Below, one piece after another: positions 1 through 64,000 of a DNA stretch of 64,000 nucleotides (position 1 is its first letter; every line of letters starts with the position of its first letter). Where the stretch lies: positions 1 to 64,000 of the forward strand of contig JAENWT010000006.1 of NCBI GenBank assembly GCA_016650125.1, given 5' to 3'. The notes under the pieces were generated by a model. It saw only the letters and a program-made list of their open reading frames with translations. It searched no databases and had not been told where the DNA came from. The DNA comes from Thermoleophilia bacterium (lineage in GTDB: Bacteria; Actinomycetota; Thermoleophilia; Solirubrobacterales; 70-9). Both the position numbers and the translations under genes were made by a program.

Positions 1-380
1 AGCCCGCAAAGAGGGAACTGATCGGGATTGTGCCGAAATAGTCGGCACAATCCCGATCGGTTCGCTTGCGGGTTCGAAGTGACCGGGATCGAGGCCACGT
101 AGCGGCCCCTATCCGGGTCACTTCTCCGAAATCACCCCGAAAGACGAACTGGGTCGGTTACTAGCGGTACCTGAACGACTAACCGACCCAGAATGGGATT
201 TTCAGTTGTCATCCGGGATTCTTTGCCGCGTTTTGGTCCTATATGCACCAAACGCGGCAAAGAACGCGGAGAACCGCGAGTGATCAGTGCGATGTCGCAA
301 GGCACCGCTCACTGCAGCAAACGCCGAGATTTCCCAGTTGGGAAATCCGCGCCTTATGCAAAGCGCAGCGAGACTTGAAT

Positions 381-439
381 AGGGCAAAACACCAAGAGCT
401 AGTTCTCCTGATTCCAGTTTTGCCCGCCACCCGCGGTAG
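381..439 (-). repeat. Dispersed hairpin repeat, copy 1 (inverted relative to copy at 2768)
   Basis: Read on the minus strand, this 59-bp stretch aligns almost end to end with 2768-2825, at roughly 80% identity by eye, including the core GGAATCAGGAGAAC. Each copy can fold, with GGGCAAAA at one end pairing with TTTTGCCC at the other. The pair brackets the fur-catalase genes in opposite orientation. Confidence 0.75.
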
Positions 440-477
440 CCCGCCCTGGTGAACCCTCACTCTGCGCCAGGCCGGGA

Positions 478-506
478 CCAGTTTTGCCCGCCATCACGGT
501 AGATCG
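478..506 (-). repeat. Dispersed hairpin repeat, partial copy 2
   Basis: This is a half-length copy of the 381-439 element. It shares CCAGTTTTGCCCGCCA with positions 414-429, and on the minus strand it begins CGATCTACCG like the copy at 2768. The hairpin's other arm is absent, so this copy looks truncated. Confidence 0.6.
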
Positions 507-569
507 GTTACGCCGTTCATAACGGCGGGGGAGCCGCCGATTTGCAACAGGGGAAGGCAGAACTATGTC

Positions 570-653
570 GGATCAGAGTGCAACGGCCAGATTGACGAAT
601 AGTCTCGATTTCAATCTGGAATCAATCAGAAGTAAGTGTTACCCTGACAAGCA
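570..653 (+). promoter_or_regulatory. Probable promoter/autoregulatory region of the fur-type gene
   Basis: The sequence turns AT-rich just before the GTG start at 654 and contains an imperfect inverted repeat, GATTTCAATCTGGAATC, around 607-623. Fur-type regulators paired with catalases usually bind an AT-rich operator directly upstream of their own gene. No strong Shine-Dalgarno sequence precedes the GTG, so the transcript could be leaderless or nearly so. This is an assignment by position and composition only. Confidence 0.35.
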
Positions 654-1094
654 GTGTCCGATTTGATCGAAGAACGTCTGCGCGGGGCCGGATTGCGGGC
701 CACCGCACCCAGGGTCGCGGTGCTCAGGGCGCTCTCCCGATCCGACGACCACCCCCGGGTTGACCAGCTGATCGACCGGGTCCGGGCCGACGGGGTCAGC
801 ATCTCGACCCAGGCGGCCTATGACGTCTGTGACGCCCTCGAAAAGAAGGCGCTGGCCAGCCGGCTCGAACTGCCCGGCGGCCCGGTCCGCTACGACGCCC
901 GGGTCGGGGACAACCACCACCACCTCGCCTGCAGGTCCTGCGGCGAGGTAGTTGACGTGGACTGCGCCGAGGGTGTCGCACCCTGCCTCGAACCTTCCGA
1001 TGGACGCGGTTTCGCGATCGACACCGCCGAAGTGACCTTCTGGGGCACCTGCCCCGCATGCCAATCATCGAACACAGGAGCAAATCATGAGTGA
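654..1094 (+). CDS. furA: Fur-family metalloregulator (FurA/PerR-like), paired with catalase
   Basis: This 146-residue protein has the usual length and layout of the Fur family. An N-terminal winged helix (about residues 1-80, with the stretch [14 protein letters not shown]) is followed by a dimerisation/metal domain. The His cluster [13 protein letters not shown] and the two CxxC pairs (CRSC, CPAC) are the expected metal-binding elements, the pairs usually holding structural zinc. The gene overlaps the catalase start by 8 bases, which implies co-transcription and translational coupling. By analogy with FurA-KatG and PerR-KatA pairs it probably represses the catalase and is relieved by peroxide or metal status. 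Start chosen at GTG 654; the subtype (iron or peroxide sensor) cannot be fixed from sequence alone. Confidence 0.85.
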
Positions 1095-2763
1095 GGAGCC
1101 GCCCGCCCAGGGTGATGACCGCCGCGTACTGACCAACCGCCAGGGCCATCCGGTCAGCGACAACCAGAACCAGCGCACGATCGGCGATCGCGGTCCCGCG
1201 ACCCTCGAGAACTACCAGTTCCTCGAGAAGATCTCCCACTTCGACCGTGAGCGCGTTCCGGAGCGGGTCGTCCATGCCCGCGGCGTCACCGCCTTCGGCG
1301 AGTTCGAGTCCTACGGCAAGGTCGGCGACGAACCGGTCTCGAAGTTCACCCGGGCCAAGCTCTTCCAGGAGGCCGGCAAGAAGACCGAGGTCGCGGTGCG
1401 ATTCTCGACCGTCGCCGGTGGCCGCGATTCGTCCGAGTCGGCTCGCGATCCCCGCGGCTTCGCGGTCAAGTTCTACACCGAGGACGGCAACTGGGATCTG
1501 GTCGGCAACAACCTCGCCGTCTTCTTCATCCGCGACGCGATCAAGTTCCCCGACTTCATCCATTCGCAGAAGCCGGACCCGACGACCTTCCGCCAGGAGC
1601 CGAACCGTCAGCTCGACTTCATCAGCCAGTCACCCGAGACGATGCACATGATCACCATGCTCTACAGCTCGCGTGGCACCCCGGCCAGCGTCCGGAACAT
1701 GCAGGGCTTCGGCGTCAACACCTACAAGTGGATCAACGCCGAGGGTGAATCGATCCTCGTCAAGTACCACTGGCACCCCAAGCAGGGCGTGAAGAGCTGG
1801 ACCGCGGCCGATGCGTCCGCCGTCCAGGCCGAGGAGCTCGGGCCCCACACGAAGGACCTGATCGACTCGATCGACGCCGGGGACTACCCGGAATGGGAGC
1901 TGCTGATCCAGGTCATGAGCGATGACGAGCACACCGAGCTCGACTTCGACCCACTCGACGACACCAAGACCTGGCCGGAGAACGAGTTCCCACTCCACGC
2001 GGTCGGCAAGATGACTCTGAACCGGAACCCGAAGAACGTCTTCGCCGAGAACGAACAGATTGCGTTCGGCACCGGCGTGCTGGTCGACGGTCTCGACTTC
2101 TCCGACGACAAGATGCTGGTCGGACGCACCTTCTCCTACAGCGACACCCAGCGCCACCGCGTCGGGCCGAACTATCAGCAGCTGCCGGTCAACCAGCCGA
2201 AAGCCGCCGAGGCGCGCACCAACCTGCGTGACGGTTCGATGGCCTACCACGTCGATGACAGTGGTGACCTCGATGCGATCAACTACGAGCCCTCGCTGCG
2301 GGCTGGTTTGCGGGAGGCTGACGTAACCGGTCCCGTGGAGGTCGGACCCGAGATCAACGGGCGCCTCACCCGCGCCAGGATCGACCGGACGAACGACTAC
2401 AAGCAGGCCGGCGAGCGCTTCCGGCTCTCGGAGGACTGGGAGAAGGACGAGTTCGTGAACAACCTCGGCGGCGACCTCGCCGAGTGCGACCGCGCGATCC
2501 AGGAGCGCATCGTCTGGCACATGTTCATGTGCGACGACGAAATGGGACAGCGGATCGGCGAAATGGTCGGCATCACAGCCGACGACGTCAGCTCACTGGA
2601 GGCCCTCGCCACCCAGACGCTCAACGAAGAAGAGCTGGCGCGGCTGGCGAGCCTGGGCTCGAACGGTCCTCGTGACGTCTCGGGACTGGAGATGACCCAT
2701 TGCGTACCGAACGAGCGCGTGGTAGTTGCCGCTGACTCCGGAGAGCCTGTGGCGTCCCAGTAA
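1087..2763 (+). CDS. katA: Monofunctional haem catalase
   Basis: The 558-residue product decomposes hydrogen peroxide to water and oxygen in the cytoplasm. It carries the family landmarks: the distal His region [14 protein letters not shown] near residue 61, the distal Asn in [14 protein letters not shown], and the proximal haem-ligand segment [14 protein letters not shown] with its Tyr near residue 355. Its length fits a small-to-medium clade catalase with a ~30-residue N-terminal extension. The ATG start lies inside the 3' end of the upstream fur-type gene, so the two form an operon. The stop is followed at once by a hairpin repeat (2768-2825) that could end transcription. Confidence 0.95.
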
Positions 2764-2767
2764 CGAT

Positions 2768-2825
2768 CTACCGCGAAGGGCGGGCAAAAATGGAATCAGG
2801 AGAACAAGCCTGAAGTTTTTGCCCT
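2768..2825 (+). repeat. Dispersed hairpin repeat, copy 3, just after the catalase stop
   Basis: This 58-bp element matches the reverse complement of 381-439. The arms GGGCAAAAA (2782-2790) and TTTTTGCCC (2816-2824) form a hairpin beginning about 20 bp after the katA stop codon, so it may act as the katA terminator. Confidence 0.75.
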
Positions 2826-3005
2826 CTCTTCGCCGTCACAGCTCTGCATCAGGCATCGGTTTTGCTTTCGCAAAACACGATGTTTGCTGCAGCGGGAGGC
2901 CTACCCGTGAGCGGTACGCGGTTGGGCGGGCGAGCCTCGGCCGTTTCCCCAACCTTCCGTAAGTGGTGCACGGGGGCTGCCTGCGAGCGGCTGGCAAGGA
3001 GTAAA

Positions 3006-3057
3006 GGCCGGGAATATCCGCGATCGTACTCACGTACTTGAGCTGATATTCCCGGCC
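3006..3057. terminator. Inverted repeat, probable terminator
   Basis: A perfect 12-bp stem (GGCCGGGAATAT and its complement) encloses a 28-base loop between the convergent catalase and cupredoxin genes. There is no clear T tract. Confidence 0.5.
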
Positions 3058-3106
3058 GTCGACGAAGTCCAGGCGCCGCGCAGGCAGTTCCCGGGCGCCG
3101 CTTCTG

Positions 3107-3547
3107 TTACTTGACGGTGAGCGTGCCTTCCATTCCTGCTGCACGGTGTCCAGGCAGGGAGCAGTAGTACGTGTACTCGCCCGGCTTGGCGTCGAAGGAG
3201 ACGTTTTCGCTCGATCCCGTGATCACGTCGCCGCGGGCGACTTCGGCACCGCTTGAGTCTTCGAAGACGACGTCGTGGCCGATTGTGGCGTCATTAGTGA
3301 AGTCGACGTTGACGGTTCCCGACTTCGCTTCGAGGGTGTCGGTGTCGTAAGCCAGGGCGCCACTGGGGTCGGCGGCCAGGGCGACGGCAGCACCACCGCC
3401 ACCAGCGTCGGCGGCCGGCTTTTCGGTCTGGGTGGTGCCGGTGTCAGCCGTGCTGGAATCGGACGAACTGTCGTCGCTTCCGCCGCAGCCGGCAAGGAAG
3501 GCCATTGCCACGAGCGGCAAAGCCAGAAGATAAGCGGAACGTTTCAT
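3107..3547 (-). CDS. Cupredoxin (plastocyanin/azurin-like) lipoprotein
   Basis: The 146-residue protein is an exported blue-copper electron carrier. It begins with a lipoprotein signal ending in the lipobox LAGC (Cys21), followed by a Ser/Asp/Thr-rich linker to about residue 55 and a cupredoxin domain. The type 1 copper ligands are visible as His91 (GHDVVFE), Cys129 (YYCSLPGH), His134 and Met139. It should be anchored to the outer face of the membrane and shuttle electrons, but the partner is not evident nearby. It is transcribed alone, convergent with katA. A low-GC gap upstream (3548-3705) separates it from fbiC copy 1. Confidence 0.9.
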   Translation of the reverse strand: MKRSAYLLALPLVAMAFLAGCGGSDDSSSDSSTADTGTTQTEKPAADAGGGGAAVALAADPSGALAYDTDTLEAKSGTVNVDFTNDATIGHDVVFEDSSGAEVARGDVITGSSENVSFDAKPGEYTYYCSLPGHRAAGMEGTLTVK

Positions 3548-3705
3548 TGAATTCTCCTAACGGGGCAGGTGACCGGTGGGGTCGATCGGGGCGAGGTGCC
3601 TCGACATGCAAAAGATTACGCCCTTCAGTGCCGGCCGGATGCACTTTCACGCTGCGCCTTCGGCGGATGGGGCGGCCCGGGCTCTGCGCTAGGTTCTGTC
3701 GGTAG

Positions 3706-6006
3706 ATGCGCAGAGTCACCTTTTCCCGCAATTACACAATCTCGCTTTCCAGGACATGCCAGTGCTATTGCAAGTACTGCGCGTTTGCCACCCACCAGGC
3801 ACACATCCATCCTCCGGAAGAGGTTGAGAAGCGGCTTGACGAAGCGGTCAAGCGCAACGCCAAGGAACTCCTCTTCCTGACCGGAGAGAAGCCCGAGGTG
3901 AATCCGGTGGTTGCCGCCAAGCTGAAGTCGTGGGGCCACGAAGATTTCACCGACTACGTGGTCTGGGCCTGCGAGCGGGCCCTCGAGCGCGGCATCCTGC
4001 CCCACACCAACATCGGAGCGATCGGGGAGACCGGCCTCGCGCGGCTTCGCGAAGTGACCGCCTCACAGGGACTGATGCTCGAGTCGTCCTCGGAGCGGCT
4101 GATGCAGACGGTGCACGCCGGCTCGCCGACCAAGCACCCGACCCACCGCCTGGCCACGATCGAGGCCGCCGGCCGGCTGAAGATCCCGTTCACCACCGGC
4201 ATCCTCGTCGGAATCGGTGAGACACCGGAGGAGCGGATCGAGTCGCTCGAAGCCCTGGCCGGGCTGCAGCGGCGGTACGGGCACATCCAGGAAGTGATCA
4301 TCCAGAACTTCGTGCCGCACCCGCGTTACTACGGCCAGGAGCCGGCAGACATCGCCAACCAGGCTTCGGCTGAACGCTGGACGGGCAAGGGACGGTGGTC
4401 GGCTGACTCCGGGCTTTGGGAAGACACCGAAGGAACCGGGGCCGAGCAGGACCCCTCGGTCGCGATTCCCGACTGGGCCTGCCCGATCACGATCGATGAC
4501 CTCAAGTTCCTGATCACCGAGACCGCACGGCTGATGCCGGACGTCGGAGTCCAGGTGCCGCCCAACCTTTCCGATTGGTGGTCCGGCCTGGTCGAGGCCG
4601 GCGCGACCGACCTCGGCGGCCTCTCGGCCAACGGCGACCACATCTCTCCGGAGCACCCCTTCCCGAGCCCGCACCAGGTTCGGAAAGAGCTGGCGCCCCA
4701 GGGCTTCGCCCTGACCGAACGCCTCTGCGTCTACCCGCAGTACATGAACGCCGACTGGATGGAACAGGGTGTGCTCGACGTGATCAAGCTCAAGTACTGG
4801 AGCTTCATCCCTCGCCTCGGCTCAGGCCGTCGCAGCGACGAGCGGCTCGACCCGGGCCTGGCCCCGGAGGCAATCGCCAAGGGCCGCGAGGGGGTCACCC
4901 TGACCGAGAACGAGTTGACCGCACTGTTCGCCGAGACCAGGCCCGAGGTCATCGAGCAGATGCGTATCGCCGCCGACGAGCTCCGGTTCGAACTCGCGGG
5001 TGACACCGCCACCTTCGTCGTCAACCGCAACATCAACTTCACCAACATCTGCGTGGTCGGCTGCGCCTTCTGCGGCTTCGGTCAGGGCAAGCGTTCGCCT
5101 GACGCGTATGAGTCGACCGAAGAAGAGTTCGTCGGGAGGGTCGAGGAAGCGATCGACTTCGGCGCGACCGAGCTCTGCATGCAGGGCGGCATTCACCCGG
5201 ACCTCGACCTCGAGACCTATGGCCGCTGGCTCCGGCTGGCCAAGGAGGTGGCGCCCGATATCCACCTCCACGCCTACTCACCGATGGAGATCAACCACAT
5301 GTGCGAGAAGTCCGGCTTGCCGGCGGGTGAGGTCTTCGAATACCTGATCGACTGCGGCCTCGGCTCGACCCCGGGCACCGCCGCCGAGGTGCTCGACGAC
5401 GGCGTGCGCCAGCGGATCTCACCAAACAAGCTGCCGGCGGCCCGCTGGGTCGAGATCATCGAGGCCTCGCACAACGCCGGCCTGCGCTCGACGTCGACCG
5501 TGATGTTCGGGCACATCGAGGAGCCACGTGAGCTGGCCCGTCACATGGAAGTGGTCCGGTCGCTCCAGGAGCGCACCGGCGGTATCACCGAGTTCGTACC
5601 ACTCAGCTTCATCCCCTTCAACACGCTGCTCGGGCGGACTCACGGGGTCGAGGAGATATCGATCGAGGAGAACCTCAAGCACACCGCCGCCTTCCGCCTG
5701 GCCCTGGGACGCTCGATCACGAACCTTCAGGCGAGCTGGGTGAAGATGGGCCTTGAGGGTGCTACCGAAGCGCTGCGCTGGGGCGTGAACGACCTCGGCG
5801 GAACCTTGATGGAAGAGAGCATCTCGCGCATGGCCGGTTCCCAGCACGGGGTCAGGCTCGAGGTCGAAGAACTGATCGACTCTGCTCACCGCGCCGGCCG
5901 CAAGGCCGCTCAGCGGGACACGGGTTACGAAATCCTCCAGCGCTACCCGGATCCGATGGCCCCACCAGACCTGCTCGTCAACCTGCCCGGTCCCGCCGCA
6001 GCCTGA
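3706..6006 (+). CDS. fbiC: FO synthase, fused CofG/CofH (copy 1)
   Basis: The 766-residue protein makes the deazaflavin FO, the F420 chromophore precursor, from tyrosine and a riboflavin-pathway pyrimidine. It carries two radical-SAM domains. The N-terminal (CofG-type) cluster is Cys18-x3-Cys22-x2-Cys25 in CQCYCKYC. The C-terminal (CofH-type) cluster is Cys449-x3-Cys453-x2-Cys456 in CVVGCAFCGF. Its length matches actinobacterial FbiC. A second nearly identical gene lies at 24093-26414, and blocks of the two are identical at DNA level (for example 5383-5519 and 25764-25900), suggesting gene conversion. It converges with cofC copy 1. Both active sites appear intact, so this copy could still be functional. 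Confidence 0.95.
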   Translation: MRRVTFSRNYTISLSRTCQCYCKYCAFATHQAHIHPPEEVEKRLDEAVKRNAKELLFLTGEKPEVNPVVAAKLKSWGHEDFTDYVVWACERALERGILPHTNIGAIGETGLARLREVTASQGLMLESSSERLMQTVHAGSPTKHPTHRLATIEAAGRLKIPFTTGILVGIGETPEERIESLEALAGLQRRYGHIQEVIIQNFVPHPRYYGQEPADIANQASAERWTGKGRWSADSGLWEDTEGTGAEQDPSVAIPDWACPITIDDLKFLITETARLMPDVGVQVPPNLSDWWSGLVEAGATDLGGLSANGDHISPEHPFPSPHQVRKELAPQGFALTERLCVYPQYMNADWMEQGVLDVIKLKYWSFIPRLGSGRRSDERLDPGLAPEAIAKGREGVTLTENELTALFAETRPEVIEQMRIAADELRFELAGDTATFVVNRNINFTNICVVGCAFCGFGQGKRSPDAYESTEEEFVGRVEEAIDFGATELCMQGGIHPDLDLETYGRWLRLAKEVAPDIHLHAYSPMEINHMCEKSGLPAGEVFEYLIDCGLGSTPGTAAEVLDDGVRQRISPNKLPAARWVEIIEASHNAGLRSTSTVMFGHIEEPRELARHMEVVRSLQERTGGITEFVPLSFIPFNTLLGRTHGVEEISIEENLKHTAAFRLALGRSITNLQASWVKMGLEGATEALRWGVNDLGGTLMEESISRMAGSQHGVRLEVEELIDSAHRAGRKAAQRDTGYEILQRYPDPMAPPDLLVNLPGPAAA

Positions 6007-6133
6007 CGGGAACGAGGACCGCGCACCTCGAGGCCGGTCACGACGGTGTTCTCGGCCATTCCGTTGCCGAGGTCTAGGCCAGCTCCACTCGGGCACGCTC
6101 CTGGCCGGACCGATCCGCGCTCCGTCCGCTGGG

Positions 6134-6787
6134 CTAGATTCCCAGTATGGCCGCGGTGCGTGGCGCCGGGTTCTCGCCAGCCGCACGGGTCATCTCAAGT
6201 TTCCTGGTTAGAGCATCGATGTCGGCGAGGGTGTCGATGTCGAGCGCTAGCCGGTCTACCTGCTCGGTCGTGTGGGGGATTCCTGCCGTCCCCGCCAGAC
6301 CGAGATGACGCTCGCAGCTGCCCTTGCCGAAGGCGGGTTTGATGGCATCTGGAGGCCGTATAACGAGCGCGTTCGTCCCAGTTCCGTGTCGGTCGGGCAC
6401 CACGGTCACGAGCGGTTCCGGCATACCGGTCAGCAGCCGGTCGAGGTCGCATGGCTCGAGCAGAGGGCAATCGCCTGGCAGCAGGATCACGGAGTCTGCT
6501 CCAAGTTCTCGGGCACGGATGGCCCCGAGCGTCGCGGCGCCGGAATAGCTGGCGTCCTCGGGGTCGTGGATGACTTCGGCCCCGAACTCGGTGGCCAAGC
6601 CAGCCGCAATCGGTTCCCCGGTAACCACGATGGTTGAGGTCACCTGTCGCGCACTGGTCACCGCTTGGAGTACGTCACCGAGCATCGCCTCGACCAAGGC
6701 GAGCCGTTTTGCTTTCGGGATCCCGTCCGACATGCGTTGCTTGGCGGCGGTGAAACGCTTGGCGGTCACTACGGCGATGACGTTCAT
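6134..6787 (-). CDS. cofC: 2-phospho-lactate/PEP guanylyltransferase paralogue (copy 1)
   Basis: The 217-residue protein belongs to the CofC/FbiD family of nucleotidyltransferases. These activate phospholactate or phosphoenolpyruvate with GTP to supply the side chain of F420. Recognisable pieces are the N-terminal VTAKRFTAAKQRM, LLPGDCPLLEP and the PDRHGTGTNAL motif. It is clearly related to the copy at 27706-28347, though more diverged than the two fbiC copies. Its start overlaps by four bases (ATGA) the end of a short relic that finishes in CofD-like sequence, the same junction as in the intact cluster. It lies at the distal end of the minus-strand operon through bioY. The key motifs are intact, so it may still be active. 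Confidence 0.88.
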   Translation of the reverse strand: MNVIAVVTAKRFTAAKQRMSDGIPKAKRLALVEAMLGDVLQAVTSARQVTSTIVVTGEPIAAGLATEFGAEVIHDPEDASYSGAATLGAIRARELGADSVILLPGDCPLLEPCDLDRLLTGMPEPLVTVVPDRHGTGTNALVIRPPDAIKPAFGKGSCERHLGLAGTAGIPHTTEQVDRLALDIDTLADIDALTRKLEMTRAAGENPAPRTAAILGI

Positions 6788-7047
6788 GATTCGATCAGGG
6801 TTTCGCTGACCTTTATCACCGTTCGAGCGAAGGTCGCCCGACTTTTTGGGGCTGTGCCCGAGGGGCGCGGTGGGAAAGTTTCTGATTTCGCTCGACGGCG
6901 GATCAGTACCGAGCAGTCGACCAGAATCTCGCCGGGGGTCAGCAGTTCCTGAGATTGGTCAAATACCCGGACCGGTTGCGAAAAGGGAACAGGAAAGAAT
7001 CCGATTATCCGGCCACCTGCCGCTATCGGCTCTGAAGCGGGGGCCAC
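6784..7047 (-). pseudogene. Fused relic of npdG and cofD ahead of cofC copy 1
   Basis: This 87-codon frame is not a family in its own right. Its first half aligns with NpdG from the intact cluster: EPIAAGGRIIG matches EKIAAESGGDVVG with a small gap, and TPGEILVDCSV matches SAGQILVDCSV. Its last part, RATFARTVIKVSETLIES, aligns with the CofD C-terminus RATVARAVLKVGAQLVGE. Its stop overlaps the cofC start by ATGA, exactly as cofD and cofC overlap at 28344-28347. The simplest reading is an internal deletion that removed most of npdG and cofD from a duplicated npdG-cofD-cofC unit. A GTG start is available, so a short peptide could be translated and keep cofC coupled. Confidence 0.75.
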
Positions 7048-7053
7048 CGGCGG

Positions 7054-7662
7054 TCATCTTGAATCCTTATTGGTGAGCTGGAGGACTTTCCATGCCGAGG
7101 GCATCAAAACCGCACCGACCGCCGCCTTGACGAGGCCTCCGACGATGAAGATGGTGAATCCGTTGTGGATCACCCAGGACAGGGTCTCGCCTGAGTACAG
7201 CTTCAGGCCGACGAGTCCGAATCCGAAGACAATGCATTGCGCGGCTACGAAAGAGAGGAACGCAGTCGCAACCTTGCGATCCGTCCCGTGCTCAGCCAGA
7301 AAACCGACCACCCATGCTGCTGCCATGAACCCGACGATGTACCCGCCAGTCGCACCGAGCAGGTGATGGAAACCCGACGAACCATCTGAGTAGACCGGAA
7401 GGAAGAAGCCCATCACTACGTACAGGGCGATCGCCGACAGTCCGCGGCTGGATCCCAACGAGGCACCGACCAGCACGACCGCAAGAGTCTGTCCTGAAAT
7501 CGGAACCGGAGAGCCCGGTACCGCGAACGATATCTGGGCCGCCAACGCGGTCAGCAGGGCTCCGCCAGCAATCAGAAGGGCCGTGCGAACGTGATTCTTT
7601 GCGATCGAATCCGCCAGGACTGGCACCTGACGAAAGTCTGCGCTCTCAGCGACGTGAGACAT
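7054..7662 (-). CDS. bioY: BioY biotin transporter substrate-binding (S) component
   Basis: The 202-residue integral membrane protein has about six hydrophobic segments and BioY signatures such as VPISGQTLAVVLVGASLG and the LGATGGYIVGF segment. BioY binds biotin and imports it alone or with an energy-coupling (ECF) module; no EcfA/EcfT genes are in the window. A clear ribosome-binding site (AAAGGAACC) precedes the ATG. It sits 80 bp after the aminotransferase gene, in the operon opposite the biotinyl carrier and biotin carboxylase genes, suggesting supply of biotin to that enzyme. Confidence 0.9.
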   Translation of the reverse strand: MSHVAESADFRQVPVLADSIAKNHVRTALLIAGGALLTALAAQISFAVPGSPVPISGQTLAVVLVGASLGSSRGLSAIALYVVMGFFLPVYSDGSSGFHHLLGATGGYIVGFMAAAWVVGFLAEHGTDRKVATAFLSFVAAQCIVFGFGLVGLKLYSGETLSWVIHNGFTIFIVGGLVKAAVGAVLMPSAWKVLQLTNKDSR

Positions 7663-7742
7663 GGTTCCTTTCGTTTTCAGATTGATGACCGGAGCTTCCT
7701 GCCAGAAGCGCCTTCCGCACGCGGCACGTTGACTGGGTGTAC

Positions 7743-9050
7743 CTACAGGAGATCATCAAGACCCTTCCGCACGGCGTCCACGACCAGTTCGATGTGGCTG
7801 GTGGTCGAGATGAGCGGCGGGGAGAATCCGAGCGCCGAAACCATCGGGCGGATCAAGACTCCATGCTCTCGGATCGCGGTGAATGCGTGCCACGGCGTAT
7901 CTGGCTCCGCGTCGATGCGCTCCCGGTCGAATTCGATCGCGCCGAGCAACCCGGTGCCCCCTCGGGCATGGTCGATCAGCGGATGATCAACCAGCGATGA
8001 GAGCGCCTCAGCAAGAGGTTGCTCGAGTTCGAGGGAATGTTCGAGTAGCCCTTCCTGCACGAGAATGTCGATGTTGGCCAGGGCGGCGACGCATGAGGCC
8101 GGATGACCGGAATAGGTCGGTCCGTGGCGGAACGGAGGGCCGCCCGGCCGCCAGAAAGGTTCAGCGACCGCACCGCTCACCAGCACCCCGCCGAGCGGTT
8201 GGTAGCCGCTGGTCACCGCCTTCGCGAATACAACCATGTCCGGAAGTACATCCCACCGTTCTATTCCGAACCAGTTGCCGAGGCGACCAAAGCCGCAGAT
8301 CACCGCGTCGGCGATGAACAGCGCTCCCGCGCGTTGACAGGCCTGCCAAGCCTTCTCGATGTATCCGGGAGCAGGCGGAATCACGCCGCCAGCGCCGATC
8401 ACTGGTTCAAGAAAGAACGCGGCGGCGCGTGGCCCGAGCCGGTCGAGTTCAGCTTCAAGCGCCTCAATGGAATCGTGCGGGACCAGGGAGGTGTCTGGCA
8501 GTAGATCGCCATAGCCTTCCCCGACCGAAACCATCCCGGCCAACGAGGTTCCGAAGCCGTGCGTCCCGTGGTACCCGTTGTCCCGGGATATGAGCCATCT
8601 CCGTTCGGGGTCTCCTCGCTCCGCGAAAGAGCGACGGGCAAGCTTAGCCGCAGTATCGATGCCGTCACCTCCACCGCTGACCAGGAAGACCTTGGCGTCT
8701 TCGACGGGGGCGAGGTCGGCCAGTCGTTCGGCCAGCTCCAAGGCTGGCCGGTTGGCGAAATCGTTGAAGGTCGAGTAAGCCTCGAGCTTCGAAAGCTGTT
8801 TGTAGACCGCCTCGGCTATCTCGGTGCGCCCGTGTCCCACATTTGCGTACCAGAGGCTTGATGTCCCGTCGAAGTACCGGCGGCCCTGTTCATCGAAGAC
8901 CCAGACGCCCTCGCCACGGTCGATGACGTGCTTGGCGCTCCGGGTTCGCGCCATGGGCGCGAAGGGGTGCCAGTAGCGACTGTCCGTGCCGTCGTCAAAT
9001 GGTAGTCCGGCGATTGGGCGCTCGGTTTCCACATCCGGTCCCATGGTCAT
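7743..9050 (-). CDS. Class III PLP-dependent aminotransferase (omega-amino acid type)
   Basis: The 435-residue fold-type I enzyme moves an amino group, usually from an omega-amino acid or amine, to a keto acid. The motif ADAVICGFGRLG contains the Asp that holds the PLP ring nitrogen, and FAKAVTSGYQPLGG holds the Schiff-base Lys. The N-terminal YWHPFAPM and SGGGDGIDTAAK segments are typical of omega-transaminases. The start codon overlaps the stop of the enolase-superfamily gene by one base (TGATG), so the genes are coupled. With the aldehyde dehydrogenase in the same operon it fits conversion of an omega-amino acid to a semialdehyde and then an acid. The substrate is not defined; GABA, beta-alanine and longer homologues are all possible. 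Confidence 0.85.
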   Translation of the reverse strand: MTMGPDVETERPIAGLPFDDGTDSRYWHPFAPMARTRSAKHVIDRGEGVWVFDEQGRRYFDGTSSLWYANVGHGRTEIAEAVYKQLSKLEAYSTFNDFANRPALELAERLADLAPVEDAKVFLVSGGGDGIDTAAKLARRSFAERGDPERRWLISRDNGYHGTHGFGTSLAGMVSVGEGYGDLLPDTSLVPHDSIEALEAELDRLGPRAAAFFLEPVIGAGGVIPPAPGYIEKAWQACQRAGALFIADAVICGFGRLGNWFGIERWDVLPDMVVFAKAVTSGYQPLGGVLVSGAVAEPFWRPGGPPFRHGPTYSGHPASCVAALANIDILVQEGLLEHSLELEQPLAEALSSLVDHPLIDHARGGTGLLGAIEFDRERIDAEPDTPWHAFTAIREHGVLIRPMVSALGFSPPLISTTSHIELVVDAVRKGLDDLL

Positions 9051-10183
9051 CAGTCCACGTCCACGCGATGGCGTCGTATGTAGTCTTCATCGAGTTCCCA
9101 CCCCAGACCCGGGGCGTCGCTCAGTTCGAGTATTCCGTCGCGAAGCTCAGGTCGATTCGCGATCAGGTTCCACCAGATCGGGTCGCGATCGGGATCGAAG
9201 CATTCGGCATAGGTGCCGTGCGGAATCGAACTGAGCAGGTGAGACGACACCTGCGGCTCTTCGTGATGTCCCATCCGAATGTCGTAGCAAGCCGCGGCTG
9301 CCGCTGCGCGACGCCATTCCGTCGGGCCGCCGGACCATGACGCATCGAAGTTGCATACATCGATCGCCCCCGCGATCATTAGGTCGACACAAGCGGTCGC
9401 CGAGTACTCACTCTGCCCTGCGCAGACCGGCAATCCAGCTTGGTAGCGAACGTCACGCATCGCTCTTGCGTCGTTGTGCCAGCGGCAAGGCTCTTCGAAC
9501 CAGGCGATATCGAGGTCGGCCAACAACCTCGCGAATTCCACAGCCTGTGGCGGCGTCCAGGCCTGGTTTGCGTCCACCGCGAGCAGGAAATCCTTTCCTG
9601 CGGCTTCGCGGGCCGTTCTGACACGCTCCGCATCCTCCGCGGGCGAAAGCCCACCGACCTTGAATTTCATCCCGGCCAGACCCTTCTCCTGAAGGCCGGT
9701 GACCTCATCTTCGATCGAGGTGTCGGTGCCGTAGTAGCCGCCGATCGAAATCATTGGCAGCGAGTTGCGGAATCCGCCCCAAAGCAGCCAGAGAGGCACC
9801 TCCAGGGCCTTGCCGACTGCGTCCCAGATCGCCGCGTCCACGCCGGCGCAAGCCACCAGGCCCAGGCGCCGATCCCGAAGGATGTCGAAAGTGGCCGGTC
9901 GGGTGAGCTTCCAGCAGTGCTCGACCCGCATCGCGTCCTCGCCGAGCAGCTGCGGGGCAATCTCGTCACTGACTATCTGGCATATCTCCGATAGGGCACC
10001 GTCCTCGTCGCCCGCGTACGCTTCGCCGATGATCCCCTGGTCGGTGTGGACACGGGTGATCACCGTAGAGCGGTGGGTCATCCGGTACTGGCTTCCATGG
10101 TAGGTTCGGCCCAAAGGTACTCGGATAGGAACCGTTTCGATTGCGGCAATGGTCAACGGGCCTCTGCGCCGTCCGGGGGTCAT
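9050..10183 (-). CDS. Enolase-superfamily enzyme, mandelate racemase-like subgroup
   Basis: The product (about 377 residues) has the capping domain (AIETVPIRVPL) followed by the barrel. The barrel shows the KxK catalytic pair in GMKFKVGG, metal ligands in AVDANQAW and WFEEPC, an acidic residue in AGQSEYS, and an Asp/His pair in NFDASWSGG and GHHEEPQ. This pattern points to proton abstraction next to a carboxylate, giving a dehydratase or epimerase. I chose the ATG at 10183, which overlaps the stop of the upstream luciferase-like gene by four bases (ATGA), over a longer frame that would run into that gene. The exact reaction cannot be read from sequence. Confidence 0.82.
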   Translation of the reverse strand: MTPGRRRGPLTIAAIETVPIRVPLGRTYHGSQYRMTHRSTVITRVHTDQGIIGEAYAGDEDGALSEICQIVSDEIAPQLLGEDAMRVEHCWKLTRPATFDILRDRRLGLVACAGVDAAIWDAVGKALEVPLWLLWGGFRNSLPMISIGGYYGTDTSIEDEVTGLQEKGLAGMKFKVGGLSPAEDAERVRTAREAAGKDFLLAVDANQAWTPPQAVEFARLLADLDIAWFEEPCRWHNDARAMRDVRYQAGLPVCAGQSEYSATACVDLMIAGAIDVCNFDASWSGGPTEWRRAAAAAACYDIRMGHHEEPQVSSHLLSSIPHGTYAECFDPDRDPIWWNLIANRPELRDGILELSDAPGLGWELDEDYIRRHRVDVD

Positions 10184-11220
10184 GCGCCGGCTCCGAACTC
10201 CGGCATGATCTCGCGGGCGAACAGCTCCATTGAGTTGGTCGCGTCGCGCTGTGAGATTCCCGGCAGATGCATCCAGCACGTCAGCTCATCGAGCGCGAGT
10301 TCGTCGTTCATCACGCGCAGCTTCTCCGCAACTGTTTCCGGATCGCCGATCAGATAGCGACTCTTGAACGTTTCGAAGTCAACCTGATCCATGTCGGTGA
10401 TCAGGTCGCCGGCATCATTTCGAAGCTGACGTTCTCCCTGGGCTGATTTCTTGCCGTAGAGGTTCACGAAGAGATGGGTGACCGCGGGTCCGGCGATTTC
10501 CTCCGCCTTCTCCATCGTCTCGGCGACAAACACGCCCTTCATGGCTGGCCGCCAGTCGGGTTTGAATCCGAACTCGGCGCAATGCTCCTCGTATATCCGG
10601 TAATGCTCCTTGAGTTCCGGAACCGTGTGGCGAGGCGATGCAACCAAGATGCAATGGCGCTTGGCGGCGCGTCTAAGCAGTTTCGGGCCCGAGACGCCGT
10701 ACCAGATCGGAGGATGCGGCTTCTGCACCGGTTTCGGAGAAAGCCGGGTCGGCGGCACATCGAAGAACTCGCCCTTGAACTCGAACGTCTCCTGGGTGAA
10801 GGCGAGCTGGAGCAGGTCCATCGTCTCCTCGAACCGACGGAATCGCTCCTCGTAGGGGACCATGTGGCCGGCGAACTCTTCGGAGGCGTAACCGGGGGAG
10901 ACACCGAGCGTCAGGCGGCCGTCGCTCAGGTTGTCGAGGACCGCCACGTCCTCGGCGAGCCGTACCGGCGCGTAGAGCGGTGCGAGCAGAACATTCGTGC
11001 AGACCCGCATCTCTTCGGTGACGGCCGCGGCAGCCATCATGCCTACCAGGGGGCTGGGGCAGTGGCCGTCGAACTGGAAGTGGTGCTCGGTCTGATGGGC
11101 AGATGTGTAACCGAGCTCTTCCGCCCGTGGCAGACAATCCAGCATATCCAGATACGGCTGTTGTTCCGAGATGCCTTTATCGGGTGGGACGATGAAACCG
11201 AACGTGAGTCCAAACTTCAT
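10180..11220 (-). CDS. Luciferase-like (LLM class) flavin/F420-dependent oxidoreductase
   Basis: The 346-residue TIM-barrel protein begins MKFGLTFGFIVPP and carries LLM features such as HQTEHHFQFDG, APLYAPVRLAEDVAVLDNL and SDGRLTLGVSPGY. Members are either FMN monooxygenases (partnered with a flavin reductase) or F420-dependent dehydrogenases. No flavin reductase lies alongside, and F420 biosynthesis genes flank the island on both sides, which makes F420 plausible but unproven. It is translationally coupled to the enolase-superfamily gene. It may oxidise a cyclic amine or amide before ring opening; this is inference from neighbours. Confidence 0.83.
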   Translation of the reverse strand: MKFGLTFGFIVPPDKGISEQQPYLDMLDCLPRAEELGYTSAHQTEHHFQFDGHCPSPLVGMMAAAAVTEEMRVCTNVLLAPLYAPVRLAEDVAVLDNLSDGRLTLGVSPGYASEEFAGHMVPYEERFRRFEETMDLLQLAFTQETFEFKGEFFDVPPTRLSPKPVQKPHPPIWYGVSGPKLLRRAAKRHCILVASPRHTVPELKEHYRIYEEHCAEFGFKPDWRPAMKGVFVAETMEKAEEIAGPAVTHLFVNLYGKKSAQGERQLRNDAGDLITDMDQVDFETFKSRYLIGDPETVAEKLRVMNDELALDELTCWMHLPGISQRDATNSMELFAREIMPEFGAGA

Positions 11221-11324
11221 GGTGCTCCTCTCTTGAGTGTCCGAGGTTGTTGCTCAGGGTCTCTGATCGATGGCCGCCAGGATTTCGTCCCGGCCACCTC
11301 CCTCGGGAAAAGTTCTTTTGAAGG

Positions 11325-12788
11325 TCATCCCCTCCGACGAAAGCTGACGAATCTTTCTTGAGTCAGATCCCGAATCGCAAAAGCTGGACCCTCGCGGGTG
11401 TTGCCGGATTCACGGACCCCTCCGTATGGTTGCTGGTCGGCCCGTACGGTCGGAACGTCATTGATCAGGACGCCCCCAAAATCGAGCGTGTTGGCAGCGA
11501 TGAGTGCATTGTCCAGTGAATCCGTAAAGACACCAGCGTGAAGCCCGTAGCGCGAATCGTTGGCGAGTTCGATTGCTTCTTCGAAGCTCTCGACGACCCG
11601 GATCACGGCGACTGGTCCGAATATCTCCTCCGACCATACGAGGCTGTCCAAGGAGGGCTCGAGGATCAAGGTCGGTTGAATGGTTCCGTCGTCGTTGACT
11701 CGGCCACCGGAAAGAAGTCGGGTGTCGCCGCCGATCGCGTCCTCGATCCAGCTCATGATCCGTTCGCGGTTATTGCCATCGATCACCGGGCCCACGTCAG
11801 TCTGGTCATCGCTCGGATCGCCGACCGTCAGTGCCTCGACGTGTCCGGTCAACTCGGATATGAAACGGTCAGCAACCGCGCTGTGAATGATGATCCGCTG
11901 TACCGAGACACAGCTTTGGCCGGCGTGGGAGAAGCTGTGGATGCTGGCCAAGCGCGCCGCGGCTTCCCAGTCGCCGTCGTCGTTCACGATGAGTGGCGCA
12001 TTCGAGCCAAGCTCCAGGTTGACTCGTGTGTGAGGCAGCTTCGAACGGATTGCCGCGCCGACCGGAGCCGAACCCGTGAAGGTGATGGCGGCAATATCCG
12101 GATGCTCGACCAATGGGTTTCCGACCGCGGAGCCGGAGCCGGGAATGACATGGAGCCAGTCATTTGGGACGCCGGCTTCGAGCAGGATCTCAACGAGCTT
12201 GAGGGCCGAGATCGGAGTCGATGAGGCGGGCTTCAGCACGACCGGATCGCCTGCCGCGATCGCCGGTCCGAGCTTGTGAGCGACTAGGTTCAGCGGGAAG
12301 TTGAACGGGCTGATCGCGCCGACGACCCCGATTGGGACCCGAAGGATCAGCCCGAGGCGACCGTCGCCCGGTGCGCTGGCAGACATCGGTACCACACTTC
12401 CCGCCAGCTTCCGGGCCTCAACTGCCGAGAAGAGCAGGGTGGAGACTGTGCGGCCGGCTTCGGCGCGAGCCTGCTTCATGGGTTTCGCCGCTTCGGCTGA
12501 GATGATCTCGGCTAGCTCCTCCTGGCGCTGGGCCACCAGCTCGGAGGCTCGTTCAAGCGCCGCTGCGCGTTCATACTGCGGAAAGTCACCCCGATCAAAT
12601 GCGGTGCGCGCCGACCGGACGGCTTGATCGACGGTTTCGACATCGCCGCAGGCGACCCGTCCTACGAGCCGGTCGTCATAGGGGCTTCTGACTTCGAGCC
12701 ACGAGCCAGTGGCGGTCCACTCGCCGGCAACTAGCAGCGGATGGTCTCCGCCAAGAATCTCAGAATCTGTGTTCACGCCGTTCGTCAT
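11325..12788 (-). CDS. NAD(P)-dependent aldehyde dehydrogenase
   Basis: This protein of about 487 residues oxidises an aldehyde to the acid. The catalytic Cys lies in SHAGQSCVSVQR, the general-base Glu in LELGSNAP, and the cofactor segment includes ISPFNFPLNL and TFTGSAPVG. It most resembles succinate-semialdehyde and related semialdehyde dehydrogenases. I prefer the ATG at 12788 (MTNGVNTDS); an upstream TTG at 12824 is possible. It starts the minus-strand operon and is divergent from pxpA across a 122-bp gap that must hold both promoters. With the downstream aminotransferase it would complete omega-amino acid degradation. Confidence 0.88.
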   Translation of the reverse strand: MTNGVNTDSEILGGDHPLLVAGEWTATGSWLEVRSPYDDRLVGRVACGDVETVDQAVRSARTAFDRGDFPQYERAAALERASELVAQRQEELAEIISAEAAKPMKQARAEAGRTVSTLLFSAVEARKLAGSVVPMSASAPGDGRLGLILRVPIGVVGAISPFNFPLNLVAHKLGPAIAAGDPVVLKPASSTPISALKLVEILLEAGVPNDWLHVIPGSGSAVGNPLVEHPDIAAITFTGSAPVGAAIRSKLPHTRVNLELGSNAPLIVNDDGDWEAAARLASIHSFSHAGQSCVSVQRIIIHSAVADRFISELTGHVEALTVGDPSDDQTDVGPVIDGNNRERIMSWIEDAIGGDTRLLSGGRVNDDGTIQPTLILEPSLDSLVWSEEIFGPVAVIRVVESFEEAIELANDSRYGLHAGVFTDSLDNALIAANTLDFGGVLINDVPTVRADQQPYGGVRESGNTREGPAFAIRDLTQERFVSFRRRG

Positions 12789-12910
12789 GGGCCTGACTCT
12801 GCGACTAGCCGCCAGTGGAGTCAATGGTAGGAGCTATGAATTACGGTGTTGAGTTTTGTGATTTCGTGAGTAGCCGGACTTCTGGCGATGGGTCATGATG
12901 CGATGCACGC

Positions 12911-13699
12911 ATGGAAAGGCGAGCGATCGATATCAACTGCGATCTGGGCGAAAGTTTCGGCAACTGGTCAATGGGCGACGACGCTGCTGTTCTTCCCGAG
13001 ATCACGACCGCCAATGTCGCATGTGGCTTTCATGCGGGCGACCCGGTGACACTGATGCGAACGGTCGCTCTGGCATTGGAGAACGACGTGGCCGTCGGTG
13101 CCCATCCAGGCCTACCTGACCTACTGGGCTTTGGTCGCCGCAAGCTGGCCGTCACTCCTGAGGACGCAGCCGCATACGTCGTGTATCAGGTCGGTGCGGT
13201 ACGGGAAGCCCTTCGGCTGCTCGGTGGCGGCGAGTTGCACCACGTGAAGCCGCACGGCGCGTTCCTAGATGTCATGCGCTACGGTGAGCCTGAGGTCGGA
13301 CATGCTGTGGCCGAGGCGATTGCCAGTTGCGACAATGAGATACTCATCTATTGGCCCTCACCGACGGAAGACGATCCTTTCAGCGATCGCGCCCGCGAAC
13401 TCGGACTTCGGGTGATCGGCGAAATCTATCCGGATCTCGCTTACGACGACCAAGGCCGACTGATCCTTGAACGGCAGAAGAAGCATGTCGCCAGCGAGAA
13501 CGCAGCGGAGCAGCTGCGTCTATTCCTCCAGTCCGGCACTGTTCGTACGTCTACCGGCGATACGTTGCGGATCGACGCCGAAAGCGTCTCCGTGCACGGA
13601 GACGGTCCCAATGCGGCGGACATCGTGGCCGAGCTGCGTCGGGTAACCATCGAGCTCGGGCATGAGATACGGGCCGTGCCCAGGGAAGTCACATCATGA
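12911..13699 (+). CDS. pxpA: LamB/YcsF family, 5-oxoprolinase subunit A (PxpA)
   Basis: The 262-residue protein has the family opening DINCDLGESFGNW, then NVACGFHAGDP, GAHPGLPDLLGFGRR and KPHGAFLD. With PxpB and PxpC it forms an ATP-dependent enzyme that opens 5-oxoproline to glutamate. Relatives act on other lactams and ureas. The usual FADR segment after the catalytic core is replaced by IYPDLAYDDQG, a deviation that may mean a different substrate. It heads the plus-strand operon and ends in a 4-base overlap with pxpB. No obvious Shine-Dalgarno site precedes the ATG at 12911. Confidence 0.88.
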   Translation: MERRAIDINCDLGESFGNWSMGDDAAVLPEITTANVACGFHAGDPVTLMRTVALALENDVAVGAHPGLPDLLGFGRRKLAVTPEDAAAYVVYQVGAVREALRLLGGGELHHVKPHGAFLDVMRYGEPEVGHAVAEAIASCDNEILIYWPSPTEDDPFSDRARELGLRVIGEIYPDLAYDDQGRLILERQKKHVASENAAEQLRLFLQSGTVRTSTGDTLRIDAESVSVHGDGPNAADIVAELRRVTIELGHEIRAVPREVTS

Positions 13700-14613
13700 T
13701 CCCCACCGCCACATTCCAGGACGACGACACGGGCATCCGTTATATGCATGGCGGCGAAGAATTCGTAGTCGTGGAACTCGCCGAGAGTATTAGCCTCGAA
13801 GTCAATATGCGGACCATGGCGATCTGCCACCGGCTCGAAGAGCTCGATTTGCTCGGTGTCGTGGACATTTGTCCCGCCAACGCGTCTTATATGGTGAGGT
13901 TCGATCCAGACAGCTTCGCACCACATGAATTGGTCGCTGAGCTGCGCAGGGTGGAGAAGGACGTGGGGGATGCCGCTGACTTCCAATTGGCAACCCGTAT
14001 AGTTGATTTCCCGGTGCTCTATGAAGATCCGTGGACTCTCGAAACCCTGATGCGGTTCCGGGATTGCCACCAGACTCCGGACAAGAGCGATCTCGAATTC
14101 GCAGCGGAGATCAATGGTTTTGATTCCGTTGAAGAGTTCATCGAGGCCCACTGCGGAGCTCCTTACATAGTCTCGATGTGCGGTTTCGTGCCGACGGTAC
14201 CCTGGTGCTTTCAACTGTCTGGAGACCGTCAGATAGAAGTCCCCAAGTATGTACGTCCGCGAACCGACACACCTGGGCGTGCGCTTGGTCACGGGGGAGC
14301 CTGCGCGGTGCTCTACCCGGTGCGTGGGGCGGGCGGTTATCAGCTGTTCGGCATGGCGGCGGCACCAATCTTTCAGGCGGAACAGACCCTGCCGGACTTC
14401 CGCAAGAGCATGACGTTCTGTAGGCCCGGCGACATCGTCAAGTTTCGACGCGTAGACCGGGCTGAGTACGACGATATTCGGTCCGAGGTAGAAGCCGGAA
14501 CCTTCGAGTACCGCAAGGCCCAATTCCAATTCGTGCCAGGAGATTTTCTGAGTCATCCTGAGCTGGTTTGCGGCGAGATGCTGAGGAGTCTGTATGGCGA
14601 TTCTGGTCCGTAA
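13696..14613 (+). CDS. pxpB: 5-oxoprolinase subunit B / allophanate hydrolase subunit 1-like (PxpB)
   Basis: The 305-residue protein is one half of the carboxyltransferase-like pair related to the KipI/KipA and urea carboxylase CT domains. Visible signatures are YIVSMCGFVPTVPW and the C-terminal PGDIVKFRRVD. A ~45-residue N-terminal stretch before the conserved core makes it longer than the usual ~230 residues. It overlaps pxpA by four bases, and its end overlaps the pxpC start by about 20 bases, typical of coupled subunits. With pxpC it should bind ATP and the amide substrate. Confidence 0.85.
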   Translation: MIPTATFQDDDTGIRYMHGGEEFVVVELAESISLEVNMRTMAICHRLEELDLLGVVDICPANASYMVRFDPDSFAPHELVAELRRVEKDVGDAADFQLATRIVDFPVLYEDPWTLETLMRFRDCHQTPDKSDLEFAAEINGFDSVEEFIEAHCGAPYIVSMCGFVPTVPWCFQLSGDRQIEVPKYVRPRTDTPGRALGHGGACAVLYPVRGAGGYQLFGMAAAPIFQAEQTLPDFRKSMTFCRPGDIVKFRRVDRAEYDDIRSEVEAGTFEYRKAQFQFVPGDFLSHPELVCGEMLRSLYGDSGP

Positions 14614-15568
14614 ACCAGGCTTGTTCACTACGGTCCAGGACGAGGGCCGAGATGGCTTTTATGCTCTCGGCTTCCCGCCGTCCGGAGCAATGGACAAGTT
14701 TTCGTATCGCGTCGGAAACATGCTCGTCAACAATCGGCCGGGCAGCGCCTCGATGGAAGCCACTTACATCGCGCCGGAACTCGAGTTCCGCGCGCCGACG
14801 GTAGTCGCGGTCACCGGTGGCGAGATCCGCTGCGTTCTGAACGGTGAGCCGATTCGGACCTGGGCGTCTTTCTCGGTGCAGGCAGGCGACCTGCTCTGCT
14901 TCGAGACACTCAAGTCTGGTGCGCGCGTCTATATATCCGTGGCCGGCGGAGTGGACGTGGAGCCCGTCCTTGACAGTCGCTCCACTTATACGTTGACGGG
15001 GATTGGTGGTTTCAAAGGCCGTACTCTCGAGGCCGGGGACCTCCTGCCAATCGGCTCGAGTTCTGTGGCGACTCCGGGGCGTCGGGTGAGCGATCAAATG
15101 ATCCCCAACTTCGGCCAGGAAACAGTGTTGCGCGTCATCGTCTCGTTATGTAGCTACCGGTTTACCGAAACGGCACTTGAGACCTTCCTGGAGACCGCCT
15201 GGACCATCACTCCAGATGCCAACAGGACGGCATATCGTTACAAGGGGCCCCCACTTGAGTTGATCGAACGGGACCAACCGTTCGGGGCGGGGAATGACCA
15301 ATCCAATGTCGTCGATATGCCGTACCCGCTGGGTTCGATCCAAGTGCCAGGAGGGATCGAGCCGATTCTTCTGTTGGCCGATGCCGTAACTGCTGGCGGA
15401 TATGCCACGCTCGGGACCGTGATCGGAGCTGACCTACCGGTTGCCGGACAAACCCGTACGGGCGGAAGGGTCCGATTCGAGGCAGTCAGCCTTGATGAGG
15501 CATTGCGCGCCCGTAGTCAGGCACAGACGTTCTTGATGAAGATCCAGCGGGATATTGAAGTCGGCTGA
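14594..15568 (+). CDS. pxpC: 5-oxoprolinase subunit C / biotin-dependent carboxyltransferase-like (PxpC)
   Basis: The 324-residue protein starts with the diagnostic PGLFTTVQDEGRDG and continues with GFPPSGAMDKFSYRVGN and VYISVAGGVDV. It is the second half of the allophanate hydrolase subunit 2/urea carboxylase CT-like pair. The family is often named biotin-dependent carboxyltransferase because of that homology. A biotinyl carrier gene and a biotin carboxylase gene follow at once, which gives the name real meaning here. The GILQVPGGIEP-like segment near the C-terminus (SIQVPGGIEP) is also family-typical. Encoded in an operon from pxpA. Confidence 0.87.
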   Translation: MAILVRKPGLFTTVQDEGRDGFYALGFPPSGAMDKFSYRVGNMLVNNRPGSASMEATYIAPELEFRAPTVVAVTGGEIRCVLNGEPIRTWASFSVQAGDLLCFETLKSGARVYISVAGGVDVEPVLDSRSTYTLTGIGGFKGRTLEAGDLLPIGSSSVATPGRRVSDQMIPNFGQETVLRVIVSLCSYRFTETALETFLETAWTITPDANRTAYRYKGPPLELIERDQPFGAGNDQSNVVDMPYPLGSIQVPGGIEPILLLADAVTAGGYATLGTVIGADLPVAGQTRTGGRVRFEAVSLDEALRARSQAQTFLMKIQRDIEVG

Positions 15569-15615
15569 CTCGGCGCGAAAGATCTGGACCGTCCAATCCG
15601 AATGAAAGAGGAATC

Positions 15616-15852
15616 TTGATCACCATCAATTCGCCAATCCCAGGGATCTTCTATCGCCGTCCTGATCCGAACTCCGAGCCTTTTGCCGAGGAAGGTGGCG
15701 CGATCACGGCCGGAGATGTGATCGGCATGATCGAGATCATGAAATCCTTCCACGAGATCAGGGCCGACGTTCCCGGGACCGTCGGCCGGTTCCTGGTGGA
15801 GAACGAAGCGGCGGTCGAAACTGATCAACCTCTGGTCGAGATCATCGAGTGA
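15616..15852 (+). CDS. Biotin carboxyl carrier (biotinyl domain) protein
   Basis: This compact 78-residue protein is a lone biotinyl domain. The biotin attachment motif appears as EIMKSF, with Lys43 as the expected site. The start is a TTG preceded by a good ribosome-binding site (AAAGAGGA). It lacks the N-terminal extension of acetyl-CoA carboxylase AccB, which argues for a dedicated carrier. It would shuttle carboxyl groups between the next gene's biotin carboxylase and the PxpB/PxpC carboxyltransferase-like pair. Confidence 0.85.
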   Translation: MITINSPIPGIFYRRPDPNSEPFAEEGGAITAGDVIGMIEIMKSFHEIRADVPGTVGRFLVENEAAVETDQPLVEIIE

Positions 15853-17207
15853 CCATCGAACGTGTTCTCATAGCGAACCGTGGTGAGATCGCGGTGCGGA
15901 TCATCCGCGCTTGCCGCGATCTCGGACTCGAGAGCGTCGTGGTCTGCTCCGAGGCAGACGTGGACGCCATGCCTGTCCGTCTGGCCGACCACGCCGTCGT
16001 GATCGGTCCGCCTCCCGCGCAGAAGAGCTATTTGCTGATCGACGCGATTCTCGATGCCGCCCGCGAGAGCAAAGCTGACGCGATCCACCCTGGATATGGA
16101 TTCCTGGCCGAGAATGCGGATTTTGCTGCCGCGTGCCGACAGCAGGACATAGTCTTCGTCGGGCCGTCGCCGGAGGCGATTCAACGCATGGGAGACAAGA
16201 TCTCGGGACGCGATATCGCTGAGGCCGCCGGTGTTCCGGTAGTTGCCGGAGTAGACGGGATCGACGATGTCCAGGCCGCGCTTGCGGCTGCCGAGAAAAT
16301 AGGGTTTCCGGTCATGGTCAAGGCGACGGGCGGTGGAGGTGGGCGAGGGATCCGGGTCGCGAGCGATCCTGAGGAGCTCACATCGGCTTTTCCCCAGGCC
16401 CGAGCGGAAGCCGAGAGCAACTTCGCAAACCCGTCTGTATATCTCGAGCGAGCCTTGCCGTCGCCCCGCCACGTTGAGATTCAGGTGCTCGCTGACAATC
16501 ATGGAAACTCGGTCCACCTCTTTGAGCGGGACTGCTCGCTGCAGCGGCGCAAGCAGAAGCTGATCGAGGAGGCGCCTTCTCCAGCTCTTTCGCCGGGGAT
16601 GCGACAGGAGATGGGCGTGGCGGCGTTGGCCTTGGTCCGCGAGGCTGACTATACCTCGGCCGGAACGGTCGAGTTCCTGGTCGAGGGCGACAGTTTCATG
16701 TTCATCGAGATGAACACAAGGATTCAGGTCGAGCATGGGGTGACCGAATTGGTGACCGGCATCGACCTGGTCATCGAACAATTGAGGGTCGCGATGGGAG
16801 AACCGCTCAGTTTCGATCAGAGCGATGTCGAGCTCAAAGGCGCTTCAATTGAGATGCGGATCTGTGCGGAGGATCCGGCCCAAGGCTTCCTGCCTTCCCC
16901 GGGAGTCATCACCGAACTGGTTGCTCCGGCCGGGCCGTGGGTGCGCTGGGAGGCTGGGGTCGAGACGGGCGATCGCATCCAGCCGTATTACGATTCCATG
17001 CTGGGAAAGCTGATCGTCTGGGCGCCGGACCGTGATACGGCGATCGCCCGTAGCCTGCGCGCCCTGAGTGAACTTCGCATCGAGGGAATTTCAACCACGG
17101 TCGAAATGCATTCAGCCGTACTTTCGAAGCAGGCTTTCCGGTCGGGCGAATTTGACGTTCAGTCGATCGACGCTTGGATAGAGGACGGTTCGTTGCTCTC
17201 CAAGTGA
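15849..17207 (+). CDS. accC: Biotin carboxylase
   Basis: The 452-residue ATP-grasp enzyme carboxylates biotin with bicarbonate and ATP. It shows the N-terminal VLIANRGEIAVRIIR, the ADAIHPGYGFLAEN segment, the glycine-rich KATGGGGGRGIR loop and the catalytic EMNTRIQVEH. Length is normal for a stand-alone AccC-type subunit. The GTG start overlaps the biotinyl carrier stop (GTGA). No acetyl-CoA-type carboxyltransferase follows, so its acceptor is probably the Pxp pair upstream. Its 3' end overlaps the convergent PucR-type gene by 49 bases. Confidence 0.92.
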   Translation: MTIERVLIANRGEIAVRIIRACRDLGLESVVVCSEADVDAMPVRLADHAVVIGPPPAQKSYLLIDAILDAARESKADAIHPGYGFLAENADFAAACRQQDIVFVGPSPEAIQRMGDKISGRDIAEAAGVPVVAGVDGIDDVQAALAAAEKIGFPVMVKATGGGGGRGIRVASDPEELTSAFPQARAEAESNFANPSVYLERALPSPRHVEIQVLADNHGNSVHLFERDCSLQRRKQKLIEEAPSPALSPGMRQEMGVAALALVREADYTSAGTVEFLVEGDSFMFIEMNTRIQVEHGVTELVTGIDLVIEQLRVAMGEPLSFDQSDVELKGASIEMRICAEDPAQGFLPSPGVITELVAPAGPWVRWEAGVETGDRIQPYYDSMLGKLIVWAPDRDTAIARSLRALSELRIEGISTTVEMHSAVLSKQAFRSGEFDVQSIDAWIEDGSLLSK

Positions 17208-18796
17208 GAGCCAGTCAGCGCAAGGTACAGGCTGGCGACGTCGGCCGGACGATGAAGGTTCTTGTTGAGCAGACTCTCGATCCGTCCGAGGCGGTATCGA
17301 AGCGAGTTCGGGTGCAGGTTCAACTGGCGGGCCGTCTTGGTGACGTCGAGGTCGAGGGCAAAGAACGTTGCCAGCGTCTGACGTAGCTCGGGCTGAGTTG
17401 GTAAGAGGTTGATGGTCTCGGATGCCTTCGCCACAATTTTGTCGACGTCTGCTTGACCCAGGAGCCAATCGGCCAGATCGAGGTCTTCGAAGCGGACCCA
17501 GCGGGGCTCCGTGGTGGCACCTGAGTAGAGGCGTGCATGGCGGAGCGCCAGCTGAGCCTCAGTGAAGGCGCGAGGTCCGTCGGCGACGGTTGCCATGGGC
17601 CCGCTGAGTCCGCAATTGGCGGGAGAGCCCTCGTCGACGAGTTCGACGGCCAACTCTTCGGCATCGTCGAGCTTGTCGGAGGTCTGCAAGAGTACTAGTA
17701 CACGTCCGTCCCGCCGGCCAACGAGGTGCGGAACATTGTTGGCCATCAGCACTTGGCCGATCCGCCGATCCACTCTTTCGAGCCACCTTTGGGTATCGCT
17801 TGTGCCCAGGTCGACGGGCTCGAGGATGCGCAGCTGGACCGGGGCAGAGAAGTCGAGGCCAAAAGCTGCTGCGCGATCCGCCAGCTCGGTGGAGCCGGAG
17901 GGCTCCCCCGTGATCAAGTCATGCAGAAGCTGCAGTCGAACGCTTCGCCGCCGTCGGGTCGTAGCGGAGTTGATCTCGGCGATTCCCTGGAGCACGCTGC
18001 TGGCACTCTCCATCGCCTGCGAAACTATTTTGGGGTTTTTCCGATCCTCCGTAGATCCGGCGACCAGCCAGTAACGCACCTCATCACGGATCATTGCGGG
18101 CGTGGCGATGAAGCTGAGAGCATCCACATCGAAGCGTCGGGTAGACGTGACCGATCCATATGTCGGGTCCCCGTGCGCGGTTCGGTTGGCGTTCTTCGAG
18201 AATACTTCTGACATCGTGCGCCAGACGACCTCGCGAGGGGGAGTGGACCCGTCACTAGCATCGCAGACAAGTTCTCCATCAGGGTGAAAGAGCATCACGG
18301 TGCCATCGAGCAGGGAACTCAGACGTCGGACCATCTCTTCCTCGGGTGACGGAGCGCTGAGTGCCCCCATGAGCCAACGCTGCATCGAAATCGTGCGCCG
18401 CAGCACATGCACATCGTCGCTGTGAAGAGACGACTCCACGAAGCGGATGATGTCCCGAAACGACGTGTCGTAGGGAACCTCGAGAACAGGAAAGTCGCAG
18501 CGCTGGGCTTCATCGAGGAGAGCCGGCGGGATCTCGTTGAATACGATCCCGGCACCGAAGCCGAGCGCGGTCATGTCCCCGGCAGTGAGTTCCCTGATCA
18601 ACTTCCTCTGTTCACTCGGTTTGCCCTGAAGGCGCAAACCGTTGGTCAAAACTACCCAGTCTTCTGGCAACCACTGAACCGGGTTGGCCACTTCGATCAC
18701 ATGGGCTCCGGCAATCGTTCGCCCCTCCGAAATCGAGCCGGCAGCGAGGTCCAACCCAAACTCAGGCTGCGCGATTAGCTGATCAAGTTCTAGCAC
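17159..18796 (-). CDS. PucR/CdaR-family transcriptional regulator
   Basis: The 545-residue protein has the N-terminal PucR ligand-type domain (roughly residues 1-125, with VANPVQWLPEDWVVLTNG), a central GGDEF-like region, and a C-terminal helix-turn-helix (LDVTKTARQLNLHPNSLRYR). Such proteins are mostly activators of nitrogen-compound or polyol catabolism and respond to a pathway metabolite. It converges on the biotin carboxylase gene and is divergent from the ABC importer across ~435 bp, placing it to control both operons. The 49-base overlap with the carboxylase 3' end may matter for transcript stability. Its effector is unknown. Confidence 0.87.
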   Translation of the reverse strand: MLELDQLIAQPEFGLDLAAGSISEGRTIAGAHVIEVANPVQWLPEDWVVLTNGLRLQGKPSEQRKLIRELTAGDMTALGFGAGIVFNEIPPALLDEAQRCDFPVLEVPYDTSFRDIIRFVESSLHSDDVHVLRRTISMQRWLMGALSAPSPEEEMVRRLSSLLDGTVMLFHPDGELVCDASDGSTPPREVVWRTMSEVFSKNANRTAHGDPTYGSVTSTRRFDVDALSFIATPAMIRDEVRYWLVAGSTEDRKNPKIVSQAMESASSVLQGIAEINSATTRRRRSVRLQLLHDLITGEPSGSTELADRAAAFGLDFSAPVQLRILEPVDLGTSDTQRWLERVDRRIGQVLMANNVPHLVGRRDGRVLVLLQTSDKLDDAEELAVELVDEGSPANCGLSGPMATVADGPRAFTEAQLALRHARLYSGATTEPRWVRFEDLDLADWLLGQADVDKIVAKASETINLLPTQPELRQTLATFFALDLDVTKTARQLNLHPNSLRYRLGRIESLLNKNLHRPADVASLYLALTGSHLESNEPSSIQASID

Positions 18797-19231
18797 GCTA
18801 AGAGATTCACGCTACCAAAGTCACCGGAGTCATTCAAGGTACGTCTGCCCCGAGATCGTTCGCAGTGATAATCACGACCGGTAGAATGCGAGTTCGCCAA
18901 CTCCTTCGGCAACAGTCGGGCTTGCTGGTCGGCGGAAGGTCTATGGTCTCGGCGAACCTGTCGCGGGCGGCCTGCCGCTGACGGTCCGTTCATGGATGGC
19001 CCGTATGTCGGAGTCGGTGTGCGACGCAGGTCGGCCTCTGGCCGGGCAGAAGGCGGGATGATCCGCAGTGATTTGCTCAGACCGCGGGTGCGGCAGACGC
19101 GGTCTGAAGAGCCACTCACTAACTCACGAAGCTTGGTTGCGGAATTCGGCGCTTCCACTATGGACTCAAGTCGGGACAGGTTGGATACTCGAAACACTCG
19201 GTTGTCTTACCGAACTAGGAGAGAGATAGGA
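18797..19231. promoter_or_regulatory. Divergent promoter region between PucR-type gene and ABC importer
   Basis: There is no convincing gene in this 435-bp gap. A perfect 10-bp inverted repeat, TCAGACCGCG and its complement, lies at 19077-19086/19098-19107 with an 11-base spacer. It is a reasonable operator or attenuator candidate for the importer operon. A strong purine-rich ribosome-binding site (AGGAGAGAGATAGGA) precedes the ATG at 19232. Confidence 0.5.
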
Positions 19232-20494
19232 ATGTCAGGAATATTTGCGCCGAAACGCGTCCTTGTCACAATCGGATTGGCGGTGTCTTTGCTAGCAGCC
19301 GGGTGCGGCTCAAGCAATGACAGCGAGAACGCAAACGACAATGGAAATGAAACCGCTTCCACCCAGGTCGGAAAGGGGCTGCCGGCCAATACCGCCGGCG
19401 CGATCCCTACCCTTCCAAAGGAAATCCAGCCATATTACAAAGGACTGACCAGCAAGCTTGGACCATCGCCACTTGGATCGTTCAAGTCGAAGGCTGAGCC
19501 TCCGTTTACCTTGGGCTACGCCAGCGTATACGCCGGTAACAGTTGGCGCGAGACAATCGTCGACCATTTGAACAATGTGCTCCTTCCGGAGTACAAGAAG
19601 CTTGGGTTGATCGATGAGGTCCTGATTACCGAGTCGGATCTTGATATCCCGACTCAGATTCAGAATCAGAAGCAGTTGATGGATCGGGGTGCCGATGGTT
19701 TGATCACGATCGCGCCGCCCCCGGGGCTCGAGCAATCTGTCAAGTATGCCTCCGACAGGGGAGTTCCATTCCTTTCCTTCGATGGAGGAGTCGCCGCTCC
19801 GGAAGCGTTGCTCACGGGCGTAAACTACTTCCTCGCCGGATACCAGGAGGCTCAGGGACTAGCCACCCAGATTGGCGGAGAGGGCGATGTGGTGCTCGTA
19901 AACGGGATCGAGGGTACCGAGGGGTCCGATGACTTCGAGAAGGGTGCCGAACGGGCACTTGAGGAGTTTCCGGGGATCAACGTCGTCGGCACTATCAACG
20001 GCCAGTGGACTTTGGCTGTGGCCAAGGCTGAGATGCTGAAGTTCCTCGGGACTCATCCGGAGCCGCTCGACGGCGTGATCGCTCAGGCCGGGACCGAAAC
20101 CGGAGTGCTTCAGGCATTGAAGCAGACTGGCCGCGACATCCCTCCGATCACGATCGGGGGCGAGATCGGTCCCATGTGTTATTGGAAGAACAACCCCGAC
20201 TGGTTGAAACAGGGGTACCAGATGTGGCCGCCCAAGGCAGAAGTTGACCTCGCAGTCCGCGTCATGCTCAGGACTCTGCTTGGCCAGGGTCCCAAGATCG
20301 AGACGATACCGCGGCCCCAGTCGACTCTGACATATGACGAGATGGTCAAGCTCCTACCCTCGGAAGATTGCTCGGAGGATGACATCAACTGGCTACCGCT
20401 CGACGGCCAGGACTGGATGCCAGATGAAACGCTCGACGGATTCTTCAAGAACCCGTTTCCGCTGGAGGACTGGGAATCTCGCATCGGTGGCTGA
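19232..20494 (+). CDS. ABC importer substrate-binding lipoprotein (type 1 periplasmic-binding fold)
   Basis: I start this 420-residue protein at the ATG with the strong ribosome-binding site. A signal peptide then ends in the lipobox LLAAGC and is followed by a linker of Asn/Asp/Ser. The mature part resembles CUT2 sugar-binding proteins (LacI-like fold): QKQLMDRGADGLITI, GVPFLSFDGG and DGVIAQAGTETGVLQAL. Despite the family name, members also carry non-sugar ligands, and the surrounding genes suggest a nitrogen-containing compound. It is the first gene of an operon with ATPase and two permeases. Confidence 0.88.
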   Translation: MSGIFAPKRVLVTIGLAVSLLAAGCGSSNDSENANDNGNETASTQVGKGLPANTAGAIPTLPKEIQPYYKGLTSKLGPSPLGSFKSKAEPPFTLGYASVYAGNSWRETIVDHLNNVLLPEYKKLGLIDEVLITESDLDIPTQIQNQKQLMDRGADGLITIAPPPGLEQSVKYASDRGVPFLSFDGGVAAPEALLTGVNYFLAGYQEAQGLATQIGGEGDVVLVNGIEGTEGSDDFEKGAERALEEFPGINVVGTINGQWTLAVAKAEMLKFLGTHPEPLDGVIAQAGTETGVLQALKQTGRDIPPITIGGEIGPMCYWKNNPDWLKQGYQMWPPKAEVDLAVRVMLRTLLGQGPKIETIPRPQSTLTYDEMVKLLPSEDCSEDDINWLPLDGQDWMPDETLDGFFKNPFPLEDWESRIGG

Positions 20495-22109
20495 CCCGCT
20501 GACGAAAAGCATGGGGGACAGCAGCGTCGAGGACGCTGCTGTCCCCTTTCCGGTCGAGCTGCGGGACGTCGGAAAGCGATTCGGGGAGACCATCGCGCTC
20601 GACGACGTCTCTCTCGAGGGCAAGGCTGGCGAGATCCACGCGATCGTCGGAGAGAACGGCAGCGGCAAGAGCACCTTAGTCAAGTTGATGGCTGGGGTGC
20701 ACCGGCCGAACCGGGGGGAAGTACTGGTGTTCGGTGGCTCGGTCGGTTCGTTCGGTCCGGCTCAGATGCAGGAGCTTGGCCTTGTGGCAGTCTTCCAAGA
20801 GGTGCTCGTGGCGGAAGGAGCGTCGGTTCTGGACAACATCTTCGTCGGGTACGACGGCCTCTTCCGGGCGCGGCTCTCTCGCGCCGAGAAAGCGGCGCGT
20901 GCCACGGAGATTCTTGGCCGACTCATGCCCGACGAGATCGATCTGGAAATGCCTTGTACGCAGTTGAGCCTCAGTGAGCGTCAGCTCGTGACCGTGGCGC
21001 GTGCATTGGTTCGTGATCCGAAGGTCTTGATCCTCGACGAATCCACCTCGGCATTGGATCTGAACGCTACGAAGGCCGTGGTCCGAGAACTGAAACGAAT
21101 CAGAGACGCCGGAGTCTGCGTGTTTCTGGTGACCCACCGGATCGCCGAACTCAGCGTTCTGGCAGATCGCGCCACCGTCTTGCGGGACGGTAGGACAGTC
21201 GGCATGCTCACCCGTGAAGAATTCTCGGAGCAACGCGTGTTGGAGTTGATGACTGGGCAACCGGACGGCGTCATCTCTGGCGACTATACGCGAGTGATCG
21301 ACGAAGCACGCGTGGGACCCGTGGTGCTGAATGTCGAGGATGCCCGACTCGAGGAGGACTCAGATCCATTCTCCTTGCAGCTTCACGAAGGTGAGATTGT
21401 GGGATTGACTGGACTCGAGGGTCACGGTCAGGTCGAACTGATTCGGGCTCTCGCTCAGATCAAACCATTGCACGGTGGGGCAGTCCATCTCGTATCTGGT
21501 CAAGACCAGGCCAGTGTCGCTGAACCGGGAAGCGAGATTGCCTATGTTTCGGGAGACCGTAAGGCTGAGGGAATCTTTCCTGACCTGTCGATCCTCGAGA
21601 ACTTCGCGTTACCGGCCTACAGGCGGTTCAGTCGCGCGGGCCTGATTGACCGCAAGCGCGTAAATCGCACTTTCGCCGCCTACCGGGAGAAGCTGAAGAT
21701 CAGGCTGGGACGGTCCAGCCAACCCATCACGGCGTTGAGCGGTGGCAATCAGCAGAAAGTCCTGCTGGCACGCTGGCTGGCGATGGAGCCGCGAGTCCTG
21801 CTTCTCAACGACCCGACCTTGGGTGTCGACATCGGGACCAAGCGCGACGTCTACCAGGTGCTGCGTGAACTCGCCTACGAGAGGGGTACCGGAGTCGTCT
21901 TCGTTTCAACCGAGATCGAGAGCCTGATCGGGCTCTGCGACAGAATCGTCGTCTTTCGGGAGGGTACGATCTTCGCCGAACTCGACGGCTCGAGCACAGT
22001 CGACGAAGTGCTGGCCAAGATGTTCGGGTTGGAGGGGGTAGAGACCGGGCTCGACGTGGCCGCGAGCTTGCGAAGTTCAATGGACGATGAGATCGAGGCG
22101 GAAACGTGA
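20487..22109 (+). CDS. CUT2-type ABC transporter ATPase with two nucleotide-binding domains
   Basis: This protein of about 540 residues carries two ABC domains. The first is complete: Walker A GENGSGKST, a signature-like LSLSERQ, and Walker B LILDESTSALD. The second has a degenerate P-loop, as in this family, a good signature (LSGGNQQKVLLARW) and an altered Walker B (LLLNDPTLGVD), with Asn and Asp where Asp and Glu are expected. The GTG at 20487 overlaps the binding-protein stop; an ATG at 20511 is an alternative start. It would power import by the two permeases that follow. Confidence 0.85.
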   Translation: MADPLTKSMGDSSVEDAAVPFPVELRDVGKRFGETIALDDVSLEGKAGEIHAIVGENGSGKSTLVKLMAGVHRPNRGEVLVFGGSVGSFGPAQMQELGLVAVFQEVLVAEGASVLDNIFVGYDGLFRARLSRAEKAARATEILGRLMPDEIDLEMPCTQLSLSERQLVTVARALVRDPKVLILDESTSALDLNATKAVVRELKRIRDAGVCVFLVTHRIAELSVLADRATVLRDGRTVGMLTREEFSEQRVLELMTGQPDGVISGDYTRVIDEARVGPVVLNVEDARLEEDSDPFSLQLHEGEIVGLTGLEGHGQVELIRALAQIKPLHGGAVHLVSGQDQASVAEPGSEIAYVSGDRKAEGIFPDLSILENFALPAYRRFSRAGLIDRKRVNRTFAAYREKLKIRLGRSSQPITALSGGNQQKVLLARWLAMEPRVLLLNDPTLGVDIGTKRDVYQVLRELAYERGTGVVFVSTEIESLIGLCDRIVVFREGTIFAELDGSSTVDEVLAKMFGLEGVETGLDVAASLRSSMDDEIEAET

Positions 22110-23089
22110 AAGCCGTTCTTCAAGACTTCGGGAGAAAGAACAACTACGCGCTGACCGCAACAGGACTCCTGTTCGCATTGCTGATCGTCGCCGCGATTCG
22201 CGGGCCCGAACTGTTTAACACGGAAGGACTGACGATTGCGTTCGCGGTGGCCGCTCCGCTGGTCTTGGCTTCGATGGCCGTGACCCCACCAGCGATTTCG
22301 GGGCGCGCCGGAGTCGACCTTTCCATCGGTCCGCTGCTGGCTTTCACCAATGTCACCGTCTTTGTATGGCTGATAGCCAACGGCGTCACCAGTCCATTCT
22401 TGGTCGTCCCGTTCGCGGTCGGGGTGGGCGCCCTGGTTGGGTTGATCAACGGGTTGGTGATCGCCACGGTTCGCCTCCAGCCGGTTGTAGTGACGCTTGG
22501 GAGCTTCCTGGTCCTTTCCGGACTGGCTGCGCTGATCCAGCCACGCCCTCGCCAGGCTGAATTGCCTTCCTGGCTCCTGAGCTTGACCGGAACCTGGGGA
22601 GGAATCCCATCTGCGGCAGTGGTGCTCGTCCTGGTGTGTGTGGCTTGGTTGCTGGTCAGCCGCTCCACCTACTTTCGAAACGTTCGATTGCTCGGTTACT
22701 GTGAGCGAACTGCCTATTCGAGTGGGGTGCCGGTCATCCGCGTCCGGGTCGGGGCATACGTCCTGGGTGGCATGCTGGCCGGCGTCGGAGGTCTGATGCT
22801 GACATCGCTTCTGGCTTCGGCGGACCCGAACACCGGGTCGGCCTACACGCTGACTGCGCTCACTGCGCTTGTTCTCGGTGGTACGAGCATTCTCGGCGGA
22901 AAGGGCGGTATGACGGGCTCAGTGATTGCCGCCTTCGATGTCTACCTGATCCAGTATGTGCTTTCGACATTCGAGTTCGGCAAGTCCGCCGCCTTCGTCA
23001 ATCAGTTCTCAAATGGCATGGTGCTCTTGATCGCGCTAGCGATCGGCACTCTGGCTGCGTGGTACATGAGGAGAAAGAGCTTGCTATGA
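22106..23089 (+). CDS. ABC transporter permease (CUT2/RbsC-like), first
   Basis: The 327-residue polytopic membrane protein has about eight to ten hydrophobic segments and the family segments GRAGVDLSIGP, GLINGLVIA and the C-terminal GTSILGGKGGM. It overlaps the ATPase stop (GTGA) and is itself overlapped by the second permease (ATGA). Having two different permease genes is consistent with a heterodimeric channel. Confidence 0.9.
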   Translation: MKAVLQDFGRKNNYALTATGLLFALLIVAAIRGPELFNTEGLTIAFAVAAPLVLASMAVTPPAISGRAGVDLSIGPLLAFTNVTVFVWLIANGVTSPFLVVPFAVGVGALVGLINGLVIATVRLQPVVVTLGSFLVLSGLAALIQPRPRQAELPSWLLSLTGTWGGIPSAAVVLVLVCVAWLLVSRSTYFRNVRLLGYCERTAYSSGVPVIRVRVGAYVLGGMLAGVGGLMLTSLLASADPNTGSAYTLTALTALVLGGTSILGGKGGMTGSVIAAFDVYLIQYVLSTFEFGKSAAFVNQFSNGMVLLIALAIGTLAAWYMRRKSLL

Positions 23090-24060
23090 GCGCGTTTGTC
23101 CGTCGCTTCCAGAATCAACTGCTTGGCTTTGGTGTGCTCGTCTTGCTGCTCATTGCCGGCAGCGTTCAGATTGACGGTTTCACTTCGAGCTTCAACCTCA
23201 AGTCGATGCTCGTGCTCGGTTCCTTCCTCGGAATCGCGGCTGCGGGACAGACTCTCTGCGCTCTGATCGGCGGACTCGATATTTCGATTCCTTTCGTGAT
23301 CGGCGCAGCCAACGTCTTGCTCGTCTGGCTAATCGGGAAAGGAGCCTCGGCGGCGGTCGCCATCCTCGTGGTTCTTGCGCTCGCGACTCTGGTTGGTGTC
23401 GCCAATGGGCTCATCAGCTACAAGGTCGATGCTCCTCCACTGATTGTGACTCTTGGTATGGGTTTCGCGGTCATCGGCGCCACTCAGATCGTCGCCGCAT
23501 CCGGACCGAGCACGTTCGCCTCTTATTCGCCGCCGCCCGCCTGGCTAATCGACATGACCTCGCTCAACAGCTCCTTCCTCGGAACCGGGATCCCCACGGT
23601 GACGATTGTCTGGCTGGCGATCAGCGTCGGGATACTGGGGTTCCTGCGATTCACTCGGTTCGGCCGCGGCATCTACGCGCTTGGCAGCAACTCCCTTGCC
23701 GCCCGGCTCGCATTGGTAAAGGAAGCCGGAATCTGGATCGCGGTTTTCACACTAAGCGGGTTCCTGGCAGGTGCCGCCGGGATTCTACTGGTCGGTTTCA
23801 GCGGTGGCGGGGCAGTTTCGATCGGTGATCCGTACATGTTCACGACGATCGCGGCGGTCGTCATAGGCGGTACCTCCCTGTTAGGTGGGAAAGGCGGCTA
23901 CGGACTGACCATGCTTGGCGTGGCGATCCTGACCGTTCTTCAGAGCTTCTTGGTGGGCATCGGGTTCAGCCCGCCCGCGCAGCAGGCGATGCTCGGAGCG
24001 TTGATCGTGGTTGCGCTCGCCTTTTACGGTCGTGAGGCCCACCCCCGGATGCGGATCTGA
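23086..24060 (+). CDS. ABC transporter permease (CUT2/RbsC-like), second
   Basis: The 324-residue membrane protein begins at the ATG overlapping the previous stop; a longer frame from 23059 runs into the first permease and is less likely. It shares the family features LIGGLDISIPF, VGVANGLISYK and GGTSLLGGKGGYG. It pairs with the previous permease. It is the last gene of the importer operon, and fbiC copy 2 follows after 32 bp, possibly co-transcribed. Confidence 0.9.
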   Translation: MSAFVRRFQNQLLGFGVLVLLLIAGSVQIDGFTSSFNLKSMLVLGSFLGIAAAGQTLCALIGGLDISIPFVIGAANVLLVWLIGKGASAAVAILVVLALATLVGVANGLISYKVDAPPLIVTLGMGFAVIGATQIVAASGPSTFASYSPPPAWLIDMTSLNSSFLGTGIPTVTIVWLAISVGILGFLRFTRFGRGIYALGSNSLAARLALVKEAGIWIAVFTLSGFLAGAAGILLVGFSGGGAVSIGDPYMFTTIAAVVIGGTSLLGGKGGYGLTMLGVAILTVLQSFLVGIGFSPPAQQAMLGALIVVALAFYGREAHPRMRI

Positions 24061-24092
24061 CCTGTGCGAGCGATGAAGTAGGCCACGGAAAG

Positions 24093-26414
24093 ATGCGCAG
24101 AGTCACCTTTTCCCGGAATTACACGATCTCTCTGTCACGGACATGCCAGTGCTATTGCAAGTACTGCGCGTTTGCCACCCACCAGGCGCACATCCATCCG
24201 CCGGACGAGGTCGAGAAGCGCCTCGACGAGGCGGTCCGGCGGAATGCCAAGGAACTACTGTTCCTGACCGGGGAGAAGCCCGAAGTCAACCCGATCGTTG
24301 CGGCGAAGCTCGAGTCCTGGGGGCACACTGATTTCACCGGGTATGTGGTCTGGGCCTGTGAGCGAGCGCTCGAGCGCGGCATCCTTCCCCACACCAACAT
24401 CGGCGCGATCAACGAGTCCGACCTCGCCCGCCTGCGCGAGGTGACCGCCTCGCAGGGCTTGATGCTCGAATCGTCTTCCGAGCGGCTGATGGGGACTGTC
24501 CACGCCGGCTCGCCGACCAAGCACCCGGCTCACCGTCTCGCCACGATCGAGGCTGCGGGCAAGCTGAAGATTCCGTTCACGACCGGCATCCTCGTCGGAA
24601 TCGGTGAGACGCCGGAGGAGCGGATCGAGTCGCTCGAAGCCCTGGCCGGGCTGCAGCGGCGGTACGGGCACATCCAGGAAGTGATCATCCAGAACTTCGT
24701 GCCGCATCCGCGTTACTACGGCCAGGAGCCGGCAGACATCGCCAACCAGGCTTCGGCCGAGCGCTGGTCAGGCAAGGGCCGCTGGTCGGCAGATTCCGGC
24801 CTCTGGGATGAGACGGAAGATGCGCCGCAGGACGATTCCGTGGTCATCCCGGACTGGGCCTGTCCGATCACGATCGATGACCTCAAGTTCCTGATCACCG
24901 AGACCGCCCGGCTGATGCCCGGCGTCGGAGTCCAGGTCCCGCCGAACCTCTCCGCCTGGTGGTCGGAACTCATCGAGGCCGGCGCAACCGACCTCGGCGG
25001 ACTCTCAGCCAACGGCGACCACATCTCTCCGGAGCACCCCTTCCCGAGTCCGCATCAGGTCAGGAAGGAGCTCGCTCCCCAGGGATTCGCGCTCACCGAG
25101 CGGCTTTGCGTCTACCCGCAGTACATGAACGCGGAGTGGATGGAACAGGGTGTGCTCGACGTGATCAAGCTCAAGTACTGGAGCTTCATCCCTCGCCTCG
25201 GCTCCGGCCGCCGCAGCGACGAGCAGCTCGACCCGGGCCTGTCTCCGGAGGCGATCGCCAAGGGCCGCGAGGGGGTCACCCTGACCGAGGACGAGCTGAC
25301 CGCGCTTTTCGCCGAGACCAGGCCCGAAGTCATCGAGCAGATGCGTGTGGCCGCCGATGAGCTGCGTTTCGAGCTCGCGGGTGACACCGCCACCTTCGTC
25401 GTCAACCGCAACATCAACTTCACCAACATCTGCGTGGTCGGCTGCGCCTTCTGTGGCTTCGGTCAGGGCAAGCGCTCGCCGGACGCTTACGAGTCGACCG
25501 AAGAAGAGTTCGTCGGCCGGGTCCAGGAGGCGATCGAATTCGGCGCGACCGAACTCTGCATGCAGGGCGGGATCCACCCGGACCTTACCCTCGAGACCTA
25601 TGGGCGCTGGCTCCGGCTGGCCAAGGAGGTGGCGCCGGACATCCACCTCCACGCGTATTCGCCGATGGAGATCAACCACATGTGCGAGCGGTCCGGCCTG
25701 CCTCCCCGTGAGGTCTTCGAGTACCTGATCGAATGCGGACTGAACTCGACCCCGGGAACCGCGGCCGAGGTGCTCGACGACGGCGTGCGCCAGCGGATCT
25801 CACCAAACAAGCTGCCGGCGGCCCGCTGGGTCGAGATCATCGAGGCCTCGCACAACGCCGGCCTGCGCTCGACGTCGACCGTGATGTTCGGGCACATCGA
25901 AGAGCCGCGCGAGCTGGCCCGTCACATGGAAGTGGTCCGGTCGCTCCAGGAGCGCACCGGCGGAATCACCGAGTTCGTGCCGCTCAGCTTCATCTCCTTC
26001 AATACCCTGCTCGGACGCACCCACGGCGTTGAGGAGATTTCTATCGAGGAGAACCTCAAGCACACCGCCGCCTTCCGCCTGGCCCTGGGACGCTCGATCA
26101 CGAACCTTCAGGCGAGCTGGGTGAAGATGGGCCTCGAGGGAGCCACGGAGGCCCTGCGCTGGGGCGTCAACGACCTTGGCGGAACACTGATGGAGGAGAG
26201 CATCTCCCGCATGGCCGGCTCCCAGCACGGGGTCAGGCTCGAGGTCGAAGAGCTGATCGACTCTGCTCACCGCGCTGGCCGCAAGGCCGCTCAGCGGGAC
26301 ACGTCATACGAAATCCTCCAGCGCTACCCGGACCGGATGGCCCCCGAGGTAAACCTGGTCGAAAGTCTTACTGCCGAACGCGCTCGTATCGCATCAGCGG
26401 TACCCCCGAGCTGA
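24093..26414 (+). CDS. fbiC: FO synthase, fused CofG/CofH (copy 2)
   Basis: The 773-residue paralogue of the gene at 3706 has both radical-SAM cysteine clusters (CQCYCKYC near residue 18 and CVVGCAFCGF in the second half). The two proteins differ mainly at scattered positions, in a short stretch near residue 240 and at the C-terminus. The stretch before the ATG contains GGAAAG as ribosome-binding site. It is convergent with the reductase-like gene at 26368-26934, overlapping its end by 47 bases, and belongs to the complete F420 locus that extends to 29965. This is the more likely housekeeping copy. Confidence 0.95.
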   Translation: MRRVTFSRNYTISLSRTCQCYCKYCAFATHQAHIHPPDEVEKRLDEAVRRNAKELLFLTGEKPEVNPIVAAKLESWGHTDFTGYVVWACERALERGILPHTNIGAINESDLARLREVTASQGLMLESSSERLMGTVHAGSPTKHPAHRLATIEAAGKLKIPFTTGILVGIGETPEERIESLEALAGLQRRYGHIQEVIIQNFVPHPRYYGQEPADIANQASAERWSGKGRWSADSGLWDETEDAPQDDSVVIPDWACPITIDDLKFLITETARLMPGVGVQVPPNLSAWWSELIEAGATDLGGLSANGDHISPEHPFPSPHQVRKELAPQGFALTERLCVYPQYMNAEWMEQGVLDVIKLKYWSFIPRLGSGRRSDEQLDPGLSPEAIAKGREGVTLTEDELTALFAETRPEVIEQMRVAADELRFELAGDTATFVVNRNINFTNICVVGCAFCGFGQGKRSPDAYESTEEEFVGRVQEAIEFGATELCMQGGIHPDLTLETYGRWLRLAKEVAPDIHLHAYSPMEINHMCERSGLPPREVFEYLIECGLNSTPGTAAEVLDDGVRQRISPNKLPAARWVEIIEASHNAGLRSTSTVMFGHIEEPRELARHMEVVRSLQERTGGITEFVPLSFISFNTLLGRTHGVEEISIEENLKHTAAFRLALGRSITNLQASWVKMGLEGATEALRWGVNDLGGTLMEESISRMAGSQHGVRLEVEELIDSAHRAGRKAAQRDTSYEILQRYPDRMAPEVNLVESLTAERARIASAVPPS

Positions 26415-26934
26415 ACTTCGACTGCTCGACGAGCGCCCACTTCTTGCCGGCGAAGTTGGGCCCGAGGTAAGGCTTGCCGCCACCGATGACCACCGGAAAG
26501 ACCACCATCAGCAATTCGTCGATCAGGTCGAACTCGGCGAGGCTGTTGGCCAGACCGGGTCCACCTACGTCGATCGGACCGCCCGGCATTTCCTTCAGGC
26601 GCCTGACTTCAGCCTCGATATCCCCGGAGACCAGAGTCAGGCCGTCAGGGACCGAATCGAGGGTCCGGGAGAAGACGTAACGCGGAGTCTCCACCCAGGC
26701 CTGGGCAAACTCGTCGGCGTAGTCCGGCCCCGGCCGGTTCGCGGCCACTTCGGTCCAATGGGGCTCCATGGTTTCGTACATGCGCCGGCCCATGAGGGAG
26801 GCTCCGGCCTGTCGAATGACGTCGTTCGTGAATCGGTGAATCTCCTCGTCGGGTTCGGCCCAGCTGAAGTCACCAGTGCTGTCCTCGTAGTAGCCGTCGA
26901 TCGAGACTTGCCCCATGTAGACGATCTTGCGCAT
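26368..26934 (-). CDS. RibD C-terminal/dihydrofolate reductase-like protein
   Basis: The 188-residue protein belongs to the bacterial DHFR/RibD C-terminal superfamily, as seen in the start RKIVYMGQVSIDGY, LMGRRMYETM and GGPGLANSLAEFDLIDE followed by PVVIGGGKPYL. Members reduce pteridine- or flavin-pathway compounds with NADPH, but most such stand-alone proteins have no assigned substrate. It begins 11 bases... downstream of no other gene's coding end on the same strand except cofE, whose stop lies just upstream, so it is probably the last gene of the npdG-cofD-cofC-cofE operon. Its 3' end overlaps fbiC copy 2. Confidence 0.8.
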   Translation of the reverse strand: MRKIVYMGQVSIDGYYEDSTGDFSWAEPDEEIHRFTNDVIRQAGASLMGRRMYETMEPHWTEVAANRPGPDYADEFAQAWVETPRYVFSRTLDSVPDGLTLVSGDIEAEVRRLKEMPGGPIDVGGPGLANSLAEFDLIDELLMVVFPVVIGGGKPYLGPNFAGKKWALVEQSKFSSGVPLMRYERVRQ

Positions 26935-26944
26935 GAAAGTCCCC

Positions 26945-27706
26945 CTAACGGAAGAGGTCGTCTTCGGGCTTCCGTAGCTGCGGGAAGCAGCCGGCGCCGT
27001 CTTCGACCTGGACGAAACGCTCGAGGCCTCGCAGGCGAACGGCGGGAGTGCCGCTTGTCTTGCTGCGGGCGATGTCGGCGGCGGCAGCCATCTGGTCGAC
27101 TACCGCGATGTTCGTCGCTTCGAGGTTGTTGCCGGACCGGTCGGGCAGACCACGCCAGTCGTCGAGCGGGTCAATGCCGGCGCAGCCGATCGCGACCTCG
27201 GACTGCCCATGACGCCACGCGCGCCCGAAGCTGTCGGAGATGATCAGCGCCGGCCGCACTCCGACCGCGTCTTCGATCTCGGCCCTGATCCGCCGGGCTG
27301 AACGGTCTGAGTCTTTCGGCAGCAACGCGACAGTTCCGGACTCAGCCAGATTGGAAGAGTCGATTCCCGCATTGGCGCAAATGAAGCCGTGGACGGTTTC
27401 AACGATCAGGATGCTTCGCTCGGCATCCTTCCGGATGATCGCTGTGCTTTCGCTGAGGATCAGTTCGACCACAGCGGGGTCTTTATTGAGTTCGCTCGCG
27501 AGATCTTCGGCCTTGGCGCTCGGGGTCACCGTATCCAGGCTGACGATGCGCTCTTCCGCCTTGGATACGACTTTCTGCGACAGGGCGATGATGTCGTAGT
27601 CGGTCAGGTCGATGCGCTCAGAGATCGTGACACCGAGGTTCGTCCCCGGCTCGATTTCCGGGATTCCGGGAACTGCCTGAATCAATATCCCTCCCTGTGC
27701 GTCCAT
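26945..27706 (-). CDS. cofE: Coenzyme F420-0:L-glutamate ligase
   Basis: The 253-residue enzyme adds glutamates to F420-0 using GTP. Typical features are LTDYDIIALSQKVVSKAEER near the N-terminus, IIRKDAERSILIVETVHGFICANAGID and SDSFGRAWRHGQSEVAIG. It has the stand-alone CofE length, without the C-terminal FMN-binding domain found in mycobacterial FbiB. The start codon overlaps the cofC stop by one base (TGATG). It is fourth in the operon npdG-cofD-cofC-cofE. Confidence 0.93.
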   Translation of the reverse strand: MDAQGGILIQAVPGIPEIEPGTNLGVTISERIDLTDYDIIALSQKVVSKAEERIVSLDTVTPSAKAEDLASELNKDPAVVELILSESTAIIRKDAERSILIVETVHGFICANAGIDSSNLAESGTVALLPKDSDRSARRIRAEIEDAVGVRPALIISDSFGRAWRHGQSEVAIGCAGIDPLDDWRGLPDRSGNNLEATNIAVVDQMAAAADIARSKTSGTPAVRLRGLERFVQVEDGAGCFPQLRKPEDDLFR

Positions 27707-28347
27707 CAGATGCCAAGAACCTTAGCGGTGCGCGGCGCCTCGCCCTGATTCAGATCAAGCCTGGTGGTCAGGGCCACGAAGTCGGCCGGCGTATCGAGGT
27801 CAAGGGCCAGAGTTGGCAATTCTTCAGTTGTGTGGGGGATCCCTGCCGCCCGAGCCAGGTCCAGATGGCGCTGGCAGCTGCCCTCTCCGAAGGCCGGGAC
27901 GATCGCATCAGGCGGCGAGAGCGCCAGGGCGTTGGTCCCGGTTCCGTGGCGGTCCGGGACGACGCTCACGAATGGAGTCGGAAGTCCGGTCAGCAGGCGG
28001 TCCAGCTCGCGGGGGTCGAGCAGCGGACAGTCTCCCGGCAGCAGGGCCACGCTCGGCGCGCCGAGCTCAAGGGCCCGGCTGATGCCCATCGACGCGGCCT
28101 GGGAATGGCTGGCGTCGTCGGGGTCGTGGATCACCTCGGCGCCGGAATCCCGGGCGAGCTCCTCGGCACGGCCCTCTCCGGTGACCACGAGCACCTGCCC
28201 CACGGTCTTCGCGCGGCCGACCGATTCGAGCACGTCGCCCAGCATCGCTTCAACCAGTGCCAGCCGCAGTGTTTCGTCGATCGAACCGGCCAGCCGCTGC
28301 TTGGCGGCGGTGAAGCGCTTGGCCGTGACGATCGCGACCGATTTCAT
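27706..28347 (-). CDS. cofC: 2-phospho-lactate/PEP guanylyltransferase (copy 2)
   Basis: The 213-residue CofC/FbiD protein begins MKSVAIVTAKRFTAAKQRL and contains LLPGDCPLLDP and PDRHGTGTNAL. I place the start at 28347, where ATGA overlaps the cofD stop; a much longer open frame continues upstream but only as a shadow of cofD. It makes the GTP-activated side-chain donor used by CofD. It is the counterpart of the gene at 6134-6787. Confidence 0.93.
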   Translation of the reverse strand: MKSVAIVTAKRFTAAKQRLAGSIDETLRLALVEAMLGDVLESVGRAKTVGQVLVVTGEGRAEELARDSGAEVIHDPDDASHSQAASMGISRALELGAPSVALLPGDCPLLDPRELDRLLTGLPTPFVSVVPDRHGTGTNALALSPPDAIVPAFGEGSCQRHLDLARAAGIPHTTEELPTLALDLDTPADFVALTTRLDLNQGEAPRTAKVLGI

Positions 28348-29270
28348 TCTCCGACCAGCTGTGCGCCCACCTTGAGCACTGCGCGGGCCACGGTCGCGCG
28401 GCTTTCGGTGCTGTGCATGAGGGTGTCGGTCGAGAACGAGCGCACGGAGTCTGGTGCGGGATCGGGATCGGCCGCGTCGCAGATCATCGCGTCGATCAGT
28501 CCTTCGTACAGAGAGGCCACGCCGGCTGCGGTGGTCGGCCGCGAGATGGCCCGCATGAAGTGGTCGGTCGGCCCCTTGACGACCTTGCCGGCGACGTAAG
28601 GACTGACCGCGATCACCGGGGCGTCCGCACCAGTGATCAGGTCTTTCATTCCGGGGACGGCGAGGATCGGCCCGATGCTGATCACCGGGTTCGACGGTCC
28701 GAGGACGATCAGTTCGGCGTCGGCGATGGCGGAGGCCACCTCGGGGGTCGGGGCGGCTTCGGCGATGCCCGTCAGCTCGACACCCTCGACTTCGGTCTGG
28801 CCGCCTTCGAGGATCAGGTACTCCTGGAGGCCGCGCCACTCGCCGCTGCTGAGGATTCGGGTCCGCACCGGATCGTCGGACATCGGCAGCACGTTGGCGG
28901 CGACGCCCATGCCCCGCCCGATTTGGAGCTGGGCATCGGTCTGGCGCCCGCCTTCGTCGATGAAGTTGCGCCGGTACAGGCACGCGGCGAGGTCGAGGTC
29001 GGAGAGCGAGAACCAGTTGGGGGCGCCCAGCCGGGACATGCGCTCGAACACGCGGAAGGAGTCGTCCTTGATGCCCCAGCCCCGGACCTGGTCGACCTGG
29101 TCCGCGAGCCAGTAGGTGACGAGATCGGGGTCGGGCGAAACGTGTGCCCCGAGGATCTCGATGTCGTCGCCGGTGTTGGCGATCACGGTGAGGTCAGAGC
29201 CGATGACCGCCTGCATGCCGGCCGCGAGCTTGGCACCGCCGGTGCCTCCGGCGAGCAGGATCGTCTTCAC
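28344..29270 (-). CDS. cofD: 2-phospho-L-lactate (or enolpyruvyl) transferase
   Basis: The 308-residue CofD/FbiA enzyme joins the activated phospholactate-type donor to FO. The N-terminal LLAGGTGGAKLAAGM loop, VIANTGDDIEILGAHVSPD and the segment LGPSNPVISIGPIL are diagnostic. It is coupled at both ends: its start overlaps the npdG stop by four bases and its stop overlaps the cofC start by four. The C-terminal RATVARAVLKVGAQLVGE is the sequence preserved in the relic at 6784-7047. Confidence 0.95.
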   Translation of the reverse strand: MKTILLAGGTGGAKLAAGMQAVIGSDLTVIANTGDDIEILGAHVSPDPDLVTYWLADQVDQVRGWGIKDDSFRVFERMSRLGAPNWFSLSDLDLAACLYRRNFIDEGGRQTDAQLQIGRGMGVAANVLPMSDDPVRTRILSSGEWRGLQEYLILEGGQTEVEGVELTGIAEAAPTPEVASAIADAELIVLGPSNPVISIGPILAVPGMKDLITGADAPVIAVSPYVAGKVVKGPTDHFMRAISRPTTAAGVASLYEGLIDAMICDAADPDPAPDSVRSFSTDTLMHSTESRATVARAVLKVGAQLVGE

Positions 29271-29965
29271 GAGAAGGGGTCGCCCTCCGGCAGTCCGGTG
29301 AACTGGATTCCGGCGTGGGTCTTGTATCGGATGTTGATCGAAATCAGGAGCGGGGTGAGTTGCTCGACGATCCTCGAAGTCTCAAGCGCACCGGCGTTGA
29401 CCGGGCGCAGGCCTTCGATCCTCGCGATCAGCTTGGCGACCCGCGCCTTGTCGGCCTTCCGGTCACCACAGATCGGTACGTCTTCGCCGAGCTCGGTGTC
29501 GAGGTTCGCCAGGCCGGGAGCGCCGACCGTGTGGAGTGCGGAAACGACGGTGACGCCTTCCGGTGCCATCTCCTGCGCCTGCTGCGCGGCCGAGCCCTGC
29601 CAGATGCCGATCGTCCGGGTCGCTTTGCCGCTGATCGCCGCCGCAAGGGGCACCGAGCAGTCGACCAGGATCTGGCCTGCGCTCAGCACGTCCTTCAAGT
29701 TGGTCATGTATTCCGACTGGTTACGGAATGGCACAGTGAGGAAAACGATGTCGGCAGCTTGGGCTGCGTCTTCATTGCTCATGCCTACGACGTCGCCTCC
29801 GGACTCGGCGGCGATCTTCTCGGCCGCCTCCTGGGCGCGCCCGGCGTCCCGGGATCCGATGATGACTCGCGCCCCGCTCCTGGCCCAGCGCTTTGCGAGT
29901 CCCGAGCCGAGAGCTCCGGTGCCGCCGATTACAGGAATTGTCTGGGTGTCGCCGTTATCGCTCAC
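29267..29965 (-). CDS. npdG: F420-dependent NADP reductase (NpdG-like)
   Basis: The 232-residue Rossmann-fold protein exchanges hydride between F420 and NADP. The dinucleotide-binding loop is PVIGGTGALGSGLAKRW, followed by RVIIGSRD, with ILVDCSVPL and SALHTVGAPGLANL in the core. It heads the minus-strand F420 operon and is divergent from the thioesterase gene at 30034. Parts of a second copy survive in the fused relic near cofC copy 1. Confidence 0.9.
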   Translation of the reverse strand: MSDNGDTQTIPVIGGTGALGSGLAKRWARSGARVIIGSRDAGRAQEAAEKIAAESGGDVVGMSNEDAAQAADIVFLTVPFRNQSEYMTNLKDVLSAGQILVDCSVPLAAAISGKATRTIGIWQGSAAQQAQEMAPEGVTVVSALHTVGAPGLANLDTELGEDVPICGDRKADKARVAKLIARIEGLRPVNAGALETSRIVEQLTPLLISINIRYKTHAGIQFTGLPEGDPFS

Positions 29966-30033
29966 GGCCCGGGAGTCTAGTCCTGCCCCGGCGCCGGAAG
30001 CCCCGCCGGAGGTGAGTTCATATTCTTAGGTTC

Positions 30034-30414
30034 ATGTCCATTGAAGATCAGATCGGAACCGAGCGAGAGCAGCCCTTCACCGTCGATGGGAGGCTGACCA
30101 CCGACGTCGGCGGAACCATCGAGGCGTCAGTGCTGTCAACTCCCGGGATGATCGGAATGATGGAGCAGAACGCGTTGCTGCTGATTGCGCCGAGCCTGCC
30201 GGAAGGCAAGGCGACGGTCGGCTTCGAAGTCTCGATAAAGCATGTCAGCGGAGCACTGGGCGGATCCGAGTGCGTCGCCTGGGCCCGGCTCGACGAGGTG
30301 ATCGACGGCCGCAAGCTCCGGTTCGCGGTCGAGGTCCGTGAAGGCGAGCGCATCATCGGCGTCGGCATCCACGAGCGCCGGGTGATCGCGGTCGACGGGG
30401 CCGGTGGACCGTGA
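30034..30414 (+). CDS. Hotdog-fold thioesterase-like protein
   Basis: The 126-residue protein resembles the small hotdog thioesterases of the FlK type. It has EASVLSTPGMIGMMEQNALLL in the first half and VGFEVSIKHVSGA followed by a strand-rich C-terminal part with FAVEVREGERIIGVGIHER. Such proteins hydrolyse short or toxic acyl-CoAs. The stop overlaps the GTG start of the HMG-CoA lyase gene, so it is part of that operon. Substrate unknown. Confidence 0.75.
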   Translation: MSIEDQIGTEREQPFTVDGRLTTDVGGTIEASVLSTPGMIGMMEQNALLLIAPSLPEGKATVGFEVSIKHVSGALGGSECVAWARLDEVIDGRKLRFAVEVREGERIIGVGIHERRVIAVDGAGGP

Positions 30415-31343
30415 GCGGCTTCGGCGACGGGTTCCCCGAGAGCATCCGGATCCGCGAGGTCGGGCCGAGGGACGGGTTCCAGAACGAACCCGAGATCATC
30501 GACACCGCGCACAAGATCGAACTGATCGACCTGCTCACGGCGACCGGGTTGGAACGCATCGAGATCACTTCGTTCGTCCGGCCGGACGTGATCCCACAGC
30601 TCTCCGACGCGCACGAGGTACTCGCCGGGATCCAGAGGCCGGAAGGCGTCTCGTTCTCGGTGCTGATCCCGAACAACCGGGGGCTCGAGATTGCCCTCGA
30701 GCAGGGTGATCGCTTCGACGAGACCAACTTCTTCATGTCAGCGTCAGAGACCCACAACATGAAGAACGTCCGCCGCACGATCGAAGACTCGCTGACCCAC
30801 CTCGAGGAGACAATCCCCAGGGCGCACGACGCCGGCAAGCGCTGCGAAGGCGTGATCTCGACCTCTTTCGGCTGCCCCTACGAAGGGGATGTGCCGCGCG
30901 ATCGTGTCTTTGCGATCGCCGAGCGGCTGATCGCCGCCGGTTGCGACGAGATCGGATTCGGTGACACCACCGGTATGGCCAACCCGGTTCAGGTCCGCCG
31001 TTTCTTCGAGGAGGCGATGTCCCGTTTTGAAGGGGCCGAGCTGACCGCCCACTTCCACGACACCCGCGGCCAGGGCCTGGCCAACGTGCTGAGCGCGCTC
31101 GATCAGGGCATCGAATCCTTCGAGTCGAGCTTCGGCGAACTCGGCGGATGTGTGGTCCCGGTCGGCGCCACCGGCAACATCGCCAGCGAGGACCTGATCT
31201 CGATGGTCGGTGAGATGGGCATCGAGACCGGGGTGGACCTGCCGAAGCTGCTCGAGGCATCGGCGCGGGCCCAGGAGATCCTCGGCCGCCCGCTCGGCTC
31301 CCATGTGCTGAAAGCCGGCCCCGTAGATTGGCATCGGGGATAA
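30411..31343 (+). CDS. Hydroxymethylglutaryl-CoA lyase-family protein
   Basis: The 310-residue TIM-barrel enzyme of the DRE-TIM family has the catalytic REVGPRDGFQNEP, the metal-site HFHDTRGQGLANVL and the Cys loop region GGCVVPVGATGNIASED. It splits HMG-CoA to acetyl-CoA and acetoacetate, the last step of leucine degradation. An acyl-CoA carboxylase beta chain, a 3-hydroxyacyl-CoA dehydrogenase and an acetoacetyl-CoA synthetase lie within 9 kb, which fits this role. Confidence 0.9.
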   Translation: MSGFGDGFPESIRIREVGPRDGFQNEPEIIDTAHKIELIDLLTATGLERIEITSFVRPDVIPQLSDAHEVLAGIQRPEGVSFSVLIPNNRGLEIALEQGDRFDETNFFMSASETHNMKNVRRTIEDSLTHLEETIPRAHDAGKRCEGVISTSFGCPYEGDVPRDRVFAIAERLIAAGCDEIGFGDTTGMANPVQVRRFFEEAMSRFEGAELTAHFHDTRGQGLANVLSALDQGIESFESSFGELGGCVVPVGATGNIASEDLISMVGEMGIETGVDLPKLLEASARAQEILGRPLGSHVLKAGPVDWHRG

Positions 31344-31352
31344 GCTGTGGCT

Positions 31353-31736
31353 ATGAGAAGCGATGGATTCAAAGCGGCTGCAGAGGCAAAGGACTTCGAG
31401 GCGGGCAGGCACCTGTTCACGGACGATGTCGTGTTCCGCAGTCCGTTCGTTCACAAGCCTTATGAAGGGGTCGATGCCCTCGGCTTCCTGCTCGGCAACG
31501 TCGCCCAGGTGTTCGAGAACTTCCGTTACCTGTCGCAGGTCGAGACGGGTGACACGGCCGTGCTGGTCTTCGAGGCCGACGTCAAGGGACGCCAGCTTCA
31601 AGGGGTCGACATCATGAAGTTCAACGATGACGGCAAGATCACCGAGCTCACGGTGATGGTCCGCCCGATGACCGGCCTCGAAGCTCTTGGCGAAGAGATG
31701 GGTCGTCGTATCGAAGCTTCAGGCGTTCAGGCCTGA
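31353..31736 (+). CDS. SnoaL-like/NTF2-fold protein
   Basis: The ~127-residue protein has the NTF2-like pattern, starting MRSDGFKAAAEAKDF and then a TDDVVFRSPFVHKPYEG strand segment. A GTG two codons upstream (31347) is an alternative start. Members are small enzymes or binding modules with no predictable substrate. It sits between the HMG-CoA lyase and 3-hydroxyacyl-CoA dehydrogenase genes. Confidence 0.7.
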   Translation: MRSDGFKAAAEAKDFEAGRHLFTDDVVFRSPFVHKPYEGVDALGFLLGNVAQVFENFRYLSQVETGDTAVLVFEADVKGRQLQGVDIMKFNDDGKITELTVMVRPMTGLEALGEEMGRRIEASGVQA

Positions 31737-31810
31737 GTTCCCGTTAGGCTCCCATTCTCCCGCCCGAAGCACTTTGCTGGGCATGAAATTTCTATTAGGA
31801 GGAAGCCCGG

Positions 31811-32695
31811 ATGGAGATCAAGAAGGTTGGGGTCGCTGGTTGCGGCCTGATGGGTCACGGAATCGCCCAGGTCAGCGCCCAGGCGGGTTATGACGTCGTC
31901 GTCGCCGAGTCCTCGCAGGAGAAGCTCGACGCCGGCATCGCGAAGATCACCAAGCAGCTCGGCCGCGCGGTAGAGAAGGGCAAGCTCGAACAGTCCGCCG
32001 CCGACGAGATCCTCGGCCGGATCAACCCGACCCTCGACCTGAGCGACTTCGCCGATTGCGACCTGGTCATCGAAGCGATCACCGAGGACCTCGACCTTAA
32101 GCTCGAACTCTGGAAGCAGCTGGATGAAGTGGTCAAGGCCGAGGCCTACTTCGCGACCAACACTTCGTCGCTGCCGGTCATCAACCAGGCCGCCGCGACC
32201 ACCCGTCCGACCCAGTTCCTCGGCCTCCATTTCTTCAACCCGGTCCAGGTCATGCCGCTGCTCGAGGTCATCCAGTCGGTTACCACCTCGCCCGAGACGA
32301 TCGGCGTCGGTCTCGCTTACGGCGAGAAGCTGAAGAAGCAGACCGTCGAGACCAAGGACAAGGCCGGTTTCATCGTCAACCGCCTGTTGGTCCCGTACCT
32401 GCTTGACGGCATTCGCGGGCTCGAAGAAGGAATCGGCTCGATCGACGAGATCGACGCGGCGATGAAGGCCGGAGCCGGCCACCCGATGGGTCCGCTGACG
32501 CTCGCCGACTTCGTCGGCCTCGACACCCTGATGTCGATCTCGAACGTGATGTTCGACGAGTTCCGCGAGCGCCGCTTCGCCGCCCCGCCGACCCTTCGCA
32601 AGATGGTCGCCGCCGGTTTCTACGGCAAGAAGTCCGGTCGTGGCTTCTACGACTACTCCGGTGACAAGCCGGTCTCGGTCAACCCCGGGCTTTAG
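31811..32695 (+). CDS. 3-hydroxyacyl-CoA (3-hydroxybutyryl-CoA) dehydrogenase
   Basis: The 294-residue NAD(P)-dependent enzyme starts with the Rossmann loop VGVAGCGLMGHGIAQV and shows ATNTSSLPVI, GLHFFNPVQVMPLLEVI and the C-terminal-domain KDKAGFIVNRLLVPYL. It oxidises 3-hydroxyacyl-CoA, typically 3-hydroxybutyryl-CoA, in beta-oxidation or polyhydroxybutyrate-type metabolism. A good AGGAGG ribosome-binding site precedes the ATG. Confidence 0.93.
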   Translation: MEIKKVGVAGCGLMGHGIAQVSAQAGYDVVVAESSQEKLDAGIAKITKQLGRAVEKGKLEQSAADEILGRINPTLDLSDFADCDLVIEAITEDLDLKLELWKQLDEVVKAEAYFATNTSSLPVINQAAATTRPTQFLGLHFFNPVQVMPLLEVIQSVTTSPETIGVGLAYGEKLKKQTVETKDKAGFIVNRLLVPYLLDGIRGLEEGIGSIDEIDAAMKAGAGHPMGPLTLADFVGLDTLMSISNVMFDEFRERRFAAPPTLRKMVAAGFYGKKSGRGFYDYSGDKPVSVNPGL

Positions 32696-32722
32696 GGCCG
32701 CCGGGGACAGGGAGACCGACCG

Positions 32723-34249
32723 GTGCCCAAAGTAGATCTCGACCCGGCGCTGCTTGCCGCCCTGGGCGGCGGGCCCGAGCGGCACCACGCCAAGTCGGAA
32801 GAGCAGGGCAAGCTGCCCGTGCGTGAGCGCGTCTCACTGCTGGTCGACGAAGGCAGCTTCGTCGAGGACGCATTGCTCGCCAACTGGGACCAGGAGGGTC
32901 TCGGGGCGGACGGCGTGGTCACCGGTACCGCTCTGGTCGAAGGCCGGCCGGTCGCCCTGATGGCGAACGATCCGACAGTCAAGGCCGGGTCCTGGGGCCC
33001 GAAGACCGTCGAGAAGATCCTGCGCATGCAGGAGCGGGCGATCAAGCTCGAGATCCCGATGGTCTACCTGGTCGATTCGGCCGGCGCGCGGATCACCGAA
33101 CAGGTCCAGATGTTCCCCGGGCGGCGCGGCGCCGGCCGGATCTTCTACAACGAAGTCAAGATGTCGGGCCGGGTCCCGCAGGTCTGTCTGCTGTTCGGTC
33201 CGAGCGCCGCCGGTGGTGCCTACATCCCGGCCTTCTGCGACGTCGTGATCATGCGATCCGGCAACGCCTCGATGTACCTCGGCTCACCGCGCATGGCCGA
33301 GATGGTGATCGGGGAGACCGTCTCTCTCGAGGAGCTCGGTGGCGCCAAGATGCACACTTCGAAGTCGGGCTGCGGCCACTTCCTGGTCAAGACCGATGAA
33401 GAGGCGATCGAGACCGGTCGCCGCTACCTGTCGTACATGCCGACTTCGTGGAGGGACACGTCGCCGGTAGTGGAAGCGAAGGCGCCATCGTCGGGCCAGC
33501 CGCTCGCGGAGATCATCCCGATCGATGAGAACGTCATCTTCGACATGCGCAAGCTGCTCGATTCGCTGCTCGACGCCGATTCGTTCACCCAGGTCCACGA
33601 GCGCTGGGCCAAGGAGCTGATCGTCGGTTACGGCCGGCTCGACGGCAAGGTCGTCGGCGTGGTCGCCAACCAGCCGCGCCAGAAGGGCGGCGTGCTGTTC
33701 GTCGACTCGGCGGACAAAGCCGCGCGTTTCATCAGCACCTGCAACGCCTTCAACATTCCATTGCTCTTCCTTGCCGACGTACCGGGCTTCATGATCGGCA
33801 CCGCCGTCGAGAGGCAGGGCATCATCCGCCACGGCGCCAAGATGATCTCGGCCGTCTCCGAGGCCACGGTGCCGAAAATCTCGGTCGTAGTGCGCAAGGC
33901 CTACGGCGCCGGGCTCTACGCGATGGCCGGCCCGGCCTTCGAGCCGGATTCCTGCATCGCCCTGACCAATGCTTCGATCGCCGTGATGGGCCCGCAAGCC
34001 GCGGTCAACGCGGTCTTCTACAACCAGATCCAGGCGATCGAGGACGAAGGCGAGCGCGAGCAGTTTGTCAAGGAGAAACGCGAGGAATACGCCAAGGGTG
34101 TCGACCTGCTCCACCTCGCTTCGGAGATGGTGATCGACGCCGTGATCGATCCCGAGACGCTGCGCGAGGAACTGATCAGCCGCTTCACCCTGGCCGAGGG
34201 CCGTGACCGCTCGTTCACCGAGCGCCGGTCTCCGATTACGCCGGCTTGA
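32723..34249 (+). CDS. Acyl-CoA carboxylase beta (carboxyltransferase) subunit
   Basis: The 508-residue protein is a biotin-dependent carboxyltransferase of the PccB/MccB type, with MVYLVDSAGARITEQ, the VCLLFGPSAAGGAYIPA oxyanion segment and PGFMIGTAVERQG. It moves carboxyl groups from biotin to propionyl-, acetyl- or methylcrotonyl-CoA. No alpha chain is next to it, so it must use one encoded elsewhere. The neighbouring HMG-CoA lyase favours a methylcrotonyl-CoA role. The start is GTG. Its end overlaps the convergent wHTH gene by 14 bases. Confidence 0.9.
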   Translation: MPKVDLDPALLAALGGGPERHHAKSEEQGKLPVRERVSLLVDEGSFVEDALLANWDQEGLGADGVVTGTALVEGRPVALMANDPTVKAGSWGPKTVEKILRMQERAIKLEIPMVYLVDSAGARITEQVQMFPGRRGAGRIFYNEVKMSGRVPQVCLLFGPSAAGGAYIPAFCDVVIMRSGNASMYLGSPRMAEMVIGETVSLEELGGAKMHTSKSGCGHFLVKTDEEAIETGRRYLSYMPTSWRDTSPVVEAKAPSSGQPLAEIIPIDENVIFDMRKLLDSLLDADSFTQVHERWAKELIVGYGRLDGKVVGVVANQPRQKGGVLFVDSADKAARFISTCNAFNIPLLFLADVPGFMIGTAVERQGIIRHGAKMISAVSEATVPKISVVVRKAYGAGLYAMAGPAFEPDSCIALTNASIAVMGPQAAVNAVFYNQIQAIEDEGEREQFVKEKREEYAKGVDLLHLASEMVIDAVIDPETLREELISRFTLAEGRDRSFTERRSPITPA

Positions 34250-34520
34250 GCAGCAGGTTCAGCAGTTCGCCGACCTCCTGCTCTTCGTCCAGCGGACCCT
34301 TGAGCGGCATGTCGTGCTGGACCGTGTAGCTGTTCCGGCGTCCGGTCCGCTCCTTGTTGACGTAGCCCTCGTCGACCAGCTGACTGAGGATCTTGTGGGC
34401 GCTGCGCTCGGTGACACCTACCGTGACGGCGATGTCGCGCAGGCGGATTCCGGGGTCGTGCGCAACGCAAAGCAGCACGTGCGCATGGTTGGTCAGGAAG
34501 TCCCATCCTCCCTTCATCAC
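34236..34520 (-). CDS. Small winged-helix transcriptional regulator
   Basis: The 94-residue protein is a single winged-helix domain, with LRDIAVTVGVTERSAHKILSQL as recognition region and a wing with RTGRRNSYTVQ. The start is either GTG 34520 or ATG 34517. It is divergent from the ice-binding-like gene; the AT-rich gap contains GGTAGTCAATACC (34552-34564), an inverted repeat that could be its operator. Regulated target and signal are unknown. Confidence 0.75.
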   Translation of the reverse strand: MMKGGWDFLTNHAHVLLCVAHDPGIRLRDIAVTVGVTERSAHKILSQLVDEGYVNKERTGRRNSYTVQHDMPLKGPLDEEQEVGELLNLLLKPA

Positions 34521-34643
34521 CGGAACGATTTCTCTTCTTGTCTGATTTATGGGTAGTCAATACCTATATTTGGATTATGGAAACAAAATTCATGAATCAT
34601 TGCTACGGTATCACCAATCCGTTTTCTATGAATGGGGTTTGTG
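34521..34643. promoter_or_regulatory. AT-rich divergent promoter with GGTA-N5-TACC palindrome
   Basis: This short gap is strikingly less GC-rich than its neighbours. The inverted repeat GGTAGTCAATACC at 34552-34564 lies between the regulator and the ice-binding-like gene. TATATT follows on the plus strand and could be a -10 element for the latter. Confidence 0.4.
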
Positions 34644-35846
34644 ATGAGAGGTTCGAAGTCGTCGGGTGGGGTTGGTTCAGGGTTGTCGGGATCGGTATCG
34701 GAAACACTGCTCCGAATCGGGGCGTTATCGGTAGCCGGAGTGGCGCTGATTTTCATGCTGGTCTTGCCGGGCGCATCAACCGCGGCGACCAAAGTCGGCC
34801 TCGGAACGGCGGCGTCTTACGGCGTGCTCGCCGGCTCCGGCGTGACCAATACCGGCTCCAGCGTGATCAACGGCGACCTCGGCACTGATCCCACGCCCGC
34901 GATCACCGGTTTCGGTGGACCTCCTGACGGAACGGTCAACGGTGTCATCCACCAGGCCGACGCGGCCTCCGCGATCGCCAAGGACGACCTGACTACGGCC
35001 TATAACGATGCCGCCGGCCAGGGTCCGGCGAACAAATTCGCAACTGAACTCGGCGGCCAGACCCTGACCCCGGGCGTCTACAACTCCGCTTCGGGAACTT
35101 TCGGGATCACCGGCACCCTGACCCTTAACGGCCAGGGCAACTCGGACTCGGTTTTCATCTTCAAGACCGCGAGCACGCTGATCAGTGCTTCGGCTTCTGA
35201 CATCCGGCTGATCAACGGCGCCCAGGCATGCCGGATCTTCTGGAAGGTCGGTTCCTCGGCCACGCTCGGCACCAGCTCGGACTTCATGGGCAACATCCTG
35301 GCGCTTCAGTCGATCTCCCTCGGCAATGCGGTTGACGTCCAGGGTCGTTTGCTCGCCCGGAACGGAGCCGTGACCCTGATCAACGACACGGTTACCCGCG
35401 CTGAATGCGCCGCTTCCGGTGGTGGCGGCGGCGGCGGTGGTGGCGGCGGTGGCGGCGGCGGTGGTGGCGGTGGCGGCGGTGGCGGCGGCAACGGCGGTCC
35501 CGGAGTTCCCGGCGGTCCGACCGCACGTATCCCGAGGTACCCCAGTCAGGGCAGCCCCGGAGTTCCCGGTGCGCCCTGCATGAGCAAGGGCTTCCGCGCC
35601 CACTTCCGGATCCACGCCCCGTCGGGCGTTCGTACGGCCAAGGTTTTCCTCGACGGCAAAGTGATCAAGCGCAGCTCAAAGCGGAAGTTCTCCGCCTGGG
35701 TGAACGTCAAGAGCGTGAAGCGTGGCGGCAACAGGATCCGGCTCAGCGCAGTCGACAACAACGGCAACCGCGATTCGGACACCCGCAAGTTCAAGCGTTG
35801 CGCGAGGGTGTTGCCCACGGCGACGTTCCCGGACTTCACGGGCTGA
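34644..35846 (+). CDS. Secreted ice-binding-like (DUF3494) protein with poly-glycine linker
   Basis: The protein of about 400 residues starts with an N-terminal export segment (hydrophobic stretch ending near ALIFMLVLPGAS). Next is an ice-binding-like beta-helix domain of ~200 residues (GTAASYGVLAGSGVTNTG, GTLTLNGQGNSDSVFIFKT), then an uninterrupted run of more than 20 glycines, then Gly/Pro-rich GVPGGP repeats and a C-terminal Ig-like domain. The DUF3494 family includes ice-binding proteins and adhesins. The glycine run is encoded by GGN triplets at about 35418-35486 and is prone to length change. I chose the ATG at 34644; the ATG at 34632 is possible. Ice binding itself is not established by sequence. 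Confidence 0.8.
   Translation: MRGSKSSGGVGSGLSGSVSETLLRIGALSVAGVALIFMLVLPGASTAATKVGLGTAASYGVLAGSGVTNTGSSVINGDLGTDPTPAITGFGGPPDGTVNGVIHQADAASAIAKDDLTTAYNDAAGQGPANKFATELGGQTLTPGVYNSASGTFGITGTLTLNGQGNSDSVFIFKTASTLISASASDIRLINGAQACRIFWKVGSSATLGTSSDFMGNILALQSISLGNAVDVQGRLLARNGAVTLINDTVTRAECAASGGGGGGGGGGGGGGGGGGGGGGGGNGGPGVPGGPTARIPRYPSQGSPGVPGAPCMSKGFRAHFRIHAPSGVRTAKVFLDGKVIKRSSKRKFSAWVNVKSVKRGGNRIRLSAVDNNGNRDSDTRKFKRCARVLPTATFPDFTG
35418..35486 (+). repeat. GGN trinucleotide repeat encoding poly-glycine
   Basis: The run consists of consecutive GGT and GGC codons in irregular order inside the ice-binding-like gene. Length variation between strains is likely and would stay in frame only in multiples of three. 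Confidence 0.85.
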
Positions 35847-35873
35847 GTCCGGGCTACCGGGTTGCCGAACGTG

Positions 35874-36605
35874 ATGAAGCCTCTGGCCAGGACGACCGCC
35901 GCGTTGATCGCGGCGGTCGTCCTGGCCGGCGTGGCGACTCCCGCCGATGCATCCCAGGGACTGAGGGGCAGCGTTCGCATTTCGAACGAGCACACGCTCA
36001 CCCGCTGGGCGCATCCGGCGAAGGTCATGCCGATCCGCCGGCGGCCGCGGTCGAGCTCCCATCAGATCGTCTCGACGCACTTCCTCACCGAAGACCGTTT
36101 TCCGGAGGTGTACATCGTCCTGCGTCGCTGGACTGATCGGCACGGAAGGAACTGGGTCAAGATCAGGATCCCGATGCGGCCCAACGGTAAGGTCGGCTGG
36201 GTTCGTGAGTACGCGCTCGGCCCGCTGAACATTGTCTACACGAAGCTGATCGTCAACCGGAGTGCCATGCGGGCCACCCTTTACCGGCACGGCAACAGAA
36301 TTCTCAGGGTGCGGGTGGGGGTCGGCAAGCCTTCGACCCCGACGCCCAAGGGGCATTTCTGGATCCGCGAGAAGTTCCGGGTCCACGAGCAGGGCGGTCC
36401 TTACGGACCAGCTGCCTTCGGCACCAGCGACTATTCGGTGCTGAGCGACTGGCCCGGTGGCGGCATCATCGGCATCCACGGAACCAACGAGCCGGAACTG
36501 ATCCCCGGCAACCCGTCCCACGGCTGCATCCGCATGAAGAACGGCGCGATCCGGCGGCTCTGGAAGAAGATGCCGATCGGCACACCGCTGCTGATCCACC
36601 ACTGA
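35874..36605 (+). CDS. L,D-transpeptidase (YkuD domain)
   Basis: The ~243-residue exported protein has a hydrophobic N-terminus (ARTTAALIAAVVLAGVATPA) and a C-terminal YkuD catalytic domain. The catalytic motif is visible as IGIHGTNEPELIPGNPSHGCIRMKN in two parts: HGTNEPELIPG and SHGCIRMKN, with Cys as nucleophile. It cross-links peptidoglycan or anchors surface proteins. The ATG at 35874 is preferred over upstream TTG 35862. It follows the ice-binding-like gene by 27 bases and may share its transcript. Confidence 0.9.
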   Translation: MKPLARTTAALIAAVVLAGVATPADASQGLRGSVRISNEHTLTRWAHPAKVMPIRRRPRSSSHQIVSTHFLTEDRFPEVYIVLRRWTDRHGRNWVKIRIPMRPNGKVGWVREYALGPLNIVYTKLIVNRSAMRATLYRHGNRILRVRVGVGKPSTPTPKGHFWIREKFRVHEQGGPYGPAAFGTSDYSVLSDWPGGGIIGIHGTNEPELIPGNPSHGCIRMKNGAIRRLWKKMPIGTPLLIHH

Positions 36606-36662
36606 ACCGGTCCGCCGCTCGGGGTCTATGAGCCCCGCAGGGCCGATCAATAGGTTTTGACG

Positions 36663-37328
36663 ATGCCCCTCGCCGTCCAGCGCCTGATCTTCGTCGCTTT
36701 CACCTGTGCCGTCGGCGTGGCGCTGCTGGCGCTGTTCTTCTACGGCTCGGCCCGCTTCAACCACTACGACAGCACGCTGACCGCGCACCTGCTGGCGCCT
36801 ACCGGGTCGGCCCGCGAGCGGCTGGCCGAAGCGACCTCGGCCGGCGGCAACTTCGGCCCCCTCGCGCTCGGGCTGCTGCTGGTCGTCGGCCTCGGCCTGA
36901 TCTGGAAGCGCCCCTGGTACCTGCTGGCCGGCGTCGCTGTATTCGTCCTCGCCAATGCCTCGACCCAGATCATGAAGCTGGTCCTGGCCCATCCCCGACT
37001 ACAGGGTGCGCTCGGCGTCAGCTATCCGATCGGGATCGGATATCCCAGCGGCCACACGACCGGCGCCCTGTCGCTGGGCTTCGCACTCTGGGTCACGGCC
37101 CCGCCACGATGGCGCGGCTGGGCGGCCCTGTTCGGCCTGGTCTACGCGACGGCCGTCGGCCTCGGCGTGATCATCGCCGGCTGGCATTTCATCAGCGACG
37201 TGATCGGAGCGATCCTGGTGGTCGGATTCTGGGCAGCCCTGGTCCTGGCAGCCCTGGTCCAGGCGAATCAGGAGACCCCAGCCGACTGGCTCCCCCGGAG
37301 CGAGCTGGGCCCCAAACCGGCGAAGTGA
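36663..37328 (+). CDS. PAP2-family membrane phosphatase
   Basis: The 221-residue integral membrane protein of the PAP2 superfamily shows the KLVLAHPR segment, GYPSGHTTGALSLGFAL with the His of the second motif, and AGWHFISDVIGA for the third. Members dephosphorylate lipids such as undecaprenyl diphosphate or phosphatidic acid. The motif-1 Arg-Pro is replaced by His-Pro-Arg, a mild deviation. The stop lies inside a hairpin (37325-37362). Confidence 0.85.
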   Translation: MPLAVQRLIFVAFTCAVGVALLALFFYGSARFNHYDSTLTAHLLAPTGSARERLAEATSAGGNFGPLALGLLLVVGLGLIWKRPWYLLAGVAVFVLANASTQIMKLVLAHPRLQGALGVSYPIGIGYPSGHTTGALSLGFALWVTAPPRWRGWAALFGLVYATAVGLGVIIAGWHFISDVIGAILVVGFWAALVLAALVQANQETPADWLPRSELGPKPAK

Positions 37329-37362
37329 TCGGGATCGCGGCGCCCGTTGTAATCCCGATCAC
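37325..37362. terminator. Bidirectional terminator hairpin between convergent genes
   Basis: The arms GTGATCGGGAT (37325-37335) and its exact complement (37352-37362) enclose a 16-base loop. The repeat overlaps the end of the PAP2 gene and lies just after the minus-strand acetoacetyl-CoA synthetase gene. Confidence 0.65.
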
Positions 37363-37395
37363 ATCGATACTCACGCTGGCGCGGTCAAGGCGAGG

Positions 37396-39384
37396 TCAGG
37401 CTTCTTTGAGGGTCCTGGCGTAGTCGACGAAGAAGTCGAGGCTGGTCGGGTCGGCCAGGGAATCCTTGCTGGCGGCCTTTTCGGCCGGGGTTCCGGTGAG
37501 GATCCGCTTCACCGGGACTTCGAGAACTTTGCCGGAAAGGGTTCGGGGGATCGTCCCTATCTCGATCATCTCGTTCGGTACGTGCCGGGGAGAGCAGCGT
37601 TCGCGGATCTCGCGGGCGACGGTCTGCTTCAGGTCGTCGGTCAGTTCGGCGCCTTCGGCGAGGACCACGAAGAGCGGCATCCAGCCTTCGGTGCCCTCCC
37701 GGGGGATGTCGACCACGAGGGCGTCGGCAATGGCCGGGTCGGCCAGCACGGCGCGGTAGATCTCGGACGTGCCCATGCGGATACCGCCGCGGTTGATGGT
37801 CGAATCGGAGCGGCCGTAGATGATCGCCGTCTCGCGGGGGGTGATCTCAATCCAGTCGCCGTGGCGCCACACGCCAGGGTAGAAGTCGAAATAGCTGTCG
37901 TGATACCGGGAGCCGTCATCGTCGCCCCACAGGTAAAGGGGCATCGAAGGCATCGGCTTGGTGATGACGAGCTCTCCGACCTCGCCGGTCAGCGGGTTGC
38001 CGTCTTCGTCCCAGGATTCGACCGCGGCACCCAGGGCCCTCGCCTGCAGCTCGCCACGGTAGACGGGCAGGGTGGGCACCCCGCCGACGAAAGCGGTACA
38101 TAGGTCGGTGCCGCCGCTGGTCGAGAACAGCCAGGTGTCCTCGCCCAGGGCATCGTAGATCCAGTCGAACCCCTCCGGTGCCAGCGGCGAGCCGGTTGAA
38201 CCGATCGAGCGCAGCCGGCTGAGGTCGCGCCCGTCGGCGGGCTCGACCCCGGCCTTCATGCAGGCCGAGATGTACGAGGCGGAGGTGCCGAAACAGGTGA
38301 CCTCGGCGTCGGCCGCGAGCTGCCAGAGAGAACTCATGTCGGGGTGACCCGGGTTGCCGTCGTAGAGAACGATTGCGGCGTCGGTCAGCAGGCAGGAGGT
38401 GAGGAAGTTCCACATCATCCAGCCGGTCGTCGTGAACCAGAAGACCCGGTCCCCGGCTTTGGCGTCGAGGTGGAGGTTCATCTTTTTCAGGTGCTCCAGG
38501 AGGATTCCGCCCTGGCCCTGGACGATTGCCTTCGGCAGTCCCGTCGTGCCCGAGGAGTAGAGGACCCACAACGGGTGGTCGAAGGGCACTCGCGTGAATT
38601 CGAGTTCGGCCTCGGGGCCGCTCGAGATCAGCTCGCCCCAGGTCATCGCTTTGGGGATCTGCGAGATATCTGGTTCCGTTTCCAGGTAAGGCAGGATGAT
38701 CACGTGCTCGAGGCCCGGCATCGCGTCCGCCAGTTCGGTCACGACGCCTCGCCGGTCGAAACCGCGGCCACCGTAGGTGTAGCCGTCGACCGCGAGCAGG
38801 ACCTTCGGCTCGATCTGGGCGAAGCGGTCGGTCACCGCGCCGGCTCCGAAGTCCGGCGAGCAGCTGGACCAGACCCCGCCGAGGCTTACCGTCGCGAGGA
38901 AAGCGACGATCGTCTCCGGCGTGTTCGGCAGGTAAGCGGCGACACGGTCCCCGGGACCGACCCCGAGACCCTTCAGCCCGGCCGCGGCGGCAGCGACCTG
39001 GCCGCGCAGCTCGCCCCAGGTGGTCGACGCAAGTTCACGGGTTTCGGCGGCGGCGAGGATCGCCACTGCCTCCGGATCGCGATCGCGAAAAATGTGTTCG
39101 GCATAATTCAGCTCGGTTCCTTCGAACCACTTGGTGCCCGGCATCTCGAGGCTGCCGAGCGCGGAGTTGTAGCTTCCGGAAGAGATCACGTCGAAGTAGT
39201 CCCAGATCGCCCGCCAGAAGGCATCGGGCTCGTCGGTGGACCATTTCCAGAGGGCGGCGTAATCGCCGAACTCGAGGCCGTGGCGTTCGGTGACCCAGTT
39301 CGTGAAAGCCGTGAGCTGCGATGACTCGATCGCCTCGGCAGACGGGCTCCAGAGCGGCCCGGCGCTTTCGCTGGCCGCGCTCAC
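37396..39384 (-). CDS. Acetoacetyl-CoA synthetase
   Basis: The 662-residue member of the acyl-CoA synthetase superfamily activates acetoacetate with ATP and CoA. It has WVLYSSGTTGLPKAIVQGQG as P-loop, WFTTTGWMMWN, the adenylate-binding GRSDSTINRGGIRMGTSEIY and a C-terminal SGKVLEVPVK lysine. The full length, with the acetoacetyl-CoA synthetase N-terminal extension, argues against an ordinary acetyl-CoA synthetase. The GTG start overlaps the end of the membrane protein gene upstream (GTGA). It feeds ketone-body carbon from HMG-CoA lyase back into metabolism. Confidence 0.93.
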   Translation of the reverse strand: MSAASESAGPLWSPSAEAIESSQLTAFTNWVTERHGLEFGDYAALWKWSTDEPDAFWRAIWDYFDVISSGSYNSALGSLEMPGTKWFEGTELNYAEHIFRDRDPEAVAILAAAETRELASTTWGELRGQVAAAAAGLKGLGVGPGDRVAAYLPNTPETIVAFLATVSLGGVWSSCSPDFGAGAVTDRFAQIEPKVLLAVDGYTYGGRGFDRRGVVTELADAMPGLEHVIILPYLETEPDISQIPKAMTWGELISSGPEAELEFTRVPFDHPLWVLYSSGTTGLPKAIVQGQGGILLEHLKKMNLHLDAKAGDRVFWFTTTGWMMWNFLTSCLLTDAAIVLYDGNPGHPDMSSLWQLAADAEVTCFGTSASYISACMKAGVEPADGRDLSRLRSIGSTGSPLAPEGFDWIYDALGEDTWLFSTSGGTDLCTAFVGGVPTLPVYRGELQARALGAAVESWDEDGNPLTGEVGELVITKPMPSMPLYLWGDDDGSRYHDSYFDFYPGVWRHGDWIEITPRETAIIYGRSDSTINRGGIRMGTSEIYRAVLADPAIADALVVDIPREGTEGWMPLFVVLAEGAELTDDLKQTVAREIRERCSPRHVPNEMIEIGTIPRTLSGKVLEVPVKRILTGTPAEKAASKDSLADPTSLDFFVDYARTLKEA

Positions 39385-40463
39385 TCGGTAACGGGGGCCG
39401 AGTTGTCGATCAGATCGAGACCGACGTCGACCGCGTCGTCGCCGCTGCCGACGACCGTGGTCGATCGCAGTCCGCGCCGGCGGGCGATGGTCGCTGCGGT
39501 GGTGGTCCGCAGGATCGCCGGTTCCGGCTTGATCGGACTCTCACTGCCCATCTCGTCGTTCATCTTCATGGACGCGAGGTCACCTTCTTTGGCGGTGATC
39601 AGGACACGTGCCTTGCGGGTGAGCCGCGGGCCAGGCGCCGAGCCGTTGACGAAATTGATCACAGCTGCGTCCTCGGCGCGCAGGATGCCCTCGAAGTCTT
39701 TGAAGAACGCGGCGGCTCCCTGGGCCGAACCGGTTTCGGCACCGAAGAAACAGATCGCGATCGGGGGGTCGCCGTCGGACTCGTCGATTGCCTCGTCGAG
39801 GACCGCGAGCAGGTTGTCGGTCGCTTTGAGGTCGGCTTCGTCGGCCTCGGCATCGGTGGCCAGGCCGCGGTCGACCTGGGCGGCCACCATCGAGAGCAGG
39901 ACCACGGAGCCGATCAACTGGATCGCGCTGACCCAGGATCCCTCGACGTTTGCCGCACCGAGCATGACCGCGACGAACACGGGCACCATGCCACCCCAGA
40001 GGACGATCCGGTCGGTGGTCAGCCGGCCCGAGAAGCGGCGGGAGAGCCACTCGCCGGTCGGGTAAGAGGCCGGAAGGTCATAACCCGCGGTCAGAACGAT
40101 CTCCACGTCCTGTTGCCAGGCGGGTCCGGGCGGGGGAGACATCACGTTCTGGGAGGCTCGGGTCGGCACTAGACGCCCGATCAGCGGGAGTCCGAGGCTG
40201 CGCTCGGCGTAAAACGAAAAGGCGGCGATCAAAATGATTGCCGCGCCGATCAGCGGCCACTTGAGGCCGATCAGCCCACCGGCCAGCGCCAGCAGCGCGT
40301 GGATCGCCACGCCGGAGCCTTCGGAGATCCGGACCGACACCGACTCGACCGAGACCGAGCGCCCGCGCTGCCGCAGCGCGTCTGCGAGTCGCTTCGCGGC
40401 CTGTCTTTCAAGGTCGCTGCCGGCGACTCCGGTGGGGGGAAGGTTTGGTTCAGCGGCTGTCAT
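39381..40463 (-). CDS. Membrane protein with M28-peptidase-like domain, uncharacterised
   Basis: The 360-residue protein has two hydrophobic regions in the N-terminal 90 residues and another near residues 150-200, followed by a C-terminal alpha/beta domain (GDPPIAICFFGAETGSAQ). The layout resembles bacterial zinc-peptidase-like membrane proteins of the M28 type, but I do not see a complete set of metal ligands. Function unknown. It is coupled to the acetoacetyl-CoA synthetase gene downstream by an overlap. Confidence 0.6.
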   Translation of the reverse strand: MTAAEPNLPPTGVAGSDLERQAAKRLADALRQRGRSVSVESVSVRISEGSGVAIHALLALAGGLIGLKWPLIGAAIILIAAFSFYAERSLGLPLIGRLVPTRASQNVMSPPPGPAWQQDVEIVLTAGYDLPASYPTGEWLSRRFSGRLTTDRIVLWGGMVPVFVAVMLGAANVEGSWVSAIQLIGSVVLLSMVAAQVDRGLATDAEADEADLKATDNLLAVLDEAIDESDGDPPIAICFFGAETGSAQGAAAFFKDFEGILRAEDAAVINFVNGSAPGPRLTRKARVLITAKEGDLASMKMNDEMGSESPIKPEPAILRTTTAATIARRRGLRSTTVVGSGDDAVDVGLDLIDNSAPVTE

Positions 40464-40484
40464 GTCGAAGGCCTGTCGGGTTCA

Positions 40485-40568
40485 TGCGGCGGGTGGGATT
40501 CGAACCCACATGCCCTTGCGAGCAATGGATTTTGAATCCATCGCGTATACCAGTTCCGCCACCGCCGC
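40485..40568 (-). tRNA. tRNA-Leu (anticodon CAA)
   Basis: On the minus strand the acceptor GCGGCGG pairs with CCGCCGC. The anticodon stem ATGGA/TCCAT encloses TTCAAAA, giving anticodon CAA (codon TTG). The T-arm is GTGGGTTCGAATCCCAC and the variable arm is long, as expected for leucine. The 84-nt gene carries no encoded CCA. Confidence 0.95.
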
Positions 40569-40582
40569 AGGAAGGAATAAGT

Positions 40583-41131
40583 CTATGCCGAAGGAGCTGG
40601 ACGGGTCTCCAGCGGAGTTCCGCCACGGCCGGGAGCATCCCGCGGCGGTGCGGAGCCGTCACTGAGCGAACGTTCCTCTTCGACGTGCCACTCCTGGGTG
40701 AAGGCGATCGAGGCGATGATCGCCAGTACCAGCTGGACCGGGATCAGGATCAGGACGATGATTCCGATCAGTTCAGTCGGCAGCGACGCTTCGTCGAAAA
40801 GGGGCTTGTCCCGGGCGAACCAGGAACCGGCGCCGACGGCGCAGAAGATCGCCAGAAGCACGGCGAAGGCGATCGCCAGGGTCAGCGCGCCACGACTCCA
40901 GCGGAAGACCAACACGGCCAGCAGAACGTAGACGAGGGCGAAGATAATGCCGATGATGCCGAAGGTCGAGCCGCCGACCAGGATCGACCAGCCGCCGAGC
41001 ACGACGACCAGAATCAGGAAGGTCGAGACCAGCAGCATCAGGATCACGGCGAACCGCGAAGTCTGTGACGCGGGTTTTGCCCGGTTCGGGCGCCAAAGCT
41101 CATACCCGGGTCTCGCCTCTCCAATGGCCAT
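40583..41131 (-). CDS. Small integral membrane protein, unknown function
   Basis: The ~182-residue protein begins MAIGEARPGYELW and has about four to five strongly hydrophobic segments (FAVILMLLVSTFLILVVVLGG, IGIIFALVYVLLAVLVF, LTLAIAFAVLLAIFCAVG and ELIGIIVLILIPVQLVLAI parts), then a hydrophilic C-terminus. I do not recognise a family. It sits between two tRNA-Leu genes on the strand of the first. Confidence 0.65.
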   Translation of the reverse strand: MAIGEARPGYELWRPNRAKPASQTSRFAVILMLLVSTFLILVVVLGGWSILVGGSTFGIIGIIFALVYVLLAVLVFRWSRGALTLAIAFAVLLAIFCAVGAGSWFARDKPLFDEASLPTELIGIIVLILIPVQLVLAIIASIAFTQEWHVEEERSLSDGSAPPRDAPGRGGTPLETRPAPSA

Positions 41132-41179
41132 GAGTGCGATCATAGAATCTATTGCGGATGCGCGTCGTGGCACTCCGAT

Positions 41180-41263
41180 GCGGACGTGGCGGAACTGGTA
41201 GACGCGTCAGGTTTAGGTCCTGGTACCCGAAAGGGTGTGGAGGTTCGAGTCCTCTCGTCCGCA
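41180..41263 (+). tRNA. tRNA-Leu (anticodon TAG)
   Basis: The acceptor GCGGACG pairs with CGTCCGC. The anticodon stem TCAGG/CCTGG encloses TTTAGGT, giving anticodon TAG (codon CTA). The long variable arm and the GAGGTTCGAGTCCTC T-arm support leucine identity. Confidence 0.95.
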
Positions 41264-41297
41264 CTGACTGAAGTTTCACCAATAGTTTGGAATCGAA

Positions 41298-41942
41298 ATG
41301 GAAATCGCGATACCGATTTACGACGGATTCACGGCGCTCGACGCGGTCGGCCCTTACTCGGTGCTCCACCTGATCCCGGGGGCCGAGGTTCGGTGGCTGG
41401 GGCAGAAGACCGGCCCGGCCAGGGACGAACTCGATGCCTCCGCGATCGTGGCCGACGGTGTCTGGGAGGACTGCATGACCCCGGACATCCTGGTGGTGCC
41501 CGGCGGTTCCGGCAACCGTTACCTGATCGGCGACGAGCGCCTCAGCGAATGGCTGAGGGCAGTGCACGAGCAGTCGCTCTACACGACGTCGGTCTGCACC
41601 GGTTCGTTGCTGCTGGCCGGCGCCGGCATCCTCGACGGGCTCGAGGCGACGACCCACTGGCTGGCGATGGAACAGCTCGAGGAGCTCGGCGCGAAGCCGA
41701 GCCCCAACCGAGTGGTCGAGCAGGGCAAGGTCATCACTGCCGCCGGGGTCTCGTCCGGAATCGACATGGCGCTGCGACTCACCGAGCTGCTCCACGGCCC
41801 GGAACTGGCCCAGGCGATCCAGCTTGCGATCGAATACGACCCGCAGCCGCCGTTCGACGCGGGAGCGCCGCACAAGGCTCCGGTCGAGATCGTCGAAGCG
41901 GTGCGAGCCAGACTCTCCGAAAGCCTCAACGGACCGACCTGA
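41298..41942 (+). CDS. DJ-1/PfpI-superfamily protein (isonitrile hydratase-like)
   Basis: The 214-residue glutamine-amidotransferase-like protein contains the nucleophile-elbow sequence TTSVCTGSLLLAGAGIL, with Cys as active residue, and opens with IAIPIYDGFTALDAVGPYSVL. These match the isonitrile hydratase/ThiJ-like branch. The substrate is uncertain; deglycase and stress roles are also known in the superfamily. It is followed closely by an alpha/beta hydrolase gene. Confidence 0.82.
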   Translation: MEIAIPIYDGFTALDAVGPYSVLHLIPGAEVRWLGQKTGPARDELDASAIVADGVWEDCMTPDILVVPGGSGNRYLIGDERLSEWLRAVHEQSLYTTSVCTGSLLLAGAGILDGLEATTHWLAMEQLEELGAKPSPNRVVEQGKVITAAGVSSGIDMALRLTELLHGPELAQAIQLAIEYDPQPPFDAGAPHKAPVEIVEAVRARLSESLNGPT

Positions 41943-41944
41943 TC

Positions 41945-42715
41945 ATGGCTTCAGCCGGCCGACCCGTCCTGGAAGTGACCGAGCGGCAGCCGGACCAGGA
42001 GACCGGCAAGCCGTCGATCCTCTTCGTCCACGGCGCGGCCCATGGAGCCTGGTGCTGGCAGCACTGGATGGAAATGACCGCCGCGGCCGGCTATCCGAGC
42101 CACGCGGTCTCGCTCCGCGGACATGCCGGATCAGAGGGCTCGCTCATGAAAGCGACCCTCTCGAGCTACGTCGACGACGTGATCAGGACGGCAGCCACTC
42201 TGCCGGGGCAGCCGATCCTCGTCGGTCACAGCCTCGGCGGCCTCGTGGTGCAGCGCACGATCGCCCGCGTACCGGTGAGGGCGGCGGTCCTGGTTGCTCC
42301 CTTGGCCGCGAGGTCGGGATACAGGACCCTCTTTTCCATCTTCCGCCAGCACCCGGGGGACGGCGCGAAGATCCTGCTCGGAGGGTCGATCCCGATGCGG
42401 TACGACTATCTGTTCGAGTCCCTGAGTAAATCGGAAGCCGATGGGTACATCGAACTCTGTGGCGGCGAATCCTCACTGGCGCAGTTCCAGGTCATCTTCC
42501 ACCGGCCTTCGCCCGGGCCGGTCGACCGTGCTCCGGTCCTCGTGCTGGGAACGCCCGAGGACAATCTGATTCCGCCGGCCGACCTCCGCGACACTGCCCG
42601 GCGCTACTCGGCGACGCTCTCCGAATTCCCTGGCATGGGTCACGACCTGATGCTCGACGAGGGACGGCAAGAGCCCGGTAAAGCAATGGTCGACTGGCTA
42701 AACCAAGTTTGTTGA
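41945..42715 (+). CDS. Alpha/beta-hydrolase
   Basis: The 256-residue protein has the alpha/beta-hydrolase core: LFVHGAAHGAWCW as oxyanion region, the nucleophile elbow VGHSLGGLV, and FPGMGHDLML carrying the catalytic His. It resembles the lipase/esterase-like hydrolases. The ATG 41945 follows the previous stop directly. Its natural substrate cannot be read from sequence. Confidence 0.85.
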   Translation: MASAGRPVLEVTERQPDQETGKPSILFVHGAAHGAWCWQHWMEMTAAAGYPSHAVSLRGHAGSEGSLMKATLSSYVDDVIRTAATLPGQPILVGHSLGGLVVQRTIARVPVRAAVLVAPLAARSGYRTLFSIFRQHPGDGAKILLGGSIPMRYDYLFESLSKSEADGYIELCGGESSLAQFQVIFHRPSPGPVDRAPVLVLGTPEDNLIPPADLRDTARRYSATLSEFPGMGHDLMLDEGRQEPGKAMVDWLNQVC

Positions 42716-42718
42716 GTA

Positions 42719-42762
42719 CCGGCGCCACCTCCACCTTTCGGTGAAAGTCCTCCCGGCGCCGG
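42719..42762. terminator. Probable terminator after the hydrolase gene
   Basis: A perfect 8-bp GC-rich stem CCGGCGCC/GGCGCCGG at 42719-42726/42755-42762 closes a 28-base loop right after the hydrolase stop codon. There is no T tract. Confidence 0.5.
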
Positions 42763-42846
42763 CGTGTCATGTGACCCATTGGCTGTCAAACCCGGAAACG
42801 GCGACTTGTCAGCCGTCGTTCCGCTTCTGTGGTTGAGTCATTACTT

Positions 42847-42864
42847 ACGAACACATGTTCGCAT
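42847..42864. promoter_or_regulatory. SOS-box-like direct repeat (left copy)
   Basis: The sequence ACGAACACATGTTCGCAT includes CGAACACATGTTCG, which fits the gram-positive LexA box pattern CGAAC-N4-GTTCG exactly. The same sequence recurs at 43637-43654. It lies just beyond the 3' end of the endonuclease gene. Confidence 0.6.
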
Positions 42865-42876
42865 GACCGTCGGACG

Positions 42877-43644
42877 TCAGGACTTGGGCCCGATGAACGA
42901 ATCCAGCTCCGCGACGCTGTCTCGGTGAGAAATAGAAATGTTCCGCCAGTTCGAACGACTCCAGCGAATGCCCAATCGATCGCAAGTATCAGTGAAAATC
43001 TTCTGGATATCCATCGAATAATTGGTGAAGAAATACCGGGGATACGAGTACTCCTTCGGGCCGTCCTTCAGTTGCACTGAAAACGTATTCAGGCAGCGTG
43101 AACCATCCGAATGGACCAAGCCTCGAATGAGCTGGTGAGGAAATTTGTCGACGATCGCCTGCTGCCAATCGACGAGCTCGATCTTCCGTTGATGTTTCTT
43201 GCCAGGGCCATGTTGCGGAAACAGCAGCGGCCAGACCGGACCGTAAGAAACTACTCGTACCCCCTTGGTGTGGCCGACTATCTGGAGCGCGGACGGCCGA
43301 GAGGCAAACAAATCCACGACACACCGACATTCAGCGACGAGGTCCTTGTATTGGCCGTCGCAGGCGACGATCAATGAGAAAGTCCTCGCGCCGGTCCCGA
43401 CATAACCGTCGCCCAGGTACAAGCCAAGCAGGTAGGAATAGGCAGCGCATCGATCGGAGCCCCATTCCTCCGGAGCGACTGTCATGCGCATGGCCGGTGA
43501 GGGGATTCCCCGAAGCCGCCACCTCTGAACTGTGCCTCTGTTCACGCCAGTTCGTCGAGCAATCTCATAGTCCGACAGGCCCTGACCCAACAGGTCGCGG
43601 ACCGCTTTTCGTTTCGCATTCGAAAGGATGGCAGGCACGAACAC
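42877..43644 (-). CDS. HTH plus LAGLIDADG-type homing endonuclease
   Basis: The 255-residue protein starts with a helix-turn-helix (about residues 9-46, GLSDYEIARRTGVNRGTVQR) followed by a two-motif homing-endonuclease core. The first motif is YLLGLYLGDGYVG (71-83) and the second is QLIRGLVHSDGS (171-182), each with the Gly-Asp type acidic end. It is free-standing, not inside an intron or intein that I can see. Direct repeats holding LexA-box sequence flank it, and one copy overlaps its GTG start, which could put it under DNA-damage control or mean that the real start is further in. Three tRNA genes and an IS3 relic lie just downstream of its promoter side. Confidence 0.75.
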   Translation of the reverse strand: MFVPAILSNAKRKAVRDLLGQGLSDYEIARRTGVNRGTVQRWRLRGIPSPAMRMTVAPEEWGSDRCAAYSYLLGLYLGDGYVGTGARTFSLIVACDGQYKDLVAECRCVVDLFASRPSALQIVGHTKGVRVVSYGPVWPLLFPQHGPGKKHQRKIELVDWQQAIVDKFPHQLIRGLVHSDGSRCLNTFSVQLKDGPKEYSYPRYFFTNYSMDIQKIFTDTCDRLGIRWSRSNWRNISISHRDSVAELDSFIGPKS

Positions 43645-43654
43645 ATGTTCCCAT
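43637..43654. promoter_or_regulatory. SOS-box-like direct repeat (right copy)
   Basis: The sequence ACGAACACATGTTCCCAT matches the left copy at 42847-42864 except at one base and retains CGAAC-N4-GTTC. It overlaps the start of the endonuclease gene on the minus strand, where a LexA-type repressor would block transcription. Confidence 0.6.
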
Positions 43655-43727
43655 TCTGTCCGGATGGAAATGTAGGGTTTGATGAACTCCGCACGCCGCC
43701 AAAATCGCCGCTAGGATTGCCCCTCCC

Positions 43728-43798
43728 GGGGCTATGATGTAAAGGCTGCATAATGGTCTCCAAAACCATTCGTCTAGGTTCGAATCCTAGTAGCCCCG
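43728..43798 (+). tRNA. tRNA-Trp (anticodon CCA)
   Basis: The acceptor GGGGCTA pairs with TAGCCCC. The anticodon stem ATGGT/ACCAT encloses CTCCAAA, giving anticodon CCA. The T-arm is CTAGGTTCGAATCCTAG. Length 71 nt with discriminator G. Confidence 0.95.
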
Positions 43799-43872
43799 CT
43801 TTTTCGAGCAGTCTGTTTTCTCGCATTTCAAGATGGGAATCGCCTCCATATACTCGGGCGAAGAAGCTCCAC

Positions 43873-43943
43873 GCGGGTGAGGTGTATCGGTTGCACAGGA
43901 GCCTTCCAAGCTCCTAGGGCGGGTTCGACTCCCGTCACCCGCT
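43873..43943 (+). tRNA. tRNA-Gly (anticodon TCC)
   Basis: The acceptor GCGGGTG pairs with CACCCGC. The stem GGAGC/GCTCC encloses CTTCCAA, giving anticodon TCC. The T-arm is CGGGTTCGACTCCCG. Length 71 nt with discriminator T. Confidence 0.95.
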
Positions 43944-43993
43944 CTTGCCGAAACGCAGGTACGTCCCGGCTCTATAAAGTGCGCCATCACGCA

Positions 43994-44067
43994 CGGGGCG
44001 TGGCGCAGTTTGGTAGCGCATTCGACTGGGGGTCGAAAGGTCGCTGGTTCAAATCCAGTCGCCCCGA
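43994..44067 (+). tRNA. tRNA-Pro (anticodon GGG)
   Basis: The acceptor CGGGGCG pairs with CGCCCCG, with C at position 1 as usual for bacterial tRNA-Pro. The stem TTCGA/TCGAA encloses CTGGGGG, giving anticodon GGG. The T-arm is CTGGTTCAAATCCAG. Length 74 nt. Confidence 0.95.
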
Positions 44068-44148
44068 TTCAGAAGGCCGGTGCGCCAATGGAGCTGTTTC
44101 CGCCGACGGTGCCGGTCCGACAATCGAATCAAGCGGTGCGATCGTTAG

Positions 44149-44379
44149 ATGTGGAAGCGCGACGGTAATGCCAGCAGCTCTGCACCTAACCAGCTCTGGC
44201 TGACCGACATTGTCGAGCACCCGACCCGCGAGGGCCCCGTCTACTGCTGCGCCGTTCTCGGCGCGTTCTCCCGGAGGGTCGTCGGCTGGTCAATCGATTC
44301 GAGCCAGACCACAGCCTTGGTCATGAAAATCGCCTATATCCCCCGTCACAGGTCGGATTTAGCCCGGCCGGGGGTTTGA
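44149..44379 (+). pseudogene. IS3-family transposase OrfB relic (integrase core fragment)
   Basis: About 50 codons (roughly 44182-44325) encode the start of the DDE catalytic domain, with APNQLWLTDI carrying the first catalytic Asp, then HPTREG and FSRRVVGWSID. The remaining two acidic residues and the rest of the transposase are missing, so it is a dead fragment. It sits right after the tRNA-Pro gene, a common landing place for mobile DNA. Confidence 0.8.
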
Positions 44380-44469
44380 GCAGAGCCCCTCACGGGGGAC
44401 TTGATCTTTAACAAAGACAATGTGTATATTCGTGGCACTTGCTGGCGGTTCAAAGCTTTAAGGAGTCCC

Positions 44470-44532
44470 ATGAGGGTCGTCTTGAATTCCCACCCACGCT
44501 CCAACCGCAACGTCGGCGGATCCCGTGCCTGA
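44470..44532 (+). CDS. Possible 20-residue leader peptide overlapping narG start
   Basis: A short frame begins with ATG after a textbook ribosome-binding site (AAGGAG, six bases upstream) and stops eight bases into narG, overlapping its GTG start. The encoded peptide is basic and shows no known family. The narG GTG itself has only a weak GGCGGA site, so translation may be coupled through this leader. It might instead be an accident of sequence. Confidence 0.4.
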   Translation: MRVVLNSHPRSNRNVGGSRA

Positions 44533-47500
44533 GCGCGAGTCCCTTTTCACCGCGGCCCAGTACTTCATCTCACCCGACCGCTCCGAGGATGGGTGGAACG
44601 AGCAGTCGCACCGGTCCCGCGAATGGGAACACGCCTACCGCGACCGCTGGCAGCACGACCGTGTGGTTCGCTCGACCCATGGTGTCAACTGCACGGGCTC
44701 CTGTTCGTGGAAGATTCATGTAAAGGACGGGCTGGTCACTTGGGAGACCCAGCAGACCGACTATCCGTCCAACGGAGACGAAACGCCGGATTACGAACCC
44801 CGCGGCTGCCCCCGTGGCGCGTCGTTCTCCTGGTACGTCTACTCGCCACTTCGACCCAAGTTCCCTTATGTGCGCGGGGAGCTGCTGGCGATGTACCGGG
44901 AGGCCCGCCAGCGCCTGGGTGACCCGGTTAAGGCATGGGGCTCATTGGTTGAGGACCCGGAGAAGGCACGCGCCTACAAGTCGAGGCGCGGCAAGGGCGG
45001 CTTCATGCGAAGCAGCTGGGATGAAGTGGTGGAGCTGATCGCAGCCGCCCACGTCTACACGATCATGGAGTACGGACCCGATCGCATCGCCGGTTTTTCG
45101 CCGATCCCGGCGATGTCGATGGTCTCCTATTCGGCCGGCACCCGCTTCCTGTCATTGATCGGCGGGGTTCCGCTCAGCTTCTACGACTGGTACGCCGACT
45201 TGCCACCCGCTTCGCCCCAGGTCTGGGGCGACCAGACCGACGTTCCCGAATCGGCGGACTGGTGGGACGCTTCCTACCTGATGCTCTGGGGTTCGAACAT
45301 CCCCCAGACGCGGACCCCGGACGCCCACTTCATGACCGAGGCGCGCTACCGAGGGCAGAAGGTCATCGTGGTCTCACCCGACTATTCCGGCGCCACCAAG
45401 TTCGCCGACAACTGGCTGCCGGCGACCGCCGGAACCGACGGTGCCCTGGCGATGGCCATGGGCCACGTCATCCTCAAGGAGTTCTTCGTCGATCGCCAGG
45501 TCGATTATTTCCAGAAGTACTCTCGGCAATACACCGACATGCCCTTTCTGGTCACCCTCGAAGACCATGGGGACGGCACTTGGCGCGGCGGTCCGATGCT
45601 GCGCGCCGACGAGATCGGCCAGCAAGGCGAGAACGCCGACTGGAAGACCGTCCTGATCGACTCGAACACCGGCCAGCCCGTCGTTCCCAACGGCACGATC
45701 GGCGACCGATGGGGCGAAGAGGGCAAGGGAAAATGGAACCTCGACCTCGAAGGGGTCGACCCGGCCCTGACCATGCTCGGGATGCACGACGACGTGGTCG
45801 AGTTGACCCTGCCCCGGTTCGACGGTGGCGAAACCGAGGGTGGTACGACGATGGTCCGCGGAGTTCCCGTGAAGAAGATCGGCGACCGCCTGGTCACCAC
45901 CGTGTTCGACCTCGCCCTCGCCCAGTACGGGGTTCAACGCGATGGAATGCCGGGCGAATGGCCGACCGGATACGACGACGCCTCGCAGCCGCATACCCCG
46001 GGCTGGCAGGAGGTCCTGACCGGCGTCGACAAGGGCATCTGCGAGCAGGTCGCCCGCGAGTTTGCGGCCAACGCCGAGAAGACCAACGGCCGCTCGATGA
46101 TCGTCATGGGCGCCGGCACCAACCACTGGTTCCACTCGGACCAGACTTACCGGGCGATGCTTTCGCTGGTGCTCTTCTGTGGCTGCCAGGGAGTCAACGG
46201 TGGCGGCTGGGCCCACTACGTCGGCCAGGAGAAGGTCAGGCCGCTGACCGGCTGGCAGACACTCGCCTTCGCCCTGGACTGGAACCGTCCGCCCCGCCAC
46301 CAGGCGGCGACCCCGTTCTGGTACCTGGCCACCAGTCAGTGGCGGTACGAGACCTTCGGTGCCGACGAATTCACGTCGCCTGCCGGCCCGGGAACCCTGG
46401 GAAAGAAGCACACCGCCGATGTTTACGCGCAGGCTGTCCGCATGGGCTGGACCCCTGCCGCACCGGCCTTCAACCGCAATCCCCTCGACCTCGCCGACGA
46501 AGCGAAGGCGGCCGGGGAAGACTCGCTCGAATACGTGGTCGGCCAGCTTAAGTCCGGCGAACTCGCTTACGCCTGCGAGGACCCCGATGCCCCCAACAAC
46601 TATCCGCGCGTGCTGAGTCTCTGGCGGGCGAACCTGCTCGGTTCATCGAGCAAGGGACACGAGTATTTCCTGCGCCACCTGCTCGGCGTACCTGACGCCG
46701 GCGTGAGAGCGAGCGAATCTGAACCCGAGAACCGCCCCCATGACGTCAAGTGGCGGGAGCAGCCACCCGAAGGCAAGCTCGACCTGTTCGTGACCGCCGA
46801 CTTCCGGATGAATGGCTCCTGCCTCTACTCGGACGTGGTTCTGCCGACCGCCACCTGGTACGAGAAGCAGGACCTCTCGAGCACCGACCTTCACCCCTTC
46901 GTACACCCCTTCAACGCTGCGATCCCGCCCCCGTGGGAGGCCAAGTCGGACTGGGATACATTCAACCTGATCGCCGAGAAGTTCTCCGAGATGGCCAAGA
47001 CGCATCTCGGCAGGAGGACCGACATCGTCTCGACTCCTCTGCTTCACGATTCCCCCGACGAGATCGCCCAGCCGGGCGGACTGGTGCGGGACTGGCGCAA
47101 GGGTGAATGCGAGCCGGTGCCCGGGAAAACGATGCCACGGCTGACCGTCGTCGAACGCGATTACACCGCCGTCGCCGAAAAGATGAAGTCACTCGGGCCG
47201 CTGGTGGAGAAGCTTGGTACCGGCGGCAAGGGCATCTCCTGGAAGCCCGACGTCGAGGTGGGGGAACTCGGTCGGCGAAATGGTGTGACGAAGGACGGTG
47301 TGGGGGAGGGCCGGCCAAAGATCGTCACTGACATCGACGCCTGCGAGGTCATCCTTGCTCTCTCCGGCACGACCAACGGCCGCCTCGCGGTCGAGAGCTT
47401 CAAGGCCCTCGAGCCACGCACCGGCCAGGAGCTGGCCGGTATATCCGAAGAGAGGGTGGATGAGCGCATCACCTTCCACGACCTCGCGATCCAGCCGCGC

Positions 47501-48193
47501 AAGGTGATCGCCTCGGCCGAATGGTCGGGCATGGAGTCACGGGAGCGCCGCTATTCGCCGTTCACGTCGAACGTCGAGTACCTGATTCCCTGGAGGACGC
47601 TGACCGGGCGCCAGAGCCTCTACCTGGATCACGAATGGATGCTCGACCTCGGCGAGGGACTGCCTGCATACCGACCTCCTGTTTCCGCCGGTCAGCTGGT
47701 TGGCCTCGGCGGCAAGCCCGACCTTGAGGAGGCGGTCGAGATCACGGTGCGCTACCTGACCCCGCACTCAAAGTGGTCAATCCACTCGGAGTTCCAGGAC
47801 AACCTTCACATGCTGACTCTGTTCCGTGGTGGTCCGGTCATGTGGCTCTCGGTTGACGATGCCGAGAAGATCGGGGTTGACGACAACGACTGGCTCGAGG
47901 TCTACAACACTCATGGTGCGGTCTCCTGTCGGGCCGTCGTCTCGCAACGGGTTCCGTCCGGGGCGGCACTTTTCTACCACTCCCAGGACCGCCACGTAAA
48001 CGTACCGGTGTCCGAGGTCACCGGAACTCGCGGTGGTACCGACAACTCACTGACCAGGATCTCGATGAAGCCGAGCCACATGATCGGTGGCTACGCCCAG
48101 CTCTCCTGGAGCTTCAACTATTACGGTCCGACCGGGCCACAGCGTGATCAGCTGATCCTCATTCGCAAGCGCAAGGGAGAGGTCGAGTACTGA
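44525..48193 (+). CDS. narG: Respiratory nitrate reductase alpha subunit
   Basis: The 1222-residue molybdopterin oxidoreductase reduces nitrate to nitrite on the inner face of the membrane, with bis-MGD and a [4Fe-4S] (FS0) cluster. The FS0 ligands are His52, Cys56, Cys60 and Cys95 (THGVNCTGSCSW, EPRGCPRG), typical of NarG. The Mo-ligand Asp region and C-terminal domain are complete. The start is GTG, overlapping the possible leader frame; the stop overlaps narH by one base. Operon: narG-narH-narJ-narI-narK then moa/mod genes. Confidence 0.97.
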   Translation: MPERESLFTAAQYFISPDRSEDGWNEQSHRSREWEHAYRDRWQHDRVVRSTHGVNCTGSCSWKIHVKDGLVTWETQQTDYPSNGDETPDYEPRGCPRGASFSWYVYSPLRPKFPYVRGELLAMYREARQRLGDPVKAWGSLVEDPEKARAYKSRRGKGGFMRSSWDEVVELIAAAHVYTIMEYGPDRIAGFSPIPAMSMVSYSAGTRFLSLIGGVPLSFYDWYADLPPASPQVWGDQTDVPESADWWDASYLMLWGSNIPQTRTPDAHFMTEARYRGQKVIVVSPDYSGATKFADNWLPATAGTDGALAMAMGHVILKEFFVDRQVDYFQKYSRQYTDMPFLVTLEDHGDGTWRGGPMLRADEIGQQGENADWKTVLIDSNTGQPVVPNGTIGDRWGEEGKGKWNLDLEGVDPALTMLGMHDDVVELTLPRFDGGETEGGTTMVRGVPVKKIGDRLVTTVFDLALAQYGVQRDGMPGEWPTGYDDASQPHTPGWQEVLTGVDKGICEQVAREFAANAEKTNGRSMIVMGAGTNHWFHSDQTYRAMLSLVLFCGCQGVNGGGWAHYVGQEKVRPLTGWQTLAFALDWNRPPRHQAATPFWYLATSQWRYETFGADEFTSPAGPGTLGKKHTADVYAQAVRMGWTPAAPAFNRNPLDLADEAKAAGEDSLEYVVGQLKSGELAYACEDPDAPNNYPRVLSLWRANLLGSSSKGHEYFLRHLLGVPDAGVRASESEPENRPHDVKWREQPPEGKLDLFVTADFRMNGSCLYSDVVLPTATWYEKQDLSSTDLHPFVHPFNAAIPPPWEAKSDWDTFNLIAEKFSEMAKTHLGRRTDIVSTPLLHDSPDEIAQPGGLVRDWRKGECEPVPGKTMPRLTVVERDYTAVAEKMKSLGPLVEKLGTGGKGISWKPDVEVGELGRRNGVTKDGVGEGRPKIVTDIDACEVILALSGTTNGRLAVESFKALEPRTGQELAGISEERVDERITFHDLAIQPRKVIASAEWSGMESRERRYSPFTSNVEYLIPWRTLTGRQSLYLDHEWMLDLGEGLPAYRPPVSAGQLVGLGGKPDLEEAVEITVRYLTPHSKWSIHSEFQDNLHMLTLFRGGPVMWLSVDDAEKIGVDDNDWLEVYNTHGAVSCRAVVSQRVPSGAALFYHSQDRHVNVPVSEVTGTRGGTDNSLTRISMKPSHMIGGYAQLSWSFNYYGPTGPQRDQLILIRKRKGEVEY

Positions 48194-49839
48194 TGAAGAT
48201 CCGGGCCCAGATGGGCATGGTCATGAACCTCGACAAGTGCATTGGCTGCCACACCTGTTCGGTCACCTGCAAGAACGTGTGGACCAACCGGCGCGGCACC
48301 GAATACGCCTGGTTCAACAACGTCGAGACCAAACCGGGTCGAGGCTATCCGGTCGATTACGAGGATCAGGACAAGTGGAATGGCGGCTGGAAGCTGGACC
48401 GACGGGGGCGACTCAAGCTGAAGGCAGGAGGCCCGCTCAAGAAGCTGGCCAACATTTTCTGGAACCCGGACCTGCCGGACCTCGACGACTATTACGACCC
48501 GTGGACATATGACTACGACAAATTGATCTCGGCCCCGGCGGGAGACATCCAGCCGACCGCGACGCCGAAGTCACAGGTGACCGGAAAGGCGCTGGATCTG
48601 CAATGGGGTCCCAACTGGGAGGACGACCTGGCCGGCTCGCTGGTGAATGCGGCGCAGGATCCGAACTTCAGCAAGCTGGAAGAAGAGGTCAGATCCGAGT
48701 TCGAGGACTCCTTCATGATGTATCTGCCGCGGATCTGCGAGCACTGCATCAATCCTTCCTGCGTTGCTTCCTGCCCTTCGGGGGCCATGTACAAGCGGGA
48801 AGAGGACGGCATCGTCCTGGTTGACCAGGAGGCCTGCCGGTCCTGGCGGTTCTGCGTGTCCGGCTGCCCCTACAAGAAGGTGTACTTTAACTGGAGCACG
48901 GGCAAGGCCGAGAAATGCAACTTCTGCTTTCCGCGCATCGAGGCCGGTCTGCCAACTATCTGCGCGGAGACTTGCGTCGGCCGGCTGCGCCACCTCGGTG
49001 TCGTACTCATCGACACTGACCGGGTGGAAGCCGCGGCCTCGGTGAAGGACGAGCATGACCTGCTTGAGGCGCAGCTCGACCTCTTCCTCGACCCCGAGGA
49101 TCCGGAGGTCAGAGAGCAGGCCCTCCGCGATGGCATTCCCTCCGACTGGATCGACGCGGCGGCGCAGTCACCCGTTTACATGATGGCCAAGAAGTGGCGG
49201 ATCGCCCTGCCCTTGCACCCGGAATACCGAACGATGCCGATGGTTTGGTATGTGCCGCCGCTGTCACCGGTCGAGTCGCTGGGAAAGCAGTTGATCCGCG
49301 ATGGCGGAGAGTCCGAAGACGTGTTTGCCGCGATCGACGAAATGCGGATCCCCATCGACTACCTGGCCAGCATCCTCGCCGCCGGCGACACGGAACCGGT
49401 GCGCCGCTCACTCGGCAGGCTCGTGGCCATGCGCAAGTACATGCGCGCCGTGAACGTGGATGGCGAAGCCCGCCCCGAGATCGCCACCGATGTCGGCATG
49501 GAGCCGGACGAACTCGAGGCCATGTTCCGGATGACCGCGATCGCCGACTATGACGACCGTTATGTGATTCCGAAGAGGCATGGCGAGGCTTCCGCCGCGG
49601 CGTTTGCCGAACAGGGCTCCTGCGGCATCGACTTCTCCAACGGTGCCGCGGTGCCTCCCGGCCTCGGAGACATGACTGGAGTCGACGCTCCCGACCCGGT
49701 TGGTGGGGCGATCACCGAGATGCAGGCTTCCGGTGATTTCGATGTGCGCGACCTGCTCACGAAGTCGGCACCCGGCCAAAGCGATGCCACCGCTCCCGGT
49801 GGATGCGGCAAGGAAGGAGGCTGTAGCTGTGGCTCCTGA
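48193..49839 (+). CDS. narH: Respiratory nitrate reductase beta subunit
   Basis: The 548-residue iron-sulfur protein passes electrons from the haem b subunit to NarG. It opens with the first cluster motif CIGCHTCSVTCKNVW, has CEHCINPSCVASCPSG in the middle, and later SWRFCVSGCPYKKVYFNW and KCNFCFPRIEAGLPTICAETC, which together hold four clusters. A Trp in one ligand set, as in [3Fe-4S] centre proteins, is present. The C-terminal tail ends in a Cys-rich GCGKEGGCSCGS, an unusual ending whose role is unclear. Confidence 0.96.
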   Translation: MKIRAQMGMVMNLDKCIGCHTCSVTCKNVWTNRRGTEYAWFNNVETKPGRGYPVDYEDQDKWNGGWKLDRRGRLKLKAGGPLKKLANIFWNPDLPDLDDYYDPWTYDYDKLISAPAGDIQPTATPKSQVTGKALDLQWGPNWEDDLAGSLVNAAQDPNFSKLEEEVRSEFEDSFMMYLPRICEHCINPSCVASCPSGAMYKREEDGIVLVDQEACRSWRFCVSGCPYKKVYFNWSTGKAEKCNFCFPRIEAGLPTICAETCVGRLRHLGVVLIDTDRVEAAASVKDEHDLLEAQLDLFLDPEDPEVREQALRDGIPSDWIDAAAQSPVYMMAKKWRIALPLHPEYRTMPMVWYVPPLSPVESLGKQLIRDGGESEDVFAAIDEMRIPIDYLASILAAGDTEPVRRSLGRLVAMRKYMRAVNVDGEARPEIATDVGMEPDELEAMFRMTAIADYDDRYVIPKRHGEASAAAFAEQGSCGIDFSNGAAVPPGLGDMTGVDAPDPVGGAITEMQASGDFDVRDLLTKSAPGQSDATAPGGCGKEGGCSCGS

Positions 49840-50488
49840 TTCCGTCCACACCCTGAAGCTGGTCTCGCTGCTCCTGCAGTATCCGGAACCCGGCACGGTG
49901 GCCGCCATCAAGGAGGTCAACCTCAAGCGGGTCAGCCCGCTTCGCGGCGGCCAGCAGAGGTCACTGGAGACCTTCTTTGGCTGGTACCGGCAAAGGTCAC
50001 CGGAAGAACTCGCCCGGGCTTACGTCGACAGCTTCGACTTCGTGCGCCAGCGCAGCCTTCACCTCACATACCACCTTCATGGCGACAGCCGCCAGCGTGG
50101 CCTGGGTCTGCTTCAGATCAAGTCCGCTTACCGTGAGGCCGGTCTCGACCCGGGCAATTACGAGCTGCCGGACTACCTTCCGTTCATGCTCGAGTTCAGC
50201 GCGATGGCACCCGAGCCAATGGGCAGGGACCTGCTTGAGCGCCACCGTCCGGCGATCGAGCTGATCCGTGACAGCCTCAAGTCAGAGGACAGCCCGTGGG
50301 TACATCTCTTCGACGTGATCCGCGAAGAGCTGCCGGGGCTCTCCAAGCGCCAGATCGCCCGCATACGCAGACTGGCCGCGAATGGTCCGCCTACTGAGGA
50401 GGTCGGATTGGAGCCATTTGCCCCGCCGGAGGTCATGCCCACATCCCCCGGGGACGTGCCACTGCCGATGGTCGGACGTCGCAAGTGA
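49829..50488 (+). CDS. narJ: Nitrate reductase assembly chaperone
   Basis: The ~219-residue TorD-like chaperone inserts the molybdenum cofactor into NarG before membrane attachment. The start is GTG 49829 with ribosome-binding site GGAGG eight bases upstream, overlapping narH by 11 bases. Helical segments LKLVSLLLQYPEP and DYLPFMLEFSAM are family-typical. It overlaps narI by four bases. Confidence 0.9.
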   Translation: MAPDSVHTLKLVSLLLQYPEPGTVAAIKEVNLKRVSPLRGGQQRSLETFFGWYRQRSPEELARAYVDSFDFVRQRSLHLTYHLHGDSRQRGLGLLQIKSAYREAGLDPGNYELPDYLPFMLEFSAMAPEPMGRDLLERHRPAIELIRDSLKSEDSPWVHLFDVIREELPGLSKRQIARIRRLAANGPPTEEVGLEPFAPPEVMPTSPGDVPLPMVGRRK

Positions 50489-51210
50489 ACGGCGAGACGA
50501 TCATCTACGTACTGCTTCCCTACGTGGCGATGACGATCTTCGTGGTCGGCCTGATCTGGCGTCGGCGCACCGACCGTTACGGGTGGAATGCCCGCTCGAC
50601 CCAGCTGCTTGAAAGCAAGACACTGCGCTTCGGCAGCGTACTGTTCCATCTGGGCGTCCTTGCCGCGATTGGCGGCCATGTCATGGGCTTGCTGATTCCA
50701 GAGTCCTGGACCTCGGCAGTTGGCATCACCGACCCGATGTACCACGTCGTAGCGGTGATCGGTGGCATATCGGCGGGCACCGCGGTAATCCTCGGGTTCG
50801 GCGCACTCGTCTACCGGCGTATCCGTTTTCCCCGGATCAGGGTCACAACGACCAATATGGATATCGCGGTGTTCGGATTGCTGGCTTTCGGGATCGTCAC
50901 CGGGATGCTTGCGACGCTCACCAACATCGGCGACTCGGTCCAGTACCGCGAGACGGTGGCGCCTTATTTCCGCCAGCTGTTCCTATTGAACCCCGAGCCT
51001 TCCCTGATGACCGGTGGAGCCGTCAGCCTGATCTTCCAGATTCATGTAACCGGAGTCTGGTTCCTGTACGCGCTGTGGCCTTTCAGCCGACTTGTGCACG
51101 CCTTCAGCGTTCCGGTCGGATACCCCAAGCGGAGTCCGATCTACTATCGATCCCGCTCCAAGTCTCGTCCACCAACGGAACGTCGTCCCGAGGCCCGGGC
51201 GGCTCGATAG
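50485..51210 (+). CDS. narI: Respiratory nitrate reductase gamma subunit (cytochrome b)
   Basis: The 241-residue membrane protein has five predicted helices and haem-ligand His residues in LFHLGVLAAIGGHVMGL and near the C-terminus (FQIHVTGVWFLYALWPFSRLVHAF segments). It oxidises quinol and anchors NarGH. The GTG start overlaps the narJ stop. Confidence 0.94.
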   Translation: MNGETIIYVLLPYVAMTIFVVGLIWRRRTDRYGWNARSTQLLESKTLRFGSVLFHLGVLAAIGGHVMGLLIPESWTSAVGITDPMYHVVAVIGGISAGTAVILGFGALVYRRIRFPRIRVTTTNMDIAVFGLLAFGIVTGMLATLTNIGDSVQYRETVAPYFRQLFLLNPEPSLMTGGAVSLIFQIHVTGVWFLYALWPFSRLVHAFSVPVGYPKRSPIYYRSRSKSRPPTERRPEARAAR

Positions 51211-51219
51211 GAGACGTTC

Positions 51220-52428
51220 ATGCAACCTCAAGGCACGCCCGGCTCAGGGCGCAACCTGGCCCTGGCCACAATTGCGTTCGCCTTATGCTTCTCCGCGTGG
51301 GGGATGCTCGCCCCGATCGCACCCGGCCTTCAGGATCAACTGGGCCTGAGCGACACGCAGACGGCGGTCATGATTTCGATCCCTGTGATCCTGGGGTCTC
51401 TGCTCCGGATCCCGCTCGGCTTGATCTCCGATCGCATGGGCGGGCGCGTCGTGTTCACCGGCATGCTCTTCTATTCGGCCGGCGCCTCGGTGCTGGTCGG
51501 CTTCGCATCCTCCTACGGGGCCCTGCTCGGTGCAGGGTTGCTGCTCGGAGCCGCCGGCGCATCGTTTGCCGTCGGAGTGCCCTTCGTAGCTGATTGGTAC
51601 CCGCCCAAGCGCCAGGGAATGGCGCTCGGGATTTATGGAGTGGGAAATATCGGCACTGCGATTGCGGCGTTCTCTGTACCCGCGATTCGTGACGCTTCGA
51701 GTCAAGCTGTCGCCGGCCTCGTCTTTGGCGCGGTCATCGCCGCTTACGCGCTCATCTGGATGTCGATGGCCCGGCAAGCACCGGGAGTCAAGGCCCCGCC
51801 CACCCGGTACAGGGATGTCCTCGGGGCCGGTTGGCGCCTGTGGCGACTTGCGCTTTTCTACTTCGTGAGCTTTGGTGGATTCGTGGCGATGGCACTGTTC
51901 TTGCCCAAGCTGCTGACCGACTGGTTCGACTATTCACTCACCTCGGCCGGTTTGCGTGCGGCCGGCTTCACCCTGCTGGCGACCGCGTTTCGGCCAATCG
52001 GAGGCGTGCTCTCCGATCGCATCGGTGGCAACGTCGTCCTGGCAATCGCGTTCTTCGGTGTCGGCATCGACGCGATCGGCCTGTCCTGGCAGGCCAGTGA
52101 CCCGTCGATCGTTCCGGTCACCATCTTGTGCCTGACAATGGCGGGCTTTCTCGGCCTCGGAAGCGGCGCCGTGTTCAAGTTGGTGCCGGTCAACTTCCCC
52201 AAGGCAACAGGCGCTGCGACCGGAATAGTCGGCGCCGCCGGCGGCCTGGGCGGATTCTTCCCGCCGCTGATCCTCGGCGTGGTCAAGGACGCCACGGGCG
52301 AGTTCACTCTGGCCTTTGTCTTCCTGGTCGCATTCGCCTGGCTGTGCGCCGGCCTGGCTGCCGGCGGCATGCCCGGTGGCAGCCCCGGCGCGGGAACAGA
52401 AACTGCGGGAGCCGCTGATGGCGGCTGA
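51220..52428 (+). CDS. narK: Nitrate/nitrite transporter (MFS)
   Basis: The 402-residue major-facilitator protein has about 12 hydrophobic segments, with the nitrate signature-like GAAGASFAVGVPFVADWYPP in the first half and GAAGGLGGFFPPLILG in the second. It imports nitrate and/or exports nitrite for the adjacent Nar enzyme. Its end overlaps the moaA start by 11 bases. Confidence 0.94.
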   Translation: MQPQGTPGSGRNLALATIAFALCFSAWGMLAPIAPGLQDQLGLSDTQTAVMISIPVILGSLLRIPLGLISDRMGGRVVFTGMLFYSAGASVLVGFASSYGALLGAGLLLGAAGASFAVGVPFVADWYPPKRQGMALGIYGVGNIGTAIAAFSVPAIRDASSQAVAGLVFGAVIAAYALIWMSMARQAPGVKAPPTRYRDVLGAGWRLWRLALFYFVSFGGFVAMALFLPKLLTDWFDYSLTSAGLRAAGFTLLATAFRPIGGVLSDRIGGNVVLAIAFFGVGIDAIGLSWQASDPSIVPVTILCLTMAGFLGLGSGAVFKLVPVNFPKATGAATGIVGAAGGLGGFFPPLILGVVKDATGEFTLAFVFLVAFAWLCAGLAAGGMPGGSPGAGTETAGAADGG

Positions 52429-53413
52429 GCTGCTTACTGATTCCTTCGGCCGCAGGATCAGCGATTTACGTGTGTCGGTCACCGACCGCTGCAACTTCCG
52501 CTGTCAGTACTGCATGCCAGCGGAAGGTCTGGACTGGATCGAGCGCGACGGCATCCTCACCTACGAGGAGATCGAGCGGCTGGTGGGCATTCTCGGGGCC
52601 ATCGGCATCGAGGATGTGCGGCTGACGGGGGGAGAACCCCTCGTCAGGCGGGATCTGCCGCAACTGATCGGGCGTCTCAAGGGACTCGGCACGATCCGGG
52701 ATCTGGCCCTGACCACCAATGGCTACCTGCTGGAACGCCATGCCGAAGCGCTTGCTGAAGCGGGTCTCGACCGCATCAACGTCTCGATCGATTCCCTGGA
52801 GCAGGACCGCTTCTTCAGGCTGACCCGACGCGACGCGCTGCCGCAGGTTCTAACGGGGTTGGAGGCGATCATGGCGCAGCCCGGGATCAATTCGGTCAAG
52901 GTGAACGCGGTTGCCATCAGGGGCTTCACCGAGGTCGAGCTCCCCCGATTCTGCGAACTCGCCAGAACCAGCGGCTGCCAGGTCAGGTTCATCGAGTTCA
53001 TGCCACTGGATGGTGACCGTTCCTGGGATCCCTCGCAGGTCCTGACCGGGGCCGAACTGCGCCTCCTGATCGAGGGTGTCCACCCGCTTGTCGAGGTTGA
53101 GCGGGAGCCTTCGGCGACGGCGCGGGTCTTCCGCTTCGCCGACGGCGAGGGAGAGGTCGGCTTCATCAGCCCGGTCTCGGAACCTTTCTGTTCTGACTGC
53201 AACCGTTTGCGACTGACTGCCGATGGCAAGCTGCGAACCTGCCTCTTTTCCCTGAACGAGACCGACCTGCTCGGGCCGCTGCGGGACGGAACCGACGACG
53301 CCGGCATCGAGGCCCTGATTCGGAATGCCGTTCGTGGCAAGGAGCTTCGTCATCGCATCAACGAGGCTGGGTTCCAGCAGCCCGACCGGACCATGAGCGC
53401 GATCGGCGGATGA
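52418..53413 (+). CDS. moaA: GTP 3',8-cyclase, molybdenum cofactor biosynthesis
   Basis: The 331-residue radical-SAM enzyme starts with DSFGRRISDLRVSVTDRCNF and the cluster CNFRCQYC, then LTGGEPLVRRDL, and ends with a second cluster region CSDCNRLRLTADGKLRTC. It converts GTP to 3',8-cyclo-GTP with MoaC. The C-terminal double-glycine (AIGG) activator tail needed for activity is intact. The ATG at 52418 lies inside the narK end. Confidence 0.95.
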   Translation: MAAELLTDSFGRRISDLRVSVTDRCNFRCQYCMPAEGLDWIERDGILTYEEIERLVGILGAIGIEDVRLTGGEPLVRRDLPQLIGRLKGLGTIRDLALTTNGYLLERHAEALAEAGLDRINVSIDSLEQDRFFRLTRRDALPQVLTGLEAIMAQPGINSVKVNAVAIRGFTEVELPRFCELARTSGCQVRFIEFMPLDGDRSWDPSQVLTGAELRLLIEGVHPLVEVEREPSATARVFRFADGEGEVGFISPVSEPFCSDCNRLRLTADGKLRTCLFSLNETDLLGPLRDGTDDAGIEALIRNAVRGKELRHRINEAGFQQPDRTMSAIGG

Positions 53414-54219
53414 CGACCGGGGGCACGCGGTTTGCACGGGACATCGGATCGAGACGGTTCAGGTCACCGGCGACCGTCCTCGTGGCGCTTCTGCTCGCGA
53501 CCGGGGCCGCCGGCTGCGGCTCTTCCGGCGATGACGAAGAAAGCTTGACCGTCGGCGCGGCCTCGTCCCTCACCACCGCACTTACCGAGTACTCGGACAA
53601 ATTGCCGGCATCATTGCCGCCTGTCCGCACTACTTTCGCCGGTTCCGACCAAATTGCCGCCCAGATAAGCCAAGGGGCCGGCATTGACGTGTTTGCGGCC
53701 GCTTCCAACGTGCAGCCCCGGGCGCTCTTCCAGGACGGGCTGGTGGAGAAGCCGGTGGAGTTCGCCGGTAACCGGGTCGTCATCGGAGTCCCCCGGGGCA
53801 GCTCGATCGGTTCACTCGGGGATCTGGCGAAACCAGGCGTCTCGCTCGTCATCGGCGACGATTCCGTACCGATCGGCACGTACGCCCGGAGAGTCCTCGC
53901 CAGGCTTCCGGCCGGCACCGAACGGGACATACTCGCCAACGTCAAGTCGGAAGACCCCGATGCTGCGACGATGATGGCCAAGCTGGTCCAGGGCGCCGCC
54001 GATGCAGGGCTGGTCTACGCGACGGACGTGTCTGATGCGAGCAACGAAATCCGGGCGATCGAGATCCCGGCCAGGCTGCAGCCTGGCATCGCATATTCGG
54101 CTGCGGTGGTTGCTGACTCGGACCAGCCTGAGGCGTCTCGCGAATACATCAGTGGTCTTCTCGAGGGTGCCGGGGCGGCTACGCTGAGAGACGCCGGATT
54201 CCCGGCCCCGCCACCGTGA
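53410..54219 (+). CDS. modA: Molybdate ABC transporter substrate-binding lipoprotein
   Basis: The 269-residue protein has a lipoprotein signal with lipobox AAGC and a ModA-type binding domain beginning LTVGAASSLTTALTEYSD, then RTTFAGSDQIAAQISQGAGIDVF. The Ser and Ala contacts of molybdate-binding proteins lie in these segments. It overlaps moaA by four bases, showing that transport and cofactor synthesis share a transcript. Confidence 0.92.
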   Translation: MTTGGTRFARDIGSRRFRSPATVLVALLLATGAAGCGSSGDDEESLTVGAASSLTTALTEYSDKLPASLPPVRTTFAGSDQIAAQISQGAGIDVFAAASNVQPRALFQDGLVEKPVEFAGNRVVIGVPRGSSIGSLGDLAKPGVSLVIGDDSVPIGTYARRVLARLPAGTERDILANVKSEDPDAATMMAKLVQGAADAGLVYATDVSDASNEIRAIEIPARLQPGIAYSAAVVADSDQPEASREYISGLLEGAGAATLRDAGFPAPPP

Positions 54220-55037
54220 GCATCTTCACTTCCCGACATCGCTGGTTCGGTGCCGTCGCATTCATCGCGACGCTGGTGACGATGCTGTTTCTGATTGCGC
54301 CACTGGTGGCTATCCTGACCAGCACCGACCCCGGTAGCATCATCGACTCCCTCGGGCAGCCTGCCAACCGGGAGGCATTGATCCTCAGCCTCGAGACGAC
54401 CACGGCCGCCATGCTGATCGTCGTACTGGTCGGCACTCCGGCCGCCTACTACCTTGCGATGCGCTCGTTCCGCGGCAGGTCCATGGTGCTGACGGCGATA
54501 GAGCTGCCCCTTGTCATGCCGCCGATCGTGGCCGGCATCGCCCTGCTCGCCGCCTTTGGCCCGCAGGGCCTCTTCGGACCTGCTCTGAGCGACCTCGGTG
54601 TCGAACTGGTCTTCGAGACCGCCGGAGTGGTGGTCGCCCTTGTCTTTGTCGCGTCGCCCTTCTTCCTACGGCAGGCGATTGCCGTCTTCGCCGCACTCGA
54701 CCCGGGCCTGGTCGACGCCTCACGCACACTCGGCTCGGGTCCGTTTCGTACCTTTCTCAAAGTCGCGATACCGGTGGCCCGGCCTGGCCTGGCGTCGGGT
54801 GTCGCCCTTGCCTGGGGCCGGGCTCTCGGCGAGTTTGGCGCGACTCTGCTCTTCGCCGGCTCATTGGCGGCGGTCACCGAAACGGCACCACTGGCGATCT
54901 TTGCCCGCTTCAGCGAGCCGGATGGCTTCAATCAGGCGATCGCGCTTTCGGTCGTCCTGATCGCCGTCTCCGTGGCCCTCCTCGCTGCGGTCAAGCTGAC
55001 CGGCGGAGACCGCGCCATGGAAGGCAGGGGGCTGTGA
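54216..55037 (+). CDS. modB: Molybdate ABC transporter permease
   Basis: The 273-residue membrane protein has about six hydrophobic segments and the EAA loop region ASRTLGSGPFRTFLKVAIPVARPG, followed by AWGRALGEFGATLLF, a ModB hallmark. It overlaps modA and modC by four bases each. Confidence 0.93.
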   Translation: MSIFTSRHRWFGAVAFIATLVTMLFLIAPLVAILTSTDPGSIIDSLGQPANREALILSLETTTAAMLIVVLVGTPAAYYLAMRSFRGRSMVLTAIELPLVMPPIVAGIALLAAFGPQGLFGPALSDLGVELVFETAGVVVALVFVASPFFLRQAIAVFAALDPGLVDASRTLGSGPFRTFLKVAIPVARPGLASGVALAWGRALGEFGATLLFAGSLAAVTETAPLAIFARFSEPDGFNQAIALSVVLIAVSVALLAAVKLTGGDRAMEGRGL

Positions 55038-55789
55038 GCGGCAGTGCGAAAAGCCTTGAGGTCTCGATCCAGGTGAGCCGGCGCGATTTCCTTCTCGATG
55101 TCGGCTTCAAACTCGAGGCCGGTCGCCGGCTCGCCGTCGTCGGGCCATCGGGCGCGGGCAAGACCTCCGTGCTCAGGGCCGTCGCTGGTCTGATCAGGCC
55201 GGACTCCGGCAGGATCGGCATCGGCGGGGAAACGGCGTTCGACTCGGAGGCCGGCATCGACCGCGCTCCTGAAGAGAGGCGCTGCGGATACGTGCCACAG
55301 GACTACGCGCTCTTCCCCCACCTCAACGCGGTGGCCAATGTCAGGTATGGCATGCGCGGCGGCAACAAGGCTGAACGTAGCCGGCGTGCTGCCAACCTCC
55401 TCGAGCGGCTGGGTATCGGCGAACTCAGCGCTGTCAGGCCGGCGGAAATGTCCGGAGGGGAGAGGCAGCGGGTTGCCCTCGCCCGAGCTCTGGCTGTCGA
55501 CCCCGCGGTCTTTCTCCTTGACGAGCCGCTGGCGGCTCTGGATCCCGAAACCCGTGATCAGGCCCTGCCGGTGCTTGAGCAGGTGCTGTCAGAGGCGGGG
55601 GTGCCGGTGCTGCTGGTGACTCACTCGCGTCAGGAGGCAGAGCTCCTGGCCGAGTCCACGCTGGTCATTGACAGAGGTCGCATTTCCACTTCGCTCGACC
55701 ATCATGAAAGGAACAAATGGACCCGGAAGAATGGACCAGGCGGTTTGCGGAAGAACTCGGTCTCGATCCACCGAGTGATTCGGAGGTAG
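55034..55789 (+). CDS. modC: Molybdate ABC transporter ATPase
   Basis: The 251-residue ATPase has Walker A GPSGAGKTS, the signature MSGGERQRVALARAL and Walker B VFLLDEPLAALDPE. It lacks the C-terminal Mop regulatory domain of many ModC proteins. The last ~35 residues beyond the core (after SLDHHERNKW) look low in conservation, and the next gene starts within them, overlapping by 73 bases. Confidence 0.9.
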   Translation: MSGSAKSLEVSIQVSRRDFLLDVGFKLEAGRRLAVVGPSGAGKTSVLRAVAGLIRPDSGRIGIGGETAFDSEAGIDRAPEERRCGYVPQDYALFPHLNAVANVRYGMRGGNKAERSRRAANLLERLGIGELSAVRPAEMSGGERQRVALARALAVDPAVFLLDEPLAALDPETRDQALPVLEQVLSEAGVPVLLVTHSRQEAELLAESTLVIDRGRISTSLDHHERNKWTRKNGPGGLRKNSVSIHRVIRR

Positions 55790-55926
55790 AGAAGCTGCTG
55801 GACCTCGCGGGCGTTGCCGCGCATGCCTCGGCTCGTACTGCGGCGCCGATCGCCTGCTGGCTCGCGGGCCGGAGTGACCTTTCCACTGACGAACTGATCG
55901 AGATCGCCGGTCGTATCGGTGGCTGA
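55717..55926 (+). CDS. Small DUF6457-like protein of molybdenum-cofactor loci
   Basis: The 69-residue acidic helical protein (DPEEWTRRFAEELGLDPPSD at its start) has an AAAGGA ribosome-binding site and overlaps the end of modC. Short proteins of this kind, labelled DUF6457, occur next to mobA and moa genes in actinobacteria, and mobA lies immediately beyond here. Function unknown; a role in cofactor insertion or MobA action is a guess. Confidence 0.65.
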   Translation: MDPEEWTRRFAEELGLDPPSDSEVEKLLDLAGVAAHASARTAAPIACWLAGRSDLSTDELIEIAGRIGG

Positions 55927-55939
55927 CCGCAAGAGGTTT

Positions 55940-56563
55940 CTACCTGCCCGTGAGATGTCTCTCGGCCCAGGCGAGATCGGCTGGCGTGTTGACGTTGTGG
56001 AAGTTGACCTCGGGATCACCAAACCGGGTCAGGTCCTGCTCTTCGACCATGACCGGTCCAAGGTCGAGGACCGTGGCTGTAACGGATCGCCCTGCCTTCA
56101 GTCCGGCTTCGATTGCGTCCAGACATTCAGGGCCATAGAGGGCGGCCAGAGGCTGCAGGTACCCGCCGACGCGGGGCACCACTGCATCGCCTTCAATTCC
56201 GCTCAGCCATACGAGCAGGTCTGCCGGAAGCAGCGGCAGGTCGCATGCCACGACAAGCACGCCTACCCCGTCGGCCGCTCGCAGCGCGGTGGCGATGCCG
56301 AGCAGAGGATGCCGCGGCTCCGACGGTTCGATCACGGTGTCCACTCCTTCGATACTGAGGGGGTGGTCGGCCTTGGTTACCAGGAACGGCCTGAGCCCGG
56401 CCCGGGCGAGCGCCATGACCGGGTACTCCACCAGTGGCCGGCCAGCCAGGAGGGCTTCAGCTTTTTCACCGTCCATCCTGCTCGCCGCTCCGCCGGCCAG
56501 CACCGCCGCGGCGACTTCGCGGACGGGGCTTTGGTCGGCTTCACGTGGGCTTCGCTGATCCAC
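55940..56563 (-). CDS. mobA: Molybdenum cofactor guanylyltransferase
   Basis: The 207-residue protein has the nucleotide-binding VLAGGAASRMDGEKAEALL, the PLLGIATAL segment and VVACDLPLLPADLL with its metal-binding Asp. It attaches GMP to molybdopterin to make the bis-MGD cofactor used by NarG. The start is GTG. It is transcribed opposite to the main operon, with moeA divergent from it after 17 bases. Confidence 0.92.
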   Translation of the reverse strand: MDQRSPREADQSPVREVAAAVLAGGAASRMDGEKAEALLAGRPLVEYPVMALARAGLRPFLVTKADHPLSIEGVDTVIEPSEPRHPLLGIATALRAADGVGVLVVACDLPLLPADLLVWLSGIEGDAVVPRVGGYLQPLAALYGPECLDAIEAGLKAGRSVTATVLDLGPVMVEEQDLTRFGDPEVNFHNVNTPADLAWAERHLTGR

Positions 56564-56580
56564 CCGGCAAGTCTCGCATC

Positions 56581-57834
56581 ATGAGCAGTGGGCCCGAGCC
56601 GATCGAACGGAGTCCGCTGCTCGAAGTGGACAGCGCCCGCTCAAGGATGCTGGCCGGGGTCTTGCCACTTGAGTCCGAGCCGGTCGATCTTCACGATGCG
56701 CCGGGGCGGGTCACGGCCGGCGCAGTGGCCGCCGAAGTGGACTTTCCCGGTTTCGACAATTCGGCCATGGACGGCTTTGCCGTGCGGGCGGGGGATGTGG
56801 GCAGCGCGACTGCCGATGCGCCGGTGGAGCTGGCGGTGGTGGGTGAGTCGAGGGCGGGCCTGCCCTGGACCGGATGTCTCGGCTCGGGTGAGGCGACCGG
56901 AATCTCGACCGGCGCCATGGTCCCGGAAGGGGCCGACGCGATCGTTCGGGTCGAGGATGTGGCCGCAGCGGCCGGCGGCATCAGCGTGAGTCAGGGAGTC
57001 GAGCCCGGGCATGACATTCGCCGGCGTGCCGAGGTGGCTCGGGCCGGTGACGAGGTCATCGAGCGTGGCAGGCGGCTCGGGCCCGTGGAGCTGGGCGTGC
57101 TTGCCACCGCGGGCTGCGGCCTGGTCAGCTGCCACCGTCGGCCACGGGTTGCGCTGCTGACCAGCGGCGACGAGCTGGTGGAGCCGGGCGCCGAGCTCGG
57201 GCCGGGGCAGATCTGGAACTCGAACTCTCCGGTCATCTCGGCGATGATCCGGGAAGCCGGTGGGGAAGTTGTCTGCACGGAATCGGTTCCCGACCGTCGA
57301 GGGGCCACGATCGAGGCGCTCGAGCGGGCGCTCGACTCCGACATCACGGTCATCTGTGGCGGAGTTTCGGTCGGCAAACATGACCACGTGAAGCCCGCCC
57401 TGGCCGAACTGGGCATTGAGCAGCGGTTCTGGGGAATTGCCCTGAAGCCGGGCCGGCCCGCCTGGTACGGGACCAGGGGAGACTCGCGGGTGCTCGGCCT
57501 GCCGGGCAATCCGGTCTCCGCGCTGGTGGTGTTCAGGCTGCTGGCGTTTCCGCTACTCCGCGTGCTTTCCGGCGAGGCCGGTGAACCTGCACGAATCACC
57601 GGCCGGCTGGCGGCACCGGTCGGGCGGCTGTCCGGACGAATGCGGGCGGTGCCCTGTCTGATCACGGCTGATCATCCGGACGGAGATCTGCTGCCGCTTC
57701 CGCAGCTCGGCTCCCACGACTTCCTCTCGCTGCGAGGTGCCCAGAGGTTCGCCCTCGTTCCGGCCGGGTCGGGCCAAGCGGCAGCGGGCGACGTCGTGGA
57801 GACCGTTCCGCTCGGCGCGGATAACATGGCCTGA
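56581..57834 (+). CDS. moeA: Molybdopterin molybdenumtransferase
   Basis: The 417-residue enzyme inserts molybdate into adenylated molybdopterin. Typical elements are FPGFDNSAMDGFAVRAGD, TGAMVPEGADAIVRVED, the TSGDELVEPG segment and GGVSVGKHDHVKPAL, followed by LPGNPVSALVVF. It starts at ATG 56581 and ends with a one-base overlap with the fused moaD-moaE gene. Confidence 0.94.
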   Translation: MSSGPEPIERSPLLEVDSARSRMLAGVLPLESEPVDLHDAPGRVTAGAVAAEVDFPGFDNSAMDGFAVRAGDVGSATADAPVELAVVGESRAGLPWTGCLGSGEATGISTGAMVPEGADAIVRVEDVAAAAGGISVSQGVEPGHDIRRRAEVARAGDEVIERGRRLGPVELGVLATAGCGLVSCHRRPRVALLTSGDELVEPGAELGPGQIWNSNSPVISAMIREAGGEVVCTESVPDRRGATIEALERALDSDITVICGGVSVGKHDHVKPALAELGIEQRFWGIALKPGRPAWYGTRGDSRVLGLPGNPVSALVVFRLLAFPLLRVLSGEAGEPARITGRLAAPVGRLSGRMRAVPCLITADHPDGDLLPLPQLGSHDFLSLRGAQRFALVPAGSGQAAAGDVVETVPLGADNMA

Positions 57835-58535
57835 TGCTTCTCAAAGTCCGCCTGTTTGCCGGTCTGCGTGAAGCGGCCGGATCCGATTCGACCGAGGTGG
57901 AACTCGAGCCGGGGTCGACCACCGCCGTACTTCTCGACACGCTTCGAGACGGCTCGGCTCTCGGTGAACTGCTTGAACGCCTGCCCGTGCGGGTCGCCGT
58001 CAACTCGGCCTATGCTGACGATCAACGGGTGCTGAACGAAGGCGACGAGATCGCGCTGGTCCCGCCGATCAGCGGCGGCAGCGGGATTCGGGCCCGGGTG
58101 ACGGACCAGCCGCTCGATCTGAAATCGATCGCCGCTGACGCCGGCGATCCCGCTGCCGGGGCGGTTGTCATCTTCCAGGGAGTAACCCGCGAGGTCCCAA
58201 GGCTTGAATACGAGGCGTACGTCGAGATGGCCGAAGAACGGATCGTCGCGATACTGGTCGACTGCTCGAAGCGCTTCGGCCTGACCGGGGCGATTGCGGA
58301 ACATCGCACGGGTCCGGTCGCCCTTGGCGAGCCATCCGTGATCGTCGCCGTTTCTTCACCTCACCGAGGGGAGGCCTTTGCGGGTGCACGAGAGGCCATT
58401 GACAGGATCAAGGCCGAAGCACCGGTATGGAAGATCGAAGTGGGAACCGACGGGGTGGGCCACCGTGTCGAAGGTCTGCTTCCCGAGGTCGACCAAGCAG
58501 AAGTCCAAGGCAACCCGGGAGGGCAGAAGAAATGA
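57834..58535 (+). CDS. Fused MoaD-MoaE (molybdopterin synthase, both subunits in one chain)
   Basis: The 233-residue protein joins an N-terminal MoaD-like ubiquitin fold (residues 1-82, ending PPISGG) directly to a MoaE domain (about 90-225, with VIFQGVTRE, EYEAYVEMAE and SSPHRGEAF and the catalytic-region Lys KIEVGTDG). MoaD must end in a free Gly-Gly to carry sulfur, and here Gly81-Gly82 is internal. Mycobacterial MoaX has the same design and is processed after that glycine pair, so cleavage is likely here too. It overlaps moeA by one base and moaC by four. Confidence 0.9.
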   Translation: MLLKVRLFAGLREAAGSDSTEVELEPGSTTAVLLDTLRDGSALGELLERLPVRVAVNSAYADDQRVLNEGDEIALVPPISGGSGIRARVTDQPLDLKSIAADAGDPAAGAVVIFQGVTREVPRLEYEAYVEMAEERIVAILVDCSKRFGLTGAIAEHRTGPVALGEPSVIVAVSSPHRGEAFAGAREAIDRIKAEAPVWKIEVGTDGVGHRVEGLLPEVDQAEVQGNPGGQKK

Positions 58536-59050
58536 AGGAACCGAAGCTGACGCACATCGACGAGGAAGGTCGCGCCCGCATGGTCGACGTCGGCGACAAG
58601 GTTGTTTCCGAACGTCGGGCTGTGGCCAGGGCGAGGTTGTTCGTCGAGCCCGCCACTGCGGCCGCGGTCGAGTCTGGGCAGGGGCCGAAGGGCGAAGTCA
58701 CCGGGGCGGCCCGCATCGCCGGCATTCAGGCGGCCAAGAGGACCTCCGAGCTGATCCCGCTCGCCCATCCCCTTTCGCTGACTTTCGTCGACGTCAGCGT
58801 TACGGTGGACGCTGAAGCGGGGGTCGTCGAACTGATCTCCGAGGCCCGCACAAGCGATCGAACCGGCGTCGAGATGGAAGCATTGACGGCCTGCTCGGTC
58901 GCAGCCCTGACCATCTACGACATGGTCAAGGGAATCGAGCGCGGGGTGAGGATCGGTGAGATCGTGCTGATCGAGAAGTCCGGTGGCCGCAGCGGTCACT
59001 GGCGGCTCGGCGACGAATCTGAATCGGCCACAGGAGATTCCGGCAATTGA
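58532..59050 (+). CDS. moaC: Cyclic pyranopterin monophosphate synthase
   Basis: The 172-residue enzyme finishes cyclic pyranopterin formation after MoaA. Diagnostic are [33 protein letters not shown] and [22 protein letters not shown]. The ATG overlaps the MoaD-MoaE stop (ATGA), and the stop overlaps the mogA TTG start. Confidence 0.95.
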
Positions 59051-59541
59051 TCCGGGCCGTGCTCATCACGGTCAGTACTTCACGGGCCCAGAACGAGGGC
59101 GGTGGCGCCGAGCCCGATCTGAGCGGAGAGCGGCTTGCAGCACTTGCCGATTCGATCGGAGCTGAGGTGATATCCCGGGAACTGATCGCCGATGACCGCG
59201 AGCTGATCGCCCAGCGCCTCCTCCACTGGTCTTACGAGGGCGAAGCCGACCTGATCCTGACCAGCGGGGGAACGGGCTTCGCGCCTTCTGACCAGACCCC
59301 GGAGGCGACCTTGTCGGTGATCGACCGGGCGGCACCCGGCATCGCCGAGGCCATACGAGGTGCGGCCGCAGCCCACACGGACCACTGGCCGCTCTCGCGG
59401 GGTGTCGCCGGGGTCCGGGGGAGCTGCCTGATCATCAACCTCCCGGGGAGTCCCGGAAGCATTGATGAGTCAGCCCCCGTCCTGGAGCCGATACTTGCCC
59501 ATGCGATCGACCTGATCCAGGATCGGCCGACCTCGCACTGA
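59047..59541 (+). CDS. mog: Molybdopterin adenylyltransferase (Mog/MoaB)
   Basis: The 164-residue protein has AVLITVSTSRAQ at the start, then DLILTSGGTGFAPSDQTPEAT and the C-terminal LIINLPGSPGSIDES. It adenylates molybdopterin before MoeA acts. The start is TTG, overlapping the moaC stop. It closes the long nar-moa run and is followed by a hairpin. Confidence 0.93.
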   Translation: MIRAVLITVSTSRAQNEGGGAEPDLSGERLAALADSIGAEVISRELIADDRELIAQRLLHWSYEGEADLILTSGGTGFAPSDQTPEATLSVIDRAAPGIAEAIRGAAAAHTDHWPLSRGVAGVRGSCLIINLPGSPGSIDESAPVLEPILAHAIDLIQDRPTSH

Positions 59542-59545
59542 CAGG

Positions 59546-59568
59546 AGGCCCCGCGACTTGCGGTGCCT
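59546..59568 (+). terminator. Probable terminator of the nar-moa operon
   Basis: The arms AGGCCCCGC and GCGGTGCCT (one mismatch) enclose a five-base loop five bases after the mog stop. No T tract follows. Confidence 0.55.
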
Positions 59569-59579
59569 GGTGTGATTAG

Positions 59580-59602
59580 TATTTACACAGTCTGTGTAAA
59601 TA
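59580..59602. promoter_or_regulatory. Perfect palindromic operator (TTTACACA motif, site 1)
   Basis: A 23-bp palindrome centred on T59591 contains TTTACACAGTCTGTGTAAA. It lies upstream of a short frame at 59624 and faces the Cys-containing regulator gene across 170 bp. Related sequences occur at three further places in this neighbourhood. Confidence 0.65.
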
Positions 59603-59623
59603 ATAAGAGGAGGCGGACATGGG

Positions 59624-59728
59624 GTGTCGCTCGTCAACCCGGGGGAACGCGATGCCAGGCTGATGGTTGTCTTCGATCCACCTGACTTTACGAAACAGCT
59701 TGATAGCTGGCCTCCGGACAGTGAATGA
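59624..59728 (+). CDS. Short frame, possible truncated cupin C-terminus
   Basis: A 34-residue frame starts with GTG about 10 bases after AAGAGGAGG and lies downstream of the operator at 59580. The residues SLVNPGERDARLMVVFDPP resemble the C-terminal strand pair of a cupin, but the rest of the fold is missing. It may be a truncated gene. A 14-residue ATG frame also begins at 59619, so the choice is uncertain. Confidence 0.3.
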   Translation: MSLVNPGERDARLMVVFDPPDFTKQLDSWPPDSE

Positions 59729-59769
59729 AACGGGTGCCAGGGCACCGGGCTGCGAGCCCGGGCCTGCCT

Positions 59770-60447
59770 TCAGCGAGCCGCCGCAGCCAGGGGTCCGTCC
59801 ACGGTGATCAGACATCCGGCGTTCTCAGGATCCTTGACCTCGAATCCGGTCATCTCTGTCTCCGGGTCGATCGCGGCGATGAGACCACTGGTGATTCCCC
59901 GGTGAAGCCCGCAGATCAATGGTTGGCGTTCTTGCACGGCATCGCGGTACGGACAGTTGTTGAGGCAGTAGGTGAGCGTTCCGTCAGGCCCGGGTTCACG
60001 GCTGGGCTGGAAACCCATCGCCGCGAGAGCGTCGTGAAAGCGAATCTCGGGATCCATCCCGTTGCCGCCGTTCTGGGTCAGCTGAAGACCAATCTGATGG
60101 CCACCTGCTTCGATCGCTTCCGGATCCAGCCGTCCACGTTCGATGATCCGGGTGAGCCACTGGCTGAGTTCCGAGTACGCGGTCGGCCGGTGTCCTCCCG
60201 GCTTGGCCTCGGGGTTGATCGACCAGAGATCGCGTGGCCGCCCGCGGCTCCGGCGCTCGCGTTCGCTGATGACCAAGCCAGCGTCGCGCAATCGCTCCAG
60301 ATGTTTTCTGACTCCGTTGGGGTGCAGGCGAAGGCGTTGCGCCAACTCGTCCGTGGCGGCGGCTCGCCTCAGCTCGGAAAGCAGGCTGAACAGCCGGGCC
60401 CTGGTGGGCTGAGCGAGCACTGTATTTCCTTCTGCGGCGATGTCCAT
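59770..60447 (-). CDS. Winged-helix regulator with C-terminal Cys cluster (SufR/ArsR-like, probable Fe-S sensor)
   Basis: The 225-residue protein (ATG 60447 preferred over a start 36 bases upstream) has an N-terminal winged helix (QPTRARLFSLLSELRRAAA, LAQRLRLHPNGVRKHLERL) and a C-terminal domain with Cys161-x3-Cys165 (YCLNNCPY), Cys179 (LICGLHRG) and Cys212 (NAGCLI). This spacing resembles SufR-type repressors that bind a [4Fe-4S] cluster and respond to oxygen, nitric oxide or cluster supply. It is divergent from a ferredoxin and flanks the nar operon. The palindrome TTTACACA-TGTGTAAA at 59580 and related sites are its likely targets. Cluster binding is inferred, not shown. Confidence 0.8.
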   Translation of the reverse strand: MDIAAEGNTVLAQPTRARLFSLLSELRRAAATDELAQRLRLHPNGVRKHLERLRDAGLVISERERRSRGRPRDLWSINPEAKPGGHRPTAYSELSQWLTRIIERGRLDPEAIEAGGHQIGLQLTQNGGNGMDPEIRFHDALAAMGFQPSREPGPDGTLTYCLNNCPYRDAVQERQPLICGLHRGITSGLIAAIDPETEMTGFEVKDPENAGCLITVDGPLAAAAR

Positions 60448-60492
60448 GTTTACCGAGTTTCCCAAAGCGGCGTAGCCGGTCACCGGCTCGTC

Positions 60493-60522
60493 TTGATACT
60501 TTACACATGGTCAGTAGATAAA
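60493..60522 (+). promoter_or_regulatory. Ferredoxin promoter with TTTACACA operator half-site (site 2)
   Basis: TTGATA (60493-60498) and TAGATA (60515-60520) are spaced by 16 bases, like a vegetative promoter. The half-site TTTACACA (60500-60507) fills the spacer, so a bound repressor would block RNA polymerase. The second half is poorly conserved. Confidence 0.55.
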
Positions 60523-60538
60523 CCTGGAAAGGGTCGTG

Positions 60539-60796
60539 GTGACTTACGTAATCAACGAACCATGCATCGGAACAAAGGACGTTTCCTGCGTCGAGGTATG
60601 TCCGGTCGACTGTATCCACCCGACCCCGGACGAACCGAACTTCGAGGCGGAGAAGCAGCTCTACATCGATCCCGACGAGTGCATCGATTGCGATGCCTGT
60701 GTCGAGGCCTGCCCGGTCGATGCGATCACCGCGGAGGACAGCGTGCCGCCGGAATGGCAGGAGTACATCGAGATCAATGCCAATTTCTACAAATAA
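60539..60796 (+). CDS. fdxA: Seven-iron ferredoxin
   Basis: The 85-residue protein has the FdxA pattern of a [3Fe-4S]/[4Fe-4S] ferredoxin: Cys9, Cys17 and Cys21-Pro at the N-terminal side, then CIDCDACVEACPVDAIT. The extra Cys25 is normal for this family. The start is GTG (60539, or the adjacent GTG 60536) with GGAAAGGG upstream. Ferredoxins of this type often rise under low oxygen or nitric oxide, which fits the neighbouring regulator. It is followed by the hemerythrin gene. Confidence 0.92.
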   Translation: MTYVINEPCIGTKDVSCVEVCPVDCIHPTPDEPNFEAEKQLYIDPDECIDCDACVEACPVDAITAEDSVPPEWQEYIEINANFYK

Positions 60797-60820
60797 TCAT
60801 CAATCCTCGATAGTCGGGCC

Positions 60821-61264
60821 ATGAAGCGTTCTCAAGCACTTATCTCACTTTCCCATGAGCATCACCATGCACTCTTCGTTGCCAAGCTCATGAGGGATGC
60901 CACCGAGGTCGAGCCCACGGCCAGAAAGTTCGCCGATTTCTGGAATGACGAGGGCGCCCTCCACTTTCGAATAGAAGAAGAAGTACTCCTGCCGGGGTCG
61001 GATCTGCCCGGCCCTTCGGCCGATCCCGACGTCGCCCGGGTCTTCGACGAGCATCTGGACATTCGCCGGCGGGCGCTCCGGGTGCTTTCCGGTGATGCCT
61101 CAATCGACGATCTGCATCAACTGGGAACCGTTCTGGCTGATCACGTCAGGTTCGAGGAGCGTCAGCTTTTTCCGCGCATCGAGTCAAGTCTGGACGCCGC
61201 CCGGCTGGAGCAGCTGGGTAGTGACATCGAACGGGCCGAAACGGACGGCCAGCCCGACGCCTGA
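60821..61264 (+). CDS. Hemerythrin-like (HHE domain) protein
   Basis: The 147-residue four-helix protein has His residues in LSHEHHHALFVAKLMRDA, LHFRIEEEVLLPG, DEHLDIRR and ADHVRFEERQLFPRIE, matching the di-iron pattern of hemerythrins. Roles of such proteins include nitric oxide or oxygen binding and iron handling. It is 24 bases after the ferredoxin and probably co-transcribed. It supports a nitrosative-stress theme near the nitrate reductase. Confidence 0.88.
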   Translation: MKRSQALISLSHEHHHALFVAKLMRDATEVEPTARKFADFWNDEGALHFRIEEEVLLPGSDLPGPSADPDVARVFDEHLDIRRRALRVLSGDASIDDLHQLGTVLADHVRFEERQLFPRIESSLDAARLEQLGSDIERAETDGQPDA

Positions 61265-61283
61265 AGGACGGCTTTTGAAGGTC

Positions 61284-61757
61284 TCAAGTGGCGAGCACCG
61301 CGGCAAGAGCCAGTAGCCCGATACTGAGCAGACCGATCGCGGCCCGTAGCGATGCGGCCACGACCGAGCCACGTCGTACGCGTGGTGCCAGGGTTTCGTT
61401 GTCTGGCTCGCTGAGGACGCGAGTCCGCAGCCGGGTCATGCCCCGCGCCTGGACCACGCCGGCGATCAGGGAAAGGACCAGTAGAACGCCGACTATCGTC
61501 GCCGCCAGCGCCGTTCCGTCCCAGGGACGCTCCGACAGCAGTACGCCGCCGGCGGCCAGCGCAGCGGTCAGGGCCGGAGCGCCAACCAGCAGGAAGCGCC
61601 GGCCGAAAGCACGGAAGAACGCGACCCGAACCGGTGGCTCGAGTTGCTGCGCGGCGACGCGGGCGACCACGACTATCGTCACGAATCCGCCGATCCATAT
61701 ACAGGCACCCAGCAAAGCGACGAAGACCAGCCCCGGGCTCGTACTCGAGAGGATCAA
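61284..61757 (-). CDS. Four-helix membrane protein, unknown (CopD-like topology)
   Basis: The 157-residue protein has four hydrophobic segments and starts with a TTG that overlaps the stop of the upstream short frame (TTGA). The ILSSTSPGLVFVALLGACIWIGGFV opening, in parts, resembles CopD-like and related small membrane proteins, but I cannot assign it. Convergent with the hemerythrin gene, it lies downstream of an operator-like site at 61982. Confidence 0.65.
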   Translation of the reverse strand: MILSSTSPGLVFVALLGACIWIGGFVTIVVVARVAAQQLEPPVRVAFFRAFGRRFLLVGAPALTAALAAGGVLLSERPWDGTALAATIVGVLLVLSLIAGVVQARGMTRLRTRVLSEPDNETLAPRVRRGSVVAASLRAAIGLLSIGLLALAAVLAT

Positions 61758-61927
61758 CTCACCGCCACCGGAGGCTGCTCTCGCAAGTCCGGATCACCGG
61801 CCGGCACGATGAGCTGTACCAAACCGATCTGGCGTCCTGGGACGTCACCGATCAAGACTTCGGCAATCGGACTGCCGGGCAACTGGTGCCGGACTGCTTC
61901 CCCAAGTTGGAGGCAGCTGATGCTCAC
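61754..61927 (-). CDS. Short coupled frame, 57 residues, unknown
   Basis: A GTG-initiated frame whose stop overlaps the TTG start of the membrane protein gene, the arrangement seen between real operon genes in this window. The sequence (SISCLQLGEAVRHQLPGSP) is not one I recognise; it may be a cupin-like fragment. The operator-like palindrome at 61982 lies 55 bases upstream. It might be a leader that drives translation of the membrane protein. Confidence 0.4.
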   Translation of the reverse strand: MSISCLQLGEAVRHQLPGSPIAEVLIGDVPGRQIGLVQLIVPAGDPDLREQPPVAVS

Positions 61928-61981
61928 TTCTTCACCGTCCTCAGATTCGATCGTTGCCCATTTTGGCCCAAGCCTAACTTA

Positions 61982-62003
61982 TTCACACTTCTTATGTGTA
62001 AAA
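61982..62003. promoter_or_regulatory. Operator-like palindrome (TTTACACA motif, site 3)
   Basis: TTCACACTTCTTATGTGTAAA contains a perfect TTTACACA half-site on the minus strand and a near match on the other side, with a longer spacer than site 1. It sits directly upstream of the minus-strand pair 61927-61284. Confidence 0.55.
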
Positions 62004-62117
62004 GTTGATTCGGGGCTCTGTCTGGTCCAAGCGATGGTCCGGCCTTTCGCCACTTGCCGCGGCGGCCCCGGCTCTGGCGGTACTGGCGCCGATGACCCAA
62101 CATCGGTTGGCCGGCGA

Positions 62118-63395
62118 TCAGATGTTGGGACGAGCCCTCCGGAGTACCCGGCTGGCTAATACCGCCACTCTTGCTCCCAGGTAGGCGTAAAGTGCCAGCA
62201 CGGCGATCCGGGCGATCTGATCAAGATCGTCCGGTCCGGCGAGTTGGCTAACCGCCAGAAAGGCCACGCTGCCCACTGCGAATGCGGCCACCACTGAATC
62301 GCTGCGAGGTCGGGCCTTGGGCATTGGTTCGCTGAACCTGCGAACCCGTACAACGACTGCCAGTAGATGTAACAGCGAGCCGACCACCGTGAGACCGATC
62401 CAACCCACCACCAGGAGGGTTCCGGCGGCGATCCTGGTCGAGCCGGAAAACGCCAGGGCGGGACCGTCAATAATCGCGGTCGCCGAGATCAGGATGAGTC
62501 CGGCCAGCAGGAACGGCTGAGCGGCACCAACGACCCGCGCGGCCAGGGAAAGTTCGCCGGCGGCTCGCCGACGACAGTCGATCAGATTGACGAGCATCAA
62601 CACCGCACCGGCCGAAAGCGCTATCCAGCCAGTGACGGCAAGGCCGTCAAGCGACCAGGCATAGCCGACCGCAAGCGCCGAAACGCCAAATGTCCAGGTA
62701 CTGAACGAAAGACTCTGGAGCCGCGGGAAGCGGAGCTGAGTCTGAGTCAATGACGGATAGAAGGTGTGAAGGGTGCCGACGATTGCGGTGCCGAAGAAGC
62801 CAGCGAGGTTCAGAGTCATATGGGCCCCGAGCAGGAAGCCGTGCGTCCAGATCACACCATCGGCGATCAGCGAGCCGACGATCATCCCGGCTGCGAAGAA
62901 CCCGACGCAGGTCAGATACCAGCGAGTCGCCCAGGGAGCATTGCTCAGAGACCGCCGGCGCATTGTCGAAACGGCGAGAAGCCAAAGACCAAGTCCGCTG
63001 ACCAGGAAGGCGACTGCTCCCCAGAGCAGAAACGAAGCCCCCGTCGGAACGGCGACTGCAAGGGCTATGGTGCCCAGGTTCCAGAGGATCAACTGGGCGC
63101 GAACCAGGGATCGCGGGGGCGGATCGGTTGCCAGAAAAGCACCGGCGAAGAACTGGCTGGCACCCAGGACCAACTGGGAGACGCCACCCACGAAAGCCAG
63201 GTGAAGTGACAGCCAACGGCCCCAAATCCAGGGGTCAACGGTCTGCCAGATTGCGCAGATGGCGGCTGCGACGAGAAAGAAAGCGCCAGCGAGAAAGAAG
63301 GCACCGACCACATCGGTGGGGCGGAGATCGCCCGGATTTCGCGGTCGTGGCCGGCCAGAACACCGGGTTCGTTGAGTCGAAGCGCGCGGATCCAT
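62118..63395 (-). CDS. Polytopic His-containing membrane protein related to haem-copper/NnrS-like proteins
   Basis: The 425-residue protein has about twelve hydrophobic segments with conserved-looking histidines in GRWLSLHLAFVGGVSQ, LLGAHMTLNLAG, VGTLHTFYPSLTQ and VGSLLHLLAV. This pattern resembles membrane domains found with copper oxidases and with NnrS-type proteins of nitrogen-oxide metabolism. I do not see a separate multicopper domain. An operator-like palindrome precedes it (63404-63427). Its genomic company suggests nitrogen-oxide handling, but the function is not established. Confidence 0.6.
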   Translation of the reverse strand: MDPRASTQRTRCSGRPRPRNPGDLRPTDVVGAFFLAGAFFLVAAAICAIWQTVDPWIWGRWLSLHLAFVGGVSQLVLGASQFFAGAFLATDPPPRSLVRAQLILWNLGTIALAVAVPTGASFLLWGAVAFLVSGLGLWLLAVSTMRRRSLSNAPWATRWYLTCVGFFAAGMIVGSLIADGVIWTHGFLLGAHMTLNLAGFFGTAIVGTLHTFYPSLTQTQLRFPRLQSLSFSTWTFGVSALAVGYAWSLDGLAVTGWIALSAGAVLMLVNLIDCRRRAAGELSLAARVVGAAQPFLLAGLILISATAIIDGPALAFSGSTRIAAGTLLVVGWIGLTVVGSLLHLLAVVVRVRRFSEPMPKARPRSDSVVAAFAVGSVAFLAVSQLAGPDDLDQIARIAVLALYAYLGARVAVLASRVLRRARPNI

Positions 63396-63403
63396 CGGTC
63401 GAG

Positions 63404-63427
63404 TTTCTCACATGCAACATGTATAAA
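63404..63427. promoter_or_regulatory. Operator-like palindrome (site 4)
   Basis: The arms TTTCTCACATG and CATGTATAAA are separated by CAA, giving an imperfect palindrome of the same general form as sites 1 and 3. It ends nine bases before the ATG of the minus-strand gene starting at 63395, so it overlaps the promoter or leader. Confidence 0.45.
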
Positions 63428-63781
63428 AGATCCTGACCCCGGCTACCTGATTCCCCGGGGTCTGTCGAGTCCAGCAGCAGGTGGAAGAAGACGCGAGTCT
63501 TCGTCATGAGGACCCGCGGCCGCTGAGGCGGCCAGTCCCGCCTTCTCGCCTGAGACCGATCAACCGGTTCGGAAGCGGTGGACACCTTGATCGCGGTTGG
63601 CACTTTGTCCGGGTATGCTGATCACGCGTCGGGAAGGCCTCGACGAGAGGGGTCGCGGGGATGGCGACCGAATTGTCAATCAAAATGGGAGCGATAACGT
63701 GCACTGGCCCCGGTGTGATCGTTTCAAGTTGCCCCACCTCACGCCGGTTTCTTTGATTGCTTGGTGATGACGCATTGGTTC

Positions 63782-63807
63782 TTTCAGGGCCCCCGGGGGC
63801 CCTGAAA
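63782..63807. terminator. Perfect 26-bp palindrome, probable terminator
   Basis: TTTCAGGGCCCCC and its exact complement abut with no spacer, one base after the transposase stop codon. Such a GC-rich self-complementary stretch flanked by A and T runs would work as a bidirectional terminator. Confidence 0.6.
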
Positions 63808-63808
63808 T

Positions 63809-64000
63809 TCAGCTCGAAACCACCTCCTTGCCACGGTGGGAAATCCTGACCCGCTCGGCCCCGGTCCGGGCGGTGAGGGTGAGTCCAACCAAAGCGACCG
63901 GAACCGAGTAACGGTTCTGCCGGGCCGTGATCAGGGATTTGCGGTCAACTCTCACCTGGCTCGGCTCGTCGCAGGCGCGACCATCGCTGTCTTCGCGATC
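63809..64000 (-). CDS. IS21-type transposase (IstA-like), C-terminal part, cut by window edge
   Basis: The last 63 codons of a minus-strand gene run off the right edge. They match the C-terminal beta-barrel region of IS21/Mu-type transposases: VRVDRKSLITARQNRYSVPV followed by ARTGAERVRISHRGKEV. In intact IS21 elements an ATPase gene (istB) follows istA directly. None is present downstream, so the element is truncated or is a single-gene variant. Confidence 0.8.
   Translation of the reverse strand, partial: DREDSDGRACDEPSQVRVDRKSLITARQNRYSVPVALVGLTLTARTGAERVRISHRGKEVVSS

What the first reader, a model, noticed from the sequence alone, without database searches (positions are those of the whole stretch)
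6784..7047. A fused npdG-cofD relic reveals a decayed second F420 locus
The short frame joins NpdG-like sequence (GEILVDCSV) to the CofD C-terminus (RATFARTVIKV) and then overlaps a cofC paralogue by ATGA, just as intact cofD does at 28344-28347. With fbiC copy 1 next door, this is the skeleton of a duplicated fbiC/npdG-cofD-cofC locus from which most of cofD and npdG, plus cofE and the reductase, were lost. The surviving cofC and fbiC remain open and could be under selection.
Basis: seen in the sequence. Interest (0 to 1): 0.7.

Follow-up and report, generated by a model that had tools for sequence, protein, structure and literature searches.

The report
Remnant of a second F420 operon
An actinobacterium of the order Solirubrobacterales carries the wreckage of a second set of genes for making the cofactor F420; this set seems to have come from a related lineage rather than from copying its own genes, and most of it has decayed because the original set is still intact.

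Summary
Window 7005-6784 (minus strand) is a real npdG-cofD remnant. An npdG piece (about 7005-6906) joins the cofD 3' end (about 6904-6784) across a deletion of about 1.19 kb. It keeps the ATGA overlap with cofC1. DNA scores are far above shuffles (88 vs max 35; 65 vs max 37).

The open 87-aa frame is not a fused protein. It hides three indels, and the missing matches read in the other two frames (PFRNRSGYLTNL; DPPSSEIRNFPTAPLGHS). About 11% of shuffles stay open too.

The interpretation needs correcting. Relatives have one locus: cup-fbiC…cofE-cofC-cofD-npdG-acyl-CoA genes. Here the left flank (cup) stays with fbiC1 and the right flank with locus 2; a 17-kb block lies between. The two cofC genes are not sisters (AU p=0.002). 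CofC1, the cofD remnant and bioY fall with a neighbouring clade ("clade A"); cofD, cofE, cup, fbiC and cofC2 follow the host lineage. So this looks like a horizontally acquired cofC-cofD-npdG segment in the resident F420 locus, decayed by redundancy, with fbiC separately duplicated or homogenised. FbiC copies look constrained (dN/dS about 0.1). CofC1 keeps its catalytic residues but lost 5 of 60 otherwise invariant ones. Ordinary in kind; modest interest.

The parts
6906..7005 (-). npdG remnant (about codons 73-105 of npdG), with one +1 and one -1 indel
   Evidence: DNA 74-82% identical to genus npdG genes; frame 1 reads PFRNRSGYLTNL vs NpdG PFRNQSEYLTNL, then frame 0 LTPGEILVDCSV
6784..6904 (-). 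cofD 3' remnant (about codons 268-end), one indel near 6850; stop codon kept, ATGA overlap with cofC1
   Evidence: DNA 71% to G015 cofD over 121 nt; frame 2 DPPSSEIRNFPTAPLGHS then frame 0 SRATFARTVIKVSETLIES*; closest to clade A CofD
6904..6907 (-). deletion junction: about 1.19 kb (rest of npdG and 5' most of cofD) missing
   Evidence: maps to L064 3415 and 4602 in the intact G015 operon
6134..6787 (-). cofC1 (217 aa), open, CofC family, clade A type
   Evidence: TIGR03552 133 bits above cutoff 105; tree and AU test
3706..6006 (+). fbiC1 (766 aa), intact; keeps the ancestral left neighbour cup
   Evidence: 94% aa to fbiC2, dN/dS about 0.1; cup-fbiC adjacency in relatives
3107..3547 (-). cup: plastocyanin/azurin-like protein, ancestral left flank of the F420 locus
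   Evidence: PF00127; 75% to G017, same place in relatives
7054..7662 (-). bioY, directly upstream of the relic, same strand; elsewhere in the genomes of relatives; tree puts it at the base of clade A (84/94)
   Evidence: PF02632
7743..24060 (.). genes without close orthologs in the genus where tested (aminotransferase, MR/MLE enolase, LLM oxidoreductase, ALDH, PxpABC-like, biotin carboxylase, PucR, sugar ABC transporter), separating the two F420 loci
   Evidence: GC3 0.67-0.76 vs 0.81-0.88 for the resident F420 genes cofC2, cofD, npdG and fbiC
24093..26414 (+). fbiC2 (773 aa), 32 bp after the ABC permease; homology to fbiC1 starts 2 nt before the ATG
26368..26934 (-). RibD_C-domain reductase, resident locus
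   Evidence: PF01872
26945..27706 (-). cofE, resident
   Evidence: TIGR01916
27706..28347 (-). cofC2, resident, sister to G017 cofC
   Evidence: TIGR03552, tree
28344..29270 (-). cofD, resident, intact
   Evidence: TIGR01819
29267..29965 (-). npdG, resident, intact
   Evidence: TIGR01915
30034..34249 (+). ancestral right flank (thioesterase-like, HMG-CoA-lyase-like, hydroxyacyl-CoA dehydrogenase-like, acyl-CoA carboxylase-like)
   Evidence: same order in nearly all genus relatives; names by inspection, not family-searched

Best explanation
The left locus is the decayed remnant of a second F420 biosynthesis segment (cofC-cofD-npdG) that entered the resident F420 locus from a lineage near clade A of the same genus. 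The likely route is recombination at or beside fbiC, since the two fbiC copies bracket the inserted DNA. Because the resident cofD, npdG and cofE were intact, the incoming ones were redundant. A deletion of about 1.19 kb fused npdG to the cofD tail, small indels followed, and cofE and the reductase went completely (or never came). fbiC1 most likely still makes FO synthase. cofC1 still encodes a plausible CofC guanylyltransferase that could only act with the resident CofD; it is mildly relaxed and probably on its way out or a dosage backup. Shown: relic identity, indels, synteny, incongruent trees. Inferred: the transfer, its route, the order of events and present function.
For: DNA and three-frame protein homology. 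Single canonical locus in the genus relatives examined, with cup on the left and acyl-CoA genes on the right; here those flanks are split between the two loci. Among 50 family genomes only this one has two full cofC genes. CofC1 in clade A 99/95, while cofD, cofE, acc, cup and cofC2 pair with G017. AU rejects cofC1+cofC2 (p=0.002) and cofC1+cofC2+G017 (p=0.026). The CofD tail of the relic matches clade A best. BioY, directly beside it, also attaches to clade A. The fbiC1 tail APPDLLVNLPGPAAA resembles clade A G006 APPDLLADLAGPAAA. Catalytic residues K10, D106, T138, G154, S157, D183, D185 are kept in CofC1 (PMC6450877). CofC is inactive without CofD (PMC8498797).
Against: The fbiC body shows no mosaic and both copies are host-type, so a whole-operon transfer needs gene conversion, or the fbiC copy arose separately. 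The npdG piece is not specifically clade A (best G003/G008, then clade A). CofC1 sits outside the clade A crown on a long branch (0.3), so the donor is unsampled. An ancient duplication with several losses gives a similar tree. GC3 of cofC1 (0.74) is within the range of cofC genes in the genus.
Confidence: 0.72

Rival explanations
1. Block duplication inside this lineage: fbiC-cofE-cofC-cofD-npdG was copied once, and the left copy decayed.
For: fbiC1 and fbiC2 are 94% identical and group together with G017 at 97/98 support; the two loci bracket the insertion.
Against: cofC1+cofC2 as sisters rejected, p-AU 0.002; with G017 added, p 0.026. cofC dS about 1.1 against fbiC dS 0.41. The CofD tail and BioY are clade A-like.
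Confidence: 0.08
2. Ancient duplication of the cluster before the genus diversified, with differential loss: type 1 kept in clade A, type 2 kept in the other lineages, both kept here.
For: Would give the observed cofC tree; the split between G017, G002/G004 and clade A is not resolved.
Against: Needs at least three independent losses. cofD and acc trees follow one species-like history. No other family genome has two full cofC genes.
Confidence: 0.12
3. The 87-aa frame is a retained small gene or translational-coupling leader between bioY and cofC1 rather than a dead relic.
For: Open in frame with the end of bioY and ends in ATGA on cofC1; cofC1 has no evident Shine-Dalgarno of its own.
Against: Three indels within it; 214 of 2000 shuffles keep the frame open; no second sequence to test constraint.
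Confidence: 0.05
4. Assembly artefact: a metagenome contig joining two organisms.
For: Genome is in 41 contigs, and related species co-occur in such samples (inference).
Against: Contamination 0.17%. fbiC copies differ by 10%, too much for a short-read mis-join (inference). The cup-fbiC1 side and locus 2 both match the host lineage.
Confidence: 0.03

Closest known systems
Actinobacterial F420 biosynthesis locus (fbiC, cofE/fbiB-like, cofC/fbiD, cofD/fbiA) with npdG
   Same: Gene content and order, ATGA overlap cofD/cofC, intact family matches for fbiC, cofC and the resident genes
   Different: Left locus lacks cofE; cofD and npdG are fragments; bioY lies in front of the relic
Horizontal transfer of F420 biosynthesis genes (review PMC8498797)
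   Same: Gene tree of cofC1 conflicts with the host's other genes
   Different: Here transfer is within a genus, leaves a partial second copy, and lands inside the resident locus
Pseudogene decay after redundancy (ordinary loss of extra gene copies in bacteria)
   Same: Large internal deletion, several indels, loss of redundant genes
   Different: Nothing in principle

Membership tests
CofD (2-phospho-L-lactate transferase) relic | sequence homology to the CofD C-terminus at the cofD position upstream of cofC | tested here: met
CofD (functional) | full-length CofD domain (PF01933/TIGR01819) | tested here: not met
   no Pfam or NCBIfam hit for the relic; about 267 codons deleted
NpdG (F420:NADPH reductase) relic | homology to npdG codons 73-105 | tested here: met
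NpdG (functional) | N-terminal NADPH-binding Rossmann motif and full domain (PF03807/TIGR01915) | tested here: not met
   N-terminal part absent; no family hit
CofC/FbiD (cofC1) | TIGR03552 above cutoff | tested here: met
   133 bits vs 105
CofC/FbiD (cofC1) | Mg and PEP contact residues of Mtb FbiD (K17, D116, T148, G163, S166, D188, D190) | tested here: met
   K10, D106, T138, G154, S157, D183, D185 (PMC6450877, PMC8764529); the eighth, L92, aligns to S82 in a loop
CofC/FbiD (cofC1) | guanylyltransferase activity with CofD | not testable with these tools
   needs enzyme assay
Within-lineage duplicate of cofC2 | cofC1 and cofC2 are sister genes | tested here: not met
   p-AU 0.002
Xenolog from near clade A | cofC1 groups with clade A against the host's other genes | tested here: met
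   99/95 support; donor not sampled
FbiC (fbiC1) | CofG and CofH domains intact | tested here: met
   TIGR03550 and TIGR03551 above cutoffs

The most novel reading that the evidence does not exclude
cofC1 and the extra fbiC are kept by selection as a hybrid supply: a foreign CofC working with the resident CofD, raising F420 output for an F420-dependent LLM oxidoreductase encoded in the 17-kb island, with the dead npdG-cofD frame serving only to couple translation from bioY to cofC1.
Probability: 0.08. Interest if true: 0.45.

Novelty: new member of a known kind. Interest (0 to 1): 0.28.

Why it matters
It is a clear case of a cofactor operon segment acquired on top of a working one and then eroded, with the interacting pair CofC-CofD broken up so that a foreign CofC would have to work with the resident CofD. 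It also shows that an apparently neat open frame can hide three indels, and that two paralogous gene pairs side by side (fbiC, cofC) can have different histories, so counting genes alone would mislead annotation of F420 capacity.

Tried and rejected
A remnant of cofE or the reductase in 6007-6133: scores equal shuffles. A mosaic in the fbiC body that would date the crossover: none, both copies share the same pattern. GC3 as proof of foreign origin: cofC1 is low (0.74) but within the range of cofC genes. A named closest relative carrying the same island: the genome-contig scan gave only three clade A MAGs with a single cofC match each. Papers on duplicated F420 loci or on Solirubrobacter F420 clusters: nothing relevant found.

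Full report
What is there. The reported frame 6784-7047(-) lies between bioY (7054-7662 -) and a second cofC (cofC1, 6134-6787 -), with fbiC1 (3706-6006 +) beyond it. It overlaps cofC1 by ATGA, as intact cofD overlaps cofC2 at 28344-28347. Pfam and NCBIfam do not recognise the frame.

Is the homology real? Yes. The protein match to NpdG scores 73, while 2000 shuffles reach at most 50; the CofD match scores 47 with 13 of 2000 shuffles as high. Searching 61 genomes with the relic gave npdG, in the same operon as cofC, as the best or near-best hit in most genus members. DNA alignment to intact operons shows two pieces that meet at about 6907-6904: npdG (about 7005-6906; 80% over 85 nt to G015) and the 3' end of cofD (71% over 121 nt to G015). 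In G015 these pieces are 1186 nt apart (L064 3415 to 4602), so about 1.19 kb is missing. Against dinucleotide shuffles the pieces score 88 (max 35) and 65 (max 37).

The frame is not a fusion protein. Part of the homology is in the other frames. Frame 1 reads PFRNRSGYLTNL (NpdG PFRNQSEYLTNL) at 6986-6951; frame 0 then reads LTPGEILVDCSV; frame 2 reads DPPSSEIRNFPTAPLGHS (clade A CofD DPPPTEVRSFSTATLMHS) at 6904-6851; frame 0 again reads SRATFARTVIKVSETLIES and stop. So there are one large deletion and at least three indels. That one frame stays open is unremarkable: 214 of 2000 shuffles do so.

The normal arrangement. In the genus the locus is single: cup(-), fbiC(+), then [reductase] cofE, cofC, cofD, npdG (-), then a block of acyl-CoA genes (+). 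Cup stands beside fbiC in most relatives whose contig extends that far, including the sister genome G017. In this genome cup stays with fbiC1 and the acyl-CoA block stays with locus 2. Between them lie cofC1, the relic, bioY and about 16 kb of catabolic and transport genes. The ABC permease has no ortholog in other genus members (best hits 25-36%), and the aminotransferase only distant ones (58% or less). So the extra material sits inside the resident F420 locus, bracketed by two fbiC genes.

History of the genes. Trees of cofD, cofE, the acyl-CoA carboxylase gene, cup and cofC2 pair this genome with G017; both fbiC copies also group with G017. CofC1 instead groups with six other genomes, 'clade A' (G010, G015, G012, G006, G001, G009; three of these correspond to named Solirubrobacterales MAGs), with support 99/95. 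Holding cofC1 and cofC2 together is rejected (p-AU 0.002), and holding them together with G017 gives p 0.026. The CofD tail of the relic is also most like clade A, and BioY beside it attaches to the base of clade A (84/94, long branch). The last residues of fbiC1 resemble clade A too, though the body of both copies is host-type without mosaic. The fbiC pair is much closer (dS 0.41, dN 0.04) than the cofC pair (dS about 1.1, near saturation). One block duplication does not explain this. A transfer from near clade A of a cofC-cofD-npdG(-bioY) segment, with fbiC duplicated by the recombination or homogenised later, does. An old duplication with several losses remains possible.

State of the survivors. 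fbiC1 and fbiC2 have dN/dS about 0.1 and complete domains. CofC1 is open, scores above the family cutoff, and keeps the residues that bind Mg and substrate in FbiD (K10, D106, T138, G154, S157, D183, D185; PMC6450877, PMC8764529). Yet it has lost 5 of 60 residues that are invariant in the other 19 CofC sequences compared (H81Y, R113C, E114D, E155K, P187L), more than any other gene in the set (0 to 3). This fits mild relaxation. CofC enzymes are inactive without CofD (PMC8498797), so CofC1 could act only with the resident CofD. cofE and the reductase leave no trace in the roughly 128-bp gap behind fbiC1.

Verdict. Steps shown: identity of the relic, deletion and indels, split synteny, conflicting gene trees. 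Steps inferred: horizontal transfer, recombination at fbiC, order of losses, and any present activity of cofC1.

Noticed in passing
L099 (G014:C15:1-1200) and L089 (G014:C22): Another genus member, G014, also has two fbiC genes (75% identical over 412 aa); both have a cup gene beside them. The second is cut by the contig end. Its cofD/npdG trees lean to clade A and its cofE to the host lineage of this window, so it may be another hybrid locus or contamination (5%).
   Followed up: partly
window 18992-26414: fbiC2 starts 32 bp after a sugar ABC transporter operon and has lost the ancestral upstream region; it may be expressed with the transporter.
   Followed up: no
window 10180-11220: The island encodes an LLM-class oxidoreductase whose best NCBIfam match is an F420-dependent subfamily (TIGR03619, 145 bits, below the 167 cutoff), a possible user of F420 beside the extra F420 genes.
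   Followed up: no
window 7054-7662: bioY here is the only bioY match found in the genome and sits directly before the relic in the same frame; relatives have bioY elsewhere.
   Followed up: partly
genus relatives, cofE (L062-L067): CofE of clade A sits on a long stem branch (0.52, support 100/100), longer than for neighbouring genes, suggesting rapid change or replacement of cofE in that clade.
   Followed up: no
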